The notes under the pieces are model-generated. The model did not search any database. It had not been told where the DNA came from and worked only from the letters and a program-made list of their open reading frames with translations. A DNA stretch of 63,259 bases, from IMG/VR virus record IMGVR_UViG_3300042112_000104, positions 1 through 63,259 of that record. One strand, given 5' to 3'. This stretch comes from a virus. A program made the position numbers and the translations under genes. Shown here one piece after another: positions 1 through 63,259 of the stretch (position 1 is its first letter; each line of letters opens with the position of its first letter).

Positions 1-236
1 TCCCAATTGCTCCATAAAGGGCTGTTGCTGGCAGTTCAGCGTTTTCATCGCCAACGGCATATGCTCCAGCAACATCTCTAGAAAATTGAGATGGAGAAAC
101 TACAGGCACAAAAGGACTTAATCCTTCAAGAGCAGATGTAATCTTTGCCTGCCTTGGATTGAATGTGTATCCAGACGTTTCTCTAGACATTTGCGCTGCC
201 ATAATTAAGCCCCTCCGTAAGTTAAGTTAGATGCGG
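1..236. repeat. Left copy of terminal overlap repeat
   Basis: These 236 bases recur at 63024-63259 (offset 63023) with one difference, a at 128 versus g at 63151. The copy carries the first 67 codons of the ejection-type protein gene that is complete at 61408-63225 (its start codon lies here at 200-202) and the end of the gene that stops at 205. The difference falls in the third base of leucine codon 25, so it is silent. The simplest reading is a circular contig with an untrimmed overlap from a population carrying a SNP. A true short terminal repeat is less likely because it would cut a gene. Confidence 0.95.
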
Positions 237-936
237 GGATATTAAAGCGATTGCTTCTGGCATTTGTTCCGCCAGCATCGCGATTTGCAGCGGCAACAAG
301 TGCGGCGGGGGCGACATTGCTAGGACTCATGTATGGACTAGCTCCAGCCAGCGCTCCTCCGCCAGCGCCACCAACATTAGAAAGCGCTTGCAGCCTTGCG
401 GAATTTATGTCGAATCCACCACCGACATTGCCCATTCCTTGCGTTGCCAACGCAAATCGCTGACCAGCCGCCGCATCTGAGGCTACTTGCGCCGTATTCA
501 ATGCGCTAAGTCTATTGCTTGCGCGTTGAATAGACGCATTTTGAGACGTTGCTGCAGCTTGGTTATCCGCATCAATTGCTGCTTGGCGCTTTCTTGCCTC
601 TTCCGCTCTTGCCGCCGCTGCTTGTTGTTCTGCGAGTTGAGCCTGAAGAGCCTTGATGGCATTTTCGTTAGCCCTTTGTTGTTCAGGAGATGTTCCGCCG
701 ACAACGGTAACTGTTGGTCGCGGCGGATTGGCAATGTTGCTTATTGCCCTTCCAACGCCACCAAATGCATTTCCAATAGCGCGTCCAGCGGAGCTAACCG
801 CTCCTGTAACGCCCTTCCAAGCGCTACTGATTGCTTTGCCAAGGCTCCATCCGCCCAAAAGCAATAGCCACTCAGGACGGTTTGGAGAAAAAGCCAAACA
901 GACAGTGTTGATTATAAAATCAAACAAGCTGTCCAT
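205..936 (-). CDS. Low-complexity virion protein, paralogue 3 of 3
   Basis: A 243-residue protein rich in Ala, Gly and Gln. The first 50 residues are hydrophobic (FDFIINTVCLAF and a Gly/Ala stretch), followed by an Ala/Gln/Arg/Glu helical region at about 85-150. It shares two motifs with the next two upstream genes: GGGFDIN followed by an ALxN segment, and a C-terminal segment ending LTYGGA. A strong Shine-Dalgarno (GGAGG) precedes the ATG. It is the last of three tandem paralogues and lies directly upstream, in transcription order, of the ejection-type and giant protein genes. I infer a small internal or ejected virion protein; no known family was recognised. Confidence 0.75.
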   Translation of the reverse strand: MDSLFDFIINTVCLAFSPNRPEWLLLLGGWSLGKAISSAWKGVTGAVSSAGRAIGNAFGGVGRAISNIANPPRPTVTVVGGTSPEQQRANENAIKALQAQLAEQQAAAARAEEARKRQAAIDADNQAAATSQNASIQRASNRLSALNTAQVASDAAAGQRFALATQGMGNVGGGFDINSARLQALSNVGGAGGGALAGASPYMSPSNVAPAALVAAANRDAGGTNARSNRFNIPASNLTYGGA

Positions 937-937
937 A

Positions 938-1468
938 TTATGCCCCTCCGAATGTCAGGTTTGATGCTTGTGGCAAACTAAAGCGGTTTTGTGGCGCATT
1001 AGTTCCGCCTGCTTGCATATTTGCAGCAATCATGGCGGGAGAAACGCCAGTAGCAGCGCCTCCTCCTGCGGCAGGGCCAGCGGCATACGGCAAAGCGCCA
1101 GCAGCGCCAGCACCAGCAACATTGCCAAGCGCTTGCATCTTAGCGGCATTGATATCAAAGCCTCCGCCTCCGCCGCCAAGCCCAGAAGTTGCCATGCTTT
1201 GACGTTGTGCAGCCTGAGCGTCTTGCAGTTGTTGAGACGATTGAAGTCCGCTTAGCGAGCGTTGCGCTTGCTGAACAGATCCAAGTTGCTGACTGCGAGC
1301 CTGCTCGTCTTCCGCCTGAATTTTCATCTGGCGCTGGCGTTCTGCTTCGGCTCTTGCAGCGGCAGCAGCAGCCTCGGCTTGCTGTGCCTGCATTTGGCGC
1401 AACATAGCGCTATTATCGGGTGCGCTAGGCATCCGAATTTGTGGTCTTCTTCGTCCTCCTCCGCCCAT
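938..1468 (-). CDS. Low-complexity virion protein, paralogue 2 of 3
   Basis: A 176-residue protein. It starts with a Gly/Arg-rich segment (MGGGGRRRPQIRMP), then a DNSA motif also present in the next upstream paralogue, then an Ala/Gln/Glu/Arg-rich stretch likely to be a long helix or coiled coil (about 22-85). The central GGGFDIN motif and C-terminal ASNLTFGGA tail are shared with its two neighbours. GGAGG lies about 8 bases before the ATG. One base separates it from each neighbour, so the three are co-translated. Function is inferred from context only, as an internal or ejection protein. Confidence 0.75.
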   Translation of the reverse strand: MGGGGRRRPQIRMPSAPDNSAMLRQMQAQQAEAAAAAARAEAERQRQMKIQAEDEQARSQQLGSVQQAQRSLSGLQSSQQLQDAQAAQRQSMATSGLGGGGGGFDINAAKMQALGNVAGAGAAGALPYAAGPAAGGGAATGVSPAMIAANMQAGGTNAPQNRFSLPQASNLTFGGA

Positions 1469-1469
1469 A

Positions 1470-2006
1470 TTATGCTCCTCCGAATGTTAGTTTTTCAGCG
1501 TTTGGCAAAGTAAACACATTCGTCCTCTGAGTGGTTCCACCAGTGCCAGTATTAAGAGATTCAGCCGTTGTCAGCGCGGGATTAATTAGCGCTGGATTTG
1601 CAGCCAAGTTAGCAGCCGTTGAGGGCAGGGTTGTTGACGCAGCGCCAAGGTTTGCCAAAGCGGCATTCCTTGAAGCATTAATGTCAAATCCGCCTCCAGT
1701 TGCAGCCGTTCCCGCTGCTTCTTGCTCTTGTTTATACCTGTTAAGCGCAGCTTGATCGGCAAGATACTGAGATTCTTGCATTCTGCTAAGCGTATCAGCC
1801 GCGCTTTGTGTTGATTGCTGCATCTTTTGTTCAGCAGAACGGTTTTCCGCCGCAATTGCAGCTTCACGCTGTGCTCTTTCCGCCGCCGCTGCGGCTTCCC
1901 TAGCAGCAGCAATTTGTTGCTGCATCATTTGTTGCATGATTGCCGCTGAGTTGTCAGCAGGCATTTTATAAGTGATGTTTCCACCACCTCCAAATAGTCC
2001 GCCCAT
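1470..2006 (-). CDS. Low-complexity virion protein, paralogue 1 of 3
   Basis: A 178-residue protein with a short Gly-rich start (MGGLFGGGG), the shared DNSA motif, a long Ala/Gln/Glu/Arg helix with coiled-coil character (about 23-90), the GGGFDIN motif and a C-terminal LTFGGA tail. A perfect GGAGG precedes the ATG. It is the first transcribed of three tandem paralogues, which suggests local duplication followed by divergence. Position beside the ejection-type proteins suggests a virion component. No enzymatic motif is visible. Confidence 0.75.
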   Translation of the reverse strand: MGGLFGGGGNITYKMPADNSAAIMQQMMQQQIAAAREAAAAAERAQREAAIAAENRSAEQKMQQSTQSAADTLSRMQESQYLADQAALNRYKQEQEAAGTAATGGGFDINASRNAALANLGAASTTLPSTAANLAANPALINPALTTAESLNTGTGGTTQRTNVFTLPNAEKLTFGGA

Positions 2007-2072
2007 AGTTTTTTCCTCCGTTAATTGTTTGTTGTTATGCTTTCTGGGGGGTTAACCCAAGAAAATTGTCAG

Positions 2073-2987
2073 TTATGCCGTCATCTGTGTAAGCCCATAC
2101 ATGGTTCGATCAAATCCGCTTCCGAATCCAGAACTTCCGCCTGTTTTAGACCTAAAAATAGGGCCGTTTACAGCGCCATCAAGGCCACCGAAAATTCCGC
2201 CAAAAAGTGCCCCATATCCAGAGCCTGTAGGGCCACCCAAAGATCCGCCCGTCCATCCCTCAGATCCGCCAATGCTGATCCCTTTAAGGGTTCTATCAAT
2301 CCAAGGAGTTCCTGTTTTGACGGTTCCAAGGCTTTTTAGGGCCATAGGAACAACAGCACCCATAGCTCCAGAGGCCATACTTCCGCCCCCTCCACCCAAG
2401 TTCTTCATCATGCCTGTCATCCCGCCTGCAGATCCTGCTGCTGCTGCACCTGAAGCACCAGAAGCAGCGCCCTTGCCCCCCCCTCCCATTAGCCCCCCAA
2501 GAATGTTTCCGCTCCCGCCAGATCCACCTCCTCCCATCATTGACATCGCTGCAGGAATTGCAGCAGACAGAATGTCAGTTCCAGCACCCATAGCGGCAGT
2601 TCCGACAGCTTCCCTGTCGTCGCTGGCTATTTGGTAGTTCGCTGGATCGTCAGGCAAGAAATCGAATCCATTCTGTTCTTTCCTGCTTTGTGATTGCATC
2701 GAATTCCACTGTGCCGCTGCAGATGCTTGTTTTTGAGAAGTAATAGCGCGAGCGAATCTTTCGGAAGACGGGTTGCTCAGCGCTTCTTGTGCAAGTGAAA
2801 GCAACGCTTCCGTTCTTCTGTCAGATTCGGGCTTTCCGAAAAGCTGTCCCTGAGACATCAAATTGGCCGCATAATTCTGTTGCGCTGCCCTTTGAGATCC
2901 TGCCATAGGAGCGGGAATGTTATTGGCGCGGTAGTCCGCCGCCGTTGGAAGCGTTGCTTTTTGAACAGTTTGGTTTGATCCGCCCAT
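2073..2987 (-). CDS. Gly/Met-rich ejection-type virion protein
   Basis: A 304-residue protein. The N-terminal half (1-125) is polar and helical. Residues of about 125-260 are extremely rich in Gly, Ala, Ser and Met, with several amphipathic hydrophobic stretches, as in proteins that insert into membranes. It begins MGGS, as does the gene at 3842-4675. An AGAGGA Shine-Dalgarno lies about 8 bases upstream. It sits between a PAPS-reductase-like gene and the triple paralogues. By context and composition I infer an internal or DNA-ejection protein; no family was recognised. Confidence 0.7.
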   Translation of the reverse strand: MGGSNQTVQKATLPTAADYRANNIPAPMAGSQRAAQQNYAANLMSQGQLFGKPESDRRTEALLSLAQEALSNPSSERFARAITSQKQASAAAQWNSMQSQSRKEQNGFDFLPDDPANYQIASDDREAVGTAAMGAGTDILSAAIPAAMSMMGGGGSGGSGNILGGLMGGGGKGAASGASGAAAAGSAGGMTGMMKNLGGGGGSMASGAMGAVVPMALKSLGTVKTGTPWIDRTLKGISIGGSEGWTGGSLGGPTGSGYGALFGGIFGGLDGAVNGPIFRSKTGGSSGFGSGFDRTMYGLTQMTA

Positions 2988-2990
2988 ATA

Positions 2991-3842
2991 TTAATCCTCT
3001 TGGAGTTGTTTAGAGTCCCAATGAATTGGCATAACGCCCAAATCCTCCATCACAATGTCTTCATAAGGAACTGATTCAGAAATATTTGTAATTGTTCCAT
3101 TCAGTTTGGGGCAATAAACGTATTTTGGCCCACGCCTATCAATGCAATTCACGCAAACTGGATAGTAATCTGAATTCATTGATTTATCTGGATTCCCAAT
3201 CCATTTGCCGCCTCGTTTAACATAACGATTGGAATCTGGCGTGATGCCATTTTCTTCCATGTAGGAAAAAACGTCTTCATCAGTCCAATCGCGCAAAGGA
3301 TACAAAGAAACAGGCGATCCTTCGGCATATCGTATGTCCATAGCCAAAGGAATTGGCCCTTTGATTGTGTCTACATCGCTGCTTTTTGTTCCAATATATG
3401 CAGCATCCCAAGGCCAACTAAAAAAACCAACTGGCCTTTTAAGATAATCGTCTAAAGCACAAAGAAATCTTTCTCCCTTTTTTGGCCTTTCGGTTCCTTG
3501 CGCTATTACCATGCAGGCTTTACCCCATTGCTGATACTTCAAAAAATCAAATCTAGGCTCTCCAGTTTCTGTGTCAGGCCCATGTAACACAGTAATTTTA
3601 GAAGCAGGATAGTCATACACTTCTAAATCCCATTGTTTGATTAAATCGTCTGAGTAAGCGTATCGCTGGCGCAATTTAGGCTCTCGGTATTGCACTACTG
3701 GCAAATCAAGTTTGCAAACATATCGAATAAAATGCAACAGAACGGTGCTGTCTTTTCCTCCTGACCAAAGGACAACAGACTTCGGCCAGCGCTTGTTCCA
3801 TTTAAGCACTTTCTCAAAAGTATTGTCCAATAGGTCTTTCAT
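2991..3842 (-). CDS. PAPS reductase-family PP-loop protein
   Basis: A 283-residue protein of the phosphoadenosine phosphosulfate reductase / ATP-PPase superfamily. The PP-loop SGGKDST at residues 27-33 binds the phosphates of the adenylyl nucleotide. The C-terminal part has a CVNC pair and a third cysteine (YCPKL), which could bind a metal or an Fe-S cluster. Family members reduce PAPS/APS, and relatives (DndC-type) act in DNA phosphorothioation; no DndA, B, D or E partner is present here. The start overlaps the stop of the upstream virion gene (3842) by one base, so it is translated together with ejection-type genes. Substrate is unknown. Confidence 0.85.
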   Translation of the reverse strand: MKDLLDNTFEKVLKWNKRWPKSVVLWSGGKDSTVLLHFIRYVCKLDLPVVQYREPKLRQRYAYSDDLIKQWDLEVYDYPASKITVLHGPDTETGEPRFDFLKYQQWGKACMVIAQGTERPKKGERFLCALDDYLKRPVGFFSWPWDAAYIGTKSSDVDTIKGPIPLAMDIRYAEGSPVSLYPLRDWTDEDVFSYMEENGITPDSNRYVKRGGKWIGNPDKSMNSDYYPVCVNCIDRRGPKYVYCPKLNGTITNISESVPYEDIVMEDLGVMPIHWDSKQLQED

Positions 3843-4675
3843 TAGAATGCAATTGCTCCAGCGGTTAATCCTGCTCCAGCTAGTCCTCCCAACATCCCTA
3901 TGCCTGCAGCGCTTTGTGCATTTCTAGCTGCTGCATTTTGGACGGCACCCTGATAAAGCATTTGTTGATAAGCCTGTTGATTTGCGCGATTTGCCTGCGA
4001 AAGGCTTAACAAGTCTCCAATGCCCGTATTGGCAAAATCAGCAGCGGTCATTCCCAATCCTTGTGCGGCACCCAGCAATCCCGCCTGCCATCTTCCCATA
4101 GCCTCTTGATTCGCCACTTCTGCCGCTTGTTTTCCTGCCATCAAAGCGCCCGGATCCAATCCGCCCGTTGGTGCCCCATATGCATCCAGATAGCTCTGTT
4201 GCGCGGCAATGTTTCCAAGTTCAAAGTCTCTTCCTGCCTGCGTTGCCATGTCAAACAGCGCCGATCTTCCGATAGTGCTATCAGGATCGATTCCTGTGGC
4301 GGAAATTGCTGGGATTCCCTTTGTCTTGGCCCACTCTTCCATTTGTTGCTTCCACGCCTCGCGGGAAGTTGCAGCCTGAAGCCTTTGCGGAACCTCTTGC
4401 CGCATTTTTGCTGCTTCTGGGCTGGCAAGCGCCTCATACTTTCTGGATCTTGCTAAATTTGCCATGCCAAGTTCGCCAGCCTCGCGAGAAACTTGATTCG
4501 GGCTAAACTCCTGCATTTGGGGAGTTATGTTTGAAGCGAGCTTCAGCATATCAGCTTGGTTTTTCAGAAACATCAGTCCGATCTGATTCTTCTGACCAAG
4601 AAGGGCCGCTTCCATGTCCATAGAAGGGCGCTTGATATAGTCGCCCGGATTAACTGTTGCTGGTGATCCGCCCAT
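3842..4675 (-). CDS. Ejection-type virion protein
   Basis: A 277-residue protein starting MGGSPATVNPGDY. It is mostly Ala/Gln/Met-rich helix (30-235), with a hydrophobic Gly/Ala C-terminus (about 250-277) that could be a membrane segment. A strong GAAGGAG Shine-Dalgarno lies 7 bases before the ATG. It resembles in size, composition and place the internal core or ejection proteins of podoviruses, but I cannot name a family. The start shares its MGGS opening with the gene at 2073-2987. Confidence 0.7.
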   Translation of the reverse strand: MGGSPATVNPGDYIKRPSMDMEAALLGQKNQIGLMFLKNQADMLKLASNITPQMQEFSPNQVSREAGELGMANLARSRKYEALASPEAAKMRQEVPQRLQAATSREAWKQQMEEWAKTKGIPAISATGIDPDSTIGRSALFDMATQAGRDFELGNIAAQQSYLDAYGAPTGGLDPGALMAGKQAAEVANQEAMGRWQAGLLGAAQGLGMTAADFANTGIGDLLSLSQANRANQQAYQQMLYQGAVQNAAARNAQSAAGIGMLGGLAGAGLTAGAIAF

Positions 4676-4679
4676 ATAA

Positions 4680-5072
4680 TTACTCCTTCGGTGCTTTAAT
4701 TTCGTAGATTTCTCTGTTAAGTGGAGTAAGACCTATTTTGGTCATTATCTCGTTTGAAAAATTTGGTCTTCCTTCTTCTGTCGGCACACCGACATAAGCA
4801 ATAGATCCAGAAACTTGAACAAATGTGACCAGATCGTTTATAACACGATAAACATCGCGAGGATTTGTATGCTTTGGGTGAAAGGCTGGATAAACTGTTG
4901 GAATATAAACCCAATCTGAGTAGCCGATCAGATTGCCATCGCGGTAATGACCTAAGACGTTGATGTTCGGATGCTCATGGATTTCATGGTTGAATTCTTG
5001 CGCGAAATCAACGGCTTCAAGGAATTCGTTGGTTCCGTGTCTGAGTAGTTTGTAATCTATGCGTTTATTCAT
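4680..5072 (-). CDS. Possible GNAT-like phage protein
   Basis: A 130-residue protein starting at the ATG at 5072. A longer in-frame start at 5099 would overlap the upstream gene. The middle has a pattern LGHYRDGNLIGY followed by a proline/histidine-rich loop and a VINDLVTFVQ helix, which could be the beta strands and helix of an acetyltransferase-like (GNAT) fold. No acetyl-CoA-binding RxxGxG/A motif is clear, so the assignment is weak. It lies between a small Cys-containing gene and ejection-type genes. Confidence 0.6.
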   Translation of the reverse strand: MNKRIDYKLLRHGTNEFLEAVDFAQEFNHEIHEHPNINVLGHYRDGNLIGYSDWVYIPTVYPAFHPKHTNPRDVYRVINDLVTFVQVSGSIAYVGVPTEEGRPNFSNEIMTKIGLTPLNREIYEIKAPKE

Positions 5073-5073
5073 G

Positions 5074-5319
5074 TTATGCTCTCCCCACAAAGACCTCATT
5101 TTTGGTGGTATATCCAGCGAATTTTGCCGCCTGCTCCTGAATAACTTTCACCCTGTCTGTAAAGCTGCCACACACGGCGCAAGGCAGACATTCGGGATCC
5201 TTGTATGCGGTAAACGGGATAGAGGAATACAACGGAACCATTGCCGTGTCCGAAAACGGGCTGATGAACTTGTTGGGGAAGTTCGTAACGGGAACAGAAG
5301 CCTGTGAAATATTGGGCAT
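5074..5319 (-). CDS. Small CxxC phage protein
   Basis: An 81-residue protein starting at ATG 5319, directly after the stop of the tail-tube-like gene (5321). A longer open frame upstream overlaps that gene and is rejected. It contains one CLPCAVC segment that might bind metal, followed by a helix (RVKVIQEQAAKFAG). It ends one base before the start of the next gene. Function unknown; position suggests a small virion or assembly factor. Confidence 0.6.
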   Translation of the reverse strand: MPNISQASVPVTNFPNKFISPFSDTAMVPLYSSIPFTAYKDPECLPCAVCGSFTDRVKVIQEQAAKFAGYTTKNEVFVGRA

Positions 5320-5320
5320 T

Positions 5321-7447
5321 TTAGCAGGGGTTCGATATTTTATACTGAACAGCGGCGGCATTGGCCGCTTGAAGGGCCAAAATGCCAGCCTGCTCTTCTG
5401 CGTGAGCGTAGGAAATGAAAGAAAGAAATGATGCGGAAGCTGTAGCCGATATGGACGGGAATCCAACGCAGGGCAGCGTGACCGTCTTGTAGACCTTGGC
5501 AAAAAACGTCTTATTTTCGCCCAGAGGCCCGTCTAGTGGGCTTGGAAGAATGTCCAGTTTTAGAGAGTCTCCATTTTCTCCAACAACACAGGAAAGCGTT
5601 TCGTTGGCGTTAGGATTGCCAACAGATTTTTCGCTCCACGGGTCTTGGAAGATCCTGACAATTTCAACGCCAAGTTCTCCGCACCATTCGATAAGCATGG
5701 AAAACGCCTTGTCTATATCTGCCGTTAATGGGCTTTCGCAAGTTTCGTAGCGGACATTCCTAGTGGCGCTTTCCGTGACAAGCCTCCTATATTGGGTATT
5801 AAGGAACCCCAATTCATCGATTTCTGATTCAAAAGGCGTATTCTGATACTGATGCCTTTCGCTGATTGCCATTACTCGACGGTCTAAAACCTTTTGGTAT
5901 GCCCCTTTGCTCCCGCGAAAACTTGCCCTCACGTCAACCGTTCCTCCGATTTCCTTGCATTCAATTTCGGCGTAAACGAATTGCTTCAAATCCATACCAT
6001 CACCAAGCTGGGCGGTTTCAATCTGGCTATAAATGCGGTTATAGAATCGCGTTGTGCTTCCGTCTTGATTAATTCGTAGATACGAGTCGGTTCGCTCTGG
6101 CATGAAAGACTCCCACAGGTGGTTATAGGAGCCATCATTTGTCGCGGTGTAATCCAGCGAGAAGTGAAAGCAGCGAGGTTGCCCGTCTACCACTCCTGTT
6201 GTCCATTCTACGGGCCTTGTGCCCTCCCAGACTCCGCACCACGCAGGGTTTCTGGCCTGACCCCACTCAGAGGCAGCGGCATAGTCCAAAACCATTGTGG
6301 CCGAATTTACAGGCTCTAGATATGGAACAGAATAGAGCAAATAGTTTTCAAACGAAGAGGCGCAAATTTGGCTTTGGTTTCCCGTCATGTAGCGTTTGGT
6401 TCGCGCCATTTCCACGTCCTTATACAAAACCTGTGACGAGAGATAGCTCGCGGCAGCAACGTCAGCCGCAACCAACCCGCCTTGCGAATACCACCACATT
6501 TGACCAGCTTGGAAAGCGATGCTTTTGCCTGCAATGCAACCAACGGTAGGATAAAGCGTATTCTGGAAGTTCGCTGTGGATGCCCAAGCGGAACGATCTA
6601 GAATTCCTGAAGCCAAAGAAAATGTAGATCTGTCAGTGAAAACAATCAGGCGGGTGTCGGTGTTTTGTCCTACATACGAAACAAGCCCTGTAACTGGCCT
6701 TGAAAAGCTGAAATCGCCGCGACCAGCGCCAGATGTTCGCTCAAGCCAACTTGTCGGGTCGCCAAGATCAGAAGCCAAAACAAGATTGTTGTCCGCGATC
6801 CACATTCTATTCCCAGAAAACGCCATCCAAGTTCCCACGGGAATTTTGTCACTTTGGACACCAGTTTTGTTAGATCCATCCCAATACGCAGGAGCAGAAA
6901 TACCGTCCTGAATCATCACAATACGATGCGATGGCGTGACCGTTGTATCGCCTCCAGTTGATGTTGTGGCTGATCGTGTTCCCAAAGCGAAAATGCACTG
7001 GCTGGCATCCTCGTCCATTTTTATCCCAGCAAGCCTGTATTCTTCCCAATCTTTGGGTTGCTCAAGAGGGAACGGCGCAAAATAGACGTTCCCGCTAACC
7101 GCAAATACCATGTATGTGAGTTCATCTTTGGCAACTCCGCTTCCGTTCACGTCAAAGATTTGCCTCGGAACGGTAATAAGTTGACCGTTCACTGTTTTCT
7201 TTTCCGCTGCCTGAAACTGTTTATTTGCGGCAAAGAATATTCCGCCCTGCAAATTCCCCGGCGGCAAAGACAGGCGCATCGCATAGCCGGGTCGCGTTTG
7301 GGCAATGCCGCCGCGCACCGTGATATTAACGCCCCATTTTAATTGGTTTTCTGGAAGCGCCCACGCATTTCTGACGCTATTGACGCCCTGAACCCAACCA
7401 GCAGTGCTCTTGGTAAGCCTGCCTGCGTTGATTTGGTCGGACTTCAT
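5321..7447 (-). CDS. Tail tubular protein B-like (nozzle) protein
   Basis: A 708-residue beta-rich protein. Repeated strand-turn units with short Trp/Gly motifs (YWDGSNKTG, WMAFSGNRMWIAD, WWYSQGG) across residues 150-400 suggest a beta-propeller-like body. Size, composition and position just after the N-terminally tail-tube-A-like protein match the podovirus tail nozzle (gp12-like) proteins, although I assign it by architecture rather than a diagnostic motif. Its start overlaps the preceding gene by 4 bases. The C-terminal 60 residues are Ala-rich helix. Confidence 0.65.
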   Translation of the reverse strand: MKSDQINAGRLTKSTAGWVQGVNSVRNAWALPENQLKWGVNITVRGGIAQTRPGYAMRLSLPPGNLQGGIFFAANKQFQAAEKKTVNGQLITVPRQIFDVNGSGVAKDELTYMVFAVSGNVYFAPFPLEQPKDWEEYRLAGIKMDEDASQCIFALGTRSATTSTGGDTTVTPSHRIVMIQDGISAPAYWDGSNKTGVQSDKIPVGTWMAFSGNRMWIADNNLVLASDLGDPTSWLERTSGAGRGDFSFSRPVTGLVSYVGQNTDTRLIVFTDRSTFSLASGILDRSAWASTANFQNTLYPTVGCIAGKSIAFQAGQMWWYSQGGLVAADVAAASYLSSQVLYKDVEMARTKRYMTGNQSQICASSFENYLLYSVPYLEPVNSATMVLDYAAASEWGQARNPAWCGVWEGTRPVEWTTGVVDGQPRCFHFSLDYTATNDGSYNHLWESFMPERTDSYLRINQDGSTTRFYNRIYSQIETAQLGDGMDLKQFVYAEIECKEIGGTVDVRASFRGSKGAYQKVLDRRVMAISERHQYQNTPFESEIDELGFLNTQYRRLVTESATRNVRYETCESPLTADIDKAFSMLIEWCGELGVEIVRIFQDPWSEKSVGNPNANETLSCVVGENGDSLKLDILPSPLDGPLGENKTFFAKVYKTVTLPCVGFPSISATASASFLSFISYAHAEEQAGILALQAANAAAVQYKISNPC

Positions 7448-10400
7448 CGCATAATCACGTCAGAGCCATCCCCGTAAACTATATTGTTGATTTGGGGGGT
7501 AGCCATTGCGTGTCCGTCAATGCTCTCTTGTTGGTTTTTCAGGTAAGCTATTGCGATAGTCCAATAGCGTTGCGCCTGTTCTGCAAAGTCTTTGTCTTCC
7601 AAGTCTACAGCGTGAAGCGCTGCAAGAATTGCCCGTTCATTCTCCAAAGGAATGAAGTCATACAAAGATTCAATCGTCGGATGCTTGATCCGATAAATAA
7701 CCCTTGCCCAAGCGCAAGGACTCCCAAGACGAATCCTTCTGTATTGAGGGTTAACATCAGCAGGATGATATTGACCGATAAGGGTCATGTCATTGCTTCG
7801 CCCGTAATCATAGGCATACAGCGAAACAAATCCGTCCGTTTTTGGTTTTTCAATTTGTTGAACCGATTTAACCAAAGTAGGAGGCTGAATCGAATCAATG
7901 ATGAACGTGCTGTCCGCTGTGTTTCCCGCTGTTTGGTATGAAATGCGGCCAACTGTTGAGGCAAGGTTCCGCGCCTGAGCCTCGGTTTGATACAGTTCAA
8001 ACTCGTCAGAATCCAACTTTCTGACGTAGTAATTCGCCCCCGCAACCAGAGGATTAGGAAGAGAATCCCCGTCTCTCGGACGAACCGTGATGGCTTGTCC
8101 TGTCGAGTAAAGCGATGCCGATTCCACAATTTTAGTGGAGGGAACCGCTGTTACCGTCCTATCCAAGTCGAGGCTAAGCTGCCCCGTGCCCGGAGTGGTG
8201 ATCGTTACCAAGTTGTTGTTGGAATACACCTTGATATCGTCACCAAAAATCTTGATCGTGTAATTTGTAGCGGCCTGAAGTGGCGCTGGAAGAGTTCCAG
8301 AAGTGGAAAATCTGACAATTTCGCCGTCTTGAAGAAATTGAACGCTGTTCGGATTGATCCTGTTTTCAAACGGAGACGGTGTAGCAGATACGCGCAGTGC
8401 ATAATATGCCTGACCAGTTCCAAATGCAGTTACGTTAATCAGACCTGTTGACCCGCCAGCATTTGCCGCTGGTTGAGAATTGTAAATACGCGCAGTTTCG
8501 TTGCCTGCATCAATGTTTAAGAAAAATTGAGTTGTGCCCTTGTCGATTGCTGGAGTTGTGCTCGGAAGATTGTAGTCAGAAGCAAAATAAATTCCCTGAC
8601 CAGTGGTTAATCCATCAAAGTCTCCAACCCATCGATTTGTAAATCCAACCGCGAATGCGCGGGAAATAAGCACATAAAACTGTCCCGTTCCAACGCTTGT
8701 AATATTTACGGGGCTATAATCGACGTTGGTAATTGTGAAGCTGGAGGAAGAAAACGGTTGCTCGGCGCGGTATGAAGCGCCCTGAGTAATCGGACTAGGA
8801 AATGTTCCCGTTGTGGTAAACGAAACAAAAACGCCAGTAGACGGTGTAAAGGTGATTGTCGGACTTCCAGTGTATCCAGTGCCTTTTGTTACCACGTTAA
8901 CCCTGACAAGCTGTCCATTGGAAACCGTAGCAGTAGCTGTAGCGCCAGTTCCGCCGCCGCCGCTAATTGTTACGGCGGGAGCTTGCGTATAGTTGGATCC
9001 GCCGTTTGTTACTTCAATATAGTCCAAAAATGATGTAGTGATTGAACAAGTTCCAGCCGCATTGCTTCCGCCGCCGCCAGTAAATGTGAGCCTAGGAGGA
9101 ATGACATACCCTTCGCCGGGGCTGTTAATGATCAAGCCATTGACTACATTCGACGTATTGTTGATGGTCGCAGATATGATGGCACCAGAGCCAACAGCCT
9201 GCAGCGTGATGCCTGTAATTCCGCCATTGATATCTAAGCCGTTGATAGTGGCTTTTGCGCCCTTGCCAGCTTTAGCAATGCTCAAATCGGTAATTGTGAC
9301 AGTAGCATTCGGCTGGTAACCGCTGCCGGGGCTAACAACGCCAATCGATGCAACGCGACCACCCGTTACTGTAATATTGAAAGTCGCCTGAGTGGTAAAA
9401 GTGCTGTCGATTTCAATGCCAACTTGGTTTTGGACGTATCCAGCACCTCCAGTGTCATCAACCGTTACTGTTGGGGCAGAGGTATAACCAGACCCCGGAG
9501 CGGTCACGTTGACGCCAGTAATAATTCCTGACGGAACCCCTTTTGCTTGCGCTCCAGATCCTGAAGGGTTCGGTAGAGAAACGCCTTCGGCCAGAATGTT
9601 ACTTTGCGTTCCAATGGCAACAGTTGCTGGAATCAGTTTTACAAGAGAATTCGTTCCACTTCCTGAAGTGATCAAATTAATCGGATTTGTGTCGTTCAGC
9701 GCGTCAGATGACGTTGGATGAATCGTGACGGTTGTCGAGTTGACGGCTCTGACGTAGTAATTCGTTCCAGCCACAAGAGGCTGAGGCAAAATTCCTCCGT
9801 TGGTAGTTGCCTGAACCTGATCTCCCGTTGTGAAACCATGCGGCACAGCAAATGTCATCTTGGTTTGTGGGGCGATTGGCTTTTGCAAATCCACGTTTAT
9901 GGCAGACGTAGATCCCGTTGTGTAAATCGGGTTCGTATTGTTTGTCGCATCTGCAATTGAATCGAAAATCTGCAAATTTGTCGGGGTGATCAGATTTGCA
10001 AAATATGTCACCTTAGATTTCAGGGGAGACGGCAAAATGTTGCCGGGGAAATTGATTGGATTAGCTGTATCAAGAGCGATTGCGGGAGTTGCCGACAACG
10101 AAAGTGCCGTGACCACGCGACTTGGTTTTTTGTCTAACAGCCTCAGTGAGGAAACCCCCACAATGCTCTGAAGGTTTATCGGGTAATTGCCAGCCTGAGC
10201 GTTCAGAGGATCTTCATACAGTTGAACCAGTGTTGGGCTGACAACGCCAACGTAATAAATTTGACCGTCTTTAAGGGGAGGAGGAACCACTCCGCCGATA
10301 GGCGAAATAATCACTGACTGACCAGAATCCAATGTGTGCGGAGTTGCCGTCTGGAACAATCCAAGCGGAGAAATTGCCGCATCTCTCGTTCTTACCGTCA

Positions 10401-10929
10401 CGTCAGGCGGCAGAATGGTTCCTAGGGGGAAATCTTCTGGGCTATAAATCGGGACGTATAATCCGTCAACCCCTTGCCCGTCAGGGGTCTGGCTTCTCAG
10501 TGTGGCGTTATATTGATCAGTTCCAAGGACGCGCAGTTGTTTGCCTGCATCATTTGACACTTCGGCAATTGCGATAAGCTGCGATGGCTGGATGATGTCC
10601 ATCATCGTTGCCACAAAGCCACGATCATCCCATGCCCAAGGAACGGAGCTATACATCCCGCCCTTATTTACGTGATATTGGAAAAGCCTGTTTCGGAAAT
10701 ACAGCGGACTGCCATCAGTATTAACGGCAAGAGGAGTTTCAATGCCCCTTGGAAGCGTCACCGTGCATCGATCCCATCCAGTGCAGATATCGACCTCAGC
10801 CGTTGAATGCGTCCAGTGACCAGACTCCATTAGGGTCTGGATCGACTGAGTCAGTTTCCGAAAAACCTTGGTTTTGTCAGTAGTCCCAAGGATTTCTGCT
10901 GCCTCGTCAAAGATTTGCGAGACAAACAT
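7444..10929 (-). CDS. Tail-tube-A-like adaptor with long beta-repeat insert
   Basis: An 1161-residue protein. The first 170 or so residues (MFVSQIFDEAAEILG) and the last 130 (YRRIRLGSPCAWARVIYRI to the helical end) look like the two halves of a head-tail or tail-tube adaptor. Between them lie about 850 residues of beta-repeats. One repeat type has a signature like PLVAGTNYYVRAV in at least four copies. The second contains GSGYTSAPTVTV-like units in at least four copies. This adaptor-with-insert organisation would put a fibre-like decoration at the neck. It overlaps the nozzle-like gene by 4 bases. Fold assignment is inferential; the repeats are seen directly. Confidence 0.65.
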   Translation of the reverse strand: MFVSQIFDEAAEILGTTDKTKVFRKLTQSIQTLMESGHWTHSTAEVDICTGWDRCTVTLPRGIETPLAVNTDGSPLYFRNRLFQYHVNKGGMYSSVPWAWDDRGFVATMMDIIQPSQLIAIAEVSNDAGKQLRVLGTDQYNATLRSQTPDGQGVDGLYVPIYSPEDFPLGTILPPDVTVRTRDAAISPLGLFQTATPHTLDSGQSVIISPIGGVVPPPLKDGQIYYVGVVSPTLVQLYEDPLNAQAGNYPINLQSIVGVSSLRLLDKKPSRVVTALSLSATPAIALDTANPINFPGNILPSPLKSKVTYFANLITPTNLQIFDSIADATNNTNPIYTTGSTSAINVDLQKPIAPQTKMTFAVPHGFTTGDQVQATTNGGILPQPLVAGTNYYVRAVNSTTVTIHPTSSDALNDTNPINLITSGSGTNSLVKLIPATVAIGTQSNILAEGVSLPNPSGSGAQAKGVPSGIITGVNVTAPGSGYTSAPTVTVDDTGGAGYVQNQVGIEIDSTFTTQATFNITVTGGRVASIGVVSPGSGYQPNATVTITDLSIAKAGKGAKATINGLDINGGITGITLQAVGSGAIISATINNTSNVVNGLIINSPGEGYVIPPRLTFTGGGGSNAAGTCSITTSFLDYIEVTNGGSNYTQAPAVTISGGGGTGATATATVSNGQLVRVNVVTKGTGYTGSPTITFTPSTGVFVSFTTTGTFPSPITQGASYRAEQPFSSSSFTITNVDYSPVNITSVGTGQFYVLISRAFAVGFTNRWVGDFDGLTTGQGIYFASDYNLPSTTPAIDKGTTQFFLNIDAGNETARIYNSQPAANAGGSTGLINVTAFGTGQAYYALRVSATPSPFENRINPNSVQFLQDGEIVRFSTSGTLPAPLQAATNYTIKIFGDDIKVYSNNNLVTITTPGTGQLSLDLDRTVTAVPSTKIVESASLYSTGQAITVRPRDGDSLPNPLVAGANYYVRKLDSDEFELYQTEAQARNLASTVGRISYQTAGNTADSTFIIDSIQPPTLVKSVQQIEKPKTDGFVSLYAYDYGRSNDMTLIGQYHPADVNPQYRRIRLGSPCAWARVIYRIKHPTIESLYDFIPLENERAILAALHAVDLEDKDFAEQAQRYWTIAIAYLKNQQESIDGHAMATPQINNIVYGDGSDVIMR

Positions 10930-10934
10930 GGCGG

Positions 10935-11252
10935 CTACATCGCTCCACGTTGATTTAGCTCAGCGGCAAACGCTTCCAGATCGGCATCGGAAGGTGCTCC
11001 TGCAGGCATTGGGGGCGCTCCAGCAGCCATTTCTGGTGCCATTGCGCCTGCTCCGCCAGAAGCGGCTTCAACCTCTAGAGCGAGAGCGTCTAGGGCTGTT
11101 GCAAGCTGAACAACGATGTTGTGGATCTCCATGAAAGCGTTTTTCGGGACGCTCACCATGACGGTTCCAGCGTCAGCGGAAGCGGCAGGCATAGGTGCTC
11201 CTTCTGGCATTGGCGGCATGGGAGCCATATTCGGGGTATTTGGTTTAGCCAT
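10935..11252 (-). CDS. Small Ala/Met/Pro-rich virion protein
   Basis: A 105-residue protein from ATG 11252, one base past the stop of the upstream acidic gene. A longer frame reaching 11339 lies inside that gene and is rejected. The N-terminus is Pro/Met-rich, the centre (about 40-70) has a helix VSVPKNAFMEIHNIVVQL, and the rest is Ala/Pro-rich. Location between the acidic protein and the tail-tube-like gene suggests a minor virion or assembly protein. No family recognised. Confidence 0.6.
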   Translation of the reverse strand: MAKPNTPNMAPMPPMPEGAPMPAASADAGTVMVSVPKNAFMEIHNIVVQLATALDALALEVEAASGGAGAMAPEMAAGAPPMPAGAPSDADLEAFAAELNQRGAM

Positions 11253-11253
11253 A

Positions 11254-11670
11254 TTAATCTTCTTCCTCTTCTTCAGACTCTTCGTCTTCAGTTTCGTTTT
11301 CTGCTTCGGCAAGGCCGCTTTCAATCGCGTCCTCGTCATCCATTTCTTCTTCAGTTTCTTCTGAAAGATCTTCTTCAGGCTTAATGCCGCAAATACAAAG
11401 TTCGACGGAATAGCGCTTCTCTGTTCCGTTATCGGTTTTCACAGATTCAGTTTTTTCCATGACCTTCTTGTAGCGGATCATAGCGGTTCCCTCAGAAGGC
11501 ATATCTTTCAAGCCTTTCGCGTTCTCAAAATAAAGAGACGGGTAGTAAACTTTGCTTTCGCTGGATTCATTTGACCATGAAGCCAATGCCCGATCCATCT
11601 TCTTTGGGAGATCTTCTCCAAGGCTTACAAAGCCTTCGGGAAGGGGTATTTCTGATTTTTCGTATGGCAT
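11254..11670 (-). CDS. Acidic-tail phage protein
   Basis: A 138-residue protein. Residues 1-95 look folded (PLPEGFVSLGEDLPKKMD, then beta strands ending VELCICGIKP). The last 40 residues are almost all Glu/Asp, ending in an EEEEED run. Such tails occur in assembly chaperones and DNA-mimic proteins, but neither role can be shown. It sits between a secreted-type structural protein and a small Ala-rich gene in the tail block. Confidence 0.65.
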   Translation of the reverse strand: MPYEKSEIPLPEGFVSLGEDLPKKMDRALASWSNESSESKVYYPSLYFENAKGLKDMPSEGTAMIRYKKVMEKTESVKTDNGTEKRYSVELCICGIKPEEDLSEETEEEMDDEDAIESGLAEAENETEDEESEEEEED

Positions 11671-11674
11671 AATT

Positions 11675-12520
11675 TTAGTTTGCTTTGACGTGCTGCCAAT
11701 ATGCTCTCCAAATTGTTAATCCTGAGTTGCCAGCATTTGTATTTGGCTGGAAATATCCAGCGTCCCACGCTTGAAATGCGCCAACAGCAGACGATGTTGG
11801 CCCACCTGTAAGCGTAGCGTTTGTATTGTTTGTTGGCTGGTTCCAATTTTGTGAGTGCCAAAGTTCTATTACGCCATTAGTTCCTTTGTGCTTGATTAAA
11901 ATGTTGAATTTTTGAAAAACATCTCCAATAACAACCCATTCGCCGTTAGTCGCGCTTGTGCCATTGTGAGCAATCAACCTAGCTCGGTTTGTTATAATGG
12001 CTGGGCCGCCAAAACTTTGAATTTCTAAACCAACGGCTTTGTTTGTTGGATATTCAGCAATATTTGAAGATGCGCCAAAAGTATATCCTCCTATAACGGT
12101 TCTCCAGACAGATCCAGTATTGGTCAGCCTAACTATTCCGTCCAAGTTCATATAGAAATGCATTTCGTCCGTCCAATCGGTTCCCGTCCCTGCGGTTCCC
12201 ATAGCATTTACCGCTTCCACCATGCGAACTAATCCTCTTGCATTTGTAGTCGTTCCATCTATTCCAAAACTAATCACGCTATTTGTTCCAGCGGCCACCG
12301 TGTTTACTCCCTGAACAAAATTTTCCAATGTTCCCGCTCCTACGGGAAACACAAAACTAATTTCAGCGCCAGCTTCGTTGGTTGCTATATTGTTGGCTGC
12401 AATAAAATTAGTTGGTCGCTGGACAACTCCGTTAGAGTTAACCATGACTCCCGTCAGCCCCTGAGCAAATGCAGAGACTGACGTGATCAATAGTGCAATA
12501 AGTGAATTTTTAAGGATCAT
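11675..12520 (-). CDS. Structural-block protein with a signal peptide
   Basis: A 281-residue protein with a clear Sec-type signal peptide: short positive start (MILKN), hydrophobic core (SLIALLITSVS) and an AFAQ cleavage-like site near residue 20. The mature part is Asn/Thr/Gly-rich and beta-like, with jelly-roll-like strands. Its start overlaps the end of the long fibre gene by 11 bases. A signal peptide is unusual for a virion component and implies export to the periplasm or cell surface, perhaps for superinfection exclusion or as a surface-bound fibre partner. No family recognised. Confidence 0.7.
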   Translation of the reverse strand: MILKNSLIALLITSVSAFAQGLTGVMVNSNGVVQRPTNFIAANNIATNEAGAEISFVFPVGAGTLENFVQGVNTVAAGTNSVISFGIDGTTTNARGLVRMVEAVNAMGTAGTGTDWTDEMHFYMNLDGIVRLTNTGSVWRTVIGGYTFGASSNIAEYPTNKAVGLEIQSFGGPAIITNRARLIAHNGTSATNGEWVVIGDVFQKFNILIKHKGTNGVIELWHSQNWNQPTNNTNATLTGGPTSSAVGAFQAWDAGYFQPNTNAGNSGLTIWRAYWQHVKAN

Positions 12521-15500
12521 ATGCTGCTAGTGGTTTCCATGATCCGCTGGCGCGAACATAGATTGTGGTTGAGTGATCGCCGTCAGACCTGATGAATATT
12601 GATCCTGTCGGAGCAGCGGTAGAAGGAACGCCAGTTCCATGAAGAATTTGACCGGCGCCAAGCTGAATAGATCCACGGGTAAGCGCCATAGCAATGTCCT
12701 TTGTCAGCGTAAGTTCCGAAAAGCTAGAAATGGTATTAAACTCATTGTCGAACGCTTCACCAGCAGTTCCGGGTGTGGTTATGGTAATTCCTGAAATAGT
12801 AAACGTGTTTTGCGTTGCGTTAGATACAGTCCTCACTCCATCAATTGTCGGAGTGCTGTTACTGTCGCTTACGTAAATCAAGCATCCGTTATAGAAGCCA
12901 TGATTAGCGCTAGTAACTAGCGCGTCTCCACCAGATGCTGCAATAGCCGTTATCTTCTGTGACGGCTTCGCGGGACAAAGTGGCAACGCTCCTCTGTCGC
13001 TAGACGAATAAATTTCGCTCAGCATAAAGCGACCAAGCCAATCTTTCCAGTGATTAAAATTCTGGACGTAAAGATCAAGAAACGCTCTTCCGCCGCCCCT
13101 CATAAATCGTATTTTGCTAATAGGAAGAGAATTGTCACCCGCTGAATATGGTGCAAGCGGATTTGATCGAACATTGATTGAGTTATTATCTTGCGCCGAC
13201 ATACTTATGTCGAATTCAAGTCCCAACACGTTGACCTTGCCCTGACAAATTTGATTAATCAGGCTTCGATTTTCCCAGCCGTAAATGAACCGATACCATC
13301 CATTTGCCATCGGCATGAAATCAACAATATGATGCCGCAGACGAACATCTGAACCGCTCGTAAAGCCGTTTCTGTATGGGGTTCCCCTGTTCGGGCCATC
13401 AAAAACGAGACAGTTTCCTTCTTGCCCAGCAATCAAATAGTCAAAATTGTTAATCCAGTTATCTTTAACGCTCATGTGATAATAACTGAGCGTTGGGGAA
13501 ACGGGGTTATACAGAATAATTGCCGACTTTGTCGGATGCTTGTCAATTACAGCATACGTTCCTGAGAACGTAATTGAGCGAAACGGATATTTGAATGTGT
13601 TTGGCGTAACATCCGTTGCAAAAAACGATCCATAAACCTCTCCGCCCGTGTTTGAATCACTTATCCATATGTTTTGCCCCTCGGTAACCCCGTGATTGTT
13701 GCAAGTAATCACAACGGCAGCAGGGCCGCTATTCAAATTGCCTTGAACCAAAGATGTCGCGAATTTGCGTTGTGACAGGTTTCTTGCTACAATATCAAAT
13801 TTGTTATTTGTAATGGTGGCATTATCTACGCCAACAAATATACAAGTGCCTACGTGCAACTGCGTTTCATATTGGAAGGTATTGTTGGAAACTATACTTC
13901 CTTCTTGTCTTAGAAATATTCCATTTGTTCCATCCCATGGGTTTTGGCCGGGGTTGTTGTATTTGTTCAGATTTAGATATGTAGTGAACACATTTCCAGT
14001 AACAACCGTGCTGCCCTTCATTCCAGCACTTCCTTCGTCCTGCAAGTCCATCAACCAAGATGAGTTTAGAACAATATTGTCATTGAATGTCCCGCGAACG
14101 CGCTTATTTCTAAATGTTGGAGCGTCATTGTGATATGGATACGGAGGGTTTGCGCCAGCCGCCCTAACTACTGGTTCGCTCGCAAAAGTGCATCCAGTAA
14201 CGGTGCAAGTATTTTCTTTGCACGTCCAACGCGAGTCTACCAAATTGATTGGGATAAGAACAAAGGTTTGGTTGATGACATCTCCAGCGTTTAGGGGCTG
14301 ATACGCTTTTTCATATGATTGCCCAACCCACCACTGCGACTCATCAAGCCTTTTAAGAAGCAAAGTTGTGCCATTAGTGCCTACTTGGGCTGCTGTTAAA
14401 TTTTGCTGTGCTTCATAGACTCCCGCGAATTCGGAATTAGGCCAAGTATACCTTTGAATCCAAACAACATCTCCTGCTTTGATATCATTCAAATTTGGAG
14501 GGCCAAACGCTTGTCCGTTAAGCGTTATGGTCACGTTTTGTCCGATAGCAGGCTGAACATAGCCGGGTGTTCCGTCACACCTACACATCATTGCTTCTCC
14601 ACCAAGCTCAGAAATTAAAACTTCAATAGCATAATTCTTGAATGTGCAGCCGTCGAATGTTGTGTTGATAGCGCACACATAGTTAAATCCATCTTTGGGG
14701 CCGTTTACATCGTTCGGAATAATTCCATCTCGGCATCCCTCTCCATAACAGTTGATAAACTTTGCCTGACGAACCCATTGACTCAGGTTGACGGTTTGTC
14801 CTGATGCTTCTGGATATCCTGTAAGTGCTGGATCAGTTGATCCGTAAAGAATGCACGATGCGTGTGGATATAAAAATTCACAGTTTGTCCATTCCGCAAT
14901 TTCAATCTTTCCGTATGTATCCCGTTGATAGCCGGGGCCGGGGAAAATATTTCTGATGTATCCAAAATATTGACAATTTACAAATTGGCAGTTCCTGAAA
15001 GCTACAAGCTCAATCCTGTCGGAACTAACTGGATACATATTAAAAGCCCAAGCGGTATACCAATTGCTTCTCCTTTGATCGTCCCATTCAATGCGGAGAT
15101 CTTCTAAAATCAAACGATTAAGGCGCGAGTTAACATGAATCATCCCGCCGCAATTCGGGCTGTTTGTATTCGTCCCAAATATAGTTGCCCCATTTCCGCG
15201 AATAGTAAGTTTTGTGTCTACCGTTCCATTTCTTATTTCAAGACAGTTCGACCCCTGCGCTGAGCCGGGGTATTTGGCCGTAGAAGCCTTGAATTGATCA
15301 ACCCAATAAGTTTTAGGCTCAAACTCAACAACGGAAATGCCTTTTGTCACTGCATAGTCCAAAGCAGCCTGAAGGGCGGCACTGTCTTCATATCCCCAAT
15401 AAACTCGCTTGTTGCTCACGTTGGCTTGAGAAGTAACATTAAGCCTGACTTGCGTTGTTGAAACAACTTGAACAATCGTTCCGCGCAAGTTTTGGCGTTC

Positions 15501-16610
15501 TGGAATATACGTGTTTGCATTTCCTGCTCCGCGAACTTCCATGATCAATCCAAGATCGGCTGCAGTGAAGTTTGCTCCAGCAACGGTTACCAAATCACTT
15601 CCGCTGCTCATTGCAGCAGTATTTGCCTGTTTAAAACTTCCTTTAGCTCCGAAATCTTCAACTTTGATACTATCCGCAAATCGGTCTTCCAAATATCTCG
15701 GAGTGGTAGTTCCCTGCGTTGTAATTGGGCCAATCGACAAAGATGGCAAACTTTGCCACACAGCAGGCGCTCCATTTGGGGGCGCTGTTAAGACCTGTTG
15801 AATTGGGCCACCCGGTAGCGGCGGCAATTCTTTAGGAATAGTGCCCCAAATAGGAGGAGCATTTAGTCCAGCAGACGTGAGATACTTGGTGCCCGGCAGC
15901 GGATCTGCTGGCAACTGCGTGAACGCCTGCCAGAGCACCGTTCCGTTTAGTGATGTAAGTTGATACAGACCAGACGGAGGAATTGCTGGAACGGTTAGCT
16001 TTGTTGCCAATTGTGCAAGCAAGTATGCCAGCCAAGCGCCGACAGTTTGTGTCTGACTGCTGCCCGTGGGAGTTGCGTCACTCTGGGTAACGTCCTGAAT
16101 TACTCCGGGGGGTTGATATCCTAAATTAACAATTGTGATAGCCGCTCCATTTGCTGGAGGAGTTGTAAATACGATGTTAACTGGAACTGTATTGGAAATA
16201 GTATAAGCCGTGGGAGGCTGCACAACCCCATTGAGGTAGACCAAGTAGCTCGACCTAAGAGTGTTTGTGCTTGGAGGAAGTGAAAACGTATTAAGGGCAC
16301 CCGTTCCTGCGTATGACCAATACTGAAACGGAGAATACTGACCGACAGTATTCTGGAAAATCCGCATCAGATAGCACAGGAGTCCTTCTCCTTGTTCTCG
16401 CGGAATAGTAGGAACCTCGGCGGGGCTTTGTGTCGGGTCGCACGGAATATCCCAAACAACGCGACCACCAGAAACCGTTTTAGTAATCTCTCCGTAGAGA
16501 GCGTTGACAAGATTGTCGATTAGGGAAGGAACACTTTCATGCTGAACCGTTGGATAAGGCGTGTCAGGGCAGCATGAAGATTTGTAAATGTTGTTGTCGT
16601 TGCAAGACAT
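12510..16610 (-). CDS. Long tail fibre/spike with pectate-lyase-like beta-helix
   Basis: A 1366-residue protein. The N-terminal 300 residues contain short beta modules (for example YLVYLNGVVQPPTAYTI). At about 310-330 comes VEDFGAKG, the typical entry to a pectate-lyase-3-like right-handed beta-helix, followed by long stretches of repeated short strands (about 390-1000). Two duplicated SDSN modules (CNNHGVTEGQNIWISDSN and ANHGFYNGCLIYVSDSN) lie in the C-terminal third. Such spikes bind, and often cut, surface polysaccharide. Catalytic residues cannot be assigned. It follows the lysis genes and precedes the secreted-type protein. Confidence 0.85.
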   Translation of the reverse strand: MSCNDNNIYKSSCCPDTPYPTVQHESVPSLIDNLVNALYGEITKTVSGGRVVWDIPCDPTQSPAEVPTIPREQGEGLLCYLMRIFQNTVGQYSPFQYWSYAGTGALNTFSLPPSTNTLRSSYLVYLNGVVQPPTAYTISNTVPVNIVFTTPPANGAAITIVNLGYQPPGVIQDVTQSDATPTGSSQTQTVGAWLAYLLAQLATKLTVPAIPPSGLYQLTSLNGTVLWQAFTQLPADPLPGTKYLTSAGLNAPPIWGTIPKELPPLPGGPIQQVLTAPPNGAPAVWQSLPSLSIGPITTQGTTTPRYLEDRFADSIKVEDFGAKGSFKQANTAAMSSGSDLVTVAGANFTAADLGLIMEVRGAGNANTYIPERQNLRGTIVQVVSTTQVRLNVTSQANVSNKRVYWGYEDSAALQAALDYAVTKGISVVEFEPKTYWVDQFKASTAKYPGSAQGSNCLEIRNGTVDTKLTIRGNGATIFGTNTNSPNCGGMIHVNSRLNRLILEDLRIEWDDQRRSNWYTAWAFNMYPVSSDRIELVAFRNCQFVNCQYFGYIRNIFPGPGYQRDTYGKIEIAEWTNCEFLYPHASCILYGSTDPALTGYPEASGQTVNLSQWVRQAKFINCYGEGCRDGIIPNDVNGPKDGFNYVCAINTTFDGCTFKNYAIEVLISELGGEAMMCRCDGTPGYVQPAIGQNVTITLNGQAFGPPNLNDIKAGDVVWIQRYTWPNSEFAGVYEAQQNLTAAQVGTNGTTLLLKRLDESQWWVGQSYEKAYQPLNAGDVINQTFVLIPINLVDSRWTCKENTCTVTGCTFASEPVVRAAGANPPYPYHNDAPTFRNKRVRGTFNDNIVLNSSWLMDLQDEGSAGMKGSTVVTGNVFTTYLNLNKYNNPGQNPWDGTNGIFLRQEGSIVSNNTFQYETQLHVGTCIFVGVDNATITNNKFDIVARNLSQRKFATSLVQGNLNSGPAAVVITCNNHGVTEGQNIWISDSNTGGEVYGSFFATDVTPNTFKYPFRSITFSGTYAVIDKHPTKSAIILYNPVSPTLSYYHMSVKDNWINNFDYLIAGQEGNCLVFDGPNRGTPYRNGFTSGSDVRLRHHIVDFMPMANGWYRFIYGWENRSLINQICQGKVNVLGLEFDISMSAQDNNSINVRSNPLAPYSAGDNSLPISKIRFMRGGGRAFLDLYVQNFNHWKDWLGRFMLSEIYSSSDRGALPLCPAKPSQKITAIAASGGDALVTSANHGFYNGCLIYVSDSNSTPTIDGVRTVSNATQNTFTISGITITTPGTAGEAFDNEFNTISSFSELTLTKDIAMALTRGSIQLGAGQILHGTGVPSTAAPTGSIFIRSDGDHSTTIYVRASGSWKPLAAYDP

Positions 16611-16624
16611 ATGATTGATCCTCG

Positions 16625-17185
16625 TTAGGCGTTTTCTACAAGCAAGTATGGAATGGTTTTCTGTCCGTAGCGATCCATTTCTCCGTAGACCAGATTAATA
16701 AATGCAGCCCATTGGGACGGGTAGATCGTTTGGCACCCGGCAGATGACGTGGAGTTATAAGACCCCTTATGGATGTTAATCGCGATCCCAACGCCATCGT
16801 AGTAGCTATCCGTCTTGGCGTTGTATCGCTTCACTGGCAAAGTTTCGCCCTGCGTAGCAGGGCGCAGGGCAGGATATCCAGCACCTCTGGATATTCCGTG
16901 CCTGCCCTTTTTATAACGGTGAACTCCCGCCTTCAGCGTAGCAATGGCGGGTTTCAGCCGTGATGGGTCGGTATTGGCATTGAATGATGCATACGCCTGA
17001 GGCGACAGGATAAAAATCCCGTCATCATAAATACCAATATCGTTGCGATTTCTCTTCCCCATCGAATTTTTGTAATACCCCCTGATCCCCACTAGGGCGA
17101 CCTGATCGATCACGCCAGCCTTCTTCAGAAGCCTTTCGGTTTCTTTGCGGCTTTGCAGCGGTTTGGATGGGGGCACAATCTTCAT
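16625..17185 (-). CDS. Endolysin candidate, L,D-transpeptidase/peptidase-like
   Basis: A 186-residue protein. The C-terminal part has INIHKG (residues 136-141) and then SSAGCQTI (147-154), a His...Ser-x-Gly-Cys arrangement like the YkuD/L,D-transpeptidase active site and related phage peptidoglycan peptidases. His139 and Cys151 are the likely catalytic pair. There is no signal peptide, so release would need the holin encoded just upstream. Its start overlaps the holin stop (ATGA). I read it as the cell-wall hydrolase of the lysis cassette; the exact bond cleaved is not known. Confidence 0.75.
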   Translation of the reverse strand: MKIVPPSKPLQSRKETERLLKKAGVIDQVALVGIRGYYKNSMGKRNRNDIGIYDDGIFILSPQAYASFNANTDPSRLKPAIATLKAGVHRYKKGRHGISRGAGYPALRPATQGETLPVKRYNAKTDSYYDGVGIAINIHKGSYNSTSSAGCQTIYPSQWAAFINLVYGEMDRYGQKTIPYLLVENA

Positions 17186-17361
17186 TTATTGCCCTTGCGA
17201 ATCACATTGATCAAGCCGACGAGAGCGAGGCCAGCGGCAATGATTTGGTTCTGCAATTCAGGCTCAAGGCGCAAGCCGGCAGCCGTAGTGAGAAGGATAA
17301 TTCCTCTCCACGTAGAATTTTCGGTCAAACGCTCCAGAACAGTGCTGAGTAGGTTTTTCAT
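17182..17361 (-). CDS. Small holin
   Basis: A 59-residue protein, too short for common ORF cut-offs. It starts at ATG 17361 and stops at 17182-17184. It has an amphipathic N-terminus (MKNLLSTVLERLTENSTW), a hydrophobic segment at about 19-30 (RGIILLTTAAGL) and a second at about 39-53 (QIIAAGLALVGLINV), with a basic end (RKGNK). Two membrane segments with a basic tail, directly before a lysin gene, fit a holin. Both ends overlap neighbouring genes by ATGA, which strongly supports translation. Confidence 0.8.
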   Translation of the reverse strand: MKNLLSTVLERLTENSTWRGIILLTTAAGLRLEPELQNQIIAAGLALVGLINVIRKGNK

Positions 17362-17579
17362 TTTGATGATGTTGGTTTTGGTTGTTGTTTGCTCCAGAGG
17401 TAGTCAATTGCCCCTGAGACATTCGGTGTAAAAACAAGTTTCAGTTCAAGTCTGCCAAGTTTTCCAGAGTTTTCCCCTGCTGGGGGAACAGGAATGCTTA
17501 CGCAGGACGTTAAGAAGAGGGTAATTATGATTGCAAGAACTACGCAGATCAAAAGTGAAGCTGCTGTTTTTGGTTTCAC
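17358..17579 (-). CDS. Small lipoprotein, outer-spanin-like
   Basis: A 73-residue protein with a lipoprotein signal peptide: basic start (MKPKTAASLL), a hydrophobic core and a LTSC lipobox with Cys26. The mature 48 residues include a PVPP segment and a KLVF strand. A short lipoprotein in the lysis cassette, next to a membrane-anchored coiled-coil protein, suits an outer-membrane spanin. The host would then be Gram-negative. It is joined to both neighbours by ATGA overlaps. Confidence 0.7.
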   Translation of the reverse strand: MKPKTAASLLICVVLAIIITLFLTSCVSIPVPPAGENSGKLGRLELKLVFTPNVSGAIDYLWSKQQPKPTSSK

Positions 17580-17869
17580 GTTCCAGACAAGCGCCTTTCT
17601 ACTCGCTCCATCAGCGCCGTGTTTAAACTGATGGTTTTGTGTGCTGTATTGATGACCTCAAGCATATCCTTATTGGCGATCTTGAGATGATCGATGAAAT
17701 CTGCGGCCTGTTCGTCCATTCTTTTTTGAAGAGCATCAATCCTTCCAGTGAAGTATTTAAACAGCCAAAAAGCAGAAAATAATCCGACAACAATCAGGGC
17801 TACAAACAACCACTTGTCACTCTGATGCGCGGCTAGATTAACGGTTTCAATTACTGCTTGAGGGTTCAT
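17576..17869 (-). CDS. Membrane-anchored coiled-coil protein, inner-spanin-like
   Basis: A 97-residue protein. Residues of about 20-40 form one membrane segment (WLFVALIVVGLFSAFWLF). The remainder (about 42-95) is charged helix with heptad character (RIDALQKRMDEQAADF onward). A single N-terminal anchor plus periplasmic coiled coil is the layout of an inner spanin. The gene for a small lipoprotein begins at its stop codon (ATGA). Alternative: a class III holin-like protein. Confidence 0.65.
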   Translation of the reverse strand: MNPQAVIETVNLAAHQSDKWLFVALIVVGLFSAFWLFKYFTGRIDALQKRMDEQAADFIDHLKIANKDMLEVINTAHKTISLNTALMERVERRLSGT

Positions 17870-17874
17870 AAATG

Positions 17875-18252
17875 CTACGAATTAAGAATTGTCAGCGCTT
17901 CTTGGACTGTTTCTTGAAAAGTGTAATCAGGGGCGTCCCAAGTCAGCCTGTCAGCTTGGTCAACCGCATATTCCATTAGGATTGAATTAATCCACGCTCT
18001 GATTGAATTTACTTTTGGAGACGTTTTACCCGCTGCGGTCAGCTTTCCTTCAAGGTCTAGAAGAGTCAGGAGCCTGAGCGATGTAAATCCATTATAAACA
18101 AGCCATTCTTCAGCGCCCATGCCATAATACTCATCTTCTTGGCCTGTTGGTTCGCCCTGAGCGTTATAAAATACCTTCAGATACCCCGTCTTTTGCTGAC
18201 CAGACTGAGGATCTGTGTAGGTATAGCTTTCTATTTTGTATGTGTCGCTCAT
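17875..18252 (-). CDS. Conserved-looking small tail-block protein
   Basis: A 125-residue protein. I place the start at ATG 18252, which overlaps the upstream fibre gene stop by ATGA; a start four codons earlier (18264) is also open. The N-terminal 45 residues are beta-like (YKIESYTYTDPQSGQQKTGY) and the rest is helical (WINSILMEYAVDQADRL). Position between a fibre protein and the lysis cassette resembles small tail-fibre assembly factors, but no family is recognised. Confidence 0.6.
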   Translation of the reverse strand: MSDTYKIESYTYTDPQSGQQKTGYLKVFYNAQGEPTGQEDEYYGMGAEEWLVYNGFTSLRLLTLLDLEGKLTAAGKTSPKVNSIRAWINSILMEYAVDQADRLTWDAPDYTFQETVQEALTILNS

Positions 18253-19529
18253 GTTCTTGTCCAAAATATATTTGCGTAATGCCTAACAGCAGTAGGTGCC
18301 GTTGTGTGGCTTGGCACAATCACATAAAACGCATATTCGTTAGTAGTGTTCACGGCAATGCTCAACCCAGAATTTTGATAAGAAGACTGTGCAGAGGCAT
18401 AATTCAGACCAGTAAATCCGAAGCTAGTAAATGTTGCAGTGGTTTTGTTATAAATTCCGATTGTAGCAGTTGTTGCATGGCCTGCTCCAACAGTTCCACC
18501 CACCGAAATAGTCGCATTTGCTGCAACAATTGTCCCTGCGTAGGGGAATCGAAATCCGCGCTCAGTAGCTGAAACGGCGGCAACAGCATCGTGCGGATAG
18601 CCGAAATAGTATGTTTGCCCTCCAAGCGCTGGATTCAATCCAGTGGCATGATGTCCTCCAATAGTTGCTGGAGCATTTACGTTACTTGCCGTAGGTGTGA
18701 CGTTTCTCCAAAGAGATCCATCATATCGCAAAATCTGACCCAAAACAGCGCCAGTAATCAAAACGTCATGTAGCTCATCTAGTTCATACCCATTTTGAAC
18801 TTTGACGTAGGCAATGCCGTTTCCTGCGTTGGATCGCTCTACAACTCCAAGAAATACGCTATGAGCAGGGGCAACGGGCTTGGTTTTTTGATATGCGCCG
18901 TTGGTTCCCAAATAGATCGGATCTCCATCATTGAATGGAGAACCTAAATTAAGCTGATCCATCGAACCATACAGGGTAATAGTTCCCTGCGCTCCAGCGG
19001 CCAAGCTAGTGTCATTAATAAATCCTAGAGTGGTTGCTGAAGTGGCATCAGTAGTATTGTCAGCCCGTTTGACCGAAAGTTTGTTCCCCGTGGAACCGAA
19101 TGCATAAACAACAGTTCCGCGAGTCAGAGTTACTGAATCTGCGTTGACTACTGTAGCGATCAGATTGTCTGCATTGCCTGTTCCTCCTGCTACAGCGGCC
19201 TGAACAAACGCTGTTGTAGCAAGCTGGAGCGTGTTTGTTCCTAGTGGAGCAGTGGCGGCTGTTGGTGTGCCCGTCAGATTAACAGACGATTTGATCGTCG
19301 GAGACGGATACAACCCTGAAAGATCTCCTCCCGCTGTTCCAGACGGCGCTGTGCCATTTGTGGCGATGTAATTTAGGGCATAAAGCACTAAATGACGAAA
19401 GTCAGACGTGCTCAAGATTGGAGGCTGAATGTCTAACGCGCCCGGCCCACCAATGTTGTTCAACAACTCCAACACCAACTGCTGGTATTGTGACGTGCTT
19501 AAATTAGGGGGTATTGGAGAATACGGCAT
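18249..19529 (-). CDS. Fibre/head-decoration-like protein
   Basis: A 426-residue protein. Two short N-terminal helical repeats (STSQYQQLVLELLNNIGG and STSDFRHLVLYALNYIA) are followed by GDLSGLYPSPTIK, a segment typical of phage tail-fibre stalks, and then by Ala/Thr/Gly-rich beta repeats. The C-terminal 120 residues are beta-like, in a jelly-roll style. It lies just after the capsid gene and before the lysis genes. Probably a fibre or surface decoration protein. Confidence 0.7.
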   Translation of the reverse strand: MPYSPIPPNLSTSQYQQLVLELLNNIGGPGALDIQPPILSTSDFRHLVLYALNYIATNGTAPSGTAGGDLSGLYPSPTIKSSVNLTGTPTAATAPLGTNTLQLATTAFVQAAVAGGTGNADNLIATVVNADSVTLTRGTVVYAFGSTGNKLSVKRADNTTDATSATTLGFINDTSLAAGAQGTITLYGSMDQLNLGSPFNDGDPIYLGTNGAYQKTKPVAPAHSVFLGVVERSNAGNGIAYVKVQNGYELDELHDVLITGAVLGQILRYDGSLWRNVTPTASNVNAPATIGGHHATGLNPALGGQTYYFGYPHDAVAAVSATERGFRFPYAGTIVAANATISVGGTVGAGHATTATIGIYNKTTATFTSFGFTGLNYASAQSSYQNSGLSIAVNTTNEYAFYVIVPSHTTAPTAVRHYANIFWTRT

Positions 19530-19561
19530 GGCCCTTGTTTTTCTTGGATTTCACCTGATAG

Positions 19562-19590
19562 GGCGGGGGAACGATTGCTCGCCCCCCGCC
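19562..19590. other. GC-rich hairpin between capsid and fibre genes
   Basis: GGCGGGGG at 19562-19569 pairs with CCCCCGCC at 19583-19590, a perfect 8-bp stem with a 13-base loop. It sits in the 81-base gap after the capsid stop. No U-run follows on the minus strand, so it is not a standard terminator. It could be an RNA-processing or 3'-end-protecting element limiting expression downstream of capsid. Confidence 0.55.
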
Positions 19591-19610
19591 GTGATCAAGT
19601 GACTTCCAGA

Positions 19611-20819
19611 TTAGAGGCCAGTGGTGCTGGTCGAGCAGGGAAGCGGCAGACCGTCAAACGGGCAGCGCTTATACACGATAGCACAGACGTTCTGCGGACG
19701 AATCGGCTGAATCGCACGGCTGATTTGGTAGATGTGCTGACCAAAGTCGCCATACAGGTTGCAGTCGTTGTCGCGGAAGTAAGTCCACTCCAGTTCACCC
19801 ATCGCAAGCTGCGGGGCAAACTTGAAGGTTCCTTCACCAGTGTAGCTCTCAGGCACCAGACGCTTGAACGCCTCACCAGCGATCACGAACATGACCTCAT
19901 ACGGGGCGCTGACCCATGCCGGGTTACGGCGCTGGGCAAAGCCATTGGTCACAGCCGTGCTGATGATCGGGTTCACAAGCACCAGATTGCCAGAACCATC
20001 GAATCCAGTGGCGCGGAGGGGCTGTTGGTCGATACCAAAAGCGAACCCACGGTAGCCCATGAATTGATAGCCAGAGATGCTCTCTTCACCCAAGCGGAAG
20101 GAGCCAGCCGACAGGTAGTTCAGATCTTCTTTGACATCCGCATCGTTACGGAAGTTTTCGATCTGGTCAGCGGACGCCATAACTTGGAAGAACTCGCCAT
20201 CGCGGGTAGCGAAAGGCTCAGCGAGCATTTCCTCACGCATGAACGTGCCGATCTTGTAGAGCGACTTGAAGTTCATGGGGCCATCAGGCAGAACGGGCGC
20301 AAACAGGGTATTAATCTGCTGCATATCGCCAGTAAGGTTCTGCGAGAAGGTCTGAGTGCTGTTAACGGTGAATTTAATGCCGCACTGTTTCAGATACTGA
20401 TAGCGAATATCGGCATTAATGATCTGCAGGATGGTCTTCTCAAGGGAGACTTGCGCCTGCAAATAGCTGCCTTTAAACGCAGTGCGAGCTTGTTTCACGC
20501 AAACGCGAGGGCCAGCGCCACGGAGGGTCTGAAGCTGGAATTGGTATTCCGTGCTGCCGACCTGATCGGGGGTTGCGCCAACGCCGCAAAGCGTAGTGTC
20601 GTTAACGAATTCGGGTGAAGCCAAGGAGGCTGCAGGAACCGCCATTTCTTCGACAACGGAGCGGACAACGTCAGAGACGTTGGGAAGCGTTCCACCATCG
20701 ATGGAGTTAATATAGGGTGATTTGCGCGCAAGAACGCGACCAATCTGCCCAATGATGCGATTGACATCCTTGGAGGCGAAATTTTGGATCGTCGCCAAGG
20801 GAATACATTCATTAGCCAT
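19611..20819 (-). CDS. Major capsid protein
   Basis: A 402-residue protein with the length, acid/base mix and position (after portal and scaffold-like genes) of a podovirus-type major head protein. Segments such as PYINSIDGGTLPNVSD, the helix SLEKTILQIINADIRYQYL, and SAPYEVMFVIAGEAFKRLVP fit an HK97-like mixed alpha/beta shell protein, though no short diagnostic motif exists. It has no Shine-Dalgarno; the leader is A-rich (CCTAAAACTATG) within a 214-base gene-free stretch. Eight cysteines are notable for a capsid protein. Confidence 0.75.
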   Translation of the reverse strand: MANECIPLATIQNFASKDVNRIIGQIGRVLARKSPYINSIDGGTLPNVSDVVRSVVEEMAVPAASLASPEFVNDTTLCGVGATPDQVGSTEYQFQLQTLRGAGPRVCVKQARTAFKGSYLQAQVSLEKTILQIINADIRYQYLKQCGIKFTVNSTQTFSQNLTGDMQQINTLFAPVLPDGPMNFKSLYKIGTFMREEMLAEPFATRDGEFFQVMASADQIENFRNDADVKEDLNYLSAGSFRLGEESISGYQFMGYRGFAFGIDQQPLRATGFDGSGNLVLVNPIISTAVTNGFAQRRNPAWVSAPYEVMFVIAGEAFKRLVPESYTGEGTFKFAPQLAMGELEWTYFRDNDCNLYGDFGQHIYQISRAIQPIRPQNVCAIVYKRCPFDGLPLPCSTSTTGL

Positions 20820-21033
20820 AGTTTTAGGATTTTTTGGTTTTAAGGTTTTGCCCCTAAAGCCGTCCCAAAACTCTTCGGGGCGACATTAGAAGCGGAATTC
20901 CCACGGGTGCGGGAAAGTTGCTTTTTCAGTCGCACCCGGCACGTTGGTGCATTGTTTTCGGCCTGTCTCGCAACGCTGGTGACCGTTGCTGGTCGCTGCT
21001 ATACGGAAGCAGTATCCCGATCTGTCGCAACAC
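20820..21033. other. Gene-free leader upstream of capsid
   Basis: This 214-base gap between the GT9-like gene and the capsid gene has no open frame of useful length on the minus strand. Small inverted repeats are present but no convincing sigma70 pair at 16-18 bp was found. It is the longest gap in the window and precedes the gene expected to be most strongly expressed, so a promoter or mRNA-processing site is plausible but not shown. Confidence 0.5.
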
Positions 21034-21774
21034 CTACAAGTTTGCCTCGTTTTTGTCAAGCGCCTTTTTTATGGCCGAATCTATGGGGGCAAAATCCCCA
21101 TCTATAGAATAGTGGGCGTCTTCATATCGGACAATTGAATCAGGAAGCGGAGGGTGCGTCTCTTGGATAACGGGATGATTTAAGCCAGCGGCTATCCAAA
21201 ACGGTGCAGATTGATTTCCGATAAATATGGAGCTTCCTTCGATCAGTTGCGCCAATTCTAGAAGATTGTTTACGGCCAAACAGTTCACGTTCCCAAAGCG
21301 CGAGATAAAGTCGCCCCTTTCATCGTAAAGACCCACAAATATGATTTCTCTTCGGTATTTCTCAACGATTTGCGCCCAAGGAAATGAGTCGTTTCGATAC
21401 CTGTGCGACCTACAGCACATAATTCTTCCGTTTGTGCGGTTGTCTGGAGGCACATCAAGCCACCTGAACGTGCTCGGATCGTCAATTCCAAGCGTTTTTG
21501 CCTGCATCCCAATGATTGGATATTGACCCCAATATTTTCGGAACCCCGTTACATCGTAATCGATGTTTTCAGGATGTTTTTCGTATGTGACTGAGTGGAT
21601 ATACGGCTGGATTTCCAGCAGAGGCTTCAATGAGTCATATTTGAAGCCTTCCATCAGCAAATGCGGCTGATGGTTGTGGTCAGTAATGACAAGATCCCCT
21701 CCGCCAAGCGCTCTCATGCTTGGCAAGAAGGCAATAACGTCTCCTATGTGCCCCGAATGAAGGAATCTGCTCAT
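21034..21774 (-). CDS. GT9/heptosyltransferase-like GT-B protein
   Basis: A 246-residue protein starting MSRFLHSGHIGDVIAFLP, the N-terminal Gly-Asp-Val/Ile loop typical of ADP-heptose:LPS heptosyltransferases and related GT-B enzymes. The C-terminal half has IEGSSIFIGNQSAPFWIAAGL, matching the nucleotide-sugar-binding part of that family (xGNDSGPxHLAAAL-like). It is shorter than bacterial family members (about 350 residues). It is the last of four glycosyltransferase-like genes among the head genes. Sugar and acceptor unknown. Confidence 0.75.
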   Translation of the reverse strand: MSRFLHSGHIGDVIAFLPSMRALGGGDLVITDHNHQPHLLMEGFKYDSLKPLLEIQPYIHSVTYEKHPENIDYDVTGFRKYWGQYPIIGMQAKTLGIDDPSTFRWLDVPPDNRTNGRIMCCRSHRYRNDSFPWAQIVEKYRREIIFVGLYDERGDFISRFGNVNCLAVNNLLELAQLIEGSSIFIGNQSAPFWIAAGLNHPVIQETHPPLPDSIVRYEDAHYSIDGDFAPIDSAIKKALDKNEANL

Positions 21775-21788
21775 TGATGAAGGTCATT

Positions 21789-22376
21789 TTATTTCAGGCA
21801 TTCAAGCATTGATGCAGACTTTGAGCTTTCCCGTGTTTTTTTTGCGTGAAACACAAGCGGAATTATTTCATCAAGTCCTGCCGACACGTTCAGAACGTCT
21901 GACTCGTTTCTTGCTACTCCGTTTTCGTCTAGAGGCTCTGCAATGAACTTTGCCAATGCTGCTGCACAGTGCTGCTGCGTTGCGAAAAACAAGTATGCAG
22001 GCTCTCCTTCGATACAAAGAAGTGTGGCACCCTTTTCTTTTTCTTCCGCAAGACTTGCTGGAAGGTTCAAATTAACAACATCGTAGTCACACATCCACCC
22101 GCCCCCTGCAGCGTGTAAAGCGCACCACCTTCTATATCGTGCCGCAACCTTGGAATACTCGTCTCCTGTGTTGGCTCCAAGAATGCGAGCAAGTTCGACA
22201 AGTTTTTTCGTCAGCTTGAAGTAGAAGTTGCTGTTTTTGGCATGAGATCCGTTAAGCATGACAGCTTCCCAGCCATGTTTTTCCCAAGATGCCTTCCAAG
22301 CATTGGCGCAAGCGAATTGCTCTTCTTGCGGGAATGCCTGCAATGACTCGTAGTATGCGTAAATCTTTTTTTTCAT
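21789..22376 (-). CDS. GT32-like (DXD sugar-binding) glycosyltransferase
   Basis: A 195-residue protein. RRWCALHAAGGGWMCDYDV (82-100) matches the RyxxLxxxGGxYxDxD signature of the glycosyltransferase sugar-binding-region (Gly_transf_sug / GT32) family; Asp97 and Asp99 form the DXD. The start overlaps the stop of the GT2-like gene upstream (22373-22376). Cellular target unknown; see the glycosyltransferase cassette finding. Confidence 0.8.
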   Translation of the reverse strand: MKKKIYAYYESLQAFPQEEQFACANAWKASWEKHGWEAVMLNGSHAKNSNFYFKLTKKLVELARILGANTGDEYSKVAARYRRWCALHAAGGGWMCDYDVVNLNLPASLAEEKEKGATLLCIEGEPAYLFFATQQHCAAALAKFIAEPLDENGVARNESDVLNVSAGLDEIIPLVFHAKKTRESSKSASMLECLK

Positions 22377-23515
22377 CCGTAGATTTTATAGCCAACGTGA
22401 TAAACAGGCAGTCCAAGATCTATGTGAGCCTGATGTCCTGCGTCTTTTGCTCTGAGGCAGAAAGAAACGTCTTCTCCCCGTTCGGCATCAAACTCCCTGA
22501 AATAATCGTAATCATAGTCTGGAGTATTGACCTTTAACGAATCTCCGAATTTCTCGCGGATGGCAGAAAACACGTTTCTGTGAATAAGCAGGCATCCTGT
22601 GGCTACCCAATCAACAGCGACAACAGCGTCTTCGCTGTTTTGGACGCGAGAGGCCAGTTCTCGGTTTGAACACATAAGAAGCCCGTTCTCTTGCCGCCCA
22701 AAATAAGCGCCACCGACAAGTGTTTTGCCGCTTCCGATAAGCCTGTGGAGAACATGGCGCTGAAGGGCCACTTCGGTTTTGTTTCGGGACGGCGGCACCC
22801 AATAACGCATCCAATTCGGTCTGCCAATGCACGGGACGATATCGTCATCGATCATTAGAAGGTATTTGGCATCCGTCTCTAAAAACTTAGCTGCCATACG
22901 GTTCCTTGAGTGACCAATTTTTGCGTCTCCAAGACACATCTCAAAGCGCAGCTTGTCTTTACCGAAATCCAAGGCCATAGCCATGCAAGCCTGCATGGTA
23001 AGCCCGTTATGCGGCCCCTTGTGGAAGCAGCATCCCAGCATGATATCGCGGCCCGTGAATTCGCACCGATAAGACGGCGCTCCCTCAGGGGATCTGGATT
23101 CTATGATGGGATTTTTGAAGTCAGGATCAGAAACAGGTTCTGGCGCTGGCTCAACTTTAGACAAAGCCTTTTCTTTCTTTGGTTTTTCAGGCTTTGCTGG
23201 CTTGGACGATGTTTTGATCTGAACCTGTCGGACGGGCTTTTCAGCCTTCGGCGGTTCTTCGATTGGCTTGGCCTCTTTTTCCGTTGGAATCTGAGCCTTC
23301 TCATCAAATCGCGTCAAATCGCGATTGGTTGGAGGGACATACGGTTGTTTTAGCTCAACGGAGGGTTGCCCCGGTCTTGCAAACGGATCTACAGAATCCA
23401 AGGCATTGAGTGTGATTTTTTCGTCGGGACTTACGCGAATATTAGACATGATTTTATTTAGTTTATCCTGAAGAAACGCTTTCGTTTCTTTCAATGTATT
23501 TATGGTGATGCCCAT
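22373..23515 (-). CDS. GT-A (GT2-like) glycosyltransferase with disordered N-terminus
   Basis: About 380 residues from ATG 23515, one base into the scaffold gene stop (TGATG). A GTG one codon earlier is possible. Residues 60-145 are Lys/Pro/Glu-rich and look disordered. Residues of about 150-380 form a GT-A-like domain with LLMIDDDIVPC (219-229), in which the DDD triplet would bind Mn2+ and nucleotide sugar. A later GEDVSFCLRAKDAGH segment is the ED/DxxLC-type motif of such enzymes. Sits between the scaffold and the GT32-like gene. Confidence 0.75.
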   Translation of the reverse strand: MGITINTLKETKAFLQDKLNKIMSNIRVSPDEKITLNALDSVDPFARPGQPSVELKQPYVPPTNRDLTRFDEKAQIPTEKEAKPIEEPPKAEKPVRQVQIKTSSKPAKPEKPKKEKALSKVEPAPEPVSDPDFKNPIIESRSPEGAPSYRCEFTGRDIMLGCCFHKGPHNGLTMQACMAMALDFGKDKLRFEMCLGDAKIGHSRNRMAAKFLETDAKYLLMIDDDIVPCIGRPNWMRYWVPPSRNKTEVALQRHVLHRLIGSGKTLVGGAYFGRQENGLLMCSNRELASRVQNSEDAVVAVDWVATGCLLIHRNVFSAIREKFGDSLKVNTPDYDYDYFREFDAERGEDVSFCLRAKDAGHQAHIDLGLPVYHVGYKIYG

Positions 23516-24795
23516 CACGCACCAGCCTCATCAAGCCCCATATCAATGGCATCACTTGCCGACATTTTGATTCTGTCGCTCAAGCTGCTACCCTTGCTCG
23601 CATTAGATCCAGTAACGGTGCTGCGGGGCATACGTGAAGCCCCTTTGATCTTGCTGTTCTCGTCGTTGAGCTTTTTGAGTTGAGCCTCAAGCCGTTGACG
23701 GGCCTGTTGTTCAATTTGAAGTTGCTCAACCAGAACGTGAGAAAATACGGCGGCTGCTGCAACTTCAGCGCGTTCCTGAGACGTTGTGGGCCAAAGGGCG
23801 GATTCAAATTTGTCCGCCAAGTCAGCCACCTTCGCATTGTGCTTTTCAATGGCCGCTCGCTCTTCTGGAGTCGCCGTTGGATTCGGCTCATAAAACCGCG
23901 CCCACGGGATCTCTTTGGTCACATTGTCAATGTGCTTATAAATCTGGGAACGCTCGTTTTCATACCAGTGCAGATTGGCTTCTCCGCGCTTAACCATGAA
24001 TTGCTCAATGTTGTTAGCGGCCTGTTCCAGTTCGGTTTGTTGTGCGGTTTTGAGTTTGTGAATTTCTTTCAACCCGTCCTTCAACACTTCCGCATCAAGC
24101 ATCGGCAATTTGTCGATTGCGTTAGCTTTCCACCAGTTCTGATCAATCTTGTCTGGGCCACCAGCCTTCTCAATTGACGCGATTACTTCATCTGAAGCGC
24201 CGTGCTTACGCAAAAGACCATAAATCGTATCTTTTGCGCTGTTGATTGGCTTGTCGTATCTGGCTTGGAATTCTGAGTCGTTCTTGAGATCAAAAATCTG
24301 CCTGAACTTTTTGAGATCTTCGTAGTCTTGCGGGATTTGTTGCTGGCCCGATTCGACCTGTTGAAGCCTTTGGCGCAATGCCTCGGCTTCTTGCGCCTGA
24401 CGCTTGTAAATAGACGCAGTTTCCTGAAGTTTTTTCCAGTTATTGCGATTGGCCTCTGAGAGGTTTCTCGGTTGCTCAATAGAAGCAATTTCTGGATCAA
24501 TTTCGGTTACTTCTGCGGCTTGTGGCGCTGTAGGCTGTTGTGCTAATGGCTGTTCAAGCGCTGCCTTTACATCTGCCGTCGATACTGGCTCAGGAGCTTC
24601 TGGCGCTTGTTCAGGCTCAATGGAGCCTTCTGTCTCTTTAACAGCTTCATCCAGCAGCGAATCAATCGCTGCATCGGTATCATCGCTGATCCTGTCGGCA
24701 TCCAGTGACGGATTTCCAAAAGAAGCTGCTGCTGTTGGTTCTGGAACAGTATTGTCTTGTTCCTGTGTCGGTTCTGTATCGATGTCAGTTGTCAT
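23515..24795 (-). CDS. Scaffold-like head assembly protein
   Basis: A 426-residue protein. The first 120 residues are very acidic and Pro/Ala/Gln-rich (disordered); the rest is charged helix, with a coiled-coil-like stretch around 145-185 and 345-385 (RQRLEAQLKKLNDENSKI). High acidity, helical make-up and position between portal and capsid (with glycosyltransferase genes in between) are what is expected of a capsid scaffold. No catalytic motif seen. The leader is A-rich and lacks a Shine-Dalgarno. Confidence 0.75.
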   Translation of the reverse strand: MTTDIDTEPTQEQDNTVPEPTAAASFGNPSLDADRISDDTDAAIDSLLDEAVKETEGSIEPEQAPEAPEPVSTADVKAALEQPLAQQPTAPQAAEVTEIDPEIASIEQPRNLSEANRNNWKKLQETASIYKRQAQEAEALRQRLQQVESGQQQIPQDYEDLKKFRQIFDLKNDSEFQARYDKPINSAKDTIYGLLRKHGASDEVIASIEKAGGPDKIDQNWWKANAIDKLPMLDAEVLKDGLKEIHKLKTAQQTELEQAANNIEQFMVKRGEANLHWYENERSQIYKHIDNVTKEIPWARFYEPNPTATPEERAAIEKHNAKVADLADKFESALWPTTSQERAEVAAAAVFSHVLVEQLQIEQQARQRLEAQLKKLNDENSKIKGASRMPRSTVTGSNASKGSSLSDRIKMSASDAIDMGLDEAGA

Positions 24796-24800
24796 AGATT

Positions 24801-25058
24801 TTATTTATTTCGCATGGATTTTGCGCCACGGCATTTCCATTTTTTCCTAGAAAGATTGTTTGGCGAATTGGGATCGTCTTTCCAATCGCCCTTTATTTTG
24901 AGCGAGCGAGCACAATAGGCATCACCCTTCTTTGTGCCGGGTCGAATGCGGTCTTTGCCATCTTTGGCCTTTCCAGCCTGACCATACTTTACCGTGCGGG
25001 TTCTCCCCGTTGCCTTATTGGTCACGATTTTGGTGAAACGCTTTTTGATGGTAGCCAT
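24801..25058 (-). CDS. Small basic phage protein (GDxYCARS motif)
   Basis: An 85-residue basic protein from ATG 25058; the open frame extends to 25157 but that part lies inside the upstream gene. It has TVKYGQAGKAKDGKDRIRPG, a GDAYCARS segment and a NNLSRKKWKCRG end. I recognise this as a small protein type often seen near head genes of environmental phages. Function unknown; its basic charge suggests nucleic-acid contact. Confidence 0.65.
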   Translation of the reverse strand: MATIKKRFTKIVTNKATGRTRTVKYGQAGKAKDGKDRIRPGTKKGDAYCARSLKIKGDWKDDPNSPNNLSRKKWKCRGAKSMRNK

Positions 25059-25068
25059 AAATTTCTTG

Positions 25069-25308
25069 CTACATTTCTGCAAACTTGCCGCTCGACGGAT
25101 CAAAGTTTTGCACAGGGTCTGCCAACATTTCTTGAACGTCTTTGACTGCTTTTTCATAGCCTTCCTTGTATTTTGCTTCTAGCGCCACGGTTTCAATGGT
25201 TTTTCCATTGCAAAGAGGGATGCGAGACAGCAAGACCTGAAGCAATTTGCCTCCAGATCGTTTATGATAGTCTCGGAACAATGCTATGTCGGATTCTTCC
25301 CAATTCAT
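25069..25308 (-). CDS. Small head-block phage protein
   Basis: A 79-residue protein starting at ATG 25308, four bases inside the GT34-like gene end (ATGA overlap). The first half (MNWEESDIALFRDYHKRSGG) is helical, with LLQVLLSRIPLCNGKTIETVALEAKYKEGY continuing the pattern. No motif gives a function. Its position in the portal-to-scaffold segment suggests a minor assembly factor. Confidence 0.6.
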   Translation of the reverse strand: MNWEESDIALFRDYHKRSGGKLLQVLLSRIPLCNGKTIETVALEAKYKEGYEKAVKDVQEMLADPVQNFDPSSGKFAEM

Positions 25309-25916
25309 TTTATGTATTGTTTTAGTATTAGTATGCGGTCTTCGTTCGGAAGGCTTGGCAAGTGTAGGGCAAAGTCTCCTTGTTGCCAAGAAGCCAGCCT
25401 GCAGTTTGGGTAGTCATATGCGCCAGCATGATATGAATTAAGTTCGCGCTGCGGAACATAGTGAACGATCCCCGCATACGGGTATGCGGAAGAAAAATGT
25501 TGGAGAGCCTGCTGTTCTCCATTGGGCCTGTCTCCAAATAGAGTTTTCCCATGAGTCCTGCAGGCATAGAAATACGCTTTTGACCAAGGAGTGTTTCTGA
25601 TCAGAATTACTCCTGCATTTAGCCCGTTTACGTCCGCCGTGAGAAAAACATCCGCCGCTGGATTCTCGTCCAGAATCCAAGTTATTGGCTTCGGATTGGT
25701 TATCAGCACATCGGCATCCAGCCAAAGGACTGACGTATAATCCTTTTCTAGATATTGGCTGATGAAGTTTAATTTTTCCCACAGACTATTCTCCTGATCT
25801 ACAACAACGGCATCTTGATGCCATCCGTGTTGTTCCGCGAATCGAACATGGCTGGGTATGGTTAGATCGGCAACAGCCTGCATATTTTCAGAATACAGGC
25901 TGATGACGGCTCTCAT
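25305..25916 (-). CDS. GT34-like (GMA12/MNN10-type) glycosyltransferase
   Basis: A 203-residue protein. Residues 57-72 read EKDYTSVLWLDADVLI, the classic DXD strand (Asp67, Asp69) of galactosyl/mannosyltransferases of the GMA12/MNN10 type. A later LNAGVILIRNTPWS segment and an HAG/HLPS C-terminal region match this family's Asn-Ala-Gly motif and nucleotide-binding His. It has ATGA overlaps on both sides. First in transcription order of four glycosyltransferase-like genes. Confidence 0.8.
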   Translation of the reverse strand: MRAVISLYSENMQAVADLTIPSHVRFAEQHGWHQDAVVVDQENSLWEKLNFISQYLEKDYTSVLWLDADVLITNPKPITWILDENPAADVFLTADVNGLNAGVILIRNTPWSKAYFYACRTHGKTLFGDRPNGEQQALQHFSSAYPYAGIVHYVPQRELNSYHAGAYDYPNCRLASWQQGDFALHLPSLPNEDRILILKQYIK

Positions 25917-26200
25917 TTTTTCATTCCCTTAGTCAAAACGGCGCGGTCAGCCTTCTCTTGGCGGACATCTCGGAAGTTCGGCTTGCCCTCGCGCATTTGT
26001 TTGCGCGATTTTTTGATGTTCGGCATAGATTCGTCCCACGCTTTTTCAAAATCGGCTTCGTAGTCGATTTTTTTGATGGGTTCCATCTTCCGCATCTTTG
26101 GCATAGCCATCATTTTCTTTTTTTCCATTAGCATATAGCCGCCCTTGCCAGTGCGCTTGGACGGAGGTGCTCCTTTGGATGCTTTCATTTCATTTTTCAT
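25913..26200 (-). CDS. Lys/Met-rich small protein
   Basis: A 95-residue, very basic protein. Residues 1-45 are Lys/Met/Gly-rich (GKGGYMLMEKKKMMAMPK), the centre has an acidic helix (KKIDYEADFEKAWDESM) and the end is Lys/Arg-rich. Linked to the GT34-like gene by ATGA. Composition suggests a nucleic-acid- or scaffold-binding protein; no family recognised. Confidence 0.55.
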   Translation of the reverse strand: MKNEMKASKGAPPSKRTGKGGYMLMEKKKMMAMPKMRKMEPIKKIDYEADFEKAWDESMPNIKKSRKQMREGKPNFRDVRQEKADRAVLTKGMKK

Positions 26201-26204
26201 GTTT

Positions 26205-28628
26205 TTACGCTGCTGTTGGAGGTTTAGGAGGGGTTGCTACTGTATTTACAACCCCCATTTGTGACGGCATTTCTTCGGAAGCGAGTTTGTTCACTTCTTT
26301 GACCTGTGCCGCTGAAACTCGTCTGCCTGAAGGCGCTCCGCCTGTTGCAACTGCCGCCGCTGGTTGCAGTTCAGGAGGGATCGGCACATTCTGGCCCTTT
26401 GTAAGGTGATCAAACGCCTGTTTGACTGCTTGCTTCATCTGAGCGATTAGCTGCGGATTCGCCTGCTTCATTTCTGCCTGCTGCAAGTGCGTGTTGAAGT
26501 GGTTCAACGCGCTCATAAACGGCTGGATCATCTCAGGCGGCAAGCTGCCGGGGGGCGCTTGCGCGATAATCGGGAAAAGTTTTTCCGCCATCGTTGTCAA
26601 ATGGACAACATCGTTGTCGCGAGGCGAAACTGGCACTTCCTGACCAGCAACTATGCTTTGTAGCTCAATAACTTGCTGTCTGGTTGCCTCAATCGCCAGT
26701 GCTTCCACCTGATCCTTCGGAAGAATTACCGAATTGGCGATAGATTCACCAACTTTTCGGCTCCAATCCAGTTTGATCAGTTCGTCCTGATTGATTGAAG
26801 GATTTCCCGTGTAGCGCTGGATCAAAAGATCCAAAACAGCCTCTTCTTGGGCCAAAGTATCAGGCAAAAGTTCTTCTGCCGCTGAATGCGCCATGAGCAA
26901 AATGTCGCTTGGCGGCAAATTGCGATCCATCATGTTCAAACAGCAGGAAATTGCGTCCTCATCCAAGTGTTCTGGCACTTCAAAAGGCACCAAAAATGAC
27001 GGGAGATCCATCGTTGACTTCTCAAACGCTGAGACAACGTCTTTTTTCGCCCAAACGGCATTCGGAGACTGCAATCGGGCCAAATCCAGTGCGGTTTTTA
27101 GCTCCGCTGCCGCTTTGACGTGCTCAGGATGACAAATTCCGCGCTGCATACGCTGCACAGCCTTGGAATATTGCTTCACCCAGCGCATCAAGATGCCTTC
27201 GCGGATCTGTCCTTCGATTGCGGCGATACGATTGACCTCGCTTGCCGTCTTTGCGCGGGTATCGCGGCCCAATGCTTCGCCCGGCAGGAACGCTCCGATC
27301 TGAATTTCGGCCAATCCTGAGATAAATTGGTCTAGCCTGATGAAATCTTCGACATCAGACGGCAGATTTTGCGCCACTACATCATATCCTTCTGCCACAT
27401 AGGCTATAGGATGCATGACGGTAAGCGGAGGAACGCCTGCCTTGGCATTCGGCCCCTTCTTGAGGAGCAAAAGACCGCGCAGATACGTGTTATCCACCAC
27501 CAAGTTACGGGCCTTATCGACAGCAATGTGCGTGTTGTAGAGATCCCTACCCGCTCCACGCGATGACATCAGCGATCCTGAGCCAATTTCGATGGCGAAC
27601 AGTGCGATACAGTCGCTCATTCGGTCATAGCGGTCTAGCTGTGTGCAAATTTCAGAGCCTGACTTGTCGCTCATCAAGAATCTGGAGATTTTTCCAGTGG
27701 GTTCTTTGACGAGGATCTCTCCCAACTCTACATACTTGGCATCGCTCTCATATGATGCGCCATAAGACCCTTCACGAATCCAATCCTCATAGCGTCTGGC
27801 ATCATCATCCGTATCCAGCGAGCGACCAATCGGCACTGCGTTGTTGATGGCCTCGACAAGGTTGTCGATATGCCAGCCTGCCAGCGCGGAAAGTTCTGGA
27901 TCTTCCAGCAATGGCAACAGTTCGGAAACTTGGTATCGACGTTTTCTGGCCCAAATCGGCGTTGCATCTGCCTCCTGAGGGGTTTCCACGCTGAAAAACG
28001 TGAAGTCTTGCCGCAAAAACTCTGGCTTCCAATCGCGCAAATCGTCCCAACACATCGCCGTGAAGCCGAAAGTGGTATTTTCATGCACAATCTGCGCGAC
28101 CAAATCATCATGGCCCTTCCATGCCCTGATAGCTTTCGTGATTTCCTCGCGGAAAATCTTGGTTTTCTGTTCCGAATCAACGCCTTCTTTCGGATATTTC
28201 GTATATGTCAGCGTAGGAGTTTGTTCGATAACCTGACGGAACGGCGGCTGGATTCGGCCAACCATCGTTGAAAGAAATCCTGTCGGCCTGTTGCTCCGCC
28301 AGCTTTGCCCCATGCTCTCCAGTTTTTTCTGCTGATACGGCGGCTCATTGTTCAGCTTCTTCTGGATCAACTGATTCTTGCGGTTTCGCTCGGCATTTTG
28401 CTGCTTCAGACGTTTGTATGCGCTGTAGGCTTGCTGCGTATCACGGAAAACCCTGCGAACCTTCAGGTTCTTCGGATTTACAATGTCGCTGGAAGCATTC
28501 GGGCCTGCATCGCTGATTTGAAGTCCAAGAATCTTCGGCTTGTCGGTTGCGTCTGCTATTCGCGCTGCCTCGTTCGCATACGTGTCTGTAATTTCGGGAG
28601 GAAGCGGTTTGGATGATCTCGTTGCCAT
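26205..28628 (-). CDS. Portal protein
   Basis: About 807 residues from ATG 28628; the open frame goes to 28661 but the intervening residues overlap the next gene's tail. Size and order (large terminase, methyltransferase, portal, scaffold, capsid) fit a podovirus-type portal. The N-terminal half includes the helix RKNQLIQKKLNNEPPYQQKK and a TGFLSTMVGRIQPPFRQV stretch; the central part has the loop-and-helix texture of the portal stem; the C-terminal 150 residues are Gln/Ala/Pro-rich. It would form the dodecameric DNA gate at the head vertex. Confidence 0.8.
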   Translation of the reverse strand: MATRSSKPLPPEITDTYANEAARIADATDKPKILGLQISDAGPNASSDIVNPKNLKVRRVFRDTQQAYSAYKRLKQQNAERNRKNQLIQKKLNNEPPYQQKKLESMGQSWRSNRPTGFLSTMVGRIQPPFRQVIEQTPTLTYTKYPKEGVDSEQKTKIFREEITKAIRAWKGHDDLVAQIVHENTTFGFTAMCWDDLRDWKPEFLRQDFTFFSVETPQEADATPIWARKRRYQVSELLPLLEDPELSALAGWHIDNLVEAINNAVPIGRSLDTDDDARRYEDWIREGSYGASYESDAKYVELGEILVKEPTGKISRFLMSDKSGSEICTQLDRYDRMSDCIALFAIEIGSGSLMSSRGAGRDLYNTHIAVDKARNLVVDNTYLRGLLLLKKGPNAKAGVPPLTVMHPIAYVAEGYDVVAQNLPSDVEDFIRLDQFISGLAEIQIGAFLPGEALGRDTRAKTASEVNRIAAIEGQIREGILMRWVKQYSKAVQRMQRGICHPEHVKAAAELKTALDLARLQSPNAVWAKKDVVSAFEKSTMDLPSFLVPFEVPEHLDEDAISCCLNMMDRNLPPSDILLMAHSAAEELLPDTLAQEEAVLDLLIQRYTGNPSINQDELIKLDWSRKVGESIANSVILPKDQVEALAIEATRQQVIELQSIVAGQEVPVSPRDNDVVHLTTMAEKLFPIIAQAPPGSLPPEMIQPFMSALNHFNTHLQQAEMKQANPQLIAQMKQAVKQAFDHLTKGQNVPIPPELQPAAAVATGGAPSGRRVSAAQVKEVNKLASEEMPSQMGVVNTVATPPKPPTAA

Positions 28629-28639
28629 TTTAGTAGATT

Positions 28640-29221
28640 TTAGTAGTCGTTTAACCAGCAATGGGGATGCAAGTCCGCTGGCCTTGTGAAGTGGCTCCTG
28701 TCAAAGAAAACGGCAGTTCTATTGTCATGCCTCAACTGCCTGCACCCTCCAAGAGCTTTGGTTGTTTGCGTATCGCGAGCCTGTCTTAGACTCGTTGAAA
28801 GTCGATCTGCGGCAATAATGCATGATTTACATCCTGACTTCCATGCCACGTTGTTTGGACACGTCTTGCATATTTTCGCCCTTTGTTCTGCCAAATCATT
28901 GGAAACCAGCAGATGCTGCGTTCTGGATCCTGCCAAAGTCCTCGCCCATGTCGTTATGTCCTGCAGCAATTCGCTCGCTTTTGATGGAGCCATAACGCTG
29001 GTAATAGCGACCATGTCAACTCCATGACAGTGATTCGGGTAGTTGCTGCAAAGGAATGAATTTACATCTCCCTCGACATCTCCAAGCGGCAAGTGATTTT
29101 CCGCCCTGTAATTCGTCACCGTCTCGTAAAGCTGATCCAATGTAATGGCATCAAGTTTGACATCGCCTTCGTAGTAATGCCATCCACCGGGCGGCGTAAA
29201 TCCCCAGATTGGTTTTGCCAT
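28640..29221 (-). CDS. Cys-rich putative zinc-binding phage protein
   Basis: About 193 residues from ATG 29221 (MAKPIWGFTPPGG). An open frame extends to 29440 but overlaps the methyltransferase gene. The N-terminal half is alpha/beta. The C-terminal half has KICKTCPNN and CKSC, then another Cys and an HPHCW end, enough for two zinc sites. Neighbouring small gene 32414-32707 is also Cys-rich with the same ATCP/CRYC style. Function unknown. Confidence 0.65.
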   Translation of the reverse strand: MAKPIWGFTPPGGWHYYEGDVKLDAITLDQLYETVTNYRAENHLPLGDVEGDVNSFLCSNYPNHCHGVDMVAITSVMAPSKASELLQDITTWARTLAGSRTQHLLVSNDLAEQRAKICKTCPNNVAWKSGCKSCIIAADRLSTSLRQARDTQTTKALGGCRQLRHDNRTAVFFDRSHFTRPADLHPHCWLNDY

Positions 29222-29255
29222 AATATTCGACGGGGGGTTCTGGGCTTCTTGGGGG

Positions 29256-29867
29256 TTATCCGTTGAGGAAGCTGGAGACAATTCCTCCGCGCTTTTGCTT
29301 TTGAATAACAAACTCAATAAACGCTTCCACACGATCTTCAAATCTATAGGTCTGATCCATCTTGGTGCCAATCTTATAATTGTAGTTTGTATCGACCAGC
29401 CTGCAAAGACAAACCGTATGCTGCGGGAAGTTTTGCTCAAGCCACTCAGGCACCTTTACATGATGCGGGGCGGGACTGTCTTTCTGCCACATACTAAACG
29501 TGATCTTATGATCAGGGTTGTAGCGACTCGGCCAAATCATGCCCTCATACAGTTCCCAGCTTGGGACGGTCACCACCAAATACCCGTTAGGCTTTAAGAC
29601 CTTGAGCCATTGTTCCATCGCGGCCTTGGGATCGTGCATATGCTCCAAGCACTGGCTGGCATGGACATAATCGAATGTTTCCTCAAAATAATCGGCCAGC
29701 CTGTTCGCGTCTCCATCCTGAACGTCGAACCCTCGCGCCCCTTCTACGGCAATCAAATCGTCGCCAGCGCCCACGTCAATCCCGCTCCCACTGAATACCG
29801 TCTTCCAAAATTCGGATTCCTTCGGATCTTCAAACCTTCGGAGCATTGCTTTGCTGGATTCGCGCAT
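29256..29867 (-). CDS. Class I SAM-dependent methyltransferase
   Basis: A 203-residue protein. GIDVGAGDD (29-37) is motif I, binding SAM. The segment FDYVHASQCLEHMHDP is motif IV-like, and LKPNGYLVVTVPSWE follows, as in Methyltransf_11-type enzymes. It lies between terminase and portal, and upstream of the glycosyltransferase genes, so a sugar- or small-molecule-modifying role is possible; a DNA or protein target cannot be excluded. No DPPY motif typical of adenine or cytosine-N4 DNA methyltransferases. Confidence 0.85.
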   Translation of the reverse strand: MRESSKAMLRRFEDPKESEFWKTVFSGSGIDVGAGDDLIAVEGARGFDVQDGDANRLADYFEETFDYVHASQCLEHMHDPKAAMEQWLKVLKPNGYLVVTVPSWELYEGMIWPSRYNPDHKITFSMWQKDSPAPHHVKVPEWLEQNFPQHTVCLCRLVDTNYNYKIGTKMDQTYRFEDRVEAFIEFVIQKQKRGGIVSSFLNG

Positions 29868-29880
29868 AACCGTTTGTATC

Positions 29881-31752
29881 TCACTCGCTAAAGTCTACAA
29901 ACTCCAAATTGTCAACAATAGTTTCTATCGGCTTCTCCATCGGCTCTGGCTTCGGATCGGTCATTGTCGGAACCGCCCCGCCCCTTTGGCGCATCAAATA
30001 GACCAATAAAGACAGGGAGTCCAATGCGTCAGGGCTATTCTGCCTTGTCCGCTTTACAAAGTCCGCCTTGCTCTCTACCCGCACCAATCCCTTCCCTTGC
30101 TGCTTATATCGACGCGATATGGCCTGCTTGACTACGTCCTCGTTCCTGAAACTCGGCGCAATCTTCAGGAACTCAAACTCCAGATACTTCGCCAGCCCGA
30201 AAATCAGTTCGGTCACCACTCCGCTGTATAACTCGTTCGCCTTCTGGCTATCGTCGCCAAGTATACGGGTTTCTGTCGCCGCCCAGCTATAATTCACCCC
30301 CATGACTTCCGATCCAAAAAGGCTACATAAAGAATCGTGGATACCAGCGCCGTTGCCCGTCCGATCCACGCAAAGCCAGTTCGGCCCGATCCGCATCTGC
30401 TTGCAGAACTTGATGATCGCCGTTGTCTGCTCAAGTGTCGCCTTCTTCGGGAAGCTGATCTGCCCATCCAACTGGAGGACAATCTTCGGCTTCTTGAACT
30501 CAATGAACTTCCCATCCCTAGGCGTCCACCCATCGCACAGCCCGAATCGCCCGTGCGAGCACAGCACCTGATCGTTTCCCTCCAAGGCCAAGTCAAATGC
30601 CGCCAGCGGCACCACTGGCCCAATGAACCGCACGTTCCCAATGGAATTGTCCATCATAGCAGGCGTTATGATCGCCATGCTGATGCCCTCCTGCGGGAAG
30701 AAGCCTCGCGCCATCGTGTAGTATTCCGCCGTCTTGCCTCGCGCCTCGTAGGCCATGTAGCCCTCGTAGGTCTGGAAGCCGGGGAACACAGTCCGCCTCT
30801 GCGTCACGTTCTCGCACCGTGCCGCATCCAGCCTCAATACGTGCCACCCGTCCCTGCTTTTCCACTCAAAGTCCTCCTCACAATCCACGCTCATCCACCC
30901 GCGCTCAGGCTCGCACCGTTTCCCGAATTCACTCGTCCTGTCCTTCGGGTTCGACGCTCCGAAAATCTTAATGCGTCCTTTTGCGCCGTCAGTGTCCGCC
31001 GCCGACAAGATGTTCTGCAATCCTTCCCATACGCCAGCGGGAACTTCCTCCGCCTCGTCCAGCACTACATGGGTTCGGCTCATAAGCCCCCATTTCGGAT
31101 GCGGCTTCCCTGCCCTTGGCGCTGGATGGAATCCTCTCAGCGTTCCCGTTCCGCTATCGCCCTTCGGCACTGCAACCAAGTGGATCCCATTCTTGTCATC
31201 GTCGTTCGCCTGAATCGACTTCACCAGTTCCTCGCCGCCCTCATACTCTGGCTTCACCAGCGCCGTCCTATAAAATGTCTTAATCGCCGCAAATACGTTC
31301 CGCTGTGCGTGAGCCTCCGTCAGCGAAACCACTTTAATACACGTATAATAAGGATCACGCATCCAATCCAATAGGAACCATGCCGCCGCATTGAACGTCT
31401 TGCCCATCGCTCCCGCCCCCTGAATCAGCAGTTTGTCATGCTCAAACAGGCATCTCCACGTATCCCGTGCCGACATCGGACGCCAATCGTAAACCGTGTT
31501 CCCCCACAGGATCGTCGCCGCCGCCTCAAACTGATCTTTGTCCAATAAGTCCTGCACATACTGCAGCACTATCGACTTCGCCATGTCCTCATCAATCGCC
31601 TTCGGCATCGTTCCGCCAACCGCCGCCTTCTTCAGAATATGCGCTGCCGCATACAATATGCCCTTATATTCATCGCGCTCAGCCTCTGCACGAATCTCGT
31701 TCGCCAGCGCCAGCGCCATGTTAAGGCTCTTCCTGATCTTAGTTCTTTCCAT
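29881..31752 (-). CDS. terL: Terminase large subunit
   Basis: 623 residues from ATG 31752 (MERTKIRKSL); a longer frame to 31851 overlaps the neighbour. The ATPase domain has QGAGAMGKT (Walker A, 111-119) and VVLDEAEE (Walker B, 229-236). The C-terminal RNase-H-like nuclease has candidate acidic residues in AAFDLALEGND, WLCVDRTGNGAG and SPDALDSLSLLVY. It packages DNA into the procapsid with the small subunit encoded at 34199. The Walker A is of the GAGAMGKT type, seen in other podovirus-like packaging motors. Confidence 0.95.
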   Translation of the reverse strand: MERTKIRKSLNMALALANEIRAEAERDEYKGILYAAAHILKKAAVGGTMPKAIDEDMAKSIVLQYVQDLLDKDQFEAAATILWGNTVYDWRPMSARDTWRCLFEHDKLLIQGAGAMGKTFNAAAWFLLDWMRDPYYTCIKVVSLTEAHAQRNVFAAIKTFYRTALVKPEYEGGEELVKSIQANDDDKNGIHLVAVPKGDSGTGTLRGFHPAPRAGKPHPKWGLMSRTHVVLDEAEEVPAGVWEGLQNILSAADTDGAKGRIKIFGASNPKDRTSEFGKRCEPERGWMSVDCEEDFEWKSRDGWHVLRLDAARCENVTQRRTVFPGFQTYEGYMAYEARGKTAEYYTMARGFFPQEGISMAIITPAMMDNSIGNVRFIGPVVPLAAFDLALEGNDQVLCSHGRFGLCDGWTPRDGKFIEFKKPKIVLQLDGQISFPKKATLEQTTAIIKFCKQMRIGPNWLCVDRTGNGAGIHDSLCSLFGSEVMGVNYSWAATETRILGDDSQKANELYSGVVTELIFGLAKYLEFEFLKIAPSFRNEDVVKQAISRRYKQQGKGLVRVESKADFVKRTRQNSPDALDSLSLLVYLMRQRGGAVPTMTDPKPEPMEKPIETIVDNLEFVDFSE

Positions 31753-32065
31753 GCAGCAACACTGGCTCCAGTATCCAATCCAAATAAGCAGGCGTTTGTT
31801 CTCCTGAGTAACATCCTTCGATGTTGAAGCTGAAGAACTCCTCAGCCTCATCCTCGCTCATCCCCTGACGCATAAGTATCTTTATGCACTTGTCGCGATG
31901 GTAGATCGCAATCGGCTTGTTGAATTGCCTCGCCACTCCGACGAAAGCCTCTTCAAAGCCGTCAGCCAAGATGATCGGCTCATCCACGTCCATCAGTTCT
32001 CCTAGCTTCTTCAGAAGCTGCTTCTTAGTCCTGCACGTCATATGATCCTTTATTAAGAGTTTCAC
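31739..32065 (-). CDS. Conserved small phage protein
   Basis: A 108-residue protein. IILADGFEEAFVGVARQF and then AIYHRDKCIKILMRQGMSE, EAEEFFSFNIEGCYSGEQTP follow the pattern of a small conserved phage family (the F(E/S)FN-x-GxYxGExTP signature) found near replication or packaging genes in many tailed phages. Function unknown. Its end overlaps the large-terminase start by 14 bases, so the two are coupled. Confidence 0.7.
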   Translation of the reverse strand: MKLLIKDHMTCRTKKQLLKKLGELMDVDEPIILADGFEEAFVGVARQFNKPIAIYHRDKCIKILMRQGMSEDEAEEFFSFNIEGCYSGEQTPAYLDWILEPVLLHGKN

Positions 32066-32131
32066 CTGTTAAAGTTTTCCGCTACTCCGTTTAACATAAC
32101 TTCCGTTGTGTATACTGAACGCTCGTTTGGT

Positions 32132-32233
32132 TTACATTTCCACCCGAATCCCAAGCCACAGCATCCTTGCCTTGTCATCATACGCTGCCTCAGGTCGCGT
32201 TCCTGTGCATCCTATCAGTGCCAGCGCTATCAT
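32132..32233 (-). CDS. Tiny lipoprotein candidate
   Basis: A 33-residue open frame from ATG 32233, overlapping the upstream stop by ATGA. It begins MIALALIGC, a very short hydrophobic stretch with an IGC lipobox (Cys9), followed by TGTRPEAAYDDKARM. An in-frame GTG nine codons upstream would lengthen the signal. The ATGA link and lipobox support it, but the short length leaves doubt. It could be a small outer-membrane lipoprotein. Confidence 0.4.
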   Translation of the reverse strand: MIALALIGCTGTRPEAAYDDKARMLWLGIRVEM

Positions 32234-32424
32234 TGCCGCACAGGCTGACCACACATAGGACATAGGCTCAGGTCTATATTGCTCTGTTTCGTTTGTTTCG
32301 ATTGGTGCCACTTGTCCGCAACCCTAGCTGTCAGCGCCATCAACGCACAACAGGCCACTATTCCCAGCAGGAACATAATGGGCGTTATTGTCGGGCCTCG
32401 CATCCTGATCAGCTTACTTCTCAT
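32230..32424 (-). CDS. Small membrane protein with CxxC tail
   Basis: A 64-residue protein with one membrane segment (about 14-34, TPIMFLLGIVACCALMALTA), then a short polar stretch and a CPMCGQP zinc-type motif near the end. It lies among small genes beside the lipoprotein gene at 32704. Function unknown; a signal-anchor membrane protein is the direct reading. Confidence 0.6.
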   Translation of the reverse strand: MRSKLIRMRGPTITPIMFLLGIVACCALMALTARVADKWHQSKQTKQSNIDLSLCPMCGQPVRQ

Positions 32425-32707
32425 GCTTCTCCTCTTTGTTCGCGCTCACCTTCCACCACTTGCCAAGCGGACAGTATTCCGTAGCCATCGCGCTCTTGAT
32501 CTCCATGTTGCAGCCACAGACGAGACATCTGCCCATGCCGCCATAGCCTGTCTGATCGTAGTGCTCACAGTAGCGGCAGAAGTCCAAGCGCTTCTCTATG
32601 TCCGCCACTGAGGCGCGAGGCATCCCTGCAGCGACGAACACAGCGGCAGACTTGAAGAAGTTCTTCGCCATCTGTGCCACTGTCGGCTTGGGATGCTGCT
32701 TGCTCAT
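32414..32707 (-). CDS. Small Cys-rich zinc-binding protein
   Basis: A 97-residue protein from ATG 32707; an ATGA overlaps the upstream lipoprotein gene, which supports this start over the longer frame to 32818. The C-terminal half has CRYCEHYD, then CLVCGCNM and a final CPLGKWW, a treble-clef or zinc-ribbon arrangement of at least six cysteines. The N-terminus is basic helix. Probable nucleic-acid- or protein-binding role. Confidence 0.65.
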   Translation of the reverse strand: MSKQHPKPTVAQMAKNFFKSAAVFVAAGMPRASVADIEKRLDFCRYCEHYDQTGYGGMGRCLVCGCNMEIKSAMATEYCPLGKWWKVSANKEEKHEK

Positions 32708-33069
32708 TTGACGTAATATGCTGACGTTGGCGGATGGTAGATGGCCCTTGCTCTCAGCGACTGCTCCGCAACCTGTGTCGGATTGTTCGTGTAGGCTCGC
32801 GTCCTGTAGCTGCCCCAATTGTCATAGCTCCAAAGCTGGTTCTGCCCTGACGGATACAGATAGACGCAGAACGCATGGCCTCGCGGCTTCGGATCGTTCC
32901 ACGTTGTGATCAGCACTTCGCTCCAGACGTTGTATTTCCTCAGCCCTTCGCGGAAGGCGATTGCTGTCGGCAGGCAGGCGTTGATCTCCTTCTCCATCCA
33001 AGCCTCAGGGTTCTTCGGTGTGCTGACGCAGGATGTCAGCATGATCATAAGCGGCAATAATAGCTTCAT
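32704..33069 (-). CDS. Lipoprotein, possibly papain-like-fold
   Basis: A 121-residue protein with a lipoprotein signal (MKLLLPLMIMLTSC, Cys14). The mature part has ACLPTAIAFREGLRKY, GHAFCVYLYPSG and WSYDNWGS segments; the Cys early, then GHAF with His, then Asp resembles the Cys-His-Asp layout of papain-like (NlpC/transglutaminase-like) folds. Catalysis is not shown. It would be anchored in a membrane and face the periplasm. An ATGA links it to the next gene. Confidence 0.6.
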   Translation of the reverse strand: MKLLLPLMIMLTSCVSTPKNPEAWMEKEINACLPTAIAFREGLRKYNVWSEVLITTWNDPKPRGHAFCVYLYPSGQNQLWSYDNWGSYRTRAYTNNPTQVAEQSLRARAIYHPPTSAYYVK

Positions 33070-33341
33070 TTGAGTGGTTGCATTGCCATCACGTCATCGT
33101 AGTGGCTCTGTGCTTTTAGTTCGTCTAGCTCCTTCTTCACAGCGATGAAAGCATCAACTGCGGCCTGAGTCTTGCGCGTATGCCATTCCAGCAGGCGCTT
33201 GGCTTCCCTAAGATCGTTGAAGACATCATTGCGTTGCTGCTCCATGCGCTCAGCGTGTTCAGTCATGCGGATGATCTGGCGTCCAACGGGCGAGCCTACG
33301 AGGTTCTTCCGCATCACGTCTGTCTCAGGCGTCATGCTCAT
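33066..33341 (-). CDS. Small coiled-coil phage protein
   Basis: A 91-residue helical protein. HAERMEQQRNDVFNDLREAKRL and the next segment have heptad periodicity, giving a likely coiled coil. It sits between the lipoprotein gene and another coiled-coil gene, with ATGA overlaps on both sides. No function can be assigned from sequence. Confidence 0.6.
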   Translation of the reverse strand: MSMTPETDVMRKNLVGSPVGRQIIRMTEHAERMEQQRNDVFNDLREAKRLLEWHTRKTQAAVDAFIAVKKELDELKAQSHYDDVMAMQPLK

Positions 33342-33619
33342 TTGCTCTCTCCCTTCAGCCGATCAAACTCGGCAATGTCTGCTCGGATTTGCTCCATTTG
33401 CCTCTCATAGCGTTCGTAGCCATTTCCCCAAGTGCCAAGCTCGGCGAGAGATTCGTGCGCGTAGTCGATTAACCTCTCCGCGCACTCGCGCCATTGGTCG
33501 CGTTCGCGTTCCATCCGCGCCATCTCATCGAAAATATTAATCTTCCCCTGCTGCCAGCGTTCGACGGCTTCACAGGTTTCGGGCGTGTCACTCTCGTAGT
33601 TTCTAAGCGTATCGCTCAT
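33338..33619 (-). CDS. Small coiled-coil phage protein
   Basis: A 93-residue mostly helical protein. The region EMARMERERDQWRECAERL is charged helix with coiled-coil character, and the C-terminal part again is helical (QMEQIRADIAEFDRL). Similar small helical proteins are frequent in tailed-phage accessory regions. ATGA overlaps on both sides. Function unknown. Confidence 0.6.
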   Translation of the reverse strand: MSDTLRNYESDTPETCEAVERWQQGKINIFDEMARMERERDQWRECAERLIDYAHESLAELGTWGNGYERYERQMEQIRADIAEFDRLKGESK

Positions 33620-33969
33620 GGCCGCTCTTCCTTCTCCAGAAGGCGCTGGTAGAGGATCGCTGCCTTCTCAAACTGCAGCCAGCCGTCCTCAGCGCATTTG
33701 CCTGCTACGTGGAAGAACGTCCTGCAGCAAGTCATCGCATCCTTGAGCCTGAGCTTCAGGTCATAGACTTCCAGTGTCAGGGCCAGTTCCCTGTCGGCAC
33801 AGCGCTCTAGGGCGTTCTGGAGCTTGGCTATCTCTGGGGGTGAACCAGCACCAAGGGCGCTTCCCTCCCCACAAGGGTTACGTTTACTTTTCTCAGTGAT
33901 GGTTCGTTTCTTCTTGGTATTCATGGCTTTATTCATATGGGGCTTTATTGATAGATGATTCCATTCCAC
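33616..33969 (-). CDS. Small helical phage protein
   Basis: The open frame gives 117 residues from 33969, but starts at 33936 or 33924 (MNTKKKRT) are equally plausible. The C-terminal 70 residues are helical with two adjacent cysteines (MTCCRTFFHVAGKC). The N-terminal part is Lys/Arg-rich. No family recognised. The upstream A/T-rich region contains no clear promoter. Confidence 0.55.
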   Translation of the reverse strand: MEWNHLSIKPHMNKAMNTKKKRTITEKSKRNPCGEGSALGAGSPPEIAKLQNALERCADRELALTLEVYDLKLRLKDAMTCCRTFFHVAGKCAEDGWLQFEKAAILYQRLLEKEERP

Positions 33970-34002
33970 TATACATTACTTATCTTGTATTTAGTTATGG
34001 AG

Positions 34003-34227
34003 CTATTTCCTGCGTAAGTGCTTGGTTTTGCGCTCATTGTGTTTCCTGATGTATTTCTCAATTTCAGCCATGTCGGCGCTGGCCTGAGCAAAGCCGTCTG
34101 GGGTGTCGGGATAGCTGGATTCGTAGCGGGGTAGCGGCTCTCCACGGGTCAGCCTGTTGCCGACGATGCCAAAGTCAGTGTGGATCTCAAGCCTGCCGTC
34201 ATTCCTGACTAGCTTCAGCTTTGTCAT
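34003..34227 (-). CDS. Small phage protein downstream of terminase small subunit
   Basis: A 74-residue protein whose first 29 bases overlap the terminase small subunit end. The N-terminal half is beta-like (LKLVRNDGRLEIHTDFGIVG) and the C-terminal half is a basic helix ending KTKHLRRK. Possible DNA-binding role; not assigned. Confidence 0.55.
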   Translation of the reverse strand: MTKLKLVRNDGRLEIHTDFGIVGNRLTRGEPLPRYESSYPDTPDGFAQASADMAEIEKYIRKHNERKTKHLRRK

Positions 34228-34693
34228 TATCCTCCTTTATAAGCGCATATTCGCCATCGATGACTTCCGCATCCACTAACTCAGGATGCTCGTCGCGGGA
34301 TGGCGTATTGAAGGTTAGCGTCAGCTTCTGCTCGCCTGTATGCTCATGCTCAATCCGATCACCGTAGCGTTTCGGTGCGAGCTTGCTGGAAATCCATTTG
34401 AGGGCATCAACCCTGAGCCTTCCGATCTGTGCGTCATGGGCGGAGAAGGCTTCATCGAAGATCATATCGAAGTATGTGTCGGCCTGCTCGTCTCGCGCCT
34501 GTGCGTATTGGGTGCGAAACTCTGGGTGCTTTTTAAGCCAACGGAGGACGGTGACCTTGTCAGGGAAGTCTTCATCACGGCAGATGGAGCGTAGGGATTC
34601 ACCGAGAGATATGCGCTCACAGATGGCGTTGGCGATGAATTCGGAGTAGAGAGATGGTCTTCCGATAGGCTTTGCCAATTGTTTGTTCTTCAT
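34199..34693 (-). CDS. terS: Terminase small subunit
   Basis: A 164-residue protein. GRPSLYSEFIANAICERISLGESLRSICRDEDFPDKVTVLRWLKKH at about 12-57 is the helix-turn-helix typical of Sf6-like phage small terminases. The helix QIGRLRVDALKWISSKLAPKRYGDR (about 91-115) is the known oligomerisation and linker region of that family. It recognises the packaging site and loads the large subunit. It lies upstream of the virion block; the gap before it holds an opposite-strand consensus promoter. Confidence 0.85.
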   Translation of the reverse strand: MKNKQLAKPIGRPSLYSEFIANAICERISLGESLRSICRDEDFPDKVTVLRWLKKHPEFRTQYAQARDEQADTYFDMIFDEAFSAHDAQIGRLRVDALKWISSKLAPKRYGDRIEHEHTGEQKLTLTFNTPSRDEHPELVDAEVIDGEYALIKEDNDKAEASQE

Positions 34694-34711
34694 GGTGTTG
34701 TGACTTCAATA

Positions 34712-34739
34712 TTGACAGGGTTTAGGCAGATGGTATAAT
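34712..34739 (+). promoter_or_regulatory. Consensus sigma70 promoter on the plus strand
   Basis: TTGACA at 34712-34717 and TATAAT at 34734-34739, with a 16-bp spacer. Both boxes are perfect consensus. It points rightward, against every gene in the window, and would be read across the RusA-like gene and onward as antisense RNA. A palindrome lies directly after the -10 box. Confidence 0.75.
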
Positions 34740-34754
34740 CAAACAGGTGTTTGA
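34739..34754. promoter_or_regulatory. Palindromic operator candidate
   Basis: TCAAACAGGTGTTTGA: 7-bp arms (TCAAACA / TGTTTGA) around GG. It covers the expected start site of the plus-strand promoter and would be the natural place for a repressor to bind. It also lies upstream of the terminase small subunit gene, so one site could affect both directions. Confidence 0.55.
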
Positions 34755-34772
34755 AAGTGATTCGACTATTAT

Positions 34773-35143
34773 TTAGGTGCGGATGTCGATGATGGTTTCT
34801 TCTTCCAAGCGCGTTTTGACTTTTTCTTGGACGAATTGAAGTTCGACGCTTTGCGGATCATCGTTCGGGATGAGTTTGGCATAGCGGAGTTGGTCGATGA
34901 GTGGTTTGCAACCTCCTGCAAAATTGTCCAAGTCGAGGACATTGCACGATCTCCTCGTAATGCACACGATAGCGCGAGAGCGGCCTTTTTCTTTTCTTTG
35001 AGTAGGTGTGACCAGTGTTTGCCCAAGAGTTGATTGAGAGACGGTGTGAGGTATCCCGTGAGGATTATTCGCAGGCGCGGCGGCAGTTGGGCGGGAATAC
35101 GATCCATCAGGGAGTTGGTGGTATCCGAGTTTGCGGAGATCAT
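34773..35143 (-). pseudogene. RusA-like Holliday-junction resolvase in two frames
   Basis: The N-terminal half (about 51 codons from ATG 35143; a start at 35107 is possible) reads RIILTGYLTPSLNQLLGKHW, the RusA N-terminal strand and helix. The C-terminal half lies in the -1 frame and reads VLDLDNFAGGCKPLIDQL and IPNDDP, with the Asp residues of the RusA active site (D..DN, K, DD). The frames join in the A-rich run at 34985-34999 (AAAGAAAAGAAAAAG). Joined, the product would be about 124 residues, the usual RusA length. A programmed -1 shift at G-AAA-AAG, a real mutation or a homopolymer error are all possible. Confidence 0.75.
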
Positions 35144-35149
35144 CGAAGG

Positions 35150-36025
35150 TCATTTGATTGTTGTCAGGTGCATACCATAATTGTTTACGGCGCCGGTGCG
35201 AACAAATTGTGCGTAGTGCGGGACGCGATTGAGTTTGTTGCGTTTGAATCTTTTGTAATCGACGTAGTGGTGGAGTCGATTGAAGCGCCAAGTGATTTCG
35301 GAGACATCAGGGTGCATGGCCTTGAGCATTTCGGATTTTGGGCCTGTGCCTTCATGGGCATAGAATGCGTCTGTGTTGCCGCCTTTGAGGGTTTGGGTGG
35401 TGGCCTTTTCTTGCAGGAAGGCGTTGAACTGGCAAGTGACGTAGCCGTCCTTGAGGGCGCGGAGGGAAAGGTCGGTGTCCTCGTTGTAGCGTCCTCGCCA
35501 GCGATATGGCAGGGCGTTGTGGATGAGGAGGCAGGAGTATATGCGTGTATTTAGGACGAATGCGGGGAGTGGTTCCTTGGCCTTGGCGAAGAAATCGTAG
35601 TTGAAGCCAGCGATAGCGATGTTGGTGTAGCGGTCTACGAAGTCCTCAGCGGCGGCGAAGATAGCTCCATCGGTGACTTTGACCATGAGGTTACGGTTGA
35701 GGCGATTAAACGAGGCGATGTTATCGTCCATGACCCAATGGCGTTGGTAGCCGTGGAGGGCGGCGGAGTCCCATGCGAAGTTCCGTGCTGGCCCCGGGCC
35801 GAGCGGTTTGGAGCGGCCATGCTCATCGCACGTCTCATACTGCTCATGGTATTGCGGCGGCAGCGTCAGGATCTTGGCGGGATCTATTACGCTGGCATAA
35901 AGGTCATACTCATCCTTTTCCACGATGATGTGGTATGGGACGTTCAGGGCTTCCAGTGCTTTGCTGGTCAGGCGCGAGTCAGCGCGGCCTTTTGACACAA
36001 TGTAGATCGGATAGCGCGGGTTCAT
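35150..36025 (-). CDS. TET-associated glycosyltransferase (TAGT)-like enzyme
   Basis: A 291-residue protein with the phage TAGT pattern: YIVSKGRADSRLTSKALEAL at 8-27, GPARNFAWDSA at about 78-88, HWVMDDNIASFNRLNRN (96-112, MDDN as the DxD-like metal site), and WRGRYNEDTDLSLRALKDGY (176-195). TAGT proteins transfer sugars onto oxidised or hydroxymethylated pyrimidines in phage DNA. No TET/JBP dioxygenase or pyrimidine hydroxymethylase is recognisable here, so the substrate base may come from the host or from an unrecognised enzyme. Confidence 0.85.
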   Translation of the reverse strand: MNPRYPIYIVSKGRADSRLTSKALEALNVPYHIIVEKDEYDLYASVIDPAKILTLPPQYHEQYETCDEHGRSKPLGPGPARNFAWDSAALHGYQRHWVMDDNIASFNRLNRNLMVKVTDGAIFAAAEDFVDRYTNIAIAGFNYDFFAKAKEPLPAFVLNTRIYSCLLIHNALPYRWRGRYNEDTDLSLRALKDGYVTCQFNAFLQEKATTQTLKGGNTDAFYAHEGTGPKSEMLKAMHPDVSEITWRFNRLHHYVDYKRFKRNKLNRVPHYAQFVRTGAVNNYGMHLTTIK

Positions 36026-36300
36026 TGCGCTGCCTCAGGAGATTCCTGAGTGTAGCGCAAGTGAGATGCACGGCGATGATCCATCGCAGGGAACCAGAGT
36101 GCGCGTTGTTTGGGGGTGATGGTTTGGCCCATGCGGCGAGCGAATTCTTTCACGTCTTCCTCATTGCGGAAGCGCACGTTTATCACGCGATATGGGCGGA
36201 GATCCTCCATGACGAATTCAGGCATATCCTGCCATTCTTCCTGCCACAGGGACGGGACATCAAGGAGTGTCGGGTTCTGTTCTGGGCTGAGCTTCTTCAT
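36022..36300 (-). CDS. Small phage protein paired with TAGT gene
   Basis: A 92-residue protein. The core PEFVMEDLRPYRVINVRF, then RNEEDVKEFARRMGQTITPK and a WFP motif, is a pattern I recognise from small proteins found in phages near TAGT glycosyltransferase genes. ATGA links it to that gene. It may be an accessory factor for DNA modification, but this is from gene neighbourhood only. Confidence 0.65.
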   Translation of the reverse strand: MKKLSPEQNPTLLDVPSLWQEEWQDMPEFVMEDLRPYRVINVRFRNEEDVKEFARRMGQTITPKQRALWFPAMDHRRASHLRYTQESPEAAQ

Positions 36301-36436
36301 CGATGATCAGGGGCTTGGGTTCTTTGCAGAATTCATCGAAGGCAAGATCGGCGGCGAGGTCGCACGGGTTGCAATCGCCGTAGAGTTTGCCGTGAATGCA
36401 GAATTCTGACGTTGGGATGGGTTCTTTATCGTCCAT
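36260..36436 (-). CDS. Small Cys-motif protein
   Basis: A 58-residue open frame from ATG 36436 with EFCIHGKLYGDCNPCDLAA near the middle, a C-x9-C-x2-C zinc-type pattern. Its end overlaps the next gene by 41 bases in another frame. A hairpin (36460-36504) precedes it. Short length limits confidence. Confidence 0.5.
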   Translation of the reverse strand: MDDKEPIPTSEFCIHGKLYGDCNPCDLAADLAFDEFCKEPKPLIIDEEAQPRTEPDTP

Positions 36437-36459
36437 TATAGTTCGATTGAGTTGGTATA

Positions 36460-36504
36460 AGCAGCAGCGCTTACGCAGTCACTTGCTGTTTCGGCGCTGC
36501 TGCT
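36460..36504. other. 11-bp stem hairpin in leader of the Cys-motif gene
   Basis: AGCAGCAGCGC at 36460-36470 pairs with GCGCTGCTGCT at 36494-36504, loop 23 bases. No U-run follows on the minus strand. It lies between the SSB-tip gene and the next gene, followed by an unstructured A-rich leader. Possible processing or stability element. Confidence 0.6.
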
Positions 36505-36525
36505 CCATACATACCAAATTACGTC

Positions 36526-37059
36526 CTAGAACGGAATGTCATCGTCAGCCAATTCCTCTTCATCCTTGGACGCTGCCTTAGATGACATGGCCTTGGCTTT
36601 CGCGGCATCAGCTTTCGACGGTGCTTTAGCAGGCGCTGCGGTGGTTTGATACTGACCGTCTTCTTCCTTCATGCGGGACAGGATGCGGTCTGCAACCTCC
36701 TGCTTGGCTTTGTCGGTCAGCCGATTGAGCCACTTGGCTTTGATGCGCTGCTCGCCGTTCCATTCTTCAGCTTCAGTCACGATGATGACTTCAATCCCTG
36801 CGAACGAGTCGAGGTCATCCCAATCGCCGTCCCAATCGAAAGCCTTGATGAGGGCTTCAACGGTGCGGGGCTTGGCTTTCTCGCTGAGGTAACCGCGCCA
36901 GACGATTTCTTTGCGATGCTGGTCGCCTTCTTCCGTAACGATGCACGGGATGCGAATGTATGGCGTCCCTGATGGCGTTTCATCAAGCCATCCATTGGGT
37001 GGGCGTTTGACGGTGCAGAGGAACTTACCCTCTTGATCGATGTATTTATTATTGCTCAT
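36526..37059 (-). CDS. ssDNA-binding-like protein with SSB C-terminal tip
   Basis: A 177-residue protein. Residues 1-110 are beta-rich with an OB-like look (FLCTVKRPPNGWLDET, then PYIRIPCIVTEEG), 110-165 is an Ala/Lys linker, and the last six residues are DDDIPF, the acidic-hydrophobic tip by which bacterial SSB recruits replication and repair proteins. The fold itself is inferred. It lies among the replication and recombination genes. Confidence 0.75.
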   Translation of the reverse strand: MSNNKYIDQEGKFLCTVKRPPNGWLDETPSGTPYIRIPCIVTEEGDQHRKEIVWRGYLSEKAKPRTVEALIKAFDWDGDWDDLDSFAGIEVIIVTEAEEWNGEQRIKAKWLNRLTDKAKQEVADRILSRMKEEDGQYQTTAAPAKAPSKADAAKAKAMSSKAASKDEEELADDDIPF

Positions 37060-37067
37060 ATCGTGCT

Positions 37068-37349
37068 TTATTCTTCAAACGGGTTGCTGTCTTGAGCCAC
37101 TGCAGCGGGTGTTGGTGCTGCGGCGGCGGGTTTCGGTGCGTAGGTCACGCCAGAGACGTGGCCGGGGGGCCAATCCTGAGTGTTGAGCAGCACTGCAATC
37201 TTCTGCAATTCGCTGCTGATGTATTTATACCAAGCATGGCACTGTTCGTGTTCCATCTTGAGTTCGCCCTTGAATTCCTCAGGCTGAGTCCTGCGCTTGG
37301 CAGTCTTCACCATGAAGATCAATTTGCTGGGTTTGGGTTGTTTGGGCAT
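37068..37349 (-). CDS. Small phage protein of the replication block
   Basis: A 93-residue protein. A basic N-terminus is followed by an acidic helix (EEFKGELKMEHEQCHAWYKY) and a Pro/Ala-rich tail ending DSNPFEE. It follows the SSB-tip protein with an 8-base gap. The acidic phenylalanine-containing tail faintly recalls SSB tips but lacks the IPF end. Function unknown. Confidence 0.55.
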   Translation of the reverse strand: MPKQPKPSKLIFMVKTAKRRTQPEEFKGELKMEHEQCHAWYKYISSELQKIAVLLNTQDWPPGHVSGVTYAPKPAAAAPTPAAVAQDSNPFEE

Positions 37350-37350
37350 A

Positions 37351-37509
37351 TTATTTGGATTTCTTGGGTGCGAAGACGAGTTTGCGCTCAGAGAACTTTC
37401 CAGTTTTGTTCTTCATTGCTTTGAACGTCTTGGCGTCCACCGTTGACTTGGATTTCGGGCGAGATGTTCCCGCTTTCTTCCGCTTGTTGATGTTTTCGTA
37501 TAGGCTCAT
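37351..37509 (-). CDS. Small basic protein (YENINKRKKAGTSRPKSKST type)
   Basis: A 52-residue protein from ATG 37509. The N-terminus reads MSLYENINKRKKAG and the rest is Lys/Ser-rich, a small basic protein type common in phage genomes of aquatic origin. It overlaps the end of the next upstream gene by 122 bases in another frame. An extended frame to 37623 is open but the start at 37509 matches the family. Function unknown. Confidence 0.65.
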   Translation of the reverse strand: MSLYENINKRKKAGTSRPKSKSTVDAKTFKAMKNKTGKFSERKLVFAPKKSK

Positions 37510-38152
37510 GCTTGGGTTTTTTATTGGAGAAGTTCTCCAGTAGCGCGAAGGGCGAGCGACCATAAGCAGCCAAATAGTCATCGGTATCGATGACGAGGCC
37601 CAGCTTATCTGCCGTGTCTTCACTCCACACTACCTTGGCGAACTTCAGGTTATGGATTGTGATCAGGTGATCATGCTTGCCGCCACAGGACGCCTGCAGG
37701 ACAAGGTTCTTTGGGATCTGCCCTAGCCGATTGACCCAAAAGGGTAGCGACTTGGTAAATGCCCAAAAGTGTATGTCTGGATTCTCCATGACGAAGAGGA
37801 GCCAGCCATCGAAATATGTCTGAGAGAAGAAGTCTCCTGCAGTGTGAATGCGGCAGCGCTTCATCTTCTTGGGCTTGGCGCGAGACAGGATTGAACAGAC
37901 CTGATGCGGAGTCTTGCCTTTGACCGCTTCAAAGTTTGTCCAGAGGCGCTCACGCACTGAGGGATAGCGCTCAGTCACGGCGGAGTAGCAGCGGAATTCC
38001 TGCTTGGGGCCGTTCCATACTTTGCCCGTGCGACGATCAGCGATGGCAAGACACTTCTCAGCGCCGGGGCAAGTTGTGCCGCTAGGCAGCGACCATGAAT
38101 AAGCGTCAGGATCGAATACGTAGCGATTTACTTTGGTGAATGCAGGGATCAT
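37388..38152 (-). CDS. Gp88/DUF7227-like phage protein
   Basis: A 254-residue protein. NRYVFDPDAYSWSLPSGTTC, then CPGAEKC, an RLWTNFEAVKGK segment, CRIHTAGDFFSQTYFDGW and LPFWVNRLGQIPKNLVLQ match a protein type found in many environmental phages (gp88-like). The cysteines suggest a metal site. The last 40 or so residues overlap the small gene at 37351-37509 and look like a reading of that gene in another frame, so the true C-terminus may be earlier or be frameshifted. Confidence 0.65.
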   Translation of the reverse strand: MIPAFTKVNRYVFDPDAYSWSLPSGTTCPGAEKCLAIADRRTGKVWNGPKQEFRCYSAVTERYPSVRERLWTNFEAVKGKTPHQVCSILSRAKPKKMKRCRIHTAGDFFSQTYFDGWLLFVMENPDIHFWAFTKSLPFWVNRLGQIPKNLVLQASCGGKHDHLITIHNLKFAKVVWSEDTADKLGLVIDTDDYLAAYGRSPFALLENFSNKKPKHEPIRKHQQAEESGNISPEIQVNGGRQDVQSNEEQNWKVL

Positions 38153-38343
38153 CGGCCAATGCTAAACGTCATGCTGGTGTTATACGTGGGCATAACGGGG
38201 AGATTGTTTTGCAAGTTTTGCTGATGGAACACAAACTTTGTTATATGTGCGAAGTGAAAGTAGTCCATGACAACCCACTGGCTTCCCATAAGGCAGCGTA
38301 TTTCGCGGTCATCGTAGGCATCATCGATCACGTCAGAAGTCAT
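38149..38343 (-). CDS. Small phage protein
   Basis: A 64-residue open frame from ATG 38343. ATGA overlaps the start of the gp88-like gene, and the start lies inside the end of the preceding gene. Segments MDYFHFAHITKFVFH and YNTSMTFSIGR are beta-like. No family recognised; supported mainly by its coupling. Confidence 0.5.
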   Translation of the reverse strand: MTSDVIDDAYDDREIRCLMGSQWVVMDYFHFAHITKFVFHQQNLQNNLPVMPTYNTSMTFSIGR

Positions 38344-38911
38344 ATCGGTAGTTTTGGCGCTCGTCTACAGAATAAATCGTCTCCTGCAGCATGAGTTTTG
38401 GGATCGGTTGAGCGTCAATGATGTAGGACGAATCTTCAAATATAACGCGATTATTGGGCTGTATTATCATGCGCCCGTTGTCCAATCGGCACCATATGAA
38501 CGTCTTGTCCTGCTCAGGAGCATCGCTCCAGCCATCGTTCATATGCGTTGTGCTGAACATATACTCGCCAGTATAGATGCCTGACTTGGTCTTGGCCTTG
38601 ATCTTCATGCCAGACAGGACGGGATCCTCTAGCGTGACAAAGTCATAGCTGTAGCAATTCCAAGCCTGAGCATCATCGATGTTCCAAGCGAAGGCTGGCT
38701 CGCGCTGGAAGGCAATCGCGTTTGGCGGGATGTTGCGATACATCATGCCGCCGAGACGGAAGATGACGTTGATGCCCCAAGCGCGGCCCGGTATAGCCGT
38801 GATGCCTACCCACATTGCCTCTTGCCATCCGATTGTTTTCTCATGCGTGAAGTTGGTGTCCACGATGATGTATCGGTGCGATGGGATGGATCCTATTTTG
38901 CAATAACGCAT
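38333..38911 (-). CDS. Unknown beta-rich phage protein
   Basis: A 192-residue protein with repeated strand-like segments (YIIVDTNFTHEKTIGW, WGINVIFRLGGMMYRNIP, YTGEYMFSTTHMNDGW). The rich Trp/Tyr/Asp content and lack of helix suggest a beta-sandwich or beta-barrel. I considered an iron/2OG dioxygenase (which would supply a substrate for the TAGT enzyme) but no HxD...H triad is clear. Confidence 0.55.
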   Translation of the reverse strand: MRYCKIGSIPSHRYIIVDTNFTHEKTIGWQEAMWVGITAIPGRAWGINVIFRLGGMMYRNIPPNAIAFQREPAFAWNIDDAQAWNCYSYDFVTLEDPVLSGMKIKAKTKSGIYTGEYMFSTTHMNDGWSDAPEQDKTFIWCRLDNGRMIIQPNNRVIFEDSSYIIDAQPIPKLMLQETIYSVDERQNYRYDF

Positions 38912-39234
38912 TGTTTTGGCTTCTTATAATTCAGCGCGTCCTGCAGCAGTCTGCAGATAAGCCTGATCGTGTTGTTGTTGGGTTCATCACCAGCGATGCT
39001 TTGGGCCTCGACTAGCGCCTGCGTGACGAGTTCTTCCGTCCTGTGCTTGCTGCGAGACAGAATCTTGAGCAGACCATCGGCAGCGTCAGCCTCGCGCCAA
39101 TCAAGCGCACAGCAGACGATCTCATGCCACTCGCCGTCTACGAGCACAGACCATGACGTGCGCCTGCAATCTTCTTCACTGTCATCTTGGGATTTCAGGG
39201 GGAAACCGTAGTAGCTTCCATCGTAGTTGTTCAT
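38893..39234 (-). CDS. Small phage protein
   Basis: A 113-residue protein. The N-terminal half (DDSEEDCRRTSWSVLVDG, CCALDWREADAADGLL) is mixed, and the C-terminal half is helical (TRLICRLLQDALNYKK-like). Its leader is A/T-rich with AAATAAATATG and lacks a Shine-Dalgarno. No family recognised. Confidence 0.55.
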   Translation of the reverse strand: MNNYDGSYYGFPLKSQDDSEEDCRRTSWSVLVDGEWHEIVCCALDWREADAADGLLKILSRSKHRTEELVTQALVEAQSIAGDEPNNNTIRLICRLLQDALNYKKPKQCVIAK

Positions 39235-39236
39235 AT

Positions 39237-39947
39237 TTATTTATAATGGATTGTTGTAGAGAACTGGTGGAGGCGACGAAGAATCGGTTCTCCGCGATCC
39301 TCCGAAAGCATTTGCCTAAATGACTTGCCGTCCGAGTTGCTAGTCGCAATCGTCGGCTTCTTGTGGGACGTTCTGTATTCCAGAATGTCAAATAGCTCTA
39401 ACTCAGCGCGTTCTGTGAACTTCTGTTTGCCCAGATCATCAAGCAACAGAATGCTGCAGGACTTGCATTCCTTCATCACATATTCGGCTATATTGCGCTC
39501 TTCAGCGCGGGAGTGCCATTGATCGGCGGCAAATTTCGCAAGCTGAGTTGCTGTCACGCCATAGCAGCGCCTGCCTGCGAGCATCTCGCGTTTGATCAGC
39601 ATCCATGCAGCGCGTGACTTTCCTTTGCCTGCAGGGCCGACAAGGATCAATCCCTGAGGGCCAAACTGCCAGCTATCGACGGCTTGCACATATGGAGCGT
39701 AGATGCGAGCAGGATCGGTGTCCTGATACAGCGGAGGACACATCGAAGTGAACGCCATAAGGCGACTTGCAGCTTCATCTTTCTCCTGCTGCTCCTCGTA
39801 GCGCTTCTGCTCTTTCTCCGCGCATTCGTCGCACAGATTGTTGAAGCGGAGCTTGCGACCACCGATCACATAAACCTCGCTTTCAAACGGCTGGAAGCAT
39901 TCGCTGCAAGCCAGCGTTTCAGTTTCCTTGCTCTTGTCACCAATCAT
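39237..39947 (-). CDS. DnaC-like AAA+ helicase loader
   Basis: 236 residues from ATG 39947 (AAGGA at 9 bases upstream); a longer frame to 40019 is rejected as it overlaps the DUF1376 gene. A zinc ribbon occurs at 14-44 (CSECFQP ... NLCDECAEK). The ATPase has GPAGKGKS (Walker A, 104-111) and LLLDDLG (Walker B, 167-173), with YRTSHKKPTIATSNSDG as sensor-1 region. It would load a helicase onto the phage origin; a phage helicase is not seen, so the host helicase is the likely partner. Confidence 0.85.
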   Translation of the reverse strand: MIGDKSKETETLACSECFQPFESEVYVIGGRKLRFNNLCDECAEKEQKRYEEQQEKDEAASRLMAFTSMCPPLYQDTDPARIYAPYVQAVDSWQFGPQGLILVGPAGKGKSRAAWMLIKREMLAGRRCYGVTATQLAKFAADQWHSRAEERNIAEYVMKECKSCSILLLDDLGKQKFTERAELELFDILEYRTSHKKPTIATSNSDGKSFRQMLSEDRGEPILRRLHQFSTTIHYK

Positions 39948-40656
39948 ATTCGGAATCCTTAGAGGGTTTGTCTTTCTTGGGGGATGCCTTGCCGTAGGCA
40001 GGCTGCATTGGACTACCATCCGCCGCCCACTTTGTCTTCACCCGATTAAGCACAGATTGCCATTTATGGATCGGACGGTGGTTCCAATCGATCCAGCCAG
40101 AGCCTTCCATTTCATCGAACCAATCCCGTGCCTTCCACTCAGCGAGGCCAATACGCTCAGCATAAGCCAGAACGTCTTCCAGCGTAGGCCACTCCCGTCC
40201 TCTCTCTACTGCTAATATTGAAGATGAAGATGAAGAGTTGCCTTTGGGTTCCAAGCTAGATGCCAAGGGTGGTTCGCCTTTGGTTGCCGTTTGCTTGGCT
40301 TTCTTGCGAGCTTTAGCGCTGGCGAGGCCACCTTGGCGGCTCTTTTCCATGAATATTTCCCGCTCGCGCTTTAACGCATCTAATTTGTCATGCACCAGAA
40401 CATCACCCAACATCGAACCAGAATCCAAGGGTGGTTGAAACATGGTTGCAACCGATTGGGCAAGGGTGGTTGAAGCCCCCTTGCCGATCAAACGGGCCAA
40501 TTTATCAGGATCCCGTGGAATGCTGCCGTGCTGCCAGCAGTAGGAAAGCAGCCTGATATAGGCTCCCTCCTCCTCCAGCGTCATCAGGCTCACGCGCTGC
40601 GACCCCAGCCAATCGGAGGGATAGAACATGAATGCGGGGGCTTTATTCTTGGACAT
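39937..40656 (-). CDS. DUF1376-type replication protein
   Basis: A 239-residue protein. FMFYPSDWLGSQRVSLMTLEEEGAYIRLLSYCWQHGSIPRDPDKLARLIG (9-58) is the DUF1376 (YdaU-like) domain found in phage replication initiators. A Lys/Ala linker with a poly-Ser run is followed by a C-terminal helical region (LAEWKARDWFDEMEGSGWID). Directly upstream of, and overlapping, the DnaC-like loader, like the DnaT/DnaC or O/P pairs. Confidence 0.8.
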   Translation of the reverse strand: MSKNKAPAFMFYPSDWLGSQRVSLMTLEEEGAYIRLLSYCWQHGSIPRDPDKLARLIGKGASTTLAQSVATMFQPPLDSGSMLGDVLVHDKLDALKREREIFMEKSRQGGLASAKARKKAKQTATKGEPPLASSLEPKGNSSSSSSILAVERGREWPTLEDVLAYAERIGLAEWKARDWFDEMEGSGWIDWNHRPIHKWQSVLNRVKTKWAADGSPMQPAYGKASPKKDKPSKDSEYDW

Positions 40657-40966
40657 GGCGCTGGCCCTTGTAGACGGCGATTACGGCTGCATGGGAGCGT
40701 TTCCTGCGGGAGTTGGTGAAGCCAACGCGCACGATGATGCCCTGTTTGACGGCGGCGAGGATTCTCGCGCCCATTGCGTTGTGGTGGTGCGGAGGGTCGC
40801 CAGTGAAGTCTCTCACGTCCTCAGCAGTGAATTCTGACCCGCTGGATGCCATCGAAGCGATGACTCCATCAGCGGCCAGAACCCATTCGTTCGGAGTGTT
40901 GTCAGTGACCCGTGCAGCGCCTTCATCGCGAAGTCGCCGCCCTTCTGAATTGTCGTGTTTATTCAT
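40643..40966 (-). CDS. Small phage protein, winged-helix-like
   Basis: A 107-residue protein. EFTAEDVRDFTGDPPHHHNAMGARILAAVKQGIIVRVGF followed by RRKRSHAAVIAVYKG has the helix-helix-wing feel of a small winged-helix DNA-binding protein. It is located just upstream of the replication pair. Leader AAATAAATACATG lacks a Shine-Dalgarno. Assignment by pattern only. Confidence 0.55.
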   Translation of the reverse strand: MNKHDNSEGRRLRDEGAARVTDNTPNEWVLAADGVIASMASSGSEFTAEDVRDFTGDPPHHHNAMGARILAAVKQGIIVRVGFTNSRRKRSHAAVIAVYKGQRHVQE

Positions 40967-40970
40967 GTAT

Positions 40971-41987
40971 TTATTTCAGGGTTTTGATCTTGGTTTCGGT
41001 CATGCGGACGGTGCCCTGCTTGAACTTGGCGTCCAAGCTGGATGGTGTATATCCACGTTTATCCGCCCACTGGCGGAATGTTTTGCCATCAATCTCGCCG
41101 CCAAACAAGTCAATAATGTCGTTTATTGACGCGCCCGTTGTCTCCGCCGCCTCAGCAATCGCCTCAGCAGTGAAGTATTCGCTGCCTTTGGTGGTGCTGA
41201 TCTTCCAGCCAGCGACATCGATGCCTTGCGACATCAGGTCTTTGGCTTTGTCTTTGGCGAAGTCCCACAATTCCTTTTTGAAGATGTTCGCCATCTTCAG
41301 GAATTGCCCCAAGCGCTCAGGACTGCTGGCGACTTGCTCGCGTAGTTGATCAAGACTCGTCTCGACGCTCTCGACAACGGCGAGAGAATCTGACGCAGGC
41401 TTCACAATTGCAGGACAGGTATTCCGCAACGCGCACCATCCGCAATAGTCGCATGGTGTTGGCCGCTTATTCGGATCATTATAAGCCGATATGACGGCAC
41501 CCACGATGGCCTTGGCTTCATCGTGCGTGAAGTCATGGACGATTTGCGTCTGCGAATCGCAGAACAGCAGTATGCACGTCCAGTTGTCCACGAAGTATGC
41601 CTCCATGTTGCCCAGCGCATACGCTGCCATTTGCTCCATGTAGTTCCTGATCTGGCCCGTCTTGAGATCCAAAGACATTTTGATCTTTGGAATGCGAGCG
41701 TCCTCAGTGCCTACGTGATCGATGCCACTCGTCTTAACCTTGAGTTGTTCTTCATCAACTATGACATCAGCGTTGACGCAGTAGGCCAGCGTTGTTTCGA
41801 TGGCCCACTGCACGGCTTTCTTGTCGGCATCCGCGAGGCCATCAAGCAACGCTATATTGCCTGATATGGCCGCACGGAATGCCTCATCCATCTTTGTCCC
41901 GCGCTGTGCCGCTGGAGACGAACCTCCAGACGGCTGATAACAAGCGCAGGCAGCGAGCTTTGGAAGCGCTGAGTGTCGCAGGCTCAC
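40971..41987 (-). CDS. PD-(D/E)XK exonuclease, Cas4/RecB-like
   Basis: A 338-residue protein. Early RGTKMDEAFRAA (motif I His region replaced by Met), ADVIVDEEQLK, a SLDLKTGQI motif with the D-x-K pair, and QMAAYALGNMEA (Q-xxx-Y) follow the RecB/Cas4-like nuclease pattern. Cys at C13/C15 plus CDYCGWCALRNTC (177-189) could hold an Fe-S cluster. Paired by ATGA with the RecT-like gene, giving a phage recombination module. Confidence 0.75.
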   Translation of the reverse strand: MSLRHSALPKLAACACYQPSGGSSPAAQRGTKMDEAFRAAISGNIALLDGLADADKKAVQWAIETTLAYCVNADVIVDEEQLKVKTSGIDHVGTEDARIPKIKMSLDLKTGQIRNYMEQMAAYALGNMEAYFVDNWTCILLFCDSQTQIVHDFTHDEAKAIVGAVISAYNDPNKRPTPCDYCGWCALRNTCPAIVKPASDSLAVVESVETSLDQLREQVASSPERLGQFLKMANIFKKELWDFAKDKAKDLMSQGIDVAGWKISTTKGSEYFTAEAIAEAAETTGASINDIIDLFGGEIDGKTFRQWADKRGYTPSSLDAKFKQGTVRMTETKIKTLK

Positions 41988-42784
41988 GATTTGGTGATGG
42001 CGATGATGAACTTGTCAGGGTGAGCCAGAATGCGCTCGCGGTAGGAGCCTTCTGGAACGTCTTTCCACGTCATGCCATCGGAGATGATTCCTTTGGAGAC
42101 GAGGAATGCCGTGGCCTTGTCGCCGTGCTCATCGATCTGCTTCTCGACGGACGCATACCACGGCGAGTCCTCGACAATCTCCGCCTCGACAACCTCAGCC
42201 TCAACCTCGACGGGAGTGGATGTCACCTTGATCTCGACGGGCTTGGCTTTCGGCTCTGGCGCTGGCTCTTGGCGGCTGGCGGCTGCAGCGGCAGGAGCGG
42301 CGAAGTCTCCTACCTCCTCAGGGGTATACAAGCCCTGCAGGACGGCGGGGAACACAGCGCGGACTCCCTCGCTGAGAACACGGGCGCGGAGCATCTGGCG
42401 CGGGTATTTGTTCCAGTTGTCTTTGCCAGCTATGCCAGCGGCCTTGGCGCGTTTCATATCCCAATCGACGCGCAGAGATCCGCCCTGCGGGTGCGAGAAG
42501 GTCGCGCTGACTTTCTCGTCGGTGTGCTCATGCCACTCGACCTTGCCGCCTGCCTGCTGGAAGCGAGCCAGCATGGCATCGGCGCGGAGGGATGCCTTGC
42601 CTTGGATGATGTGATATTCGGCGGCAACGCTGCCGGGGTGCTTGCCTTCCGCCGCTGCTACGATCATCAGGGCCAGCGCTTGATCGACGGTCTTAACGCC
42701 AAACAGGCTGCTCTTGACGATTGCTGATGCCATCCGCTCCATGTCAGAGATCGACGGCTGTTGGGTGACTAGTTCTTTGCTCAT
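41984..42784 (-). CDS. RecT-like single-strand annealing protein
   Basis: A 266-residue protein. The pattern SLFGVKTVDQALALMIVAAAEG, AAEYHIIQGKASLRADAMLARFQQAG and later NWNKYPRQMLRARVLSEGVRAVFP resembles the RecT-type annealing core. The C-terminal third is Pro/Glu/Ala-rich. It lies directly upstream of the PD-(D/E)XK nuclease, as expected for exonuclease/annealase pairs. Leader is A-rich (AAATAAATACATG), without Shine-Dalgarno. Confidence 0.7.
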   Translation of the reverse strand: MSKELVTQQPSISDMERMASAIVKSSLFGVKTVDQALALMIVAAAEGKHPGSVAAEYHIIQGKASLRADAMLARFQQAGGKVEWHEHTDEKVSATFSHPQGGSLRVDWDMKRAKAAGIAGKDNWNKYPRQMLRARVLSEGVRAVFPAVLQGLYTPEEVGDFAAPAAAAASRQEPAPEPKAKPVEIKVTSTPVEVEAEVVEAEIVEDSPWYASVEKQIDEHGDKATAFLVSKGIISDGMTWKDVPEGSYRERILAHPDKFIIAITKS

Positions 42785-42788
42785 GTAT

Positions 42789-43109
42789 TTATTTGGTTTC
42801 GGTGTTGGTGTTGGAAAATGCTGGACTGAGTTTAGGCGCGACTGCCTTGAGGGTCTTGCGGCCCTTGGGGTAATACTCGCACGGATACTGCATCATCCAG
42901 CGGCTGGTTTTGTCATACTGAATAATGCGGTTCGCGATTGCGAAGCGCGTTATATCAGCGGTATTGCGAAGGGCGAATGTCTTCATCAGGCGCTGACGAT
43001 GTTTCTCAATCGTCTTCATGCTGATGTCGAGGTCATCCGCCATTTCCTTGTTGGTGCGGCCAAGCGCAATCGCTGCTGCGACTTGGCGCATCCTGTTGGT
43101 CATGGTCAT
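42789..43109 (-). CDS. LuxR-type HTH regulator
   Basis: A 106-residue protein. RQVAAAIALGRTNKEMADDLDISMKTIEKHRQRLMKTFALRN (8-49) is a LuxR/FixJ-type four-helix DNA-binding domain, including the TxKEMADDLDISMKTIEKH turn. There is no receiver or ligand domain; the rest is Lys-rich tail. Likely a phage transcription regulator, perhaps of one of the inverted-repeat sites. Lacks a Shine-Dalgarno. Confidence 0.75.
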   Translation of the reverse strand: MTMTNRMRQVAAAIALGRTNKEMADDLDISMKTIEKHRQRLMKTFALRNTADITRFAIANRIIQYDKTSRWMMQYPCEYYPKGRKTLKAVAPKLSPAFSNTNTETK

Positions 43110-43124
43110 TGATGTATTAATGGT

Positions 43125-43160
43125 GCGAGGGGCAGAACCGTCAGCCGTCCTGCCCCTCGC
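43125..43160. other. 11-bp stem hairpin
   Basis: GCGAGGGGCAG at 43125-43135 pairs with CTGCCCCTCGC at 43150-43160, loop 14 bases. It lies between the DNA-binding small-protein gene and the HTH gene, 16 bases before the HTH start. No U-run on the minus strand, so not a standard terminator. Possible attenuation or mRNA-protecting element. Confidence 0.65.
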
Positions 43161-43240
43161 TGTTCTATGTTGGTTTTTGCGTAGTGGTGCTGACGAGAGT
43201 CATGGTGCTAGATGGCGCGGAGGCTCTTGCCCTTGCACGT

Positions 43241-43495
43241 CTAAGCCTTGACCATAGTGGCGAGCACTTCACGGCAGCGCTCCTCAAACTGGTCGAGGAA
43301 TTCTTTGCGGCAGCGGCCCTTGATCCACCACTTGCCGCACTCGTCAGCCAGCTTGAGAGCGAGCTTCTTGGAGTATGCGCGGTTGGTGACGCCACTGCTT
43401 TTCGATGCGCGGGTTTTCTTCCCGCCCGTTTTGACAGCAGGCTTGCTGCTGGTGACTATGCTGCGATGAATCGCTGCTGAATCTCCGAATGTCAT
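43241..43495 (-). CDS. Basic small protein, C-terminal part of in-frame fusion
   Basis: 84 residues from ATG 43495. It has its own promoter (43547-43575), a leader hairpin and the shared 12-base leader. The product is very basic (SSKPAVKTGGKKTRASKSS), then helix ending CREVLATMVKA. It is in frame with the upstream gene, which has no stop before it, so it may also be made as the tail of a longer protein. Confidence 0.6.
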   Translation of the reverse strand: MTFGDSAAIHRSIVTSSKPAVKTGGKKTRASKSSGVTNRAYSKKLALKLADECGKWWIKGRCRKEFLDQFEERCREVLATMVKA

Positions 43496-43972
43496 AGTAG
43501 GTATGTATGTATGGTTGATGTTGATGCTCTTTGATTGAGCATGGGTAATATAGCCCACCCCCATTTTGCGGTCAAGATTTATTTTTTGGGGGGTGGGGGG
43601 ATCTACCCGCCAAGCCCTGCGGACATGGGATCCCAGACGGGGGCGGACGCAGTCATGGATTACCCCATCGCGAACGGCCAAGGCATGGCCCCGTATGGTC
43701 ACGTAAAAGGCTCCATGAGGGTGGTTCTGGACGAACTTGCCTAGGGTGCCGCTGCGGCAGACTTGGACGAAGCTGTAGCCCACTTCACGGGCCACCTGTT
43801 GGGCCACCCTGCGGAACGGGACGCCCTTGCGGTCTTTCCTGCCCACTGCCTTCATGGCGGCATGGCAGCGGCTGTAGGGCAGACCCGTGACGGCGGCTAG
43901 GGCGATGACGGTGCAGTCTCGCCGCTCGCTGACGCCCTCCCTGAGGCTTGCCGTGTTGTTGTAGGTGTCCAT
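43241..43972 (-). CDS. Papain-like-fold candidate fused in frame to basic tail
   Basis: 243 residues from ATG 43972; a GTG at 44008 is also in frame. The N-terminal 120 residues (RDCTVIALAAVTGLPY, GAFYVTIRGHALAVRDGVIHDC) look like a small papain-like peptidase domain with Cys, His and Asp in order. After residue 130 the frame runs through a G/C homopolymer region and over a promoter to include the 84-residue basic protein. I suspect the natural gene ends near 43590 and was joined by a base change. Confidence 0.5.
   Translation of the reverse strand: MDTYNNTASLREGVSERRDCTVIALAAVTGLPYSRCHAAMKAVGRKDRKGVPFRRVAQQVAREVGYSFVQVCRSGTLGKFVQNHPHGAFYVTIRGHALAVRDGVIHDCVRPRLGSHVRRAWRVDPPTPQKINLDRKMGVGYITHAQSKSININHTYIPTMTFGDSAAIHRSIVTSSKPAVKTGGKKTRASKSSGVTNRAYSKKLALKLADECGKWWIKGRCRKEFLDQFEERCREVLATMVKA
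43547..43575 (-). promoter_or_regulatory. Early sigma70 promoter
   Basis: TTGACC (43570-43575) and TATATT (43547-43552), 17-bp spacer. Inverted repeat TGGG/CCCA flanks the -10. A GCTC/GAGC hairpin (43526-43540) and the 12-base leader ACCATACATACA (43504-43515) follow before ATG 43495. One of four similar promoters. Confidence 0.7.
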
Positions 43973-43986
43973 CTGAGGATCCCCAT

Positions 43987-44006
43987 GCGGGGGCTTGCGC
44001 CCCCGC
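43987..44006. other. 8-bp stem, 4-base loop hairpin
   Basis: GCGGGGGC TTGC GCCCCCGC forms a perfect 8-bp stem with a 4-base loop. It lies between the DUF932 gene stop and the next start and overlaps the possible GTG start at 44008. It could block ribosome entry or protect an mRNA end. Confidence 0.6.
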
Positions 44007-44018
44007 ACAGGGTGCTGG

Positions 44019-44762
44019 TCAGTTGTTGACGAAGTGCTGGCTCAGATCCCAGAGCTTCTGGTTGAACTGCACGTCCGCTGACGGCGACGAGATGCGGCGG
44101 ATGCCGTGATAGCGGCTACCGCGAGAAACCGTCTCCTGAACGCGATTGAAGACGCTCCACAGGTCGTTGCGGACATCCTCCTCGCGGCGGACAACGCCAA
44201 GCGCGTTGAGTTGATCCTCCGTAGGCTCATCCCAGCGGAGCTTGGCGGCTTCCATGACGAAGGTCATCTCCACCAGCGGATGGAGTTTGACGCTACGCAT
44301 GGCCTTGATGCTCTCCAGCATTTCGGGTGCGCGTTGCGCGATGGTGTGAACGGCTTCATGCGCTGCCTCGACGTTGGCCTGACGATGGATCAGGCGCGTC
44401 TGGAACAGCGAGGAGCCAGCGATGATGCCGTTGCTGCAGACGAAACGGAAGAAGCCAAGCGCGATACGCAGCGAGGATTTTCCGTCATGGCTGTTGATGA
44501 TGACGATCTCAGGCTGACCCTCAACTCCAGCGGCAGGCATGATATCGTTGTGGCGGAGGCGGACAACGTGCTTTTGGAATCCGCGAGTCTCCGCGCTGTT
44601 GGCGCGGCAAACCTCGACGCTGCGCGGAACGAATCCATGCGGCTCAAGGTAGCTGATGATGTCGCGAGTCGATACGAATCCGTATTTGTCGCTTGTGGTC
44701 TTAGCTGCATGACTCGCCTCAACGGGAGTCAGCGCCGTGTTGTAGTCTAGGTTACTGATCAT
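44019..44762 (-). CDS. DUF932 phage/plasmid protein
   Basis: A 247-residue protein with INSHDGKSSLRIALGFFRFVCSNGIIAG at about 88-115, the characteristic core of the DUF932 (DUF945) family found in phages and plasmids. Other matching segments are YLEPHGFVP and LIHRQANVEA. Function not established for the family. Driven by its own promoter (44812-44840) with leader hairpin and 12-base element; no Shine-Dalgarno. Confidence 0.8.
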   Translation of the reverse strand: MISNLDYNTALTPVEASHAAKTTSDKYGFVSTRDIISYLEPHGFVPRSVEVCRANSAETRGFQKHVVRLRHNDIMPAAGVEGQPEIVIINSHDGKSSLRIALGFFRFVCSNGIIAGSSLFQTRLIHRQANVEAAHEAVHTIAQRAPEMLESIKAMRSVKLHPLVEMTFVMEAAKLRWDEPTEDQLNALGVVRREEDVRNDLWSVFNRVQETVSRGSRYHGIRRISSPSADVQFNQKLWDLSQHFVNN

Positions 44763-44790
44763 GGTGTGTATGTATGGTTAGTTGTTAAGT

Positions 44791-44805
44791 GTCCCTTAAT
44801 GGAAC
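44791..44805 (-). promoter_or_regulatory. Leader hairpin of DUF932 mRNA
   Basis: On the minus strand GTTCC-ATTAA-GGGAC forms a stem loop right after the -10 box, comparable with those at 43526-43540 and 46275-46286. It likely lies at the mRNA 5' end. Confidence 0.5.
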
Positions 44806-44811
44806 ATGGGT

Positions 44812-44840
44812 AGTATTGCCCATGCTGGTCTGACGCACAA
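44812..44840 (-). promoter_or_regulatory. Early sigma70-like promoter
   Basis: TTGTGC (44835-44840) and AATACT (44812-44817), 17-bp spacer. The -10 lies inside an ATGGG/CCCAT inverted repeat (44807-44824), a candidate operator. A 20-base element upstream (44869-44888) recurs before the promoter at 47152. Drives the DUF932 gene. Confidence 0.6.
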
Positions 44841-44860
44841 GGGTTTTTTCAAACTTTTTT

Positions 44861-45070
44861 TCAGGCCCATTTTACTCTGTTAAATGCCTCGGAAGGCTGC
44901 TTTTTGCTGGCCTCTCGACGCATCTTGTCTTCCAGAATTTCCAGATCCCGCATGATGCCGATTGCGCGGCCAATTGGGATGCGGATTTCGTCCATGCCGT
45001 TTTTTTGAGCAGCGCGAATTTGCACTGCGAGCAAAGGACGCACAGCATTTATGACATACTTTGCGTTCAT
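44861..45070 (-). CDS. Small helical phage protein
   Basis: A 69-residue helical protein (YVINAVRPLLAVQIRAAQ, then IGRAIGIMRDLEILEDKMRRE). ATGA overlaps the upstream gene. Its last codons contain the 20-base element shared with 47198-47217, so the element is coding here but non-coding there. Function unknown. Confidence 0.6.
   Translation of the reverse strand: MNAKYVINAVRPLLAVQIRAAQKNGMDEIRIPIGRAIGIMRDLEILEDKMRREASKKQPSEAFNRVKWA
44869..44888. repeat. 20-base repeat, copy 1
   Basis: ATTTTACTCTGTTAAATGCC matches 47198-47217 exactly. Both copies lie about 20-30 bases upstream of an early promoter -35 box. Candidate activator or UP-element site. Confidence 0.7.
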
Positions 45071-45330
45071 TGATTTTCAAACAGCGAGAGGATCGGGCTT
45101 TGTTCAATCTCGGAGTAATCCATCCCCTCAATGATGTTGGATGATGCGGCGATCTCCGCATCACGAATCCAATCCTCCAGCGATTGGTGGTTGAGGCGGC
45201 ACACGTTGACGTTGCACCCCATTTGGTAGCCAGTGACTTTTTCAAGGAAGTAAAAGTAACCGTCTCCATTTCCGTGGATGACGAGGCCAGTGTGTTCAAT
45301 GGCCTTGTTGATGCGATTAATCGTGAGCAT
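45067..45330 (-). CDS. Small alpha/beta phage protein
   Basis: 87 residues from ATG 45330 (AAGGGGG lies 6 bases upstream); starts at 45336 and 45354 are open. N-terminal LTINRINKAIEHTGLVIHGN is followed by YFYFLEKVTGYQMGCNVNVC and a helical end. No family recognised. Position in the early block. Confidence 0.6.
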   Translation of the reverse strand: MLTINRINKAIEHTGLVIHGNGDGYFYFLEKVTGYQMGCNVNVCRLNHQSLEDWIRDAEIAASSNIIEGMDYSEIEQSPILSLFENQ

Positions 45331-45547
45331 TGGCATCCCCCTTGATTCCAGCACAGCCTATGTGCTCAAGCTGCTCGCGGCAGACGTTTTCAAAGTATCC
45401 CCGCACGTCTGCCATGATGCCATTCGGCCCCCTGCAGATAATGCCCGTATTAGGGCCAAGTGCCGTCCCGTAGTTCAGCACCCAAGCCTCTGGATTCACG
45501 TCGAGCGTGAAGTTGATTTTAACCCGAATTGATTTTGGTCTTTTCAT
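45317..45547 (-). CDS. Small phage protein
   Basis: A 76-residue protein (RVKINFTLDVNPEAWVLNYG, then IMADVRGYFENVCREQLEH) with two beta strands and a helix. Its leader is the SD-less CCAATACATACATG type, with two hairpins upstream (see 45586-45608). Function unknown. Confidence 0.6.
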   Translation of the reverse strand: MKRPKSIRVKINFTLDVNPEAWVLNYGTALGPNTGIICRGPNGIMADVRGYFENVCREQLEHIGCAGIKGDANAHD

Positions 45548-45585
45548 GTATGTATTGGTTTGTGGCTCGCCATTGGCGCTCCATG

Positions 45586-45608
45586 CCGCCCTGCGCTTGG
45601 CAGGGCGG
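45586..45608. other. 9-bp stem hairpin
   Basis: CCGCCCTGC at 45586-45594 pairs with GCAGGGCGG at 45600-45608 with a 5-base loop. It lies between two early genes. No U-run. Probably an mRNA-processing or stability element. Confidence 0.65.
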
Positions 45609-45616
45609 GAGGAACG

Positions 45617-46243
45617 TCAGCGGCTGTGCATCGTTTCGTAGTAGCAAGCGTAGTCCTCGGCGGTAGGTGTGCCGCCCCAATCTTTGCGGTCATCGCATTC
45701 CTCGTAGCCCATCTCGTATTCGGCTTTTTCGGCCAGCGTCAGGTCGGTGATGCGCTCGCCCTCGTAAGCGCCAGCCATGTAGAAGTGCGGGTTTTTGCTG
45801 CGGCCATAGTAGGCATCAGAATGACCCCTGTCCCAAGGACTGCCGTGACCGCGATCCATGCGCCTGCGGGTGATCTCGGCGCGGCCAGCGCTGGAGGCAT
45901 ACAACGCCTTGCGCTTGGCATCTAGCTCCGCCTGCACGTCAATGCGCTCGCACGGGTAGGCAATCTTGCCGTCGAACTCCATTTGGCTTTTTTCAAACGG
46001 GGTTTGGAACGAGGCTTCAACTTCCTGCCAATCGGACGGGAATTCTTTGAAGCTGATGTTGTTTGAGCAACGCGCAGCGATATAGGCCACTGCGTCCTGA
46101 ATGCGTTGCAGGCCCGTGACGATGTATTCGTTGCCGCTCTTGAACTTCCAGTAAGCGTTGCCGTTGATGAAGCGCCCGTCTTGATCGTGCGCTCCGTAGT
46201 TTTCGATGATTTGAGTTTGGATGTAGAACGTAGGTGTATTCAT
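45617..46243 (-). CDS. Unknown early phage protein
   Basis: 208 residues from ATG 46243 (MNTPTFYIQTQIIENYG); a longer frame to 46420 covers the promoter and is rejected. Features: NAYWKFKSGNEYIVTGLQRIQ with beta-like strands, an Arg-rich RAEITRRRMDRGHGSPWDRGH stretch, and an acidic end. Promoter 46293-46321 with hairpin and 12-base leader. No family recognised. Confidence 0.65.
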   Translation of the reverse strand: MNTPTFYIQTQIIENYGAHDQDGRFINGNAYWKFKSGNEYIVTGLQRIQDAVAYIAARCSNNISFKEFPSDWQEVEASFQTPFEKSQMEFDGKIAYPCERIDVQAELDAKRKALYASSAGRAEITRRRMDRGHGSPWDRGHSDAYYGRSKNPHFYMAGAYEGERITDLTLAEKAEYEMGYEECDDRKDWGGTPTAEDYACYYETMHSR

Positions 46244-46274
46244 TGATGTATGTATGGTTGAGGTTTGAGTTAAT

Positions 46275-46286
46275 GCTCTATTGAGC
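46275..46286 (-). promoter_or_regulatory. Leader hairpin
   Basis: On the minus strand GCTC-AATA-GAGC forms a small stem loop just after the -10 box at 46293-46298, as in the two other early leaders. Confidence 0.5.
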
Positions 46287-46577
46287 GTGATCAATATGGG
46301 GAGTTTCCCCCATGCCGTCAAGCGGTTTTTTTGGGGCGATATAGCGCCACATGAAGCCAATGGTTTCCCCGCCCTCCACGATGGTTTCAAAGACATGGTT
46401 GGGGCTTGGGGGCTTGCCAATAGGCGTCAGGACGATCTCTGTGCCGCCACAGGACGGGCGGGTGCTGACTAGGCACTCAGAGCCTTCCGACAGCTTCAGG
46501 CGCTTCCTGAAGGCTTTGGGAACCGTTACTTGGCCCTTGGTGCTGAACTTCACCTTCTTGAGGGGGAGGGGCTTCAT
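46278..46577 (-). CDS. AbrB/SpoVT-type transcription regulator
   Basis: A 99-residue protein. KKVKFSTKGQVTVPKAFRKR (7-26) then LKLSEGSECLV is the swapped-hairpin AbrB domain; such proteins bind DNA as dimers. The C-terminal half is Pro/Gly-rich with an IVEGGETIGFMWRY strand. ATGA links it to the preceding gene. Its 3' end runs into the next promoter region, so it may regulate one or more early promoters. Confidence 0.8.
   Translation of the reverse strand: MKPLPLKKVKFSTKGQVTVPKAFRKRLKLSEGSECLVSTRPSCGGTEIVLTPIGKPPSPNHVFETIVEGGETIGFMWRYIAPKKPLDGMGETPHIDHAQ
46293..46321 (-). promoter_or_regulatory. Early sigma70-like promoter
   Basis: TTGACG (46316-46321) and CATATT (46293-46298), 17-bp spacer. 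The spacer holds an inverted repeat ATGGGG/CCCCAT. Hairpin (46275-46286) and 12-base leader element (46247-46258) precede ATG 46243. Confidence 0.65.
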
Positions 46578-47143
46578 TTAGCCCCTCCTTTCATTTTGCG
46601 GGTCGGCCACTGGTTGAAGACTTTGCCCAAGCAGGACACGTTCAGGATCTGCTGCGTCCTCCACTGCTCCGTGCCGCTTGCCTTTTCAACGGTCAGGATG
46701 CTGTAGTCCCACAGGTGACCGACAACGCTGGCACTGACCACGCCTTCGCCAACTTTGGCAGTCAGCTTGGCAACGTATGCGTCAAACGATGCGCCAGCGT
46801 CCTTGCGGACTTGCTCAATCGCACGGGCATAACGCGCTTCGCTGATGCGAACCAACTCAGGAGCACCATAGGGACGGCATCCAAACTCGTTTTTATTGGA
46901 CGCTTCGGTGATGTTCTGGATCTGCGCGCGGAAGTTCAGCTTGTAGACGTAGGAAGCGCGACTGTCGCGCATACCATTCGGGCGAGGAGCAGCCTTGTTG
47001 ATGTCATAACCGTGCTCAGCGAGCAGCGGCTTGATTGTGTTCTCGACGTAGTTGATGAACGCTTTTTCAGCGCGATCAACGCACTCGGTTTTCTGCGGCT
47101 CAATGGCAGCGGCTATCGGGTTGGTATGTATTGATGTATTCAT
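46574..47143 (-). CDS. Unknown early phage protein, near-leaderless
   Basis: A 189-residue protein. Central YVENTIKPLLAEHGYDINKA, then ISEARYARAIEQVRKDAGAS and LWDYSILTVEKASGTEQW; mixed alpha/beta. The promoter -10 ends only 9 bases before the ATG, so the transcript would be leaderless or nearly so. First gene of the early block. No family recognised. Confidence 0.65.
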   Translation of the reverse strand: MNTSIHTNPIAAAIEPQKTECVDRAEKAFINYVENTIKPLLAEHGYDINKAAPRPNGMRDSRASYVYKLNFRAQIQNITEASNKNEFGCRPYGAPELVRISEARYARAIEQVRKDAGASFDAYVAKLTAKVGEGVVSASVVGHLWDYSILTVEKASGTEQWRTQQILNVSCLGKVFNQWPTRKMKGGAK

Positions 47144-47151
47144 CAGGTAGG

Positions 47152-47180
47152 AGTATTGCCCATCTCCTGCCTGCGGTCAA
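47152..47180 (-). promoter_or_regulatory. First early sigma70-like promoter
   Basis: TTGACC (47175-47180) and AATACT (47152-47157), 17-bp spacer. Inverted repeat AGGAG/CTCCT brackets the -10. A 20-base element (47198-47217) lies upstream. The -10 is 9 bases from ATG 47143. Confidence 0.7.
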
Positions 47181-47197
47181 TAGCCTTTTTTAAGGAA

Positions 47198-47217
47198 ATT
47201 TTACTCTGTTAAATGCC
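47198..47217. repeat. 20-base repeat, copy 2
   Basis: Identical to 44869-44888. Here it lies in a non-coding gap between the terminator and the early promoter. Confidence 0.7.
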
Positions 47218-47227
47218 CCTTTGGGGC

Positions 47228-47261
47228 AAAAAAGTGGGGGAGAGACTTTCGCCTCTCCCCC
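47228..47261 (-). terminator. Rho-independent terminator of the late block
   Basis: On the minus strand GGGGGAGAG pairs with CTCTCCCCC (47253-47261 and 47236-47244), with an 8-base loop, then ACTTTTTT. A strong hairpin plus U-run stops leftward transcription that enters from the giant protein region. The early promoter follows 48 bases further on. Confidence 0.85.
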
Positions 47262-47300
47262 TTGCACCTCACCAGTGCATTATGCCCATCTTGCCCGTGC

Positions 47301-47582
47301 CTAGTTAGCGTCTGGCTGGACTACTTGCAAGTCTGGATTTGCAGTCTCCTCGCTCGGCTGCTGAGCCTGCTCGTCAGGTTGCTCTGCGGCGTCTTTCGTA
47401 GTCAGCTTCTCAAGCAACGCCACAGCGACCATCAAGCGCATGGAATGCAGCTTGGTCTGCAGCAGAATGTCTTGAAAGACTGCTTCGGGGGTAACTTCGT
47501 CCATGTTGATTTGACTCAGAACGGATTGGACAAGTTCGTCTGGAGTCTTGGGCTGCTCGTTTGTTTGGTTTTCTTCGCTCAT
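47301..47582 (-). CDS. Small acidic phage protein
   Basis: A 93-residue acidic protein. N-terminal and C-terminal ends are Gln/Glu/Pro-rich and disordered; the middle LLQTKLHSMRLMVAVALLEKL is helix. Overlaps the preceding gene by 4 bases. A Shine-Dalgarno (AGGAAG) is present. Last gene before the terminator. Function unknown. Confidence 0.6.
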   Translation of the reverse strand: MSEENQTNEQPKTPDELVQSVLSQINMDEVTPEAVFQDILLQTKLHSMRLMVAVALLEKLTTKDAAEQPDEQAQQPSEETANPDLQVVQPDAN

Positions 47583-47848
47583 TGGTTTTCTTCCTGAGAA
47601 GTTTCTGCATCAATGACCTGAGAAGACTCGACATCAATAATTTCTTCGGGTCTTGATTGGCCTGCTGCCGCAATGCCTTCTTTCATCATTGCCAAAGCGT
47701 GTTCGCGCAATTTCTTGTTTCTCTCTTGTGCCTCAAAAAACTCTTTACGCATTCCTTCTTGGAATGTTTGAAGTTCTTCTTCAGAAGGAAGAGAAGGAGG
47801 CGGAATTTCTTCCAGAGGCATTTGTTGGAATGGGATTTCTTCGTTCAT
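47579..47848 (-). CDS. Small acidic phage protein
   Basis: An 89-residue acidic, mostly helical protein (EEELQTFQEGMRKEFFEAQE, then KLREHALAMMKEGI) with a Glu/Ser/Gln-rich end. ATGA-linked to the next gene. No Shine-Dalgarno (A-rich leader). Function unknown. Confidence 0.6.
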   Translation of the reverse strand: MNEEIPFQQMPLEEIPPPSLPSEEELQTFQEGMRKEFFEAQERNKKLREHALAMMKEGIAAAGQSRPEEIIDVESSQVIDAETSQEENQ

Positions 47849-47859
47849 AGTTTTAATAG

Positions 47860-48123
47860 TTATTTTTCTAGGGATTCTCTTTCAACAAGCATTGCCGTAG
47901 CAATTTCATACGCTCGTTTAGCCAGTGTTTCTGGCGCATAGTTGTCTTTGAAAAATCCAGCGAGAAGACCCTGCATTGCCATGCCTGCGAGCCAATCACG
48001 AATAGCCATGCCGCTGTTCGGCCTAATGGCAGGGATCTTCCCGTCTCCCGCGAATGCGTTGACGGGGAATGCTGGATGGTTGTTAAGGCGAGCCATATCT
48101 ATTGATGTAGTTGATGCGTTCAT
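47860..48123 (-). CDS. Small phage protein (AIRDWLAG motif)
   Basis: An 87-residue protein. NNHPAFPVNAF, then SGMAIRDWLAGMAMQGLLAG and AKRAYEIATAMLVER match a small phage protein type in which HPAFP, a RDxxAxxAMQG core and an A..Y..ADAMLxER end occur. Function unknown. A/T-rich leader, no Shine-Dalgarno. Follows the tRNA gene. Confidence 0.65.
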   Translation of the reverse strand: MNASTTSIDMARLNNHPAFPVNAFAGDGKIPAIRPNSGMAIRDWLAGMAMQGLLAGFFKDNYAPETLAKRAYEIATAMLVERESLEK

Positions 48124-48177
48124 AAATTTATTTATAGGATTGGACGCTACGCAATGTGTGTTGCTCCTGCAAGGAAA

Positions 48178-48251
48178 TAGCGGGGAGAGGATTTGAACCT
48201 CTGACCTCTTGGTTATGGGCCAAGCGAGCTACCTGACTGCTCCACCCCGCA
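48178..48251 (-). tRNA. tRNA-Met (CAT), initiator-like
   Basis: A 74-base cloverleaf without encoded CCA. Stems: 6-bp acceptor (GCGGGG/CCCCGC) with a T1-T72 mismatch; D stem GAGC/GCTC; anticodon stem CTTGG/CCAAG; T arm AGAGG-TTCAAAT-CCTCT. Anticodon CAT. The 1-72 mismatch and the A11-T24 pair are bacterial initiator-tRNA marks, and most of the body is like E. coli tRNA-fMet. Differences: only two of three G-C pairs (30-40, 31-39) in the anticodon stem, and C33 where U33 is normal. It lies between two small protein genes. Confidence 0.85.
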
Positions 48252-48257
48252 AAGTTG

Positions 48258-48413
48258 TTATTTAGCGCGTTTTGCTGCAGCCTTCTTCGCCCTAGCCTTG
48301 CGCTGAACAGAATAAGCAATGGCTAACGCCTGCTTCTTGGGCTTGCCAGCCTTTAGTTCGGCCTTGAGGTTTCGGGTGAAGCAGTTCTGCGAGGCGCATT
48401 TTCGGATAGGCAT
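48258..48413 (-). CDS. Small basic phage protein
   Basis: A 51-residue protein from ATG 48413 (GGAGG upstream) starting MPIRKCASQNCFTRNLKAEL, then KAGKPKKQALAIAYSV and a Lys/Ala/Arg-rich end. The C-x4-C N-terminus and KAGKPKKQALAIA core are a small phage type often near head genes. It ends 6 bases before the tRNA gene. Confidence 0.7.
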   Translation of the reverse strand: MPIRKCASQNCFTRNLKAELKAGKPKKQALAIAYSVQRKARAKKAAAKRAK

Positions 48414-48414
48414 T

Positions 48415-48597
48415 TTAGACCTCCACTCCTACGGCTTCTGCCAGTTTGTTGATGTTACCGTTGTCCAATTCAAACGCTAGTTTGATTACTTCGGACTCAT
48501 CGGTTGTTTTCGGATCGTAGTAGATCTCGCCGCCAACGTAGGGAACGGCTTCCCAGCCTTCTGGGCGCTCGTCCCATTCTGAAAGAAGGATGTCCAT
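48415..48597 (-). CDS. Small acidic phage protein
   Basis: A 60-residue acidic protein (MDILLSEWDERPEGWEAV, then EVIKLAFELDNGNINKLA). It begins at the last base of the giant gene stop (TAATG), so it is translated with it. No family recognised. Confidence 0.6.
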   Translation of the reverse strand: MDILLSEWDERPEGWEAVPYVGGEIYYDPKTTDESEVIKLAFELDNGNINKLAEAVGVEV

Positions 48598-51500
48598 TAA
48601 GGTATGATAAGGGGCGGATTGGGGGTTTTCAACATCGAACCTATGATATCGTTGTCGTTCACGGGTCTACCCTCTTTGAGGTTTTGTGACAAGGTCGGAT
48701 GTTGTTTCGCGTAGTTCGGGAACAGGCTGGGCAAGTAAACGGGCGTTTTAATCAGGAAGTTGTTCCCGTTGGCTGGGCCAAGCATCATCCACGGATACGA
48801 GGGATGGACTTTGAACTTCGGATTCTTGAGGAGGGTATCACGCATTTTCCGCTCAGAAGCTGACATTGCCGCCTCTTGTTTCGGGTCTTTGCCAAAATAT
48901 AGCGCAAACGCATCGGGATTTGTCGAAAGCTGAATGACGGCAACTGCCTGACCAACTTTGGAGTTAATCATGTCCTCACTGTCCTGCAGCGCCTTAACCA
49001 CATTGGGCAACTGCGGAAGCCCTGATACCTTCTCCATCGCGGCCCCTCGCGCCGTAAACGAGTATCCCATGAACTCCTGCATGAAGTTCTTGTTGGCTCC
49101 CAAGGCGAGCAGGCGCTTAAACCACGCCTTATTCTTGTTGGCGTTGTAAATCTGCTTGGCCTTGTCCTCGGCTTTTTTCAGGAACTCTGGGGTGTCTCTA
49201 GCGATCCAATTCTTAACGGGTGTAAGCGATTCATTGTATTTAATGATGGCCTTGTCCGTTGGCGTGTTTTTCGGAGGTGGAATAGGGGGCAGACCCTTCT
49301 CACGGCGCTTCCTGTTAAGCGCTCCGCGCTTGATTGCCTCCTTGATCTTGTCCGCCTTCAAGTTGCCTAGCTCCAAAGCAACGTGAGCCATCTCTACTAC
49401 CCAAGGTTCCAATTTGTTTGCCTTATTAAAGGCGTCCATTTCTTGGATATATTCCGTTCCGAAAGCAATATTAGACCTATGGGCATGGTCTTCCATGATC
49501 TGAACGATGTGGTAGCCGTCATCAACGCTTGTCGCCATACGGTTTTTGACCGCTGTGACTTGGTTCTGACCAAGATTCCCCCATACAACCTTGTATTCTT
49601 TGCCGTCAGGCCCAATCACTGTTTCCTGATTCGATATAAGCCAAGGATGCATCGGGCCACCCATGTCTTTGCCAAGCGTATGGTGCCTATCAGCTTGTAG
49701 CATTCCTGCCCTTTTGCCGCTGATAGTGCTGATGTCTTTGACCTCAGGCTCTACAACGCGAGTCGGATCCATCTTAGCCAAGATGACATTGCCGTCAGTG
49801 TCTTCTAGGCCAACATAATAGAATCCGCGCTGAGGAGTTTTCTTCGGCAGTTTGACCCGTCCTTCTTGGGCAACGGTAAAGTCAGCAACGGGAGGATTCT
49901 TGCGCTTGGGAAGAAACTGCGTGAAGCCAGTAATCTCGGCTGCATTAACAAAGCCCTTCTCAAGGTTATTGCCCTCAACATCTATGGGCTTGTCGAATTC
50001 AACCTCATAAAACAAGCGCGATACGTTCTCAGGAAGGTTCACCGTTTTCGGAACGATTTCTGCAATGCCCGTGAGGGTTCCAGAAGCGTCTTGGTTCATT
50101 TTTGTGGCTGCAATTTTGTAGCCCTCAACGTCAGGAACATAAGTTTGTGGCGCGGTTCTCCACGTTTGCCCCTCATTCAGTTCGACCAAATTCTCTAGCG
50201 CTCTCGTCTCTTCGTCATTTTTCGCTACGGCTTCGCCCTCATACTGGAACCCAATGCGCTCCAATGTGTCTTGAATCGTCTCGCCCTCTTCCATTAGGGG
50301 ATTCGGCTCATCGGGAATACGGCGCGATATAAATCCTGCTGGGGTTTCCGTCACTTCATTGAACTCAGGATTCAGCATTTCTTCAATTGCTGCTGCCTCG
50401 TCACGGTCTGCCTGTTCCTGCGTCTTGCCCATCGTGCGCTGATAGAGCAGATCCATCGTCTCTGGTTGGATGTCTACAAAGTCAGACATGACCTGAGCGG
50501 CATTCAGAACATCGTTATTGGCCGAATAGCCGGGGTTGTAGCCCTCTGGGAACGTGCCTGCAGGAGGATGCACGGCAGACATCACATTGGATATATCGAC
50601 TAATATATCGTCAATTGGGCGCTGCATCCCGTTCGGGAAGTTTTCTTTCAGCACCATAAACGGATCAACCCGCTTGCCGCTACGCTTGTCTAAAGCGCCA
50701 ACTTCAGGAAGCGATGCCGCCAAATCCGAAAACAAATCCATCATGTAGCTCATCGCCGTCTTGTTCAGTTCAATGGACTTGGTTAGTTCCGCCGCCCTTT
50801 CTTCTGCGTCTGGCACTGGAATCTCTCCACGGTTCAGGCGCTCCAAAAAGCGTGTATATTGGCGCTGCAAGACAAACGGCTCAAAATCGTCTAAAATCCT
50901 TCGGGCTATGGTGGTCAGGTGAAAAGACCTGTCCAGATTGCCCAAAACCGCTGCAGGAACCCCCGTGAGAGGCACATTGACCAAGTCTAAGGCTCCCTCC
51001 TCAAATCGATCTTTGCGCCGTAGAACGTCATCCTCAGGCAAATTAGGATCCCTTTCGTAGCGCCTGCTCGGCATGAATTCTGGCTGCTGGCCCCTGCGGG
51101 GATCGTTTTCGTCCGTAAGGCGATCAATCGAATCGACCCATTCAATCCACTGCTGCTCGCCGTAACGGCTCTTCATCAGGCTGACGATGGCTTCCTTATT
51201 ATAGCCATATTCGATGGCCTTGGTGCCGTTGGCAAAGTTGATTACCCATTGGGTATTCAGGGCATCATCAAGGAGGCGCTCACTAGACGGCAGACGATCA
51301 AAGTATGCTGGTGTCGCCTCTTGGCGCATCTGCTCGTTTTCTATCTGGTCTTCTAGGCTGGGGATTAGTGACTCAAACCCGTTGATTCGGAGCGTATTTT
51401 CCCAAGCCCCAGCCTGATACTTCGGATTGTCTGTTCCGACAATTGGCGCTTCCAGCGCTTCAAATTGCGCCATCGGAAGACTGTTGTCTTCAAACATCTT

Positions 51501-54500
51501 TTGTAGCTCAGCCTGAGCCTGCTCAAATGTCTTGAACGAGCCGGGGAACAGCAGCTTGGAATCTGCAGAAGAGTCTCCCTCAAAATACAATTCAGGCGAG
51601 AATGCTCCGCGCCCGTCTGGCCCCGGCACGATGCGGATTCGCGCAAGCCAGCTTCCCTTCTTCTTATTCAATTCGCCGTCAAAGCGGACAAACGTAGCAG
51701 GCTCGCGTTGCGGCATGAATTGCGGCTGGCCCTCTTGCTCTACGCGACTAATAACGCTAGGCGATAGATCGATCTTCCACATTGGAACCAATCCCTCAAC
51801 TAGCTTTTTTTGGAAATCTAAAGCCTCTTCAACCGTTTTGAAGCGAGGACTAATCGGCTTGGTATTGTCCTCCATGCTCACCCAAAATTCTTTTTCTGTT
51901 TTGTTCCACTCGCTGCGTAGTCTGGTATCAGTTGCCTGCATACCATATTCTGGAACCCTGAGAAATGTGTCGGCAACCTTGGCCCCATAGGGCTTCATAT
52001 ATTTGCCGATATCGGATGGCTGAACGATATCGTAATAGCCCTTCATGCCTTCGCCACCAATCGTAAGATCTGCTTCAGATATGCTTTGTTCGCTTCCAGT
52101 TGCGGAAGAAGTTATTTGCTGGGCGATCTTGTTCCCCACAATCTCTTTCAATTTAACTTCTGCGGGGCGCTTTCCTTCTGCGGCCTCTCCACGAACCTGT
52201 TCTAGAATGTCTTTTATGCGACCCTCTCCAGCAAGAACGGTTCCATCACTTTGACGAACTCGCGCCGTTCCAATTACACCGGGCGTTTGCAAAACTTCTA
52301 CGTCTTCCCCTTCTGTAACATTCTGATCGTAAATAGGATCACCCTTGTAAAAGAAAACGTCTATTCCGTCTTCTCCATTTTTATAGTATCTGATGTTGTC
52401 AATAATTTGACGCATCATGTCTTGGTATCTTTGGACTTGTGTGACTCCTTTTGTCCATCCAATCCACTCAACCCCGTTTTGAGCAATAGGTTTTGACGGA
52501 ATAGCCATCATCGCTTGCACCGCTTCGGGGCTGGTAGGCCCATAAGCAACTTTATAACGCTCAAAGCGTTCGACTGCCGCATCGAATTCGTTTCTGCGGA
52601 TGGCTTCATCAGAGCTTACAGCCTTTTCTAATATTCGCTTAAACAACTGCAAACCCCAATCGCGCTTAAACGGCATATCGGGTATGCCAGCGAAATCGCC
52701 ATCTTCGGCCTCTTGCCTATTTACCGCAGTGTCAATTAAATTGGATGCCATTTCACCGATAGTAATCGGCACTTGTGTAAGCGGGTCGATTGCTTCGGTT
52801 TGGTCGGCCAGCATTTTTTTCAATGCAGACTTCAATGCAGATGCCTCCATTGCATCGGCTTCTATCCTTGCATCGTGATAAGGCGCATTTCTATCCATCA
52901 GCGGATATGCGCTGATATCGCGTTCAACTTCCTCAATGGTTTTCTTTGCGGCCTCTCCGCTTTGCTTTGCAAGCAACGCAACGTAGATTTCTTCCAAACG
53001 CCACCTATTTAAAGTGTCAATTAGTTTGGCAGGATCTTCTTCGCGCCAGCCATAGTCCCGCCCCTTTTGTGATCTGTCCGATTGGAACTCTTCAATCATT
53101 ATGCCCAAGCGGCCATTCTCATCATAACGATATTTATATCTGACATGGGCCAAATAACCCGGGGTTCGCCTATAGTGTCCTGATCTAAATTCTTTTAGCG
53201 GCTTGCCTTCGCGATTTGGGCGCGGAGTCATGGTTAGAACGGTTTCGTAATAACCGTCTCCTCCAGCAAGCGTCAGTTCCATTGTATTGTATTGCTGCCC
53301 ACCATCAACTGTCAGCAACTCAGGACGGTTTCCGCGAATGTGTTCCAGCAAAAGGTCTTTACTGATTTTCCCTCCGCCTTGAGAGGCCAGCTTATTGATG
53401 ACGTTTATTGCATCAGAGAAAATCACTTCATCTTCCCTGACTTTGTTCGGTGAATTCCAAGCGACTCGCACCGTAGCGTCTTCAGACTCTCTGGCCCGTG
53501 CTGCAGCTTCTGCCACAGCCTTTTGATCAGCGGGGACTCTAGCAATCACAGAAGTCTTTTGCTTGCCGTCAATGGTAGCAGTCTCCGTGACAATATATTC
53601 GCCAAGCATTGCTTTTGCTTGTTCTGGAGTTACGAACTTGCCCTGAATCTTGCTATTTAGCGTTCTTTCAAGCTGACTGTAGAACCCTTGTTCGCTTGTC
53701 GGCTCTTTCATTTCCCTGCGGGGCATAAATGTCGGAAGGCTGTTCGTGTTTACAGCATCTGCAAGCGCTGGCGTGATCGGGAATATCCACCCTTCGTCGG
53801 CGTCGAGATAGTCAATGTTTTTACGCTTCTGCGCTTCGCCCACGGCTTTTTCAAGCGTCTTGTATTCTGCTACAGCGCGATCAGGGGCGGTTGGATCCAT
53901 TGGGTCTTGAGGATCTTTCATGCCCAAATAAACCAACTCTCCAGTGCCTTGATCCTGTGGCTTGGGAACCTGAAACGGAAACACTTTGCTGCCGTATTTC
54001 TTCAGGAATTTGTTAACTTCATTTACGGCAATCTCATCATAATAAGGCTTGAACTTCAGACCTCCGAAAAACGTAGATCCGCGCTTTGGTTTGATGGTGT
54101 CGCTAATTCCCTCTTTGCCCTTGCGGACAATTTCATCGGCCATTTCCTTCGGAATAATTTTGTCAAGAGCCTTGCCCTTAAAATCAAAACGTCCCATGCC
54201 GGGCGACATCTCGCTAAAAATGATCTCTTTGGTATTTGGATCGACAGTCAAATAGGCATATATCCCGCTGGAAGGATACAGCAAAACCTCCATCTGCCCT
54301 GCATCGTTGACCGATCTATATTCCACCTTTTCCAAGGGAACCAAATCGCGCCAGCGTTTGGCCTGCGTTTTGCCGCCTGACCAATAAACATACTTGTGTC
54401 CGCTTTTAACTGCATCAACGATTTGATTTTTGATCAAAGCCAAGCCCCACTCGCGGCTTTGGCTGAATGGAGCCTCAGGAGGAGCTTCGGCATTTTTTGG

Positions 54501-57500
54501 TATTTTATCTCCAGCTTCTACGCGCAACTTGATCTGCGGCTTTGGAAGTCCGCTGGTGTCCAAAACCCCGCCCTTCATTTGCAGTTTGGTGCCAGATTGT
54601 TTGGATGACTGTATGGCAAGAGAAGCGGCCAACTTTGGATCGGTGCCATATGCCTCCATATAATCGTCCAAGTATTGTTCGGCATCTTCGCGACGATCAA
54701 AATCGCGTTTTAAAGCAATATCAGGGCCACCATCAACATTCAGAATCACTTGGTAGGATTGCAAATACTCGCGGTAGCCAATGGGATTACCACGGCTATC
54801 TTTTTGGCGAGCGGCTTGGTTCCTGTCGCTCTGCATTTCATGGATATGGCTGATGTCAACCAAGTGGCTGGATCCTGTTCCTCCATACATATCCATTGCA
54901 ATTTTGGGTGAAGCAAACCACCACTGACGGTATGCCGCATAAAAATCCGCTTCTTGCGGAGTGATTGCTCCCGCCTTAACTGCAGGCCCAAGACTGTCTA
55001 ACGGAATAGACTCTCCTTCTTTTTTATAAGACTCAGGAGCTTCTGGCCCGTAAAAATGCGTTGCTATGGCCTTTCCGATTTCTGGAATGGTTCGTAGTGT
55101 CGGATCAACAATTTGCCGATCACCAACGCGCATATGCGCTATGTAATACGGATAGCCTTCGTAATGCGTCTCGCGATATTCCAAACCTTCGGCGCGACCC
55201 CTGTTACTAAGCTGAAAATCTAGCTGCTTCTCTTTGTTCAAACTGCGAGCTACGCGCTCGGCTTCGGCTCTGGTTTTATATCTTGTGACGGGATCGGCAG
55301 TGTGCGGGTAGAATTTAGCGCCCTTCTTAAATACAATCTCGTATGCTCCTTCAAGTGTGACTTTTTCTTTCGGAACTTTTCTTACGCTATACTCAACCAC
55401 TTCAAGGTTCGGACGAATCTGCAGGATTTTCTCCCTGTAGTTCGTGTCGCCGGGGATTCTATATCCAGCATCACCGTATTTTGTTTGCGGGACATCCTGA
55501 AATCCTCCAATGGCCTGCGGCCAGAACCCGCGCATCCCGAAATAGTTGTTGATGTTGTAAAGGCGCTGTGTCGGGTCTTTGACCATCCCGTTAATCCGCC
55601 AATGCGTCTGTGACCGTTTTTCTTCTGCAGAAATCATGTAATCCATCTCTAGGAGATTGATTTCGCTTTCATCCATAGCGCGGTCACGATTACGAACAGC
55701 CTCATCAAGTTTTCTCATGGCCTTAGCTGCGGCGAGATCTTTGTCTTTTGCCGCCTCTAGTTCCCTGCTGGCAGCTTCTCGCTCGGCTATGTATTCGTCA
55801 TTTATGCGTTGAAAATCACGATCAGCAATTCGATCACGCTTGTCTTGTAGTTGATGCGCCCTTTCGTCTGCTGCCTCAGCAGTCAATCGCGACCAACGCT
55901 CTGCTTCTTCAACGCCAAAGTCATCGATAGCCTGAAGAGCCTTTAAGACGGCATATTTATCAATATTCCACCCAGCATCAGCCAGTTCTCCTAGAACCTC
56001 GCTCTTGATCACGCTGCTCGGCTGGCGGATTCGGGCTTTTTTCAATGCTGCCTGCGCTTCTTGTTCTGAAAGATAATATTGGAAGCGAGAAACATTGATG
56101 TCTGGAGTCCAGATATTTCCAGACTCATCATAAATTCCCCACGATCCGTTGTTGGGATCTTGTTTAACAGTATAGTTCCCAAGAAGATCAGGAATCCGAT
56201 TGCGAGCTTCTGTCTCAAGATTCAGGTAGCGGTCATACAAGGCATCAAGTTTCTGCGTGAATCGCTTCCCAGCAGGAGAAATATTCTTCCAAGAAATGGC
56301 TCGCTCGCCAGATTCTTGACCACCAAGAATGCTTAGCATGAACTTCACGTTATTCTGACGGAGATACTCCATCAGATCAGCTTTGTTTACGTTCTTGCCA
56401 TCAGTGCTTAGCGTATCGATTGCCTCGTTGATTTTACTCCATTCAATTTCGGCAGGCTTAATGCCATTCTGCGGGTTATTAATGATGGCCCTGACCTGTT
56501 CGACTGTTGCTGATTTACCCTGAATCTTTTCATCCAGCGTTCCCTCAAGCCTGCTGCTGAAGCCGGGGTAAACACGCTCATCAATCGTTAGCTCTCTCCT
56601 TGGACGCATGGGCATGAACGCAGCAGCCTCTCGGAGATCTCGGAGAGATTGCAATTCGTTTACGTATTCAGGCCCATATGCCTCGCCAAAAGCGTCTCCC
56701 ATTGCCGCCTCTTCATCTTCTAGAACGCGCAAACGATCACGCTGTTCGGAAGTCATACGGAATCCTTGTTCTTCCACCGCTTCAGGCTGACGAATTCCGC
56801 CCTCACGGCGAGGCATGAAGTTGGCCTTTGCCAATCCGTAGGCCACAGGCATTTTGGGAAGAGATGTCGGAGCAATTTGCGCTATATGATCAATGCGGAC
56901 AGACATGATCGTCCTGTCCATGTTTAAATCGCGAGGATCTCCTTTTCGGCGGGGAACCTTGGTTCTGTCTGGGTTTACGCCCTCCGTAGCAGTGTCAAAT
57001 AGGTTCAAAAAGTCGTTGAAGACGTTGCGCTTCATTGCCGCGACTTGCGGATCTGCATCAAGCAATCTTGCTTGTGGGCTGGCGACCTGACCACTTTCCG
57101 TGTATCCACTGCCGGGCAATCCCTGTTGCCAGTTATAAAGATATTTCTGCGTGAATTCGTTCCAGAATTGTTCTTTGCTGCCCTTCCAAGGCATCAAACG
57201 TGCAGGCATCCTGTCGCCCCATGCATGGAGCTTATCAAACATCCGTCCAACCGAAATGGCAGTGAACAGGAAGTTGCCAGCCTTGGACATCATCAACCCA
57301 ATCGGCACCAGATCATAATACTTCGGAGAAAACGCCTCATATTCGCCCTTCTCATTCATCATCGCGGCATAATTAATGAGATACCGCGAGCCATCGTTGC
57401 GAACCAACGCATCGTTGATGTTCAAAATAACGTCTTTGATGCTTTTCGGCAGAATGGTTTCTGGAAGACTTTTAATGGCCTCGACCTGTAATGGACTGAG

Positions 57501-60500
57501 GGTTCCGCGATAGGTTTCTCCGCCCTCCTTGGTCGGATCAAAACGATTGGGAGCACCATAATCGGGGGTGTCTAAAGCCTCGCGAATGATCTTGTTTCGC
57601 TGCTTGAGTATTTTCTTAGCCTCTTTTGGCTGATGGAACCTAGGCGTTACCCCGTCTGGCTGCATTGCAACCTGACGGGCAACAACAACTTTGCTTCCTA
57701 CGGGGATGCCCTGAATATTGATCTCTGCAGCCAAAGGCCCGTATCCATTGCGTTGCTGTGGGCCAGCATCTGTGATGTCCCAAGAGCCTTCATACACCAT
57801 TGGCCCTGTGAGGACTTGCGGAGAGCCAATGGCGCTGCCATCTGGGCCTATAATTTGCGCCTGAACCTCAGTAACTGGCAGCGGACTGTAAGTTCCGAAT
57901 GTTTCTAAAAGGGCTTTATTCCTGACCAGTTCTGACCGTGTAATTTTAGGAGCCTGCTTGCCTTTTACTGCAGGACTAAGCTGCCCCTGAAGGTCAATCA
58001 TTGCCTCAAGGGCTTCTCTTGCGAGTAATTGAACTTCTGGAGTAAATCGCGCTCCGCTGTTGTCCGAAATAATGTCCTGTGCGTCAGGGATGTTGAGAAG
58101 CCTCTTCATGTCTGAGAGCTTCTTGGAAAGCGTCTCAAATTTTGCGCGTTTGAAGGCGAGCGTTGCTTTGTCAAAAAGCACTTGAACAACGGGAGGAGGA
58201 TTTTTGCCGAAAATCCTGCTCATGCTGTCAGCAGCTAGATCCGCTGTGATCTCTTCACGCAACTTGGCAGCAGCTTCCTTTTGATTTATGACGATTTGAC
58301 CAGTTTGCGGATCTCGTAGAATTTCGTTGGTCACTGGATCGCGCTGTGCCACAGAAGCCAAAAAGAATTCGGGATTAACCGCTGTGCCTGCGTAAACATT
58401 AACATATAGGTCTGCCAACTCTGCTTCGGTTAGTCCCTCGCCAACTTCCGCTACAACCTGACCATCGGCATTGCGGATCTCTTCTTTGAACAAGATCCTA
58501 TAAGGCTCAGCCATTAGCTGCTGATATTCTGGTATTTTGCTCAGATGGTGTCCCGCTTCATGCCGCAATGCCGTCAACGGATCCTGACCATTGTTGATTC
58601 TTCGGATGACGGCATCGGTGTTAACCACCATCGTCGGTTTAGCATCGTCCATGACGATCTTAGGCCCACGGAACTTTGGGATTCCGCCATACATGACGGT
58701 ATCATCTATGGTTCCATCATAGAATCCGTCCTGCTCAGCATAGGCACTGATAACATCTTCACTTTCGTTCGGATATTTGGCCCGTAAATGATCTTTGATC
58801 TGTTGTGTGCTGAGCAATCGAATGCCGACATTGTTTTGCCCACGAACAAACCCACCATTAGCCAAGCTATGAATTCCAGCTAGGGTCAGAAGATACTGCC
58901 GTCCAAATTCGTTGCGCGTTTGGACGTTGGCTCGCTTCATTCTTTCAAGAGCCTTCTGGTTGTTCGCCAAAACTTGCTGAGTCGCTGCGATAATTTGCGG
59001 GTTATTTGTGGCTTGGGCGGCTTCATATGCCCTCGCCGCTTGATCAGTGCGCTGCTGCTGGTTGTTGATGACAACTTGCCAATCTGTCATGGCATCTACG
59101 TTACCTCGGTCAACAGGACTCAGGTCTTGGTAGGCTTTCCAAGCCTCAACATCTTCTTTGCGTCTCCGCCGTGCATCGTAAACGGGATCGTCCATCCCGA
59201 ATGCTTTGTTCATCAATCGGGTTTGTGTGCGTCCCAAGCTAGACCAAAGCACTCCCTGCCCCATCATTGCCGCCATTTCCTCGGCGTCTTGAGAGTCCGC
59301 AATGCCAACAGCCAAGCCAACCAAAGTAGGCTCCACGCCTGCCCTGATATACTCCCTAGTGTTGTCGATAATGCTGTCGAGGCGCTTTCCGCCTGATGCT
59401 GTGAGCCTATCGCTTAATCCGCCCTTTATTGGAGTGACGCGAATTGGCTCGCCGCCTTCCGCTCGCGGGGCACCCCTGCCAGCCTGACGGTCACGGCGGA
59501 GCTTTGACATCGTTTCAAACGTCCCTGCCTGACCACCCGCCGAAAGGCGCTTCGCTTCGTAGTAGTTTCGGATAAATTCGGGCGTCGATTTGAGCATCCG
59601 CGCTCCAATCAATCCGCCAATAACGCCAAGCGGCGAGTCTGGCTCTAGTCCATAGCCAATGCCAGCGCCTGCAATATATGGAGAAACTTGCCTGACCTTC
59701 TTGAAGAATTCGCTTCGATCAATGGCCTCTTGCGCTTTTTTAAGCGATTCATCAACGGCAACAGCGGTCTTTTCTCTTTTCGTAACCCGCTGACTTTTTT
59801 CAAAATTGGCTTGCTGCTTAGACTTCAATTTTGCCGCATCTTCAGCAAGAAGGCGATTCACTTCGTCAGGAGTCTTTCCTCTGAATCGGAGATAACTCGC
59901 CACTTTTGGAGTGGCATATGAACCCAATTTCAAAAGGTTCATGCCGTAGCCGACAGCATCCAAACCAAACCCTTCTGGCAGCAAAATCTCGCCAGCGGTC
60001 ATAATATCTGGATCCATCTCAGGAATGAGCTTTTTGGCCTCTGCAACTCCCTCAAGGGCACCAATCGTCATTGCCTCAAGATCGCTTTGTCTCGCCTCTA
60101 TGGCCTGTTCGCGGGTAAATCCATTTTCCCGCATATAGTCTTCAACGGTTCCAATAGTAGAGGTTGCCGCTGCATTGACCGCTGGAGCTAAAAACTCCAG
60201 ATATCGATGGTATGCCGTGGGATTGACCGATTCAAAATCGTATGCCGCTCCTTCAAAATTCTTGCGAGCCTTCCAGCGCTCAAAACTCGTATCATAACCG
60301 TTCAAGCCAATACCCTCGCTGAGCAAATCCCATCCCTCAATGCCGCCAGCGCCCATTTTCTGACCAATTTTGGCAAGCTGGTATGGAAGATCTACAGCAG
60401 GAGCAACAAAAGCCATCGGCGCTGCTTTGGTTCGCTCAATAACCCCTTGCTGGGTTTGTAAAATTTCAGCGCGTTGTTCTGGGGTATATTCTTCTAGAAC

Positions 60501-61406
60501 AAGGTCTAAATATTCCTTGCCAGTGAATTCAATTCCTCCACCAGTATATCCCGTTTGAGGGTAATACTCCCCGATTCTTTCAGTTACTCTTTCCCGTGCG
60601 CGAGGAGGCAACTGCGAATGAAGCTGCCATGCAAGATTGTAGTCTTTGCCAGTAATTTCACCAAGCGCTACATCTCTTGCAAATTTTGCAGTTCCTTTTC
60701 CAACGCCAACAAGCGTCTCGCCAAACATAACGGCCATGTCGATTGGGAATTTCCCAACGGCACCACCAAGATTAAGCCAATCCTTGGAATCTTTCGGAAC
60801 CTTCCACGCGCTGTTTTGGCGAATATAGTCGTAAACCTCGCGCTCCTGTTTGGCATTTAGAGGAATGTCTGGCCTGATTTTTACAGCCTCGGCAAGTTCT
60901 TCAACGCTTAACGAATCCCGCAAATCCATCATGTTGGAATCCATCTCAAACCCGCGCTGATCAGCGGCCAGCTTGAGGAAAATGTCCAATGGCTTTGTCG
61001 AAACCTCTTCTTTTGTCTCTTCTGGTTTCGGCTGGGTAATAATTTCGGGCGTTTTTGTCGGCTCTTCTTGCCTGAACGGAAGCATCCATGCTTTCCAATC
61101 CTGTGGCGGGGCGCTTATTTCCGCGCCTCGCGTCATTTGTTCTATTGTCGGCTTTCCGCCTTCAATCTTCGGAGGCTCTGGATTCGGCGGCAGGGCAGGC
61201 GCTGGTTCTGCTTTTGCGGCTTCTGTTAAAGGCTCTGGAACAGTTCCTTTTTCAGGAACAACGGCAGGCAACGCCATTTTCTCGCGCCTAAGAACCTCCT
61301 CCGCTTCGGCAAGGATATCAGATGCGGGAGTCAGGGCGGATTCGCCCTCTTTTTCTTTATTGAGAGCTTCTTCCGCCTCCCGCAAAATTTCTTCGGCGGT
61401 AGCCAT
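48597..61406 (-). CDS. Giant polyvalent protein with zincin and tandem modules
   Basis: A 4269-residue protein, 20% of the genome. N-terminus: two copies of an acidic helical repeat (EEILREAEEALNKE and DILAEAEEVLRRE, 1-45); hydrophobic/amphipathic region about 210-790. A zincin motif RHEAGHHLSK with HEAGH at 949-953. Then two tandem copies of a large module, at about 1616-2470 and 2575-3225. Each has a QLERTLN-like helical start (with KIQGK), an E-x-QSD-R-x-Q motif (E2190; E2773), a W..G..Q.[KR][RY][WY] motif and a GGxxxKxYYD-type end. FMPxR linkers recur near 1530, 1599, 2559, 3229 and 3442. The C-terminal part has HHTLGKDMGGPMHP (about 3919). This matches phage large polyvalent proteins, injected with DNA to counter defence. 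Confidence 0.85.
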   Translation of the reverse strand: MATAEEILREAEEALNKEKEGESALTPASDILAEAEEVLRREKMALPAVVPEKGTVPEPLTEAAKAEPAPALPPNPEPPKIEGGKPTIEQMTRGAEISAPPQDWKAWMLPFRQEEPTKTPEIITQPKPEETKEEVSTKPLDIFLKLAADQRGFEMDSNMMDLRDSLSVEELAEAVKIRPDIPLNAKQEREVYDYIRQNSAWKVPKDSKDWLNLGGAVGKFPIDMAVMFGETLVGVGKGTAKFARDVALGEITGKDYNLAWQLHSQLPPRARERVTERIGEYYPQTGYTGGGIEFTGKEYLDLVLEEYTPEQRAEILQTQQGVIERTKAAPMAFVAPAVDLPYQLAKIGQKMGAGGIEGWDLLSEGIGLNGYDTSFERWKARKNFEGAAYDFESVNPTAYHRYLEFLAPAVNAAATSTIGTVEDYMRENGFTREQAIEARQSDLEAMTIGALEGVAEAKKLIPEMDPDIMTAGEILLPEGFGLDAVGYGMNLLKLGSYATPKVASYLRFRGKTPDEVNRLLAEDAAKLKSKQQANFEKSQRVTKREKTAVAVDESLKKAQEAIDRSEFFKKVRQVSPYIAGAGIGYGLEPDSPLGVIGGLIGARMLKSTPEFIRNYYEAKRLSAGGQAGTFETMSKLRRDRQAGRGAPRAEGGEPIRVTPIKGGLSDRLTASGGKRLDSIIDNTREYIRAGVEPTLVGLAVGIADSQDAEEMAAMMGQGVLWSSLGRTQTRLMNKAFGMDDPVYDARRRRKEDVEAWKAYQDLSPVDRGNVDAMTDWQVVINNQQQRTDQAARAYEAAQATNNPQIIAATQQVLANNQKALERMKRANVQTRNEFGRQYLLTLAGIHSLANGGFVRGQNNVGIRLLSTQQIKDHLRAKYPNESEDVISAYAEQDGFYDGTIDDTVMYGGIPKFRGPKIVMDDAKPTMVVNTDAVIRRINNGQDPLTALRHEAGHHLSKIPEYQQLMAEPYRILFKEEIRNADGQVVAEVGEGLTEAELADLYVNVYAGTAVNPEFFLASVAQRDPVTNEILRDPQTGQIVINQKEAAAKLREEITADLAADSMSRIFGKNPPPVVQVLFDKATLAFKRAKFETLSKKLSDMKRLLNIPDAQDIISDNSGARFTPEVQLLAREALEAMIDLQGQLSPAVKGKQAPKITRSELVRNKALLETFGTYSPLPVTEVQAQIIGPDGSAIGSPQVLTGPMVYEGSWDITDAGPQQRNGYGPLAAEINIQGIPVGSKVVVARQVAMQPDGVTPRFHQPKEAKKILKQRNKIIREALDTPDYGAPNRFDPTKEGGETYRGTLSPLQVEAIKSLPETILPKSIKDVILNINDALVRNDGSRYLINYAAMMNEKGEYEAFSPKYYDLVPIGLMMSKAGNFLFTAISVGRMFDKLHAWGDRMPARLMPWKGSKEQFWNEFTQKYLYNWQQGLPGSGYTESGQVASPQARLLDADPQVAAMKRNVFNDFLNLFDTATEGVNPDRTKVPRRKGDPRDLNMDRTIMSVRIDHIAQIAPTSLPKMPVAYGLAKANFMPRREGGIRQPEAVEEQGFRMTSEQRDRLRVLEDEEAAMGDAFGEAYGPEYVNELQSLRDLREAAAFMPMRPRRELTIDERVYPGFSSRLEGTLDEKIQGKSATVEQVRAIINNPQNGIKPAEIEWSKINEAIDTLSTDGKNVNKADLMEYLRQNNVKFMLSILGGQESGERAISWKNISPAGKRFTQKLDALYDRYLNLETEARNRIPDLLGNYTVKQDPNNGSWGIYDESGNIWTPDINVSRFQYYLSEQEAQAALKKARIRQPSSVIKSEVLGELADAGWNIDKYAVLKALQAIDDFGVEEAERWSRLTAEAADERAHQLQDKRDRIADRDFQRINDEYIAEREAASRELEAAKDKDLAAAKAMRKLDEAVRNRDRAMDESEINLLEMDYMISAEEKRSQTHWRINGMVKDPTQRLYNINNYFGMRGFWPQAIGGFQDVPQTKYGDAGYRIPGDTNYREKILQIRPNLEVVEYSVRKVPKEKVTLEGAYEIVFKKGAKFYPHTADPVTRYKTRAEAERVARSLNKEKQLDFQLSNRGRAEGLEYRETHYEGYPYYIAHMRVGDRQIVDPTLRTIPEIGKAIATHFYGPEAPESYKKEGESIPLDSLGPAVKAGAITPQEADFYAAYRQWWFASPKIAMDMYGGTGSSHLVDISHIHEMQSDRNQAARQKDSRGNPIGYREYLQSYQVILNVDGGPDIALKRDFDRREDAEQYLDDYMEAYGTDPKLAASLAIQSSKQSGTKLQMKGGVLDTSGLPKPQIKLRVEAGDKIPKNAEAPPEAPFSQSREWGLALIKNQIVDAVKSGHKYVYWSGGKTQAKRWRDLVPLEKVEYRSVNDAGQMEVLLYPSSGIYAYLTVDPNTKEIIFSEMSPGMGRFDFKGKALDKIIPKEMADEIVRKGKEGISDTIKPKRGSTFFGGLKFKPYYDEIAVNEVNKFLKKYGSKVFPFQVPKPQDQGTGELVYLGMKDPQDPMDPTAPDRAVAEYKTLEKAVGEAQKRKNIDYLDADEGWIFPITPALADAVNTNSLPTFMPRREMKEPTSEQGFYSQLERTLNSKIQGKFVTPEQAKAMLGEYIVTETATIDGKQKTSVIARVPADQKAVAEAAARARESEDATVRVAWNSPNKVREDEVIFSDAINVINKLASQGGGKISKDLLLEHIRGNRPELLTVDGGQQYNTMELTLAGGDGYYETVLTMTPRPNREGKPLKEFRSGHYRRTPGYLAHVRYKYRYDENGRLGIMIEEFQSDRSQKGRDYGWREEDPAKLIDTLNRWRLEEIYVALLAKQSGEAAKKTIEEVERDISAYPLMDRNAPYHDARIEADAMEASALKSALKKMLADQTEAIDPLTQVPITIGEMASNLIDTAVNRQEAEDGDFAGIPDMPFKRDWGLQLFKRILEKAVSSDEAIRRNEFDAAVERFERYKVAYGPTSPEAVQAMMAIPSKPIAQNGVEWIGWTKGVTQVQRYQDMMRQIIDNIRYYKNGEDGIDVFFYKGDPIYDQNVTEGEDVEVLQTPGVIGTARVRQSDGTVLAGEGRIKDILEQVRGEAAEGKRPAEVKLKEIVGNKIAQQITSSATGSEQSISEADLTIGGEGMKGYYDIVQPSDIGKYMKPYGAKVADTFLRVPEYGMQATDTRLRSEWNKTEKEFWVSMEDNTKPISPRFKTVEEALDFQKKLVEGLVPMWKIDLSPSVISRVEQEGQPQFMPQREPATFVRFDGELNKKKGSWLARIRIVPGPDGRGAFSPELYFEGDSSADSKLLFPGSFKTFEQAQAELQKMFEDNSLPMAQFEALEAPIVGTDNPKYQAGAWENTLRINGFESLIPSLEDQIENEQMRQEATPAYFDRLPSSERLLDDALNTQWVINFANGTKAIEYGYNKEAIVSLMKSRYGEQQWIEWVDSIDRLTDENDPRRGQQPEFMPSRRYERDPNLPEDDVLRRKDRFEEGALDLVNVPLTGVPAAVLGNLDRSFHLTTIARRILDDFEPFVLQRQYTRFLERLNRGEIPVPDAEERAAELTKSIELNKTAMSYMMDLFSDLAASLPEVGALDKRSGKRVDPFMVLKENFPNGMQRPIDDILVDISNVMSAVHPPAGTFPEGYNPGYSANNDVLNAAQVMSDFVDIQPETMDLLYQRTMGKTQEQADRDEAAAIEEMLNPEFNEVTETPAGFISRRIPDEPNPLMEEGETIQDTLERIGFQYEGEAVAKNDEETRALENLVELNEGQTWRTAPQTYVPDVEGYKIAATKMNQDASGTLTGIAEIVPKTVNLPENVSRLFYEVEFDKPIDVEGNNLEKGFVNAAEITGFTQFLPKRKNPPVADFTVAQEGRVKLPKKTPQRGFYYVGLEDTDGNVILAKMDPTRVVEPEVKDISTISGKRAGMLQADRHHTLGKDMGGPMHPWLISNQETVIGPDGKEYKVVWGNLGQNQVTAVKNRMATSVDDGYHIVQIMEDHAHRSNIAFGTEYIQEMDAFNKANKLEPWVVEMAHVALELGNLKADKIKEAIKRGALNRKRREKGLPPIPPPKNTPTDKAIIKYNESLTPVKNWIARDTPEFLKKAEDKAKQIYNANKNKAWFKRLLALGANKNFMQEFMGYSFTARGAAMEKVSGLPQLPNVVKALQDSEDMINSKVGQAVAVIQLSTNPDAFALYFGKDPKQEAAMSASERKMRDTLLKNPKFKVHPSYPWMMLGPANGNNFLIKTPVYLPSLFPNYAKQHPTLSQNLKEGRPVNDNDIIGSMLKTPNPPLIIP

Positions 61407-61407
61407 G

Positions 61408-63225
61408 TTAATCTACAGCAATAGCGGATTCCATTTCTGCTTCCAGAGTTTTCTTCTGCTCCAAAAGCGTTTTTAGTTCGGAGAATTTCGTGTTGTATTC
61501 TTCAGTGCCCCTTGTGAGTCCTGTCATCTCGGAAACTTTCGCTCTAATTTGCGCCTCTACGTCTCCAAGAGGGTCTGGAGTTTTCAGGTCAATAGCCACC
61601 ATTTCGGGCCTTGCCCCAGATTGTTCGGCCAGCCTTTTATAAATCGACGTTAGCTGGTTCTGCCCCCGTTGACGCTCCATAAACAGTGATTTGCCCTGCT
61701 GAACAAAGTTTTTCCGCTGTGCTGGAGCAAGTCTTCCGCCGCTGAGCAATCGGTTATATTCGGCTCTGATGCGGTCAGGAACGCCTGCAGCATTCTGAGC
61801 GTTTGCAAACTCTTGTTCTCGGACAACGCTGCCGGGGTCGAGCAGCTTCATAAAGCTGAAGATCATCGCCAAGTCGCCAGCGCCTTCGCCACCTGATTCT
61901 GCCATCCTTGCGGCACTTTTGATGTTGGCCCAAGCATTTTGAACCACCATGTAGTCTTTAGACGCAGCAATAAACTCCTTGCGGAGCTTTTGTTCTGCAT
62001 CAGCGTCTGGGCCTGCGGTTGCCGTTGTTGTGGTTCGGGCTTTTTCCAGTTCAAGACGCGCCTTTTCTAGGGCCAATCGATCTGCCTCTGTTTGTGGTTC
62101 TTTCATCTTCGGAGGCATGACCTCCCAATATGTTTCGCCAGTTTCGTTATCGACGCGCTGCTCAACCACAGGGCGCTCGTAGTTTTCGGGCATTGGCATT
62201 TCGGCCACCTGACGCGCTGCCTCAAACGTGGGATACGCGCCCGGCTCAAATCCAGCGGGGAATTCGGTTGCGGGGGCTGGCATTTGCGCCAACGGGGCGG
62301 CAGACGCAGCGGCATTACGCTCCAAAGCGCTACCAAGAACAGCGCCACGCACTTGCTGCCGCAATTCCTGCATCTGTCGCTCAGTTTCTGAGGGAATGTA
62401 AGAGACATTTACGGGGGCGCTTAGATCGGTAAGCGGAAGTCCCATTGCGCCTGCAGGCATTGTTGGGGGAACGCCTCCTGCTTGAGCCACGCCATATTGA
62501 GCAGCGGCTTCTGGAGTAATCCTCATATCTTGAGGAGCAACAACATCGCCTGCGCGTCCAAAAATGTCTTCTGTGCCGACAGCGCCCGGCGTGAATACTG
62601 GAGGCGGAGTTAAATTAAACAGCGAACCGCCAGCGGGAACAGGAGCGGGAAGTCTTTCGTCAATCTCTTCTTCCTCAGGAAGCGGCTCTAGTTCGGGCAA
62701 TGGTTCAAGAGGAACGTCTTCTGGAGCGATATTGAGATTTGGATCAACAGGAGTTATCCCCTCGCCATCTCCCTGATCCATTGGTTGACGTGGAGGCTCA
62801 CCAACCATCCTGCGAGGCGGCTTTTTGTTTCCTCCAACTTCGCGCAGACGATTCGCGGCAGCTTCTCTCAAATAATTGATGCGAGCCTGAAGCGCTTCTG
62901 AAGAACGTGCAGATTTAATCGCTTCTATATCAAGATCCCTGCTGTGCTTTCTTTCTTCGGCTTCAAGGCCGCGCTGATACTCCATAACAGACCCATATCC
63001 CTGAAGTGCGCTCTGTCCTATATTCCCAATTGCTCCATAAAGGGCTGTTGCTGGCAGTTCAGCGTTTTCATCGCCAACGGCATATGCTCCAGCAACATCT
63101 CTAGAAAATTGAGATGGAGAAACTACAGGCACAAAAGGACTTAATCCTTCGAGAGCAGATGTAATCTTTGCCTGCCTTGGATTGAATGTGTATCCAGACG
63201 TTTCTCTAGACATTTGCGCTGCCAT
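61408..63225 (-). CDS. Large ejection-type virion protein
   Basis: A 605-residue protein from ATG 63225, with GGAGG upstream. The first 150 residues are helical/amphipathic; 150-330 are Pro/Glu/Ala-rich and disordered. The C-terminal part contains SGGEGAGDLAMIFSFMKLLD, PGSVVREQEFANAQNAAG and RIRAEYNRLLSGGRLAPAQR, a conserved segment I recognise from virion-ejection or transfer proteins of podovirus-like phages. It ends 1 base before the giant gene start. Its first 67 codons are repeated at 1-202. Confidence 0.75.
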   Translation of the reverse strand: MAAQMSRETSGYTFNPRQAKITSALEGLSPFVPVVSPSQFSRDVAGAYAVGDENAELPATALYGAIGNIGQSALQGYGSVMEYQRGLEAEERKHSRDLDIEAIKSARSSEALQARINYLREAAANRLREVGGNKKPPRRMVGEPPRQPMDQGDGEGITPVDPNLNIAPEDVPLEPLPELEPLPEEEEIDERLPAPVPAGGSLFNLTPPPVFTPGAVGTEDIFGRAGDVVAPQDMRITPEAAAQYGVAQAGGVPPTMPAGAMGLPLTDLSAPVNVSYIPSETERQMQELRQQVRGAVLGSALERNAAASAAPLAQMPAPATEFPAGFEPGAYPTFEAARQVAEMPMPENYERPVVEQRVDNETGETYWEVMPPKMKEPQTEADRLALEKARLELEKARTTTTATAGPDADAEQKLRKEFIAASKDYMVVQNAWANIKSAARMAESGGEGAGDLAMIFSFMKLLDPGSVVREQEFANAQNAAGVPDRIRAEYNRLLSGGRLAPAQRKNFVQQGKSLFMERQRGQNQLTSIYKRLAEQSGARPEMVAIDLKTPDPLGDVEAQIRAKVSEMTGLTRGTEEYNTKFSELKTLLEQKKTLEAEMESAIAVD

Positions 63226-63259
63226 AATTAAGCCCCTCCGTAAGTTAAGTTAGATGCGG
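63024..63259. repeat. Right copy of terminal overlap repeat
   Basis: Matches 1-236 with a single silent difference (63151). It contains the start region of the 605-residue gene and the end of the gene whose full copy is at 205-936 (63228-63259 here). Confidence 0.95.

Follow-up and report, generated by a model that had tools for sequence, protein, structure and literature searches.

The locus examined here raises the question of why a single phage gene should encode the same large module twice, and what these modules and the chain around them may do. The window, by which we mean the whole stretch of DNA analysed (63,259 nucleotides, IMG/VR record IMGVR_UViG_3300042112_000104), has ends (1-236 and 63024-63259) that share a 236-base overlap with a single mismatch, so that the genome is probably complete, circular or circularly permuted, and about 63,023 bases long. 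Its large terminase (29881-31851) had no tblastn match in a cultured-phage collection, which places the phage lineage far from described isolates. The giant protein (Table 1) has full-length or partial IMG/VR orthologs (L002, L003 and L005; 77-90% identity) in which both module copies are kept and in which, besides the HEAGH signature, the downstream E1051/E1052 are invariant. No convincing match was found for the whole protein or its modules in Pfam, PHROGs, NCBIfam, PADLOC or PDB sequences, nor did residues 1616-3230 give any tblastn match in cultured phages. A Pfam search of the giant protein likewise returned no family for the HEAGH segment, which is putatively zinc-protease-like as judged from its motif. 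One giant chain thus holds a HExxH segment, two modules of predicted acetyltransferase (GNAT) fold and other modules, separated by short tags, and the protein is a phage polyvalent protein, a known class. In the available part of the account of that class (PMC5512222, Iyer et al. 2017), the features in common are the giant multi-domain chain, the HExxH segment, the mixed modules and the lack of a conserved single function.

Table 1. Features of the giant protein, listed from its N-terminus; coordinates refer to the window.
Feature	Residues	Coordinates	Strand	Basis or remark
Giant polyvalent protein, 4,269 aa		48597..61406	-	open reading frame
HEAGH zinc-protease signature	949-953	58548..58562	-	sequence; invariant in orthologs
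Junction tag FMPRR	1530-1534	56805..56819	-	
Junction tag FMPMR, just upstream of module A	1597-1601	56604..56618	-	
Module A, first E-x-QSD GNAT-fold (predicted) copy, long inserts	about 1616-2560	53727..56561	-	family profile
EMQSDRNQ of module A	2190-2197	54816..54839	-	sequence
GGLKFKPYYD of module A	2448-2457	54036..54065	-	sequence
Junction tag FMPRR, between modules A and B	2560-2564	53715..53729	-	
Module B, second E-x-QSD GNAT-fold (predicted) copy	about 2563-3232	51711..53720	-	family profile + AlphaFold2
EFQSDRSQ of module B, end of strand 4 in GNAT-sheet model	2773-2780	53067..53090	-	
GGEGMKGYYD of module B, start of helix alpha-4 in model	3117-3126	52029..52058	-	
Junction tag FMPQR, end of module B	3230-3234	51705..51719	-	
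Junction tag FMPSR	3444-3448	51063..51077	-	
Window-only module, ~122 aa	~3709-3830	49917..50282	-	absent from two orthologs
Variant junction tag FLPKR	3831-3835	49902..49916	-	orthologs: MLPKR

That the protein contains two copies of one large module, as an initial annotation had claimed, is borne out by three comparisons. Direct BLASTP of module A against module B gave E values of 8e-7 and 8e-6, and profile-profile comparison of the copies, using the window and its orthologs only, gave 1e-7 and 2e-7. An independent family profile from other phages matched module A at 1614-2561 (134 bits, E 4e-43) and module B at 2564-2931 (73 bits, E 1e-24) and 2975-3236 (86 bits, E 1e-28); both modules match this one profile with the motif order preserved and are members of the E-x-QSD family. 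The annotated motifs, among them KIQGK (1627 in A, 2586 in B) and W-x-x-G-x-x-Q (WSGGKTQ at 2342, WTKGVTQ at 2984), all lie at the residues given for them, E2190 and E2773 included, except that QLERTLN is exact in the second copy only. Also the tandem order stands, but the spacer between an end at 2470 and a start at 2575 does not, since the first copy runs to about 2560 and the second begins at about 2563. The annotation held in addition that such a segment is single in other polyvalent proteins, and this is not always so: two copies are present in L057, where they are sisters in the tree, and in L102, where they are not. The case of L102, the low identity between A and B, and the long branch without a clear neighbour on which either falls when placed without the other are what separate acquisition of A and B, in place of tandem duplication, would lead one to expect. 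Yet the tree places A and B side by side (SH-aLRT 84, possibly by long-branch attraction), and both have a derived SD-R instead of SD-W; we regard separate acquisition as a possibility with the balance somewhat against it.

Of all features of the giant protein, the repeated FMPxR tag, which the initial annotation had missed, is probably the one that tells us most. FMP.R was observed 5 times where 0.016 occurrences were expected, 50 shuffles of the chain produced nothing like it, and a further 229,253 aa of large ORFs contained none. The tags are kept in the orthologs and their copies use synonymously different codons. The window-only module ends exactly at the variant tag FLPKR, so that close relatives differ at one tag by an entire module; the start of this module is overlapped by a sub-threshold peptidoglycan-binding match alone. 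Two candidate marks were set aside. An FMPER in a 708-aa protein (5321-7447) is a probable coincidence as a further junction: orthologs conserve it, but its surroundings look globular. That protein has a weak internal-virion-protein match, and FMPER is conserved in two relatives. The tail 'GQPLF' was rejected as sole evidence of cleavage because stand-alone chromosomal proteins share that ending. Stand-alone bacterial E-x-QSD proteins also terminate in LPLFG, and the tag that closes an E-x-QSD domain is in part the C-terminus of the domain itself.

Repeated tags of other form are found in other polyvalent proteins. In a protein from a Nitrospirales MAG (L155), unrelated modules are separated by FAPR, which is present six times, and FSPK occurs four times in L136, FSID three times in L165 and FSRR three times in L133. 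For a general test we took proteins 1,400 aa or longer, read the tetrapeptide that closes the E-x-QSD domain, counted its recurrences elsewhere in the same chain and compared the count with 10,000 permutations, which ignore kinship among the proteins. There were 22 recurrences against 2.26 expected (0 of 10,000 permutations, kinship ignored), and 14 against 1.93 (again 0 of 10,000 with kinship ignored) after removal of the three proteins that had suggested the idea. A second set, defined by the ends of ART domains, gave 11 against 2.35 with the same 0 of 10,000, kinship being ignored here too. When the first set was controlled for offset, recurrences numbered 16 against 1.07 at the junction, and none of twelve further offsets came near this. 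For the second set, the signal of a strict 4-mer count was weaker (4 against 0.84), and the neighbouring offset gave 6 against 1.59. One short motif is therefore found at several junctions of the same chain, as in a polyprotein. A literature search of open-access papers returned no described junction motif for polyvalent proteins. In gp31 of Pseudomonas phage vB_PaeM_USP_25 (4,899 aa; L277 688-15387), FSRD and FSRS flank an ART-like module, and this protein offers a way to test the tag idea in a cultured phage.

Processing of polyvalent proteins by their metallopeptidase has been proposed (PMC5512222), and the available part of that account gives no junction sequence for it, whereas the window protein has FMPxR. 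The repeated tags fit a self-processed polyprotein, with putative cleavage at the tags: they would lie between unrelated modules, take a form specific to each protein and mark a point of module gain because the parts are released there. The HEAGH segment would be the natural candidate protease. Since L133 and L146 repeat tags and have no HExxH, the cutting need not be done by a zinc protease, whose standing as the only candidate is weakened. The tags could also be marks of cassette exchange at conserved linkers, as a by-product or as a requirement of the linker, and not protease sites, for which the presence or absence of the whole ~122-aa module at one tag among close relatives would speak. 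However, the tag copies differ by synonymous codons and by F/Y swaps, so that the tags do not have one DNA sequence in common for recombination, and the recurrence of the tags is protein-specific; we consider cassette exchange in place of protease sites rather unlikely.

The domain that the tags enclose twice is a widespread phage family. An IMG/VR scan for EIQSDWHQ gave at least 120 contigs; the family profile was built from 93 non-redundant members, the family alignment has 89 members, and conservation was counted in an alignment of 71 sequences (A3). The domain is found in small ORFs adjoining portal genes and in many giant proteins. It is also carried by gp34 of the T7-like Pelagibacter phage HTVC028P, which adjoins a putative internal virion protein gene, before the tail fibre, and has one copy as against two in the window protein. 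None of the 71 members scanned in Pfam had a convincing match, the few below 0.01 being to unrelated families that each matched one or two members, and NCBIfam had no match for three canonical members or the window protein. In PHROGs the domain was matched only within a 2,564-aa lysis-labelled family, the 'endolysin' polyvalent family PHROG 7348, at about 1787-2076 of the profile; this family is named from its lysis domain and its E-x-QSD part is unnamed. The available part of the PMC5512222 account of polyvalent proteins has no description of the domain and does not contain 'QSD'. Stand-alone E-x-QSD proteins of about 440-560 aa are present on bacterial chromosomal contigs of up to 896 kb, and one set (L168-L190, for example L178, L187, L174 and L171; 436-558 aa) lies on contigs of Beta- and Gammaproteobacteria, some longer than 400 kb, at a distance from obvious phage genes. 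For these domestication is possible. In L187 the stand-alone gene is a few genes upstream of ORFs that resemble SbcD/SbcC by sequence.

The initial annotation had seen in both copies a conservation like that of an active site, and the wider family agrees with it. Every one of the 71 sequences of A3 has the same His, Arg, Glu, Gln, Ser and Asp (the E-x-QSD part belonging to the search pattern for most rows), and both copies keep them. In module B numbering the invariant positions are H2744, R2756, E2773, Q2775, S2776, D2777, Q2780, G2786 and P2912, of which H2744, R2756, G2786 and P2912 lie outside the search pattern, and Y3125-D3126 is near-invariant; the module A equivalents by sequence are H2081, R2093, E2190, Q2192, S2193, D2194, Y2456 and D2457. 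E-x-QSD is also present in members found by protein similarity and not through the pattern (EMQSDLLQ in HTVC028P gp34, ELQSDWGQ in MW202675).

Structure prediction, which had been proposed with the annotation, returned GNAT topology with large inserts for module B (pLDDT 79.4, pTM 0.78) and the same plan for L077 (517 aa; pLDDT 81, pTM 0.78), the two sequences being about 26% identical. Both AlphaFold2 models run beta1, helices, beta2, beta3, beta4 (ending in E-x-QSD), alpha3 (WxEL), beta5 (W-T-x-G), alpha4 (YYD/FYD), beta6 and beta7, which is the GNAT order of strands and helices plus three large inserts, after beta2, beta4 and beta5; the family Glu (E253 or E213 in the models) lies at the end of strand 4. 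With VIA-align all 50 listed rows were GNAT or GNAT-like chains for each model, the best Z being 10.2 (L077) and 9.6 (module B), on a scale on which scores up to 8 may reflect background. The chains alike in strand and helix order include the toxins KacT, AtaT and TacT, NatD, Gcn5 and the GNAT-like C-domain of M. tuberculosis ICL2 (Z 8-10 over about 125-157 residues). Unlike these, the E-x-QSD domain has the three inserts, a mostly degenerate CoA loop and no significant Foldseek or sequence match: Foldseek alone gave no match below E 0.001 in the PDB for either model, and in BFVD the modelled fold had significant matches to phage proteins that are uncharacterised or polyvalent. Only 10 of 71 members have the classical CoA loop Q/R-x-x-G-x-G/A after strand 4, [QRK]xxG[aromatic/His] is kept after beta4 in 67 of 71, and module B reads R-D-Y-G-W-R at the position of the loop. 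For this reason we speak of a GNAT-fold domain and do not classify it as a GNAT acetyltransferase. It is predicted to be a remodelled GNAT fold, and the E-x-QSD modules may bind acyl-CoA and carry out acyl transfer. By analogy with GNATs, E2773 could serve as base and Y3125 as acid.

Since the CoA loop is degenerate in most members, both modules could instead be catalytically dead structural parts derived from GNATs, such as spacers in a conduit for ejection, duplicated for length or assembly. Family members in the positions of internal virion proteins would agree with this, as would the W-H pair that 67 of 71 rows keep and the window copies have lost. Strict invariance of the six residues across very divergent members argues the other way, and stand-alone versions on bacterial contigs that keep the motif are hard to explain for a virion spacer. 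We find this reading rather improbable and prefer that of modules with transferase activity.

Our explanation as a whole, which we hold to be about evenly balanced between right and wrong, is that of a polyvalent polyprotein with tag-closed modules. In the course of events that we infer, from virion delivery through cleavage at the tags by a given protease to catalysis with its donor and substrate, several modules, each closed by F-M-P-x-R, would be made in one chain with the zinc-protease-like HExxH near its N-terminal part. The chain would most likely enter the virion together with the DNA, and the relatives among virion and portal genes are compatible with such delivery. Its own protease, or another of phage origin, would then cut the chain or release its parts at the tags, after which modules A and B may act in the host as paired acyl- or aminoacyl-transferases with different targets, side by side as two effectors and not as one two-headed enzyme. 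The annotation's own proposal, in which the modules would be a pair of new anti-defence enzymes that enter together with the DNA, would suit the location of relatives among virion genes and the proposal (PMC5512222) that polyvalent proteins as a class counter host defences, but PADLOC and family searches were without match and no defence link was seen. Both copies might just as well be non-catalytic, and we think the anti-defence version improbable.

More generally, and with somewhat less than even confidence, we suggest that polyvalent proteins may be true polyproteins, each with its own tetrapeptide code (FMPxR, FAPR, FSPK, FSRR, FSID and others) where unrelated modules join, a co-evolving protease that recognises it and stepwise release of injected effectors, among whose commonest pieces would be an unnamed remodelled GNAT-fold enzyme. 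The predicted fold and the list of invariant residues give the E-x-QSD domain its first testable function. The junction tag, predicted from sequence, bears on whether and where polyvalent proteins are cut and, if true, would allow modules to be delimited automatically in many giant phage proteins.
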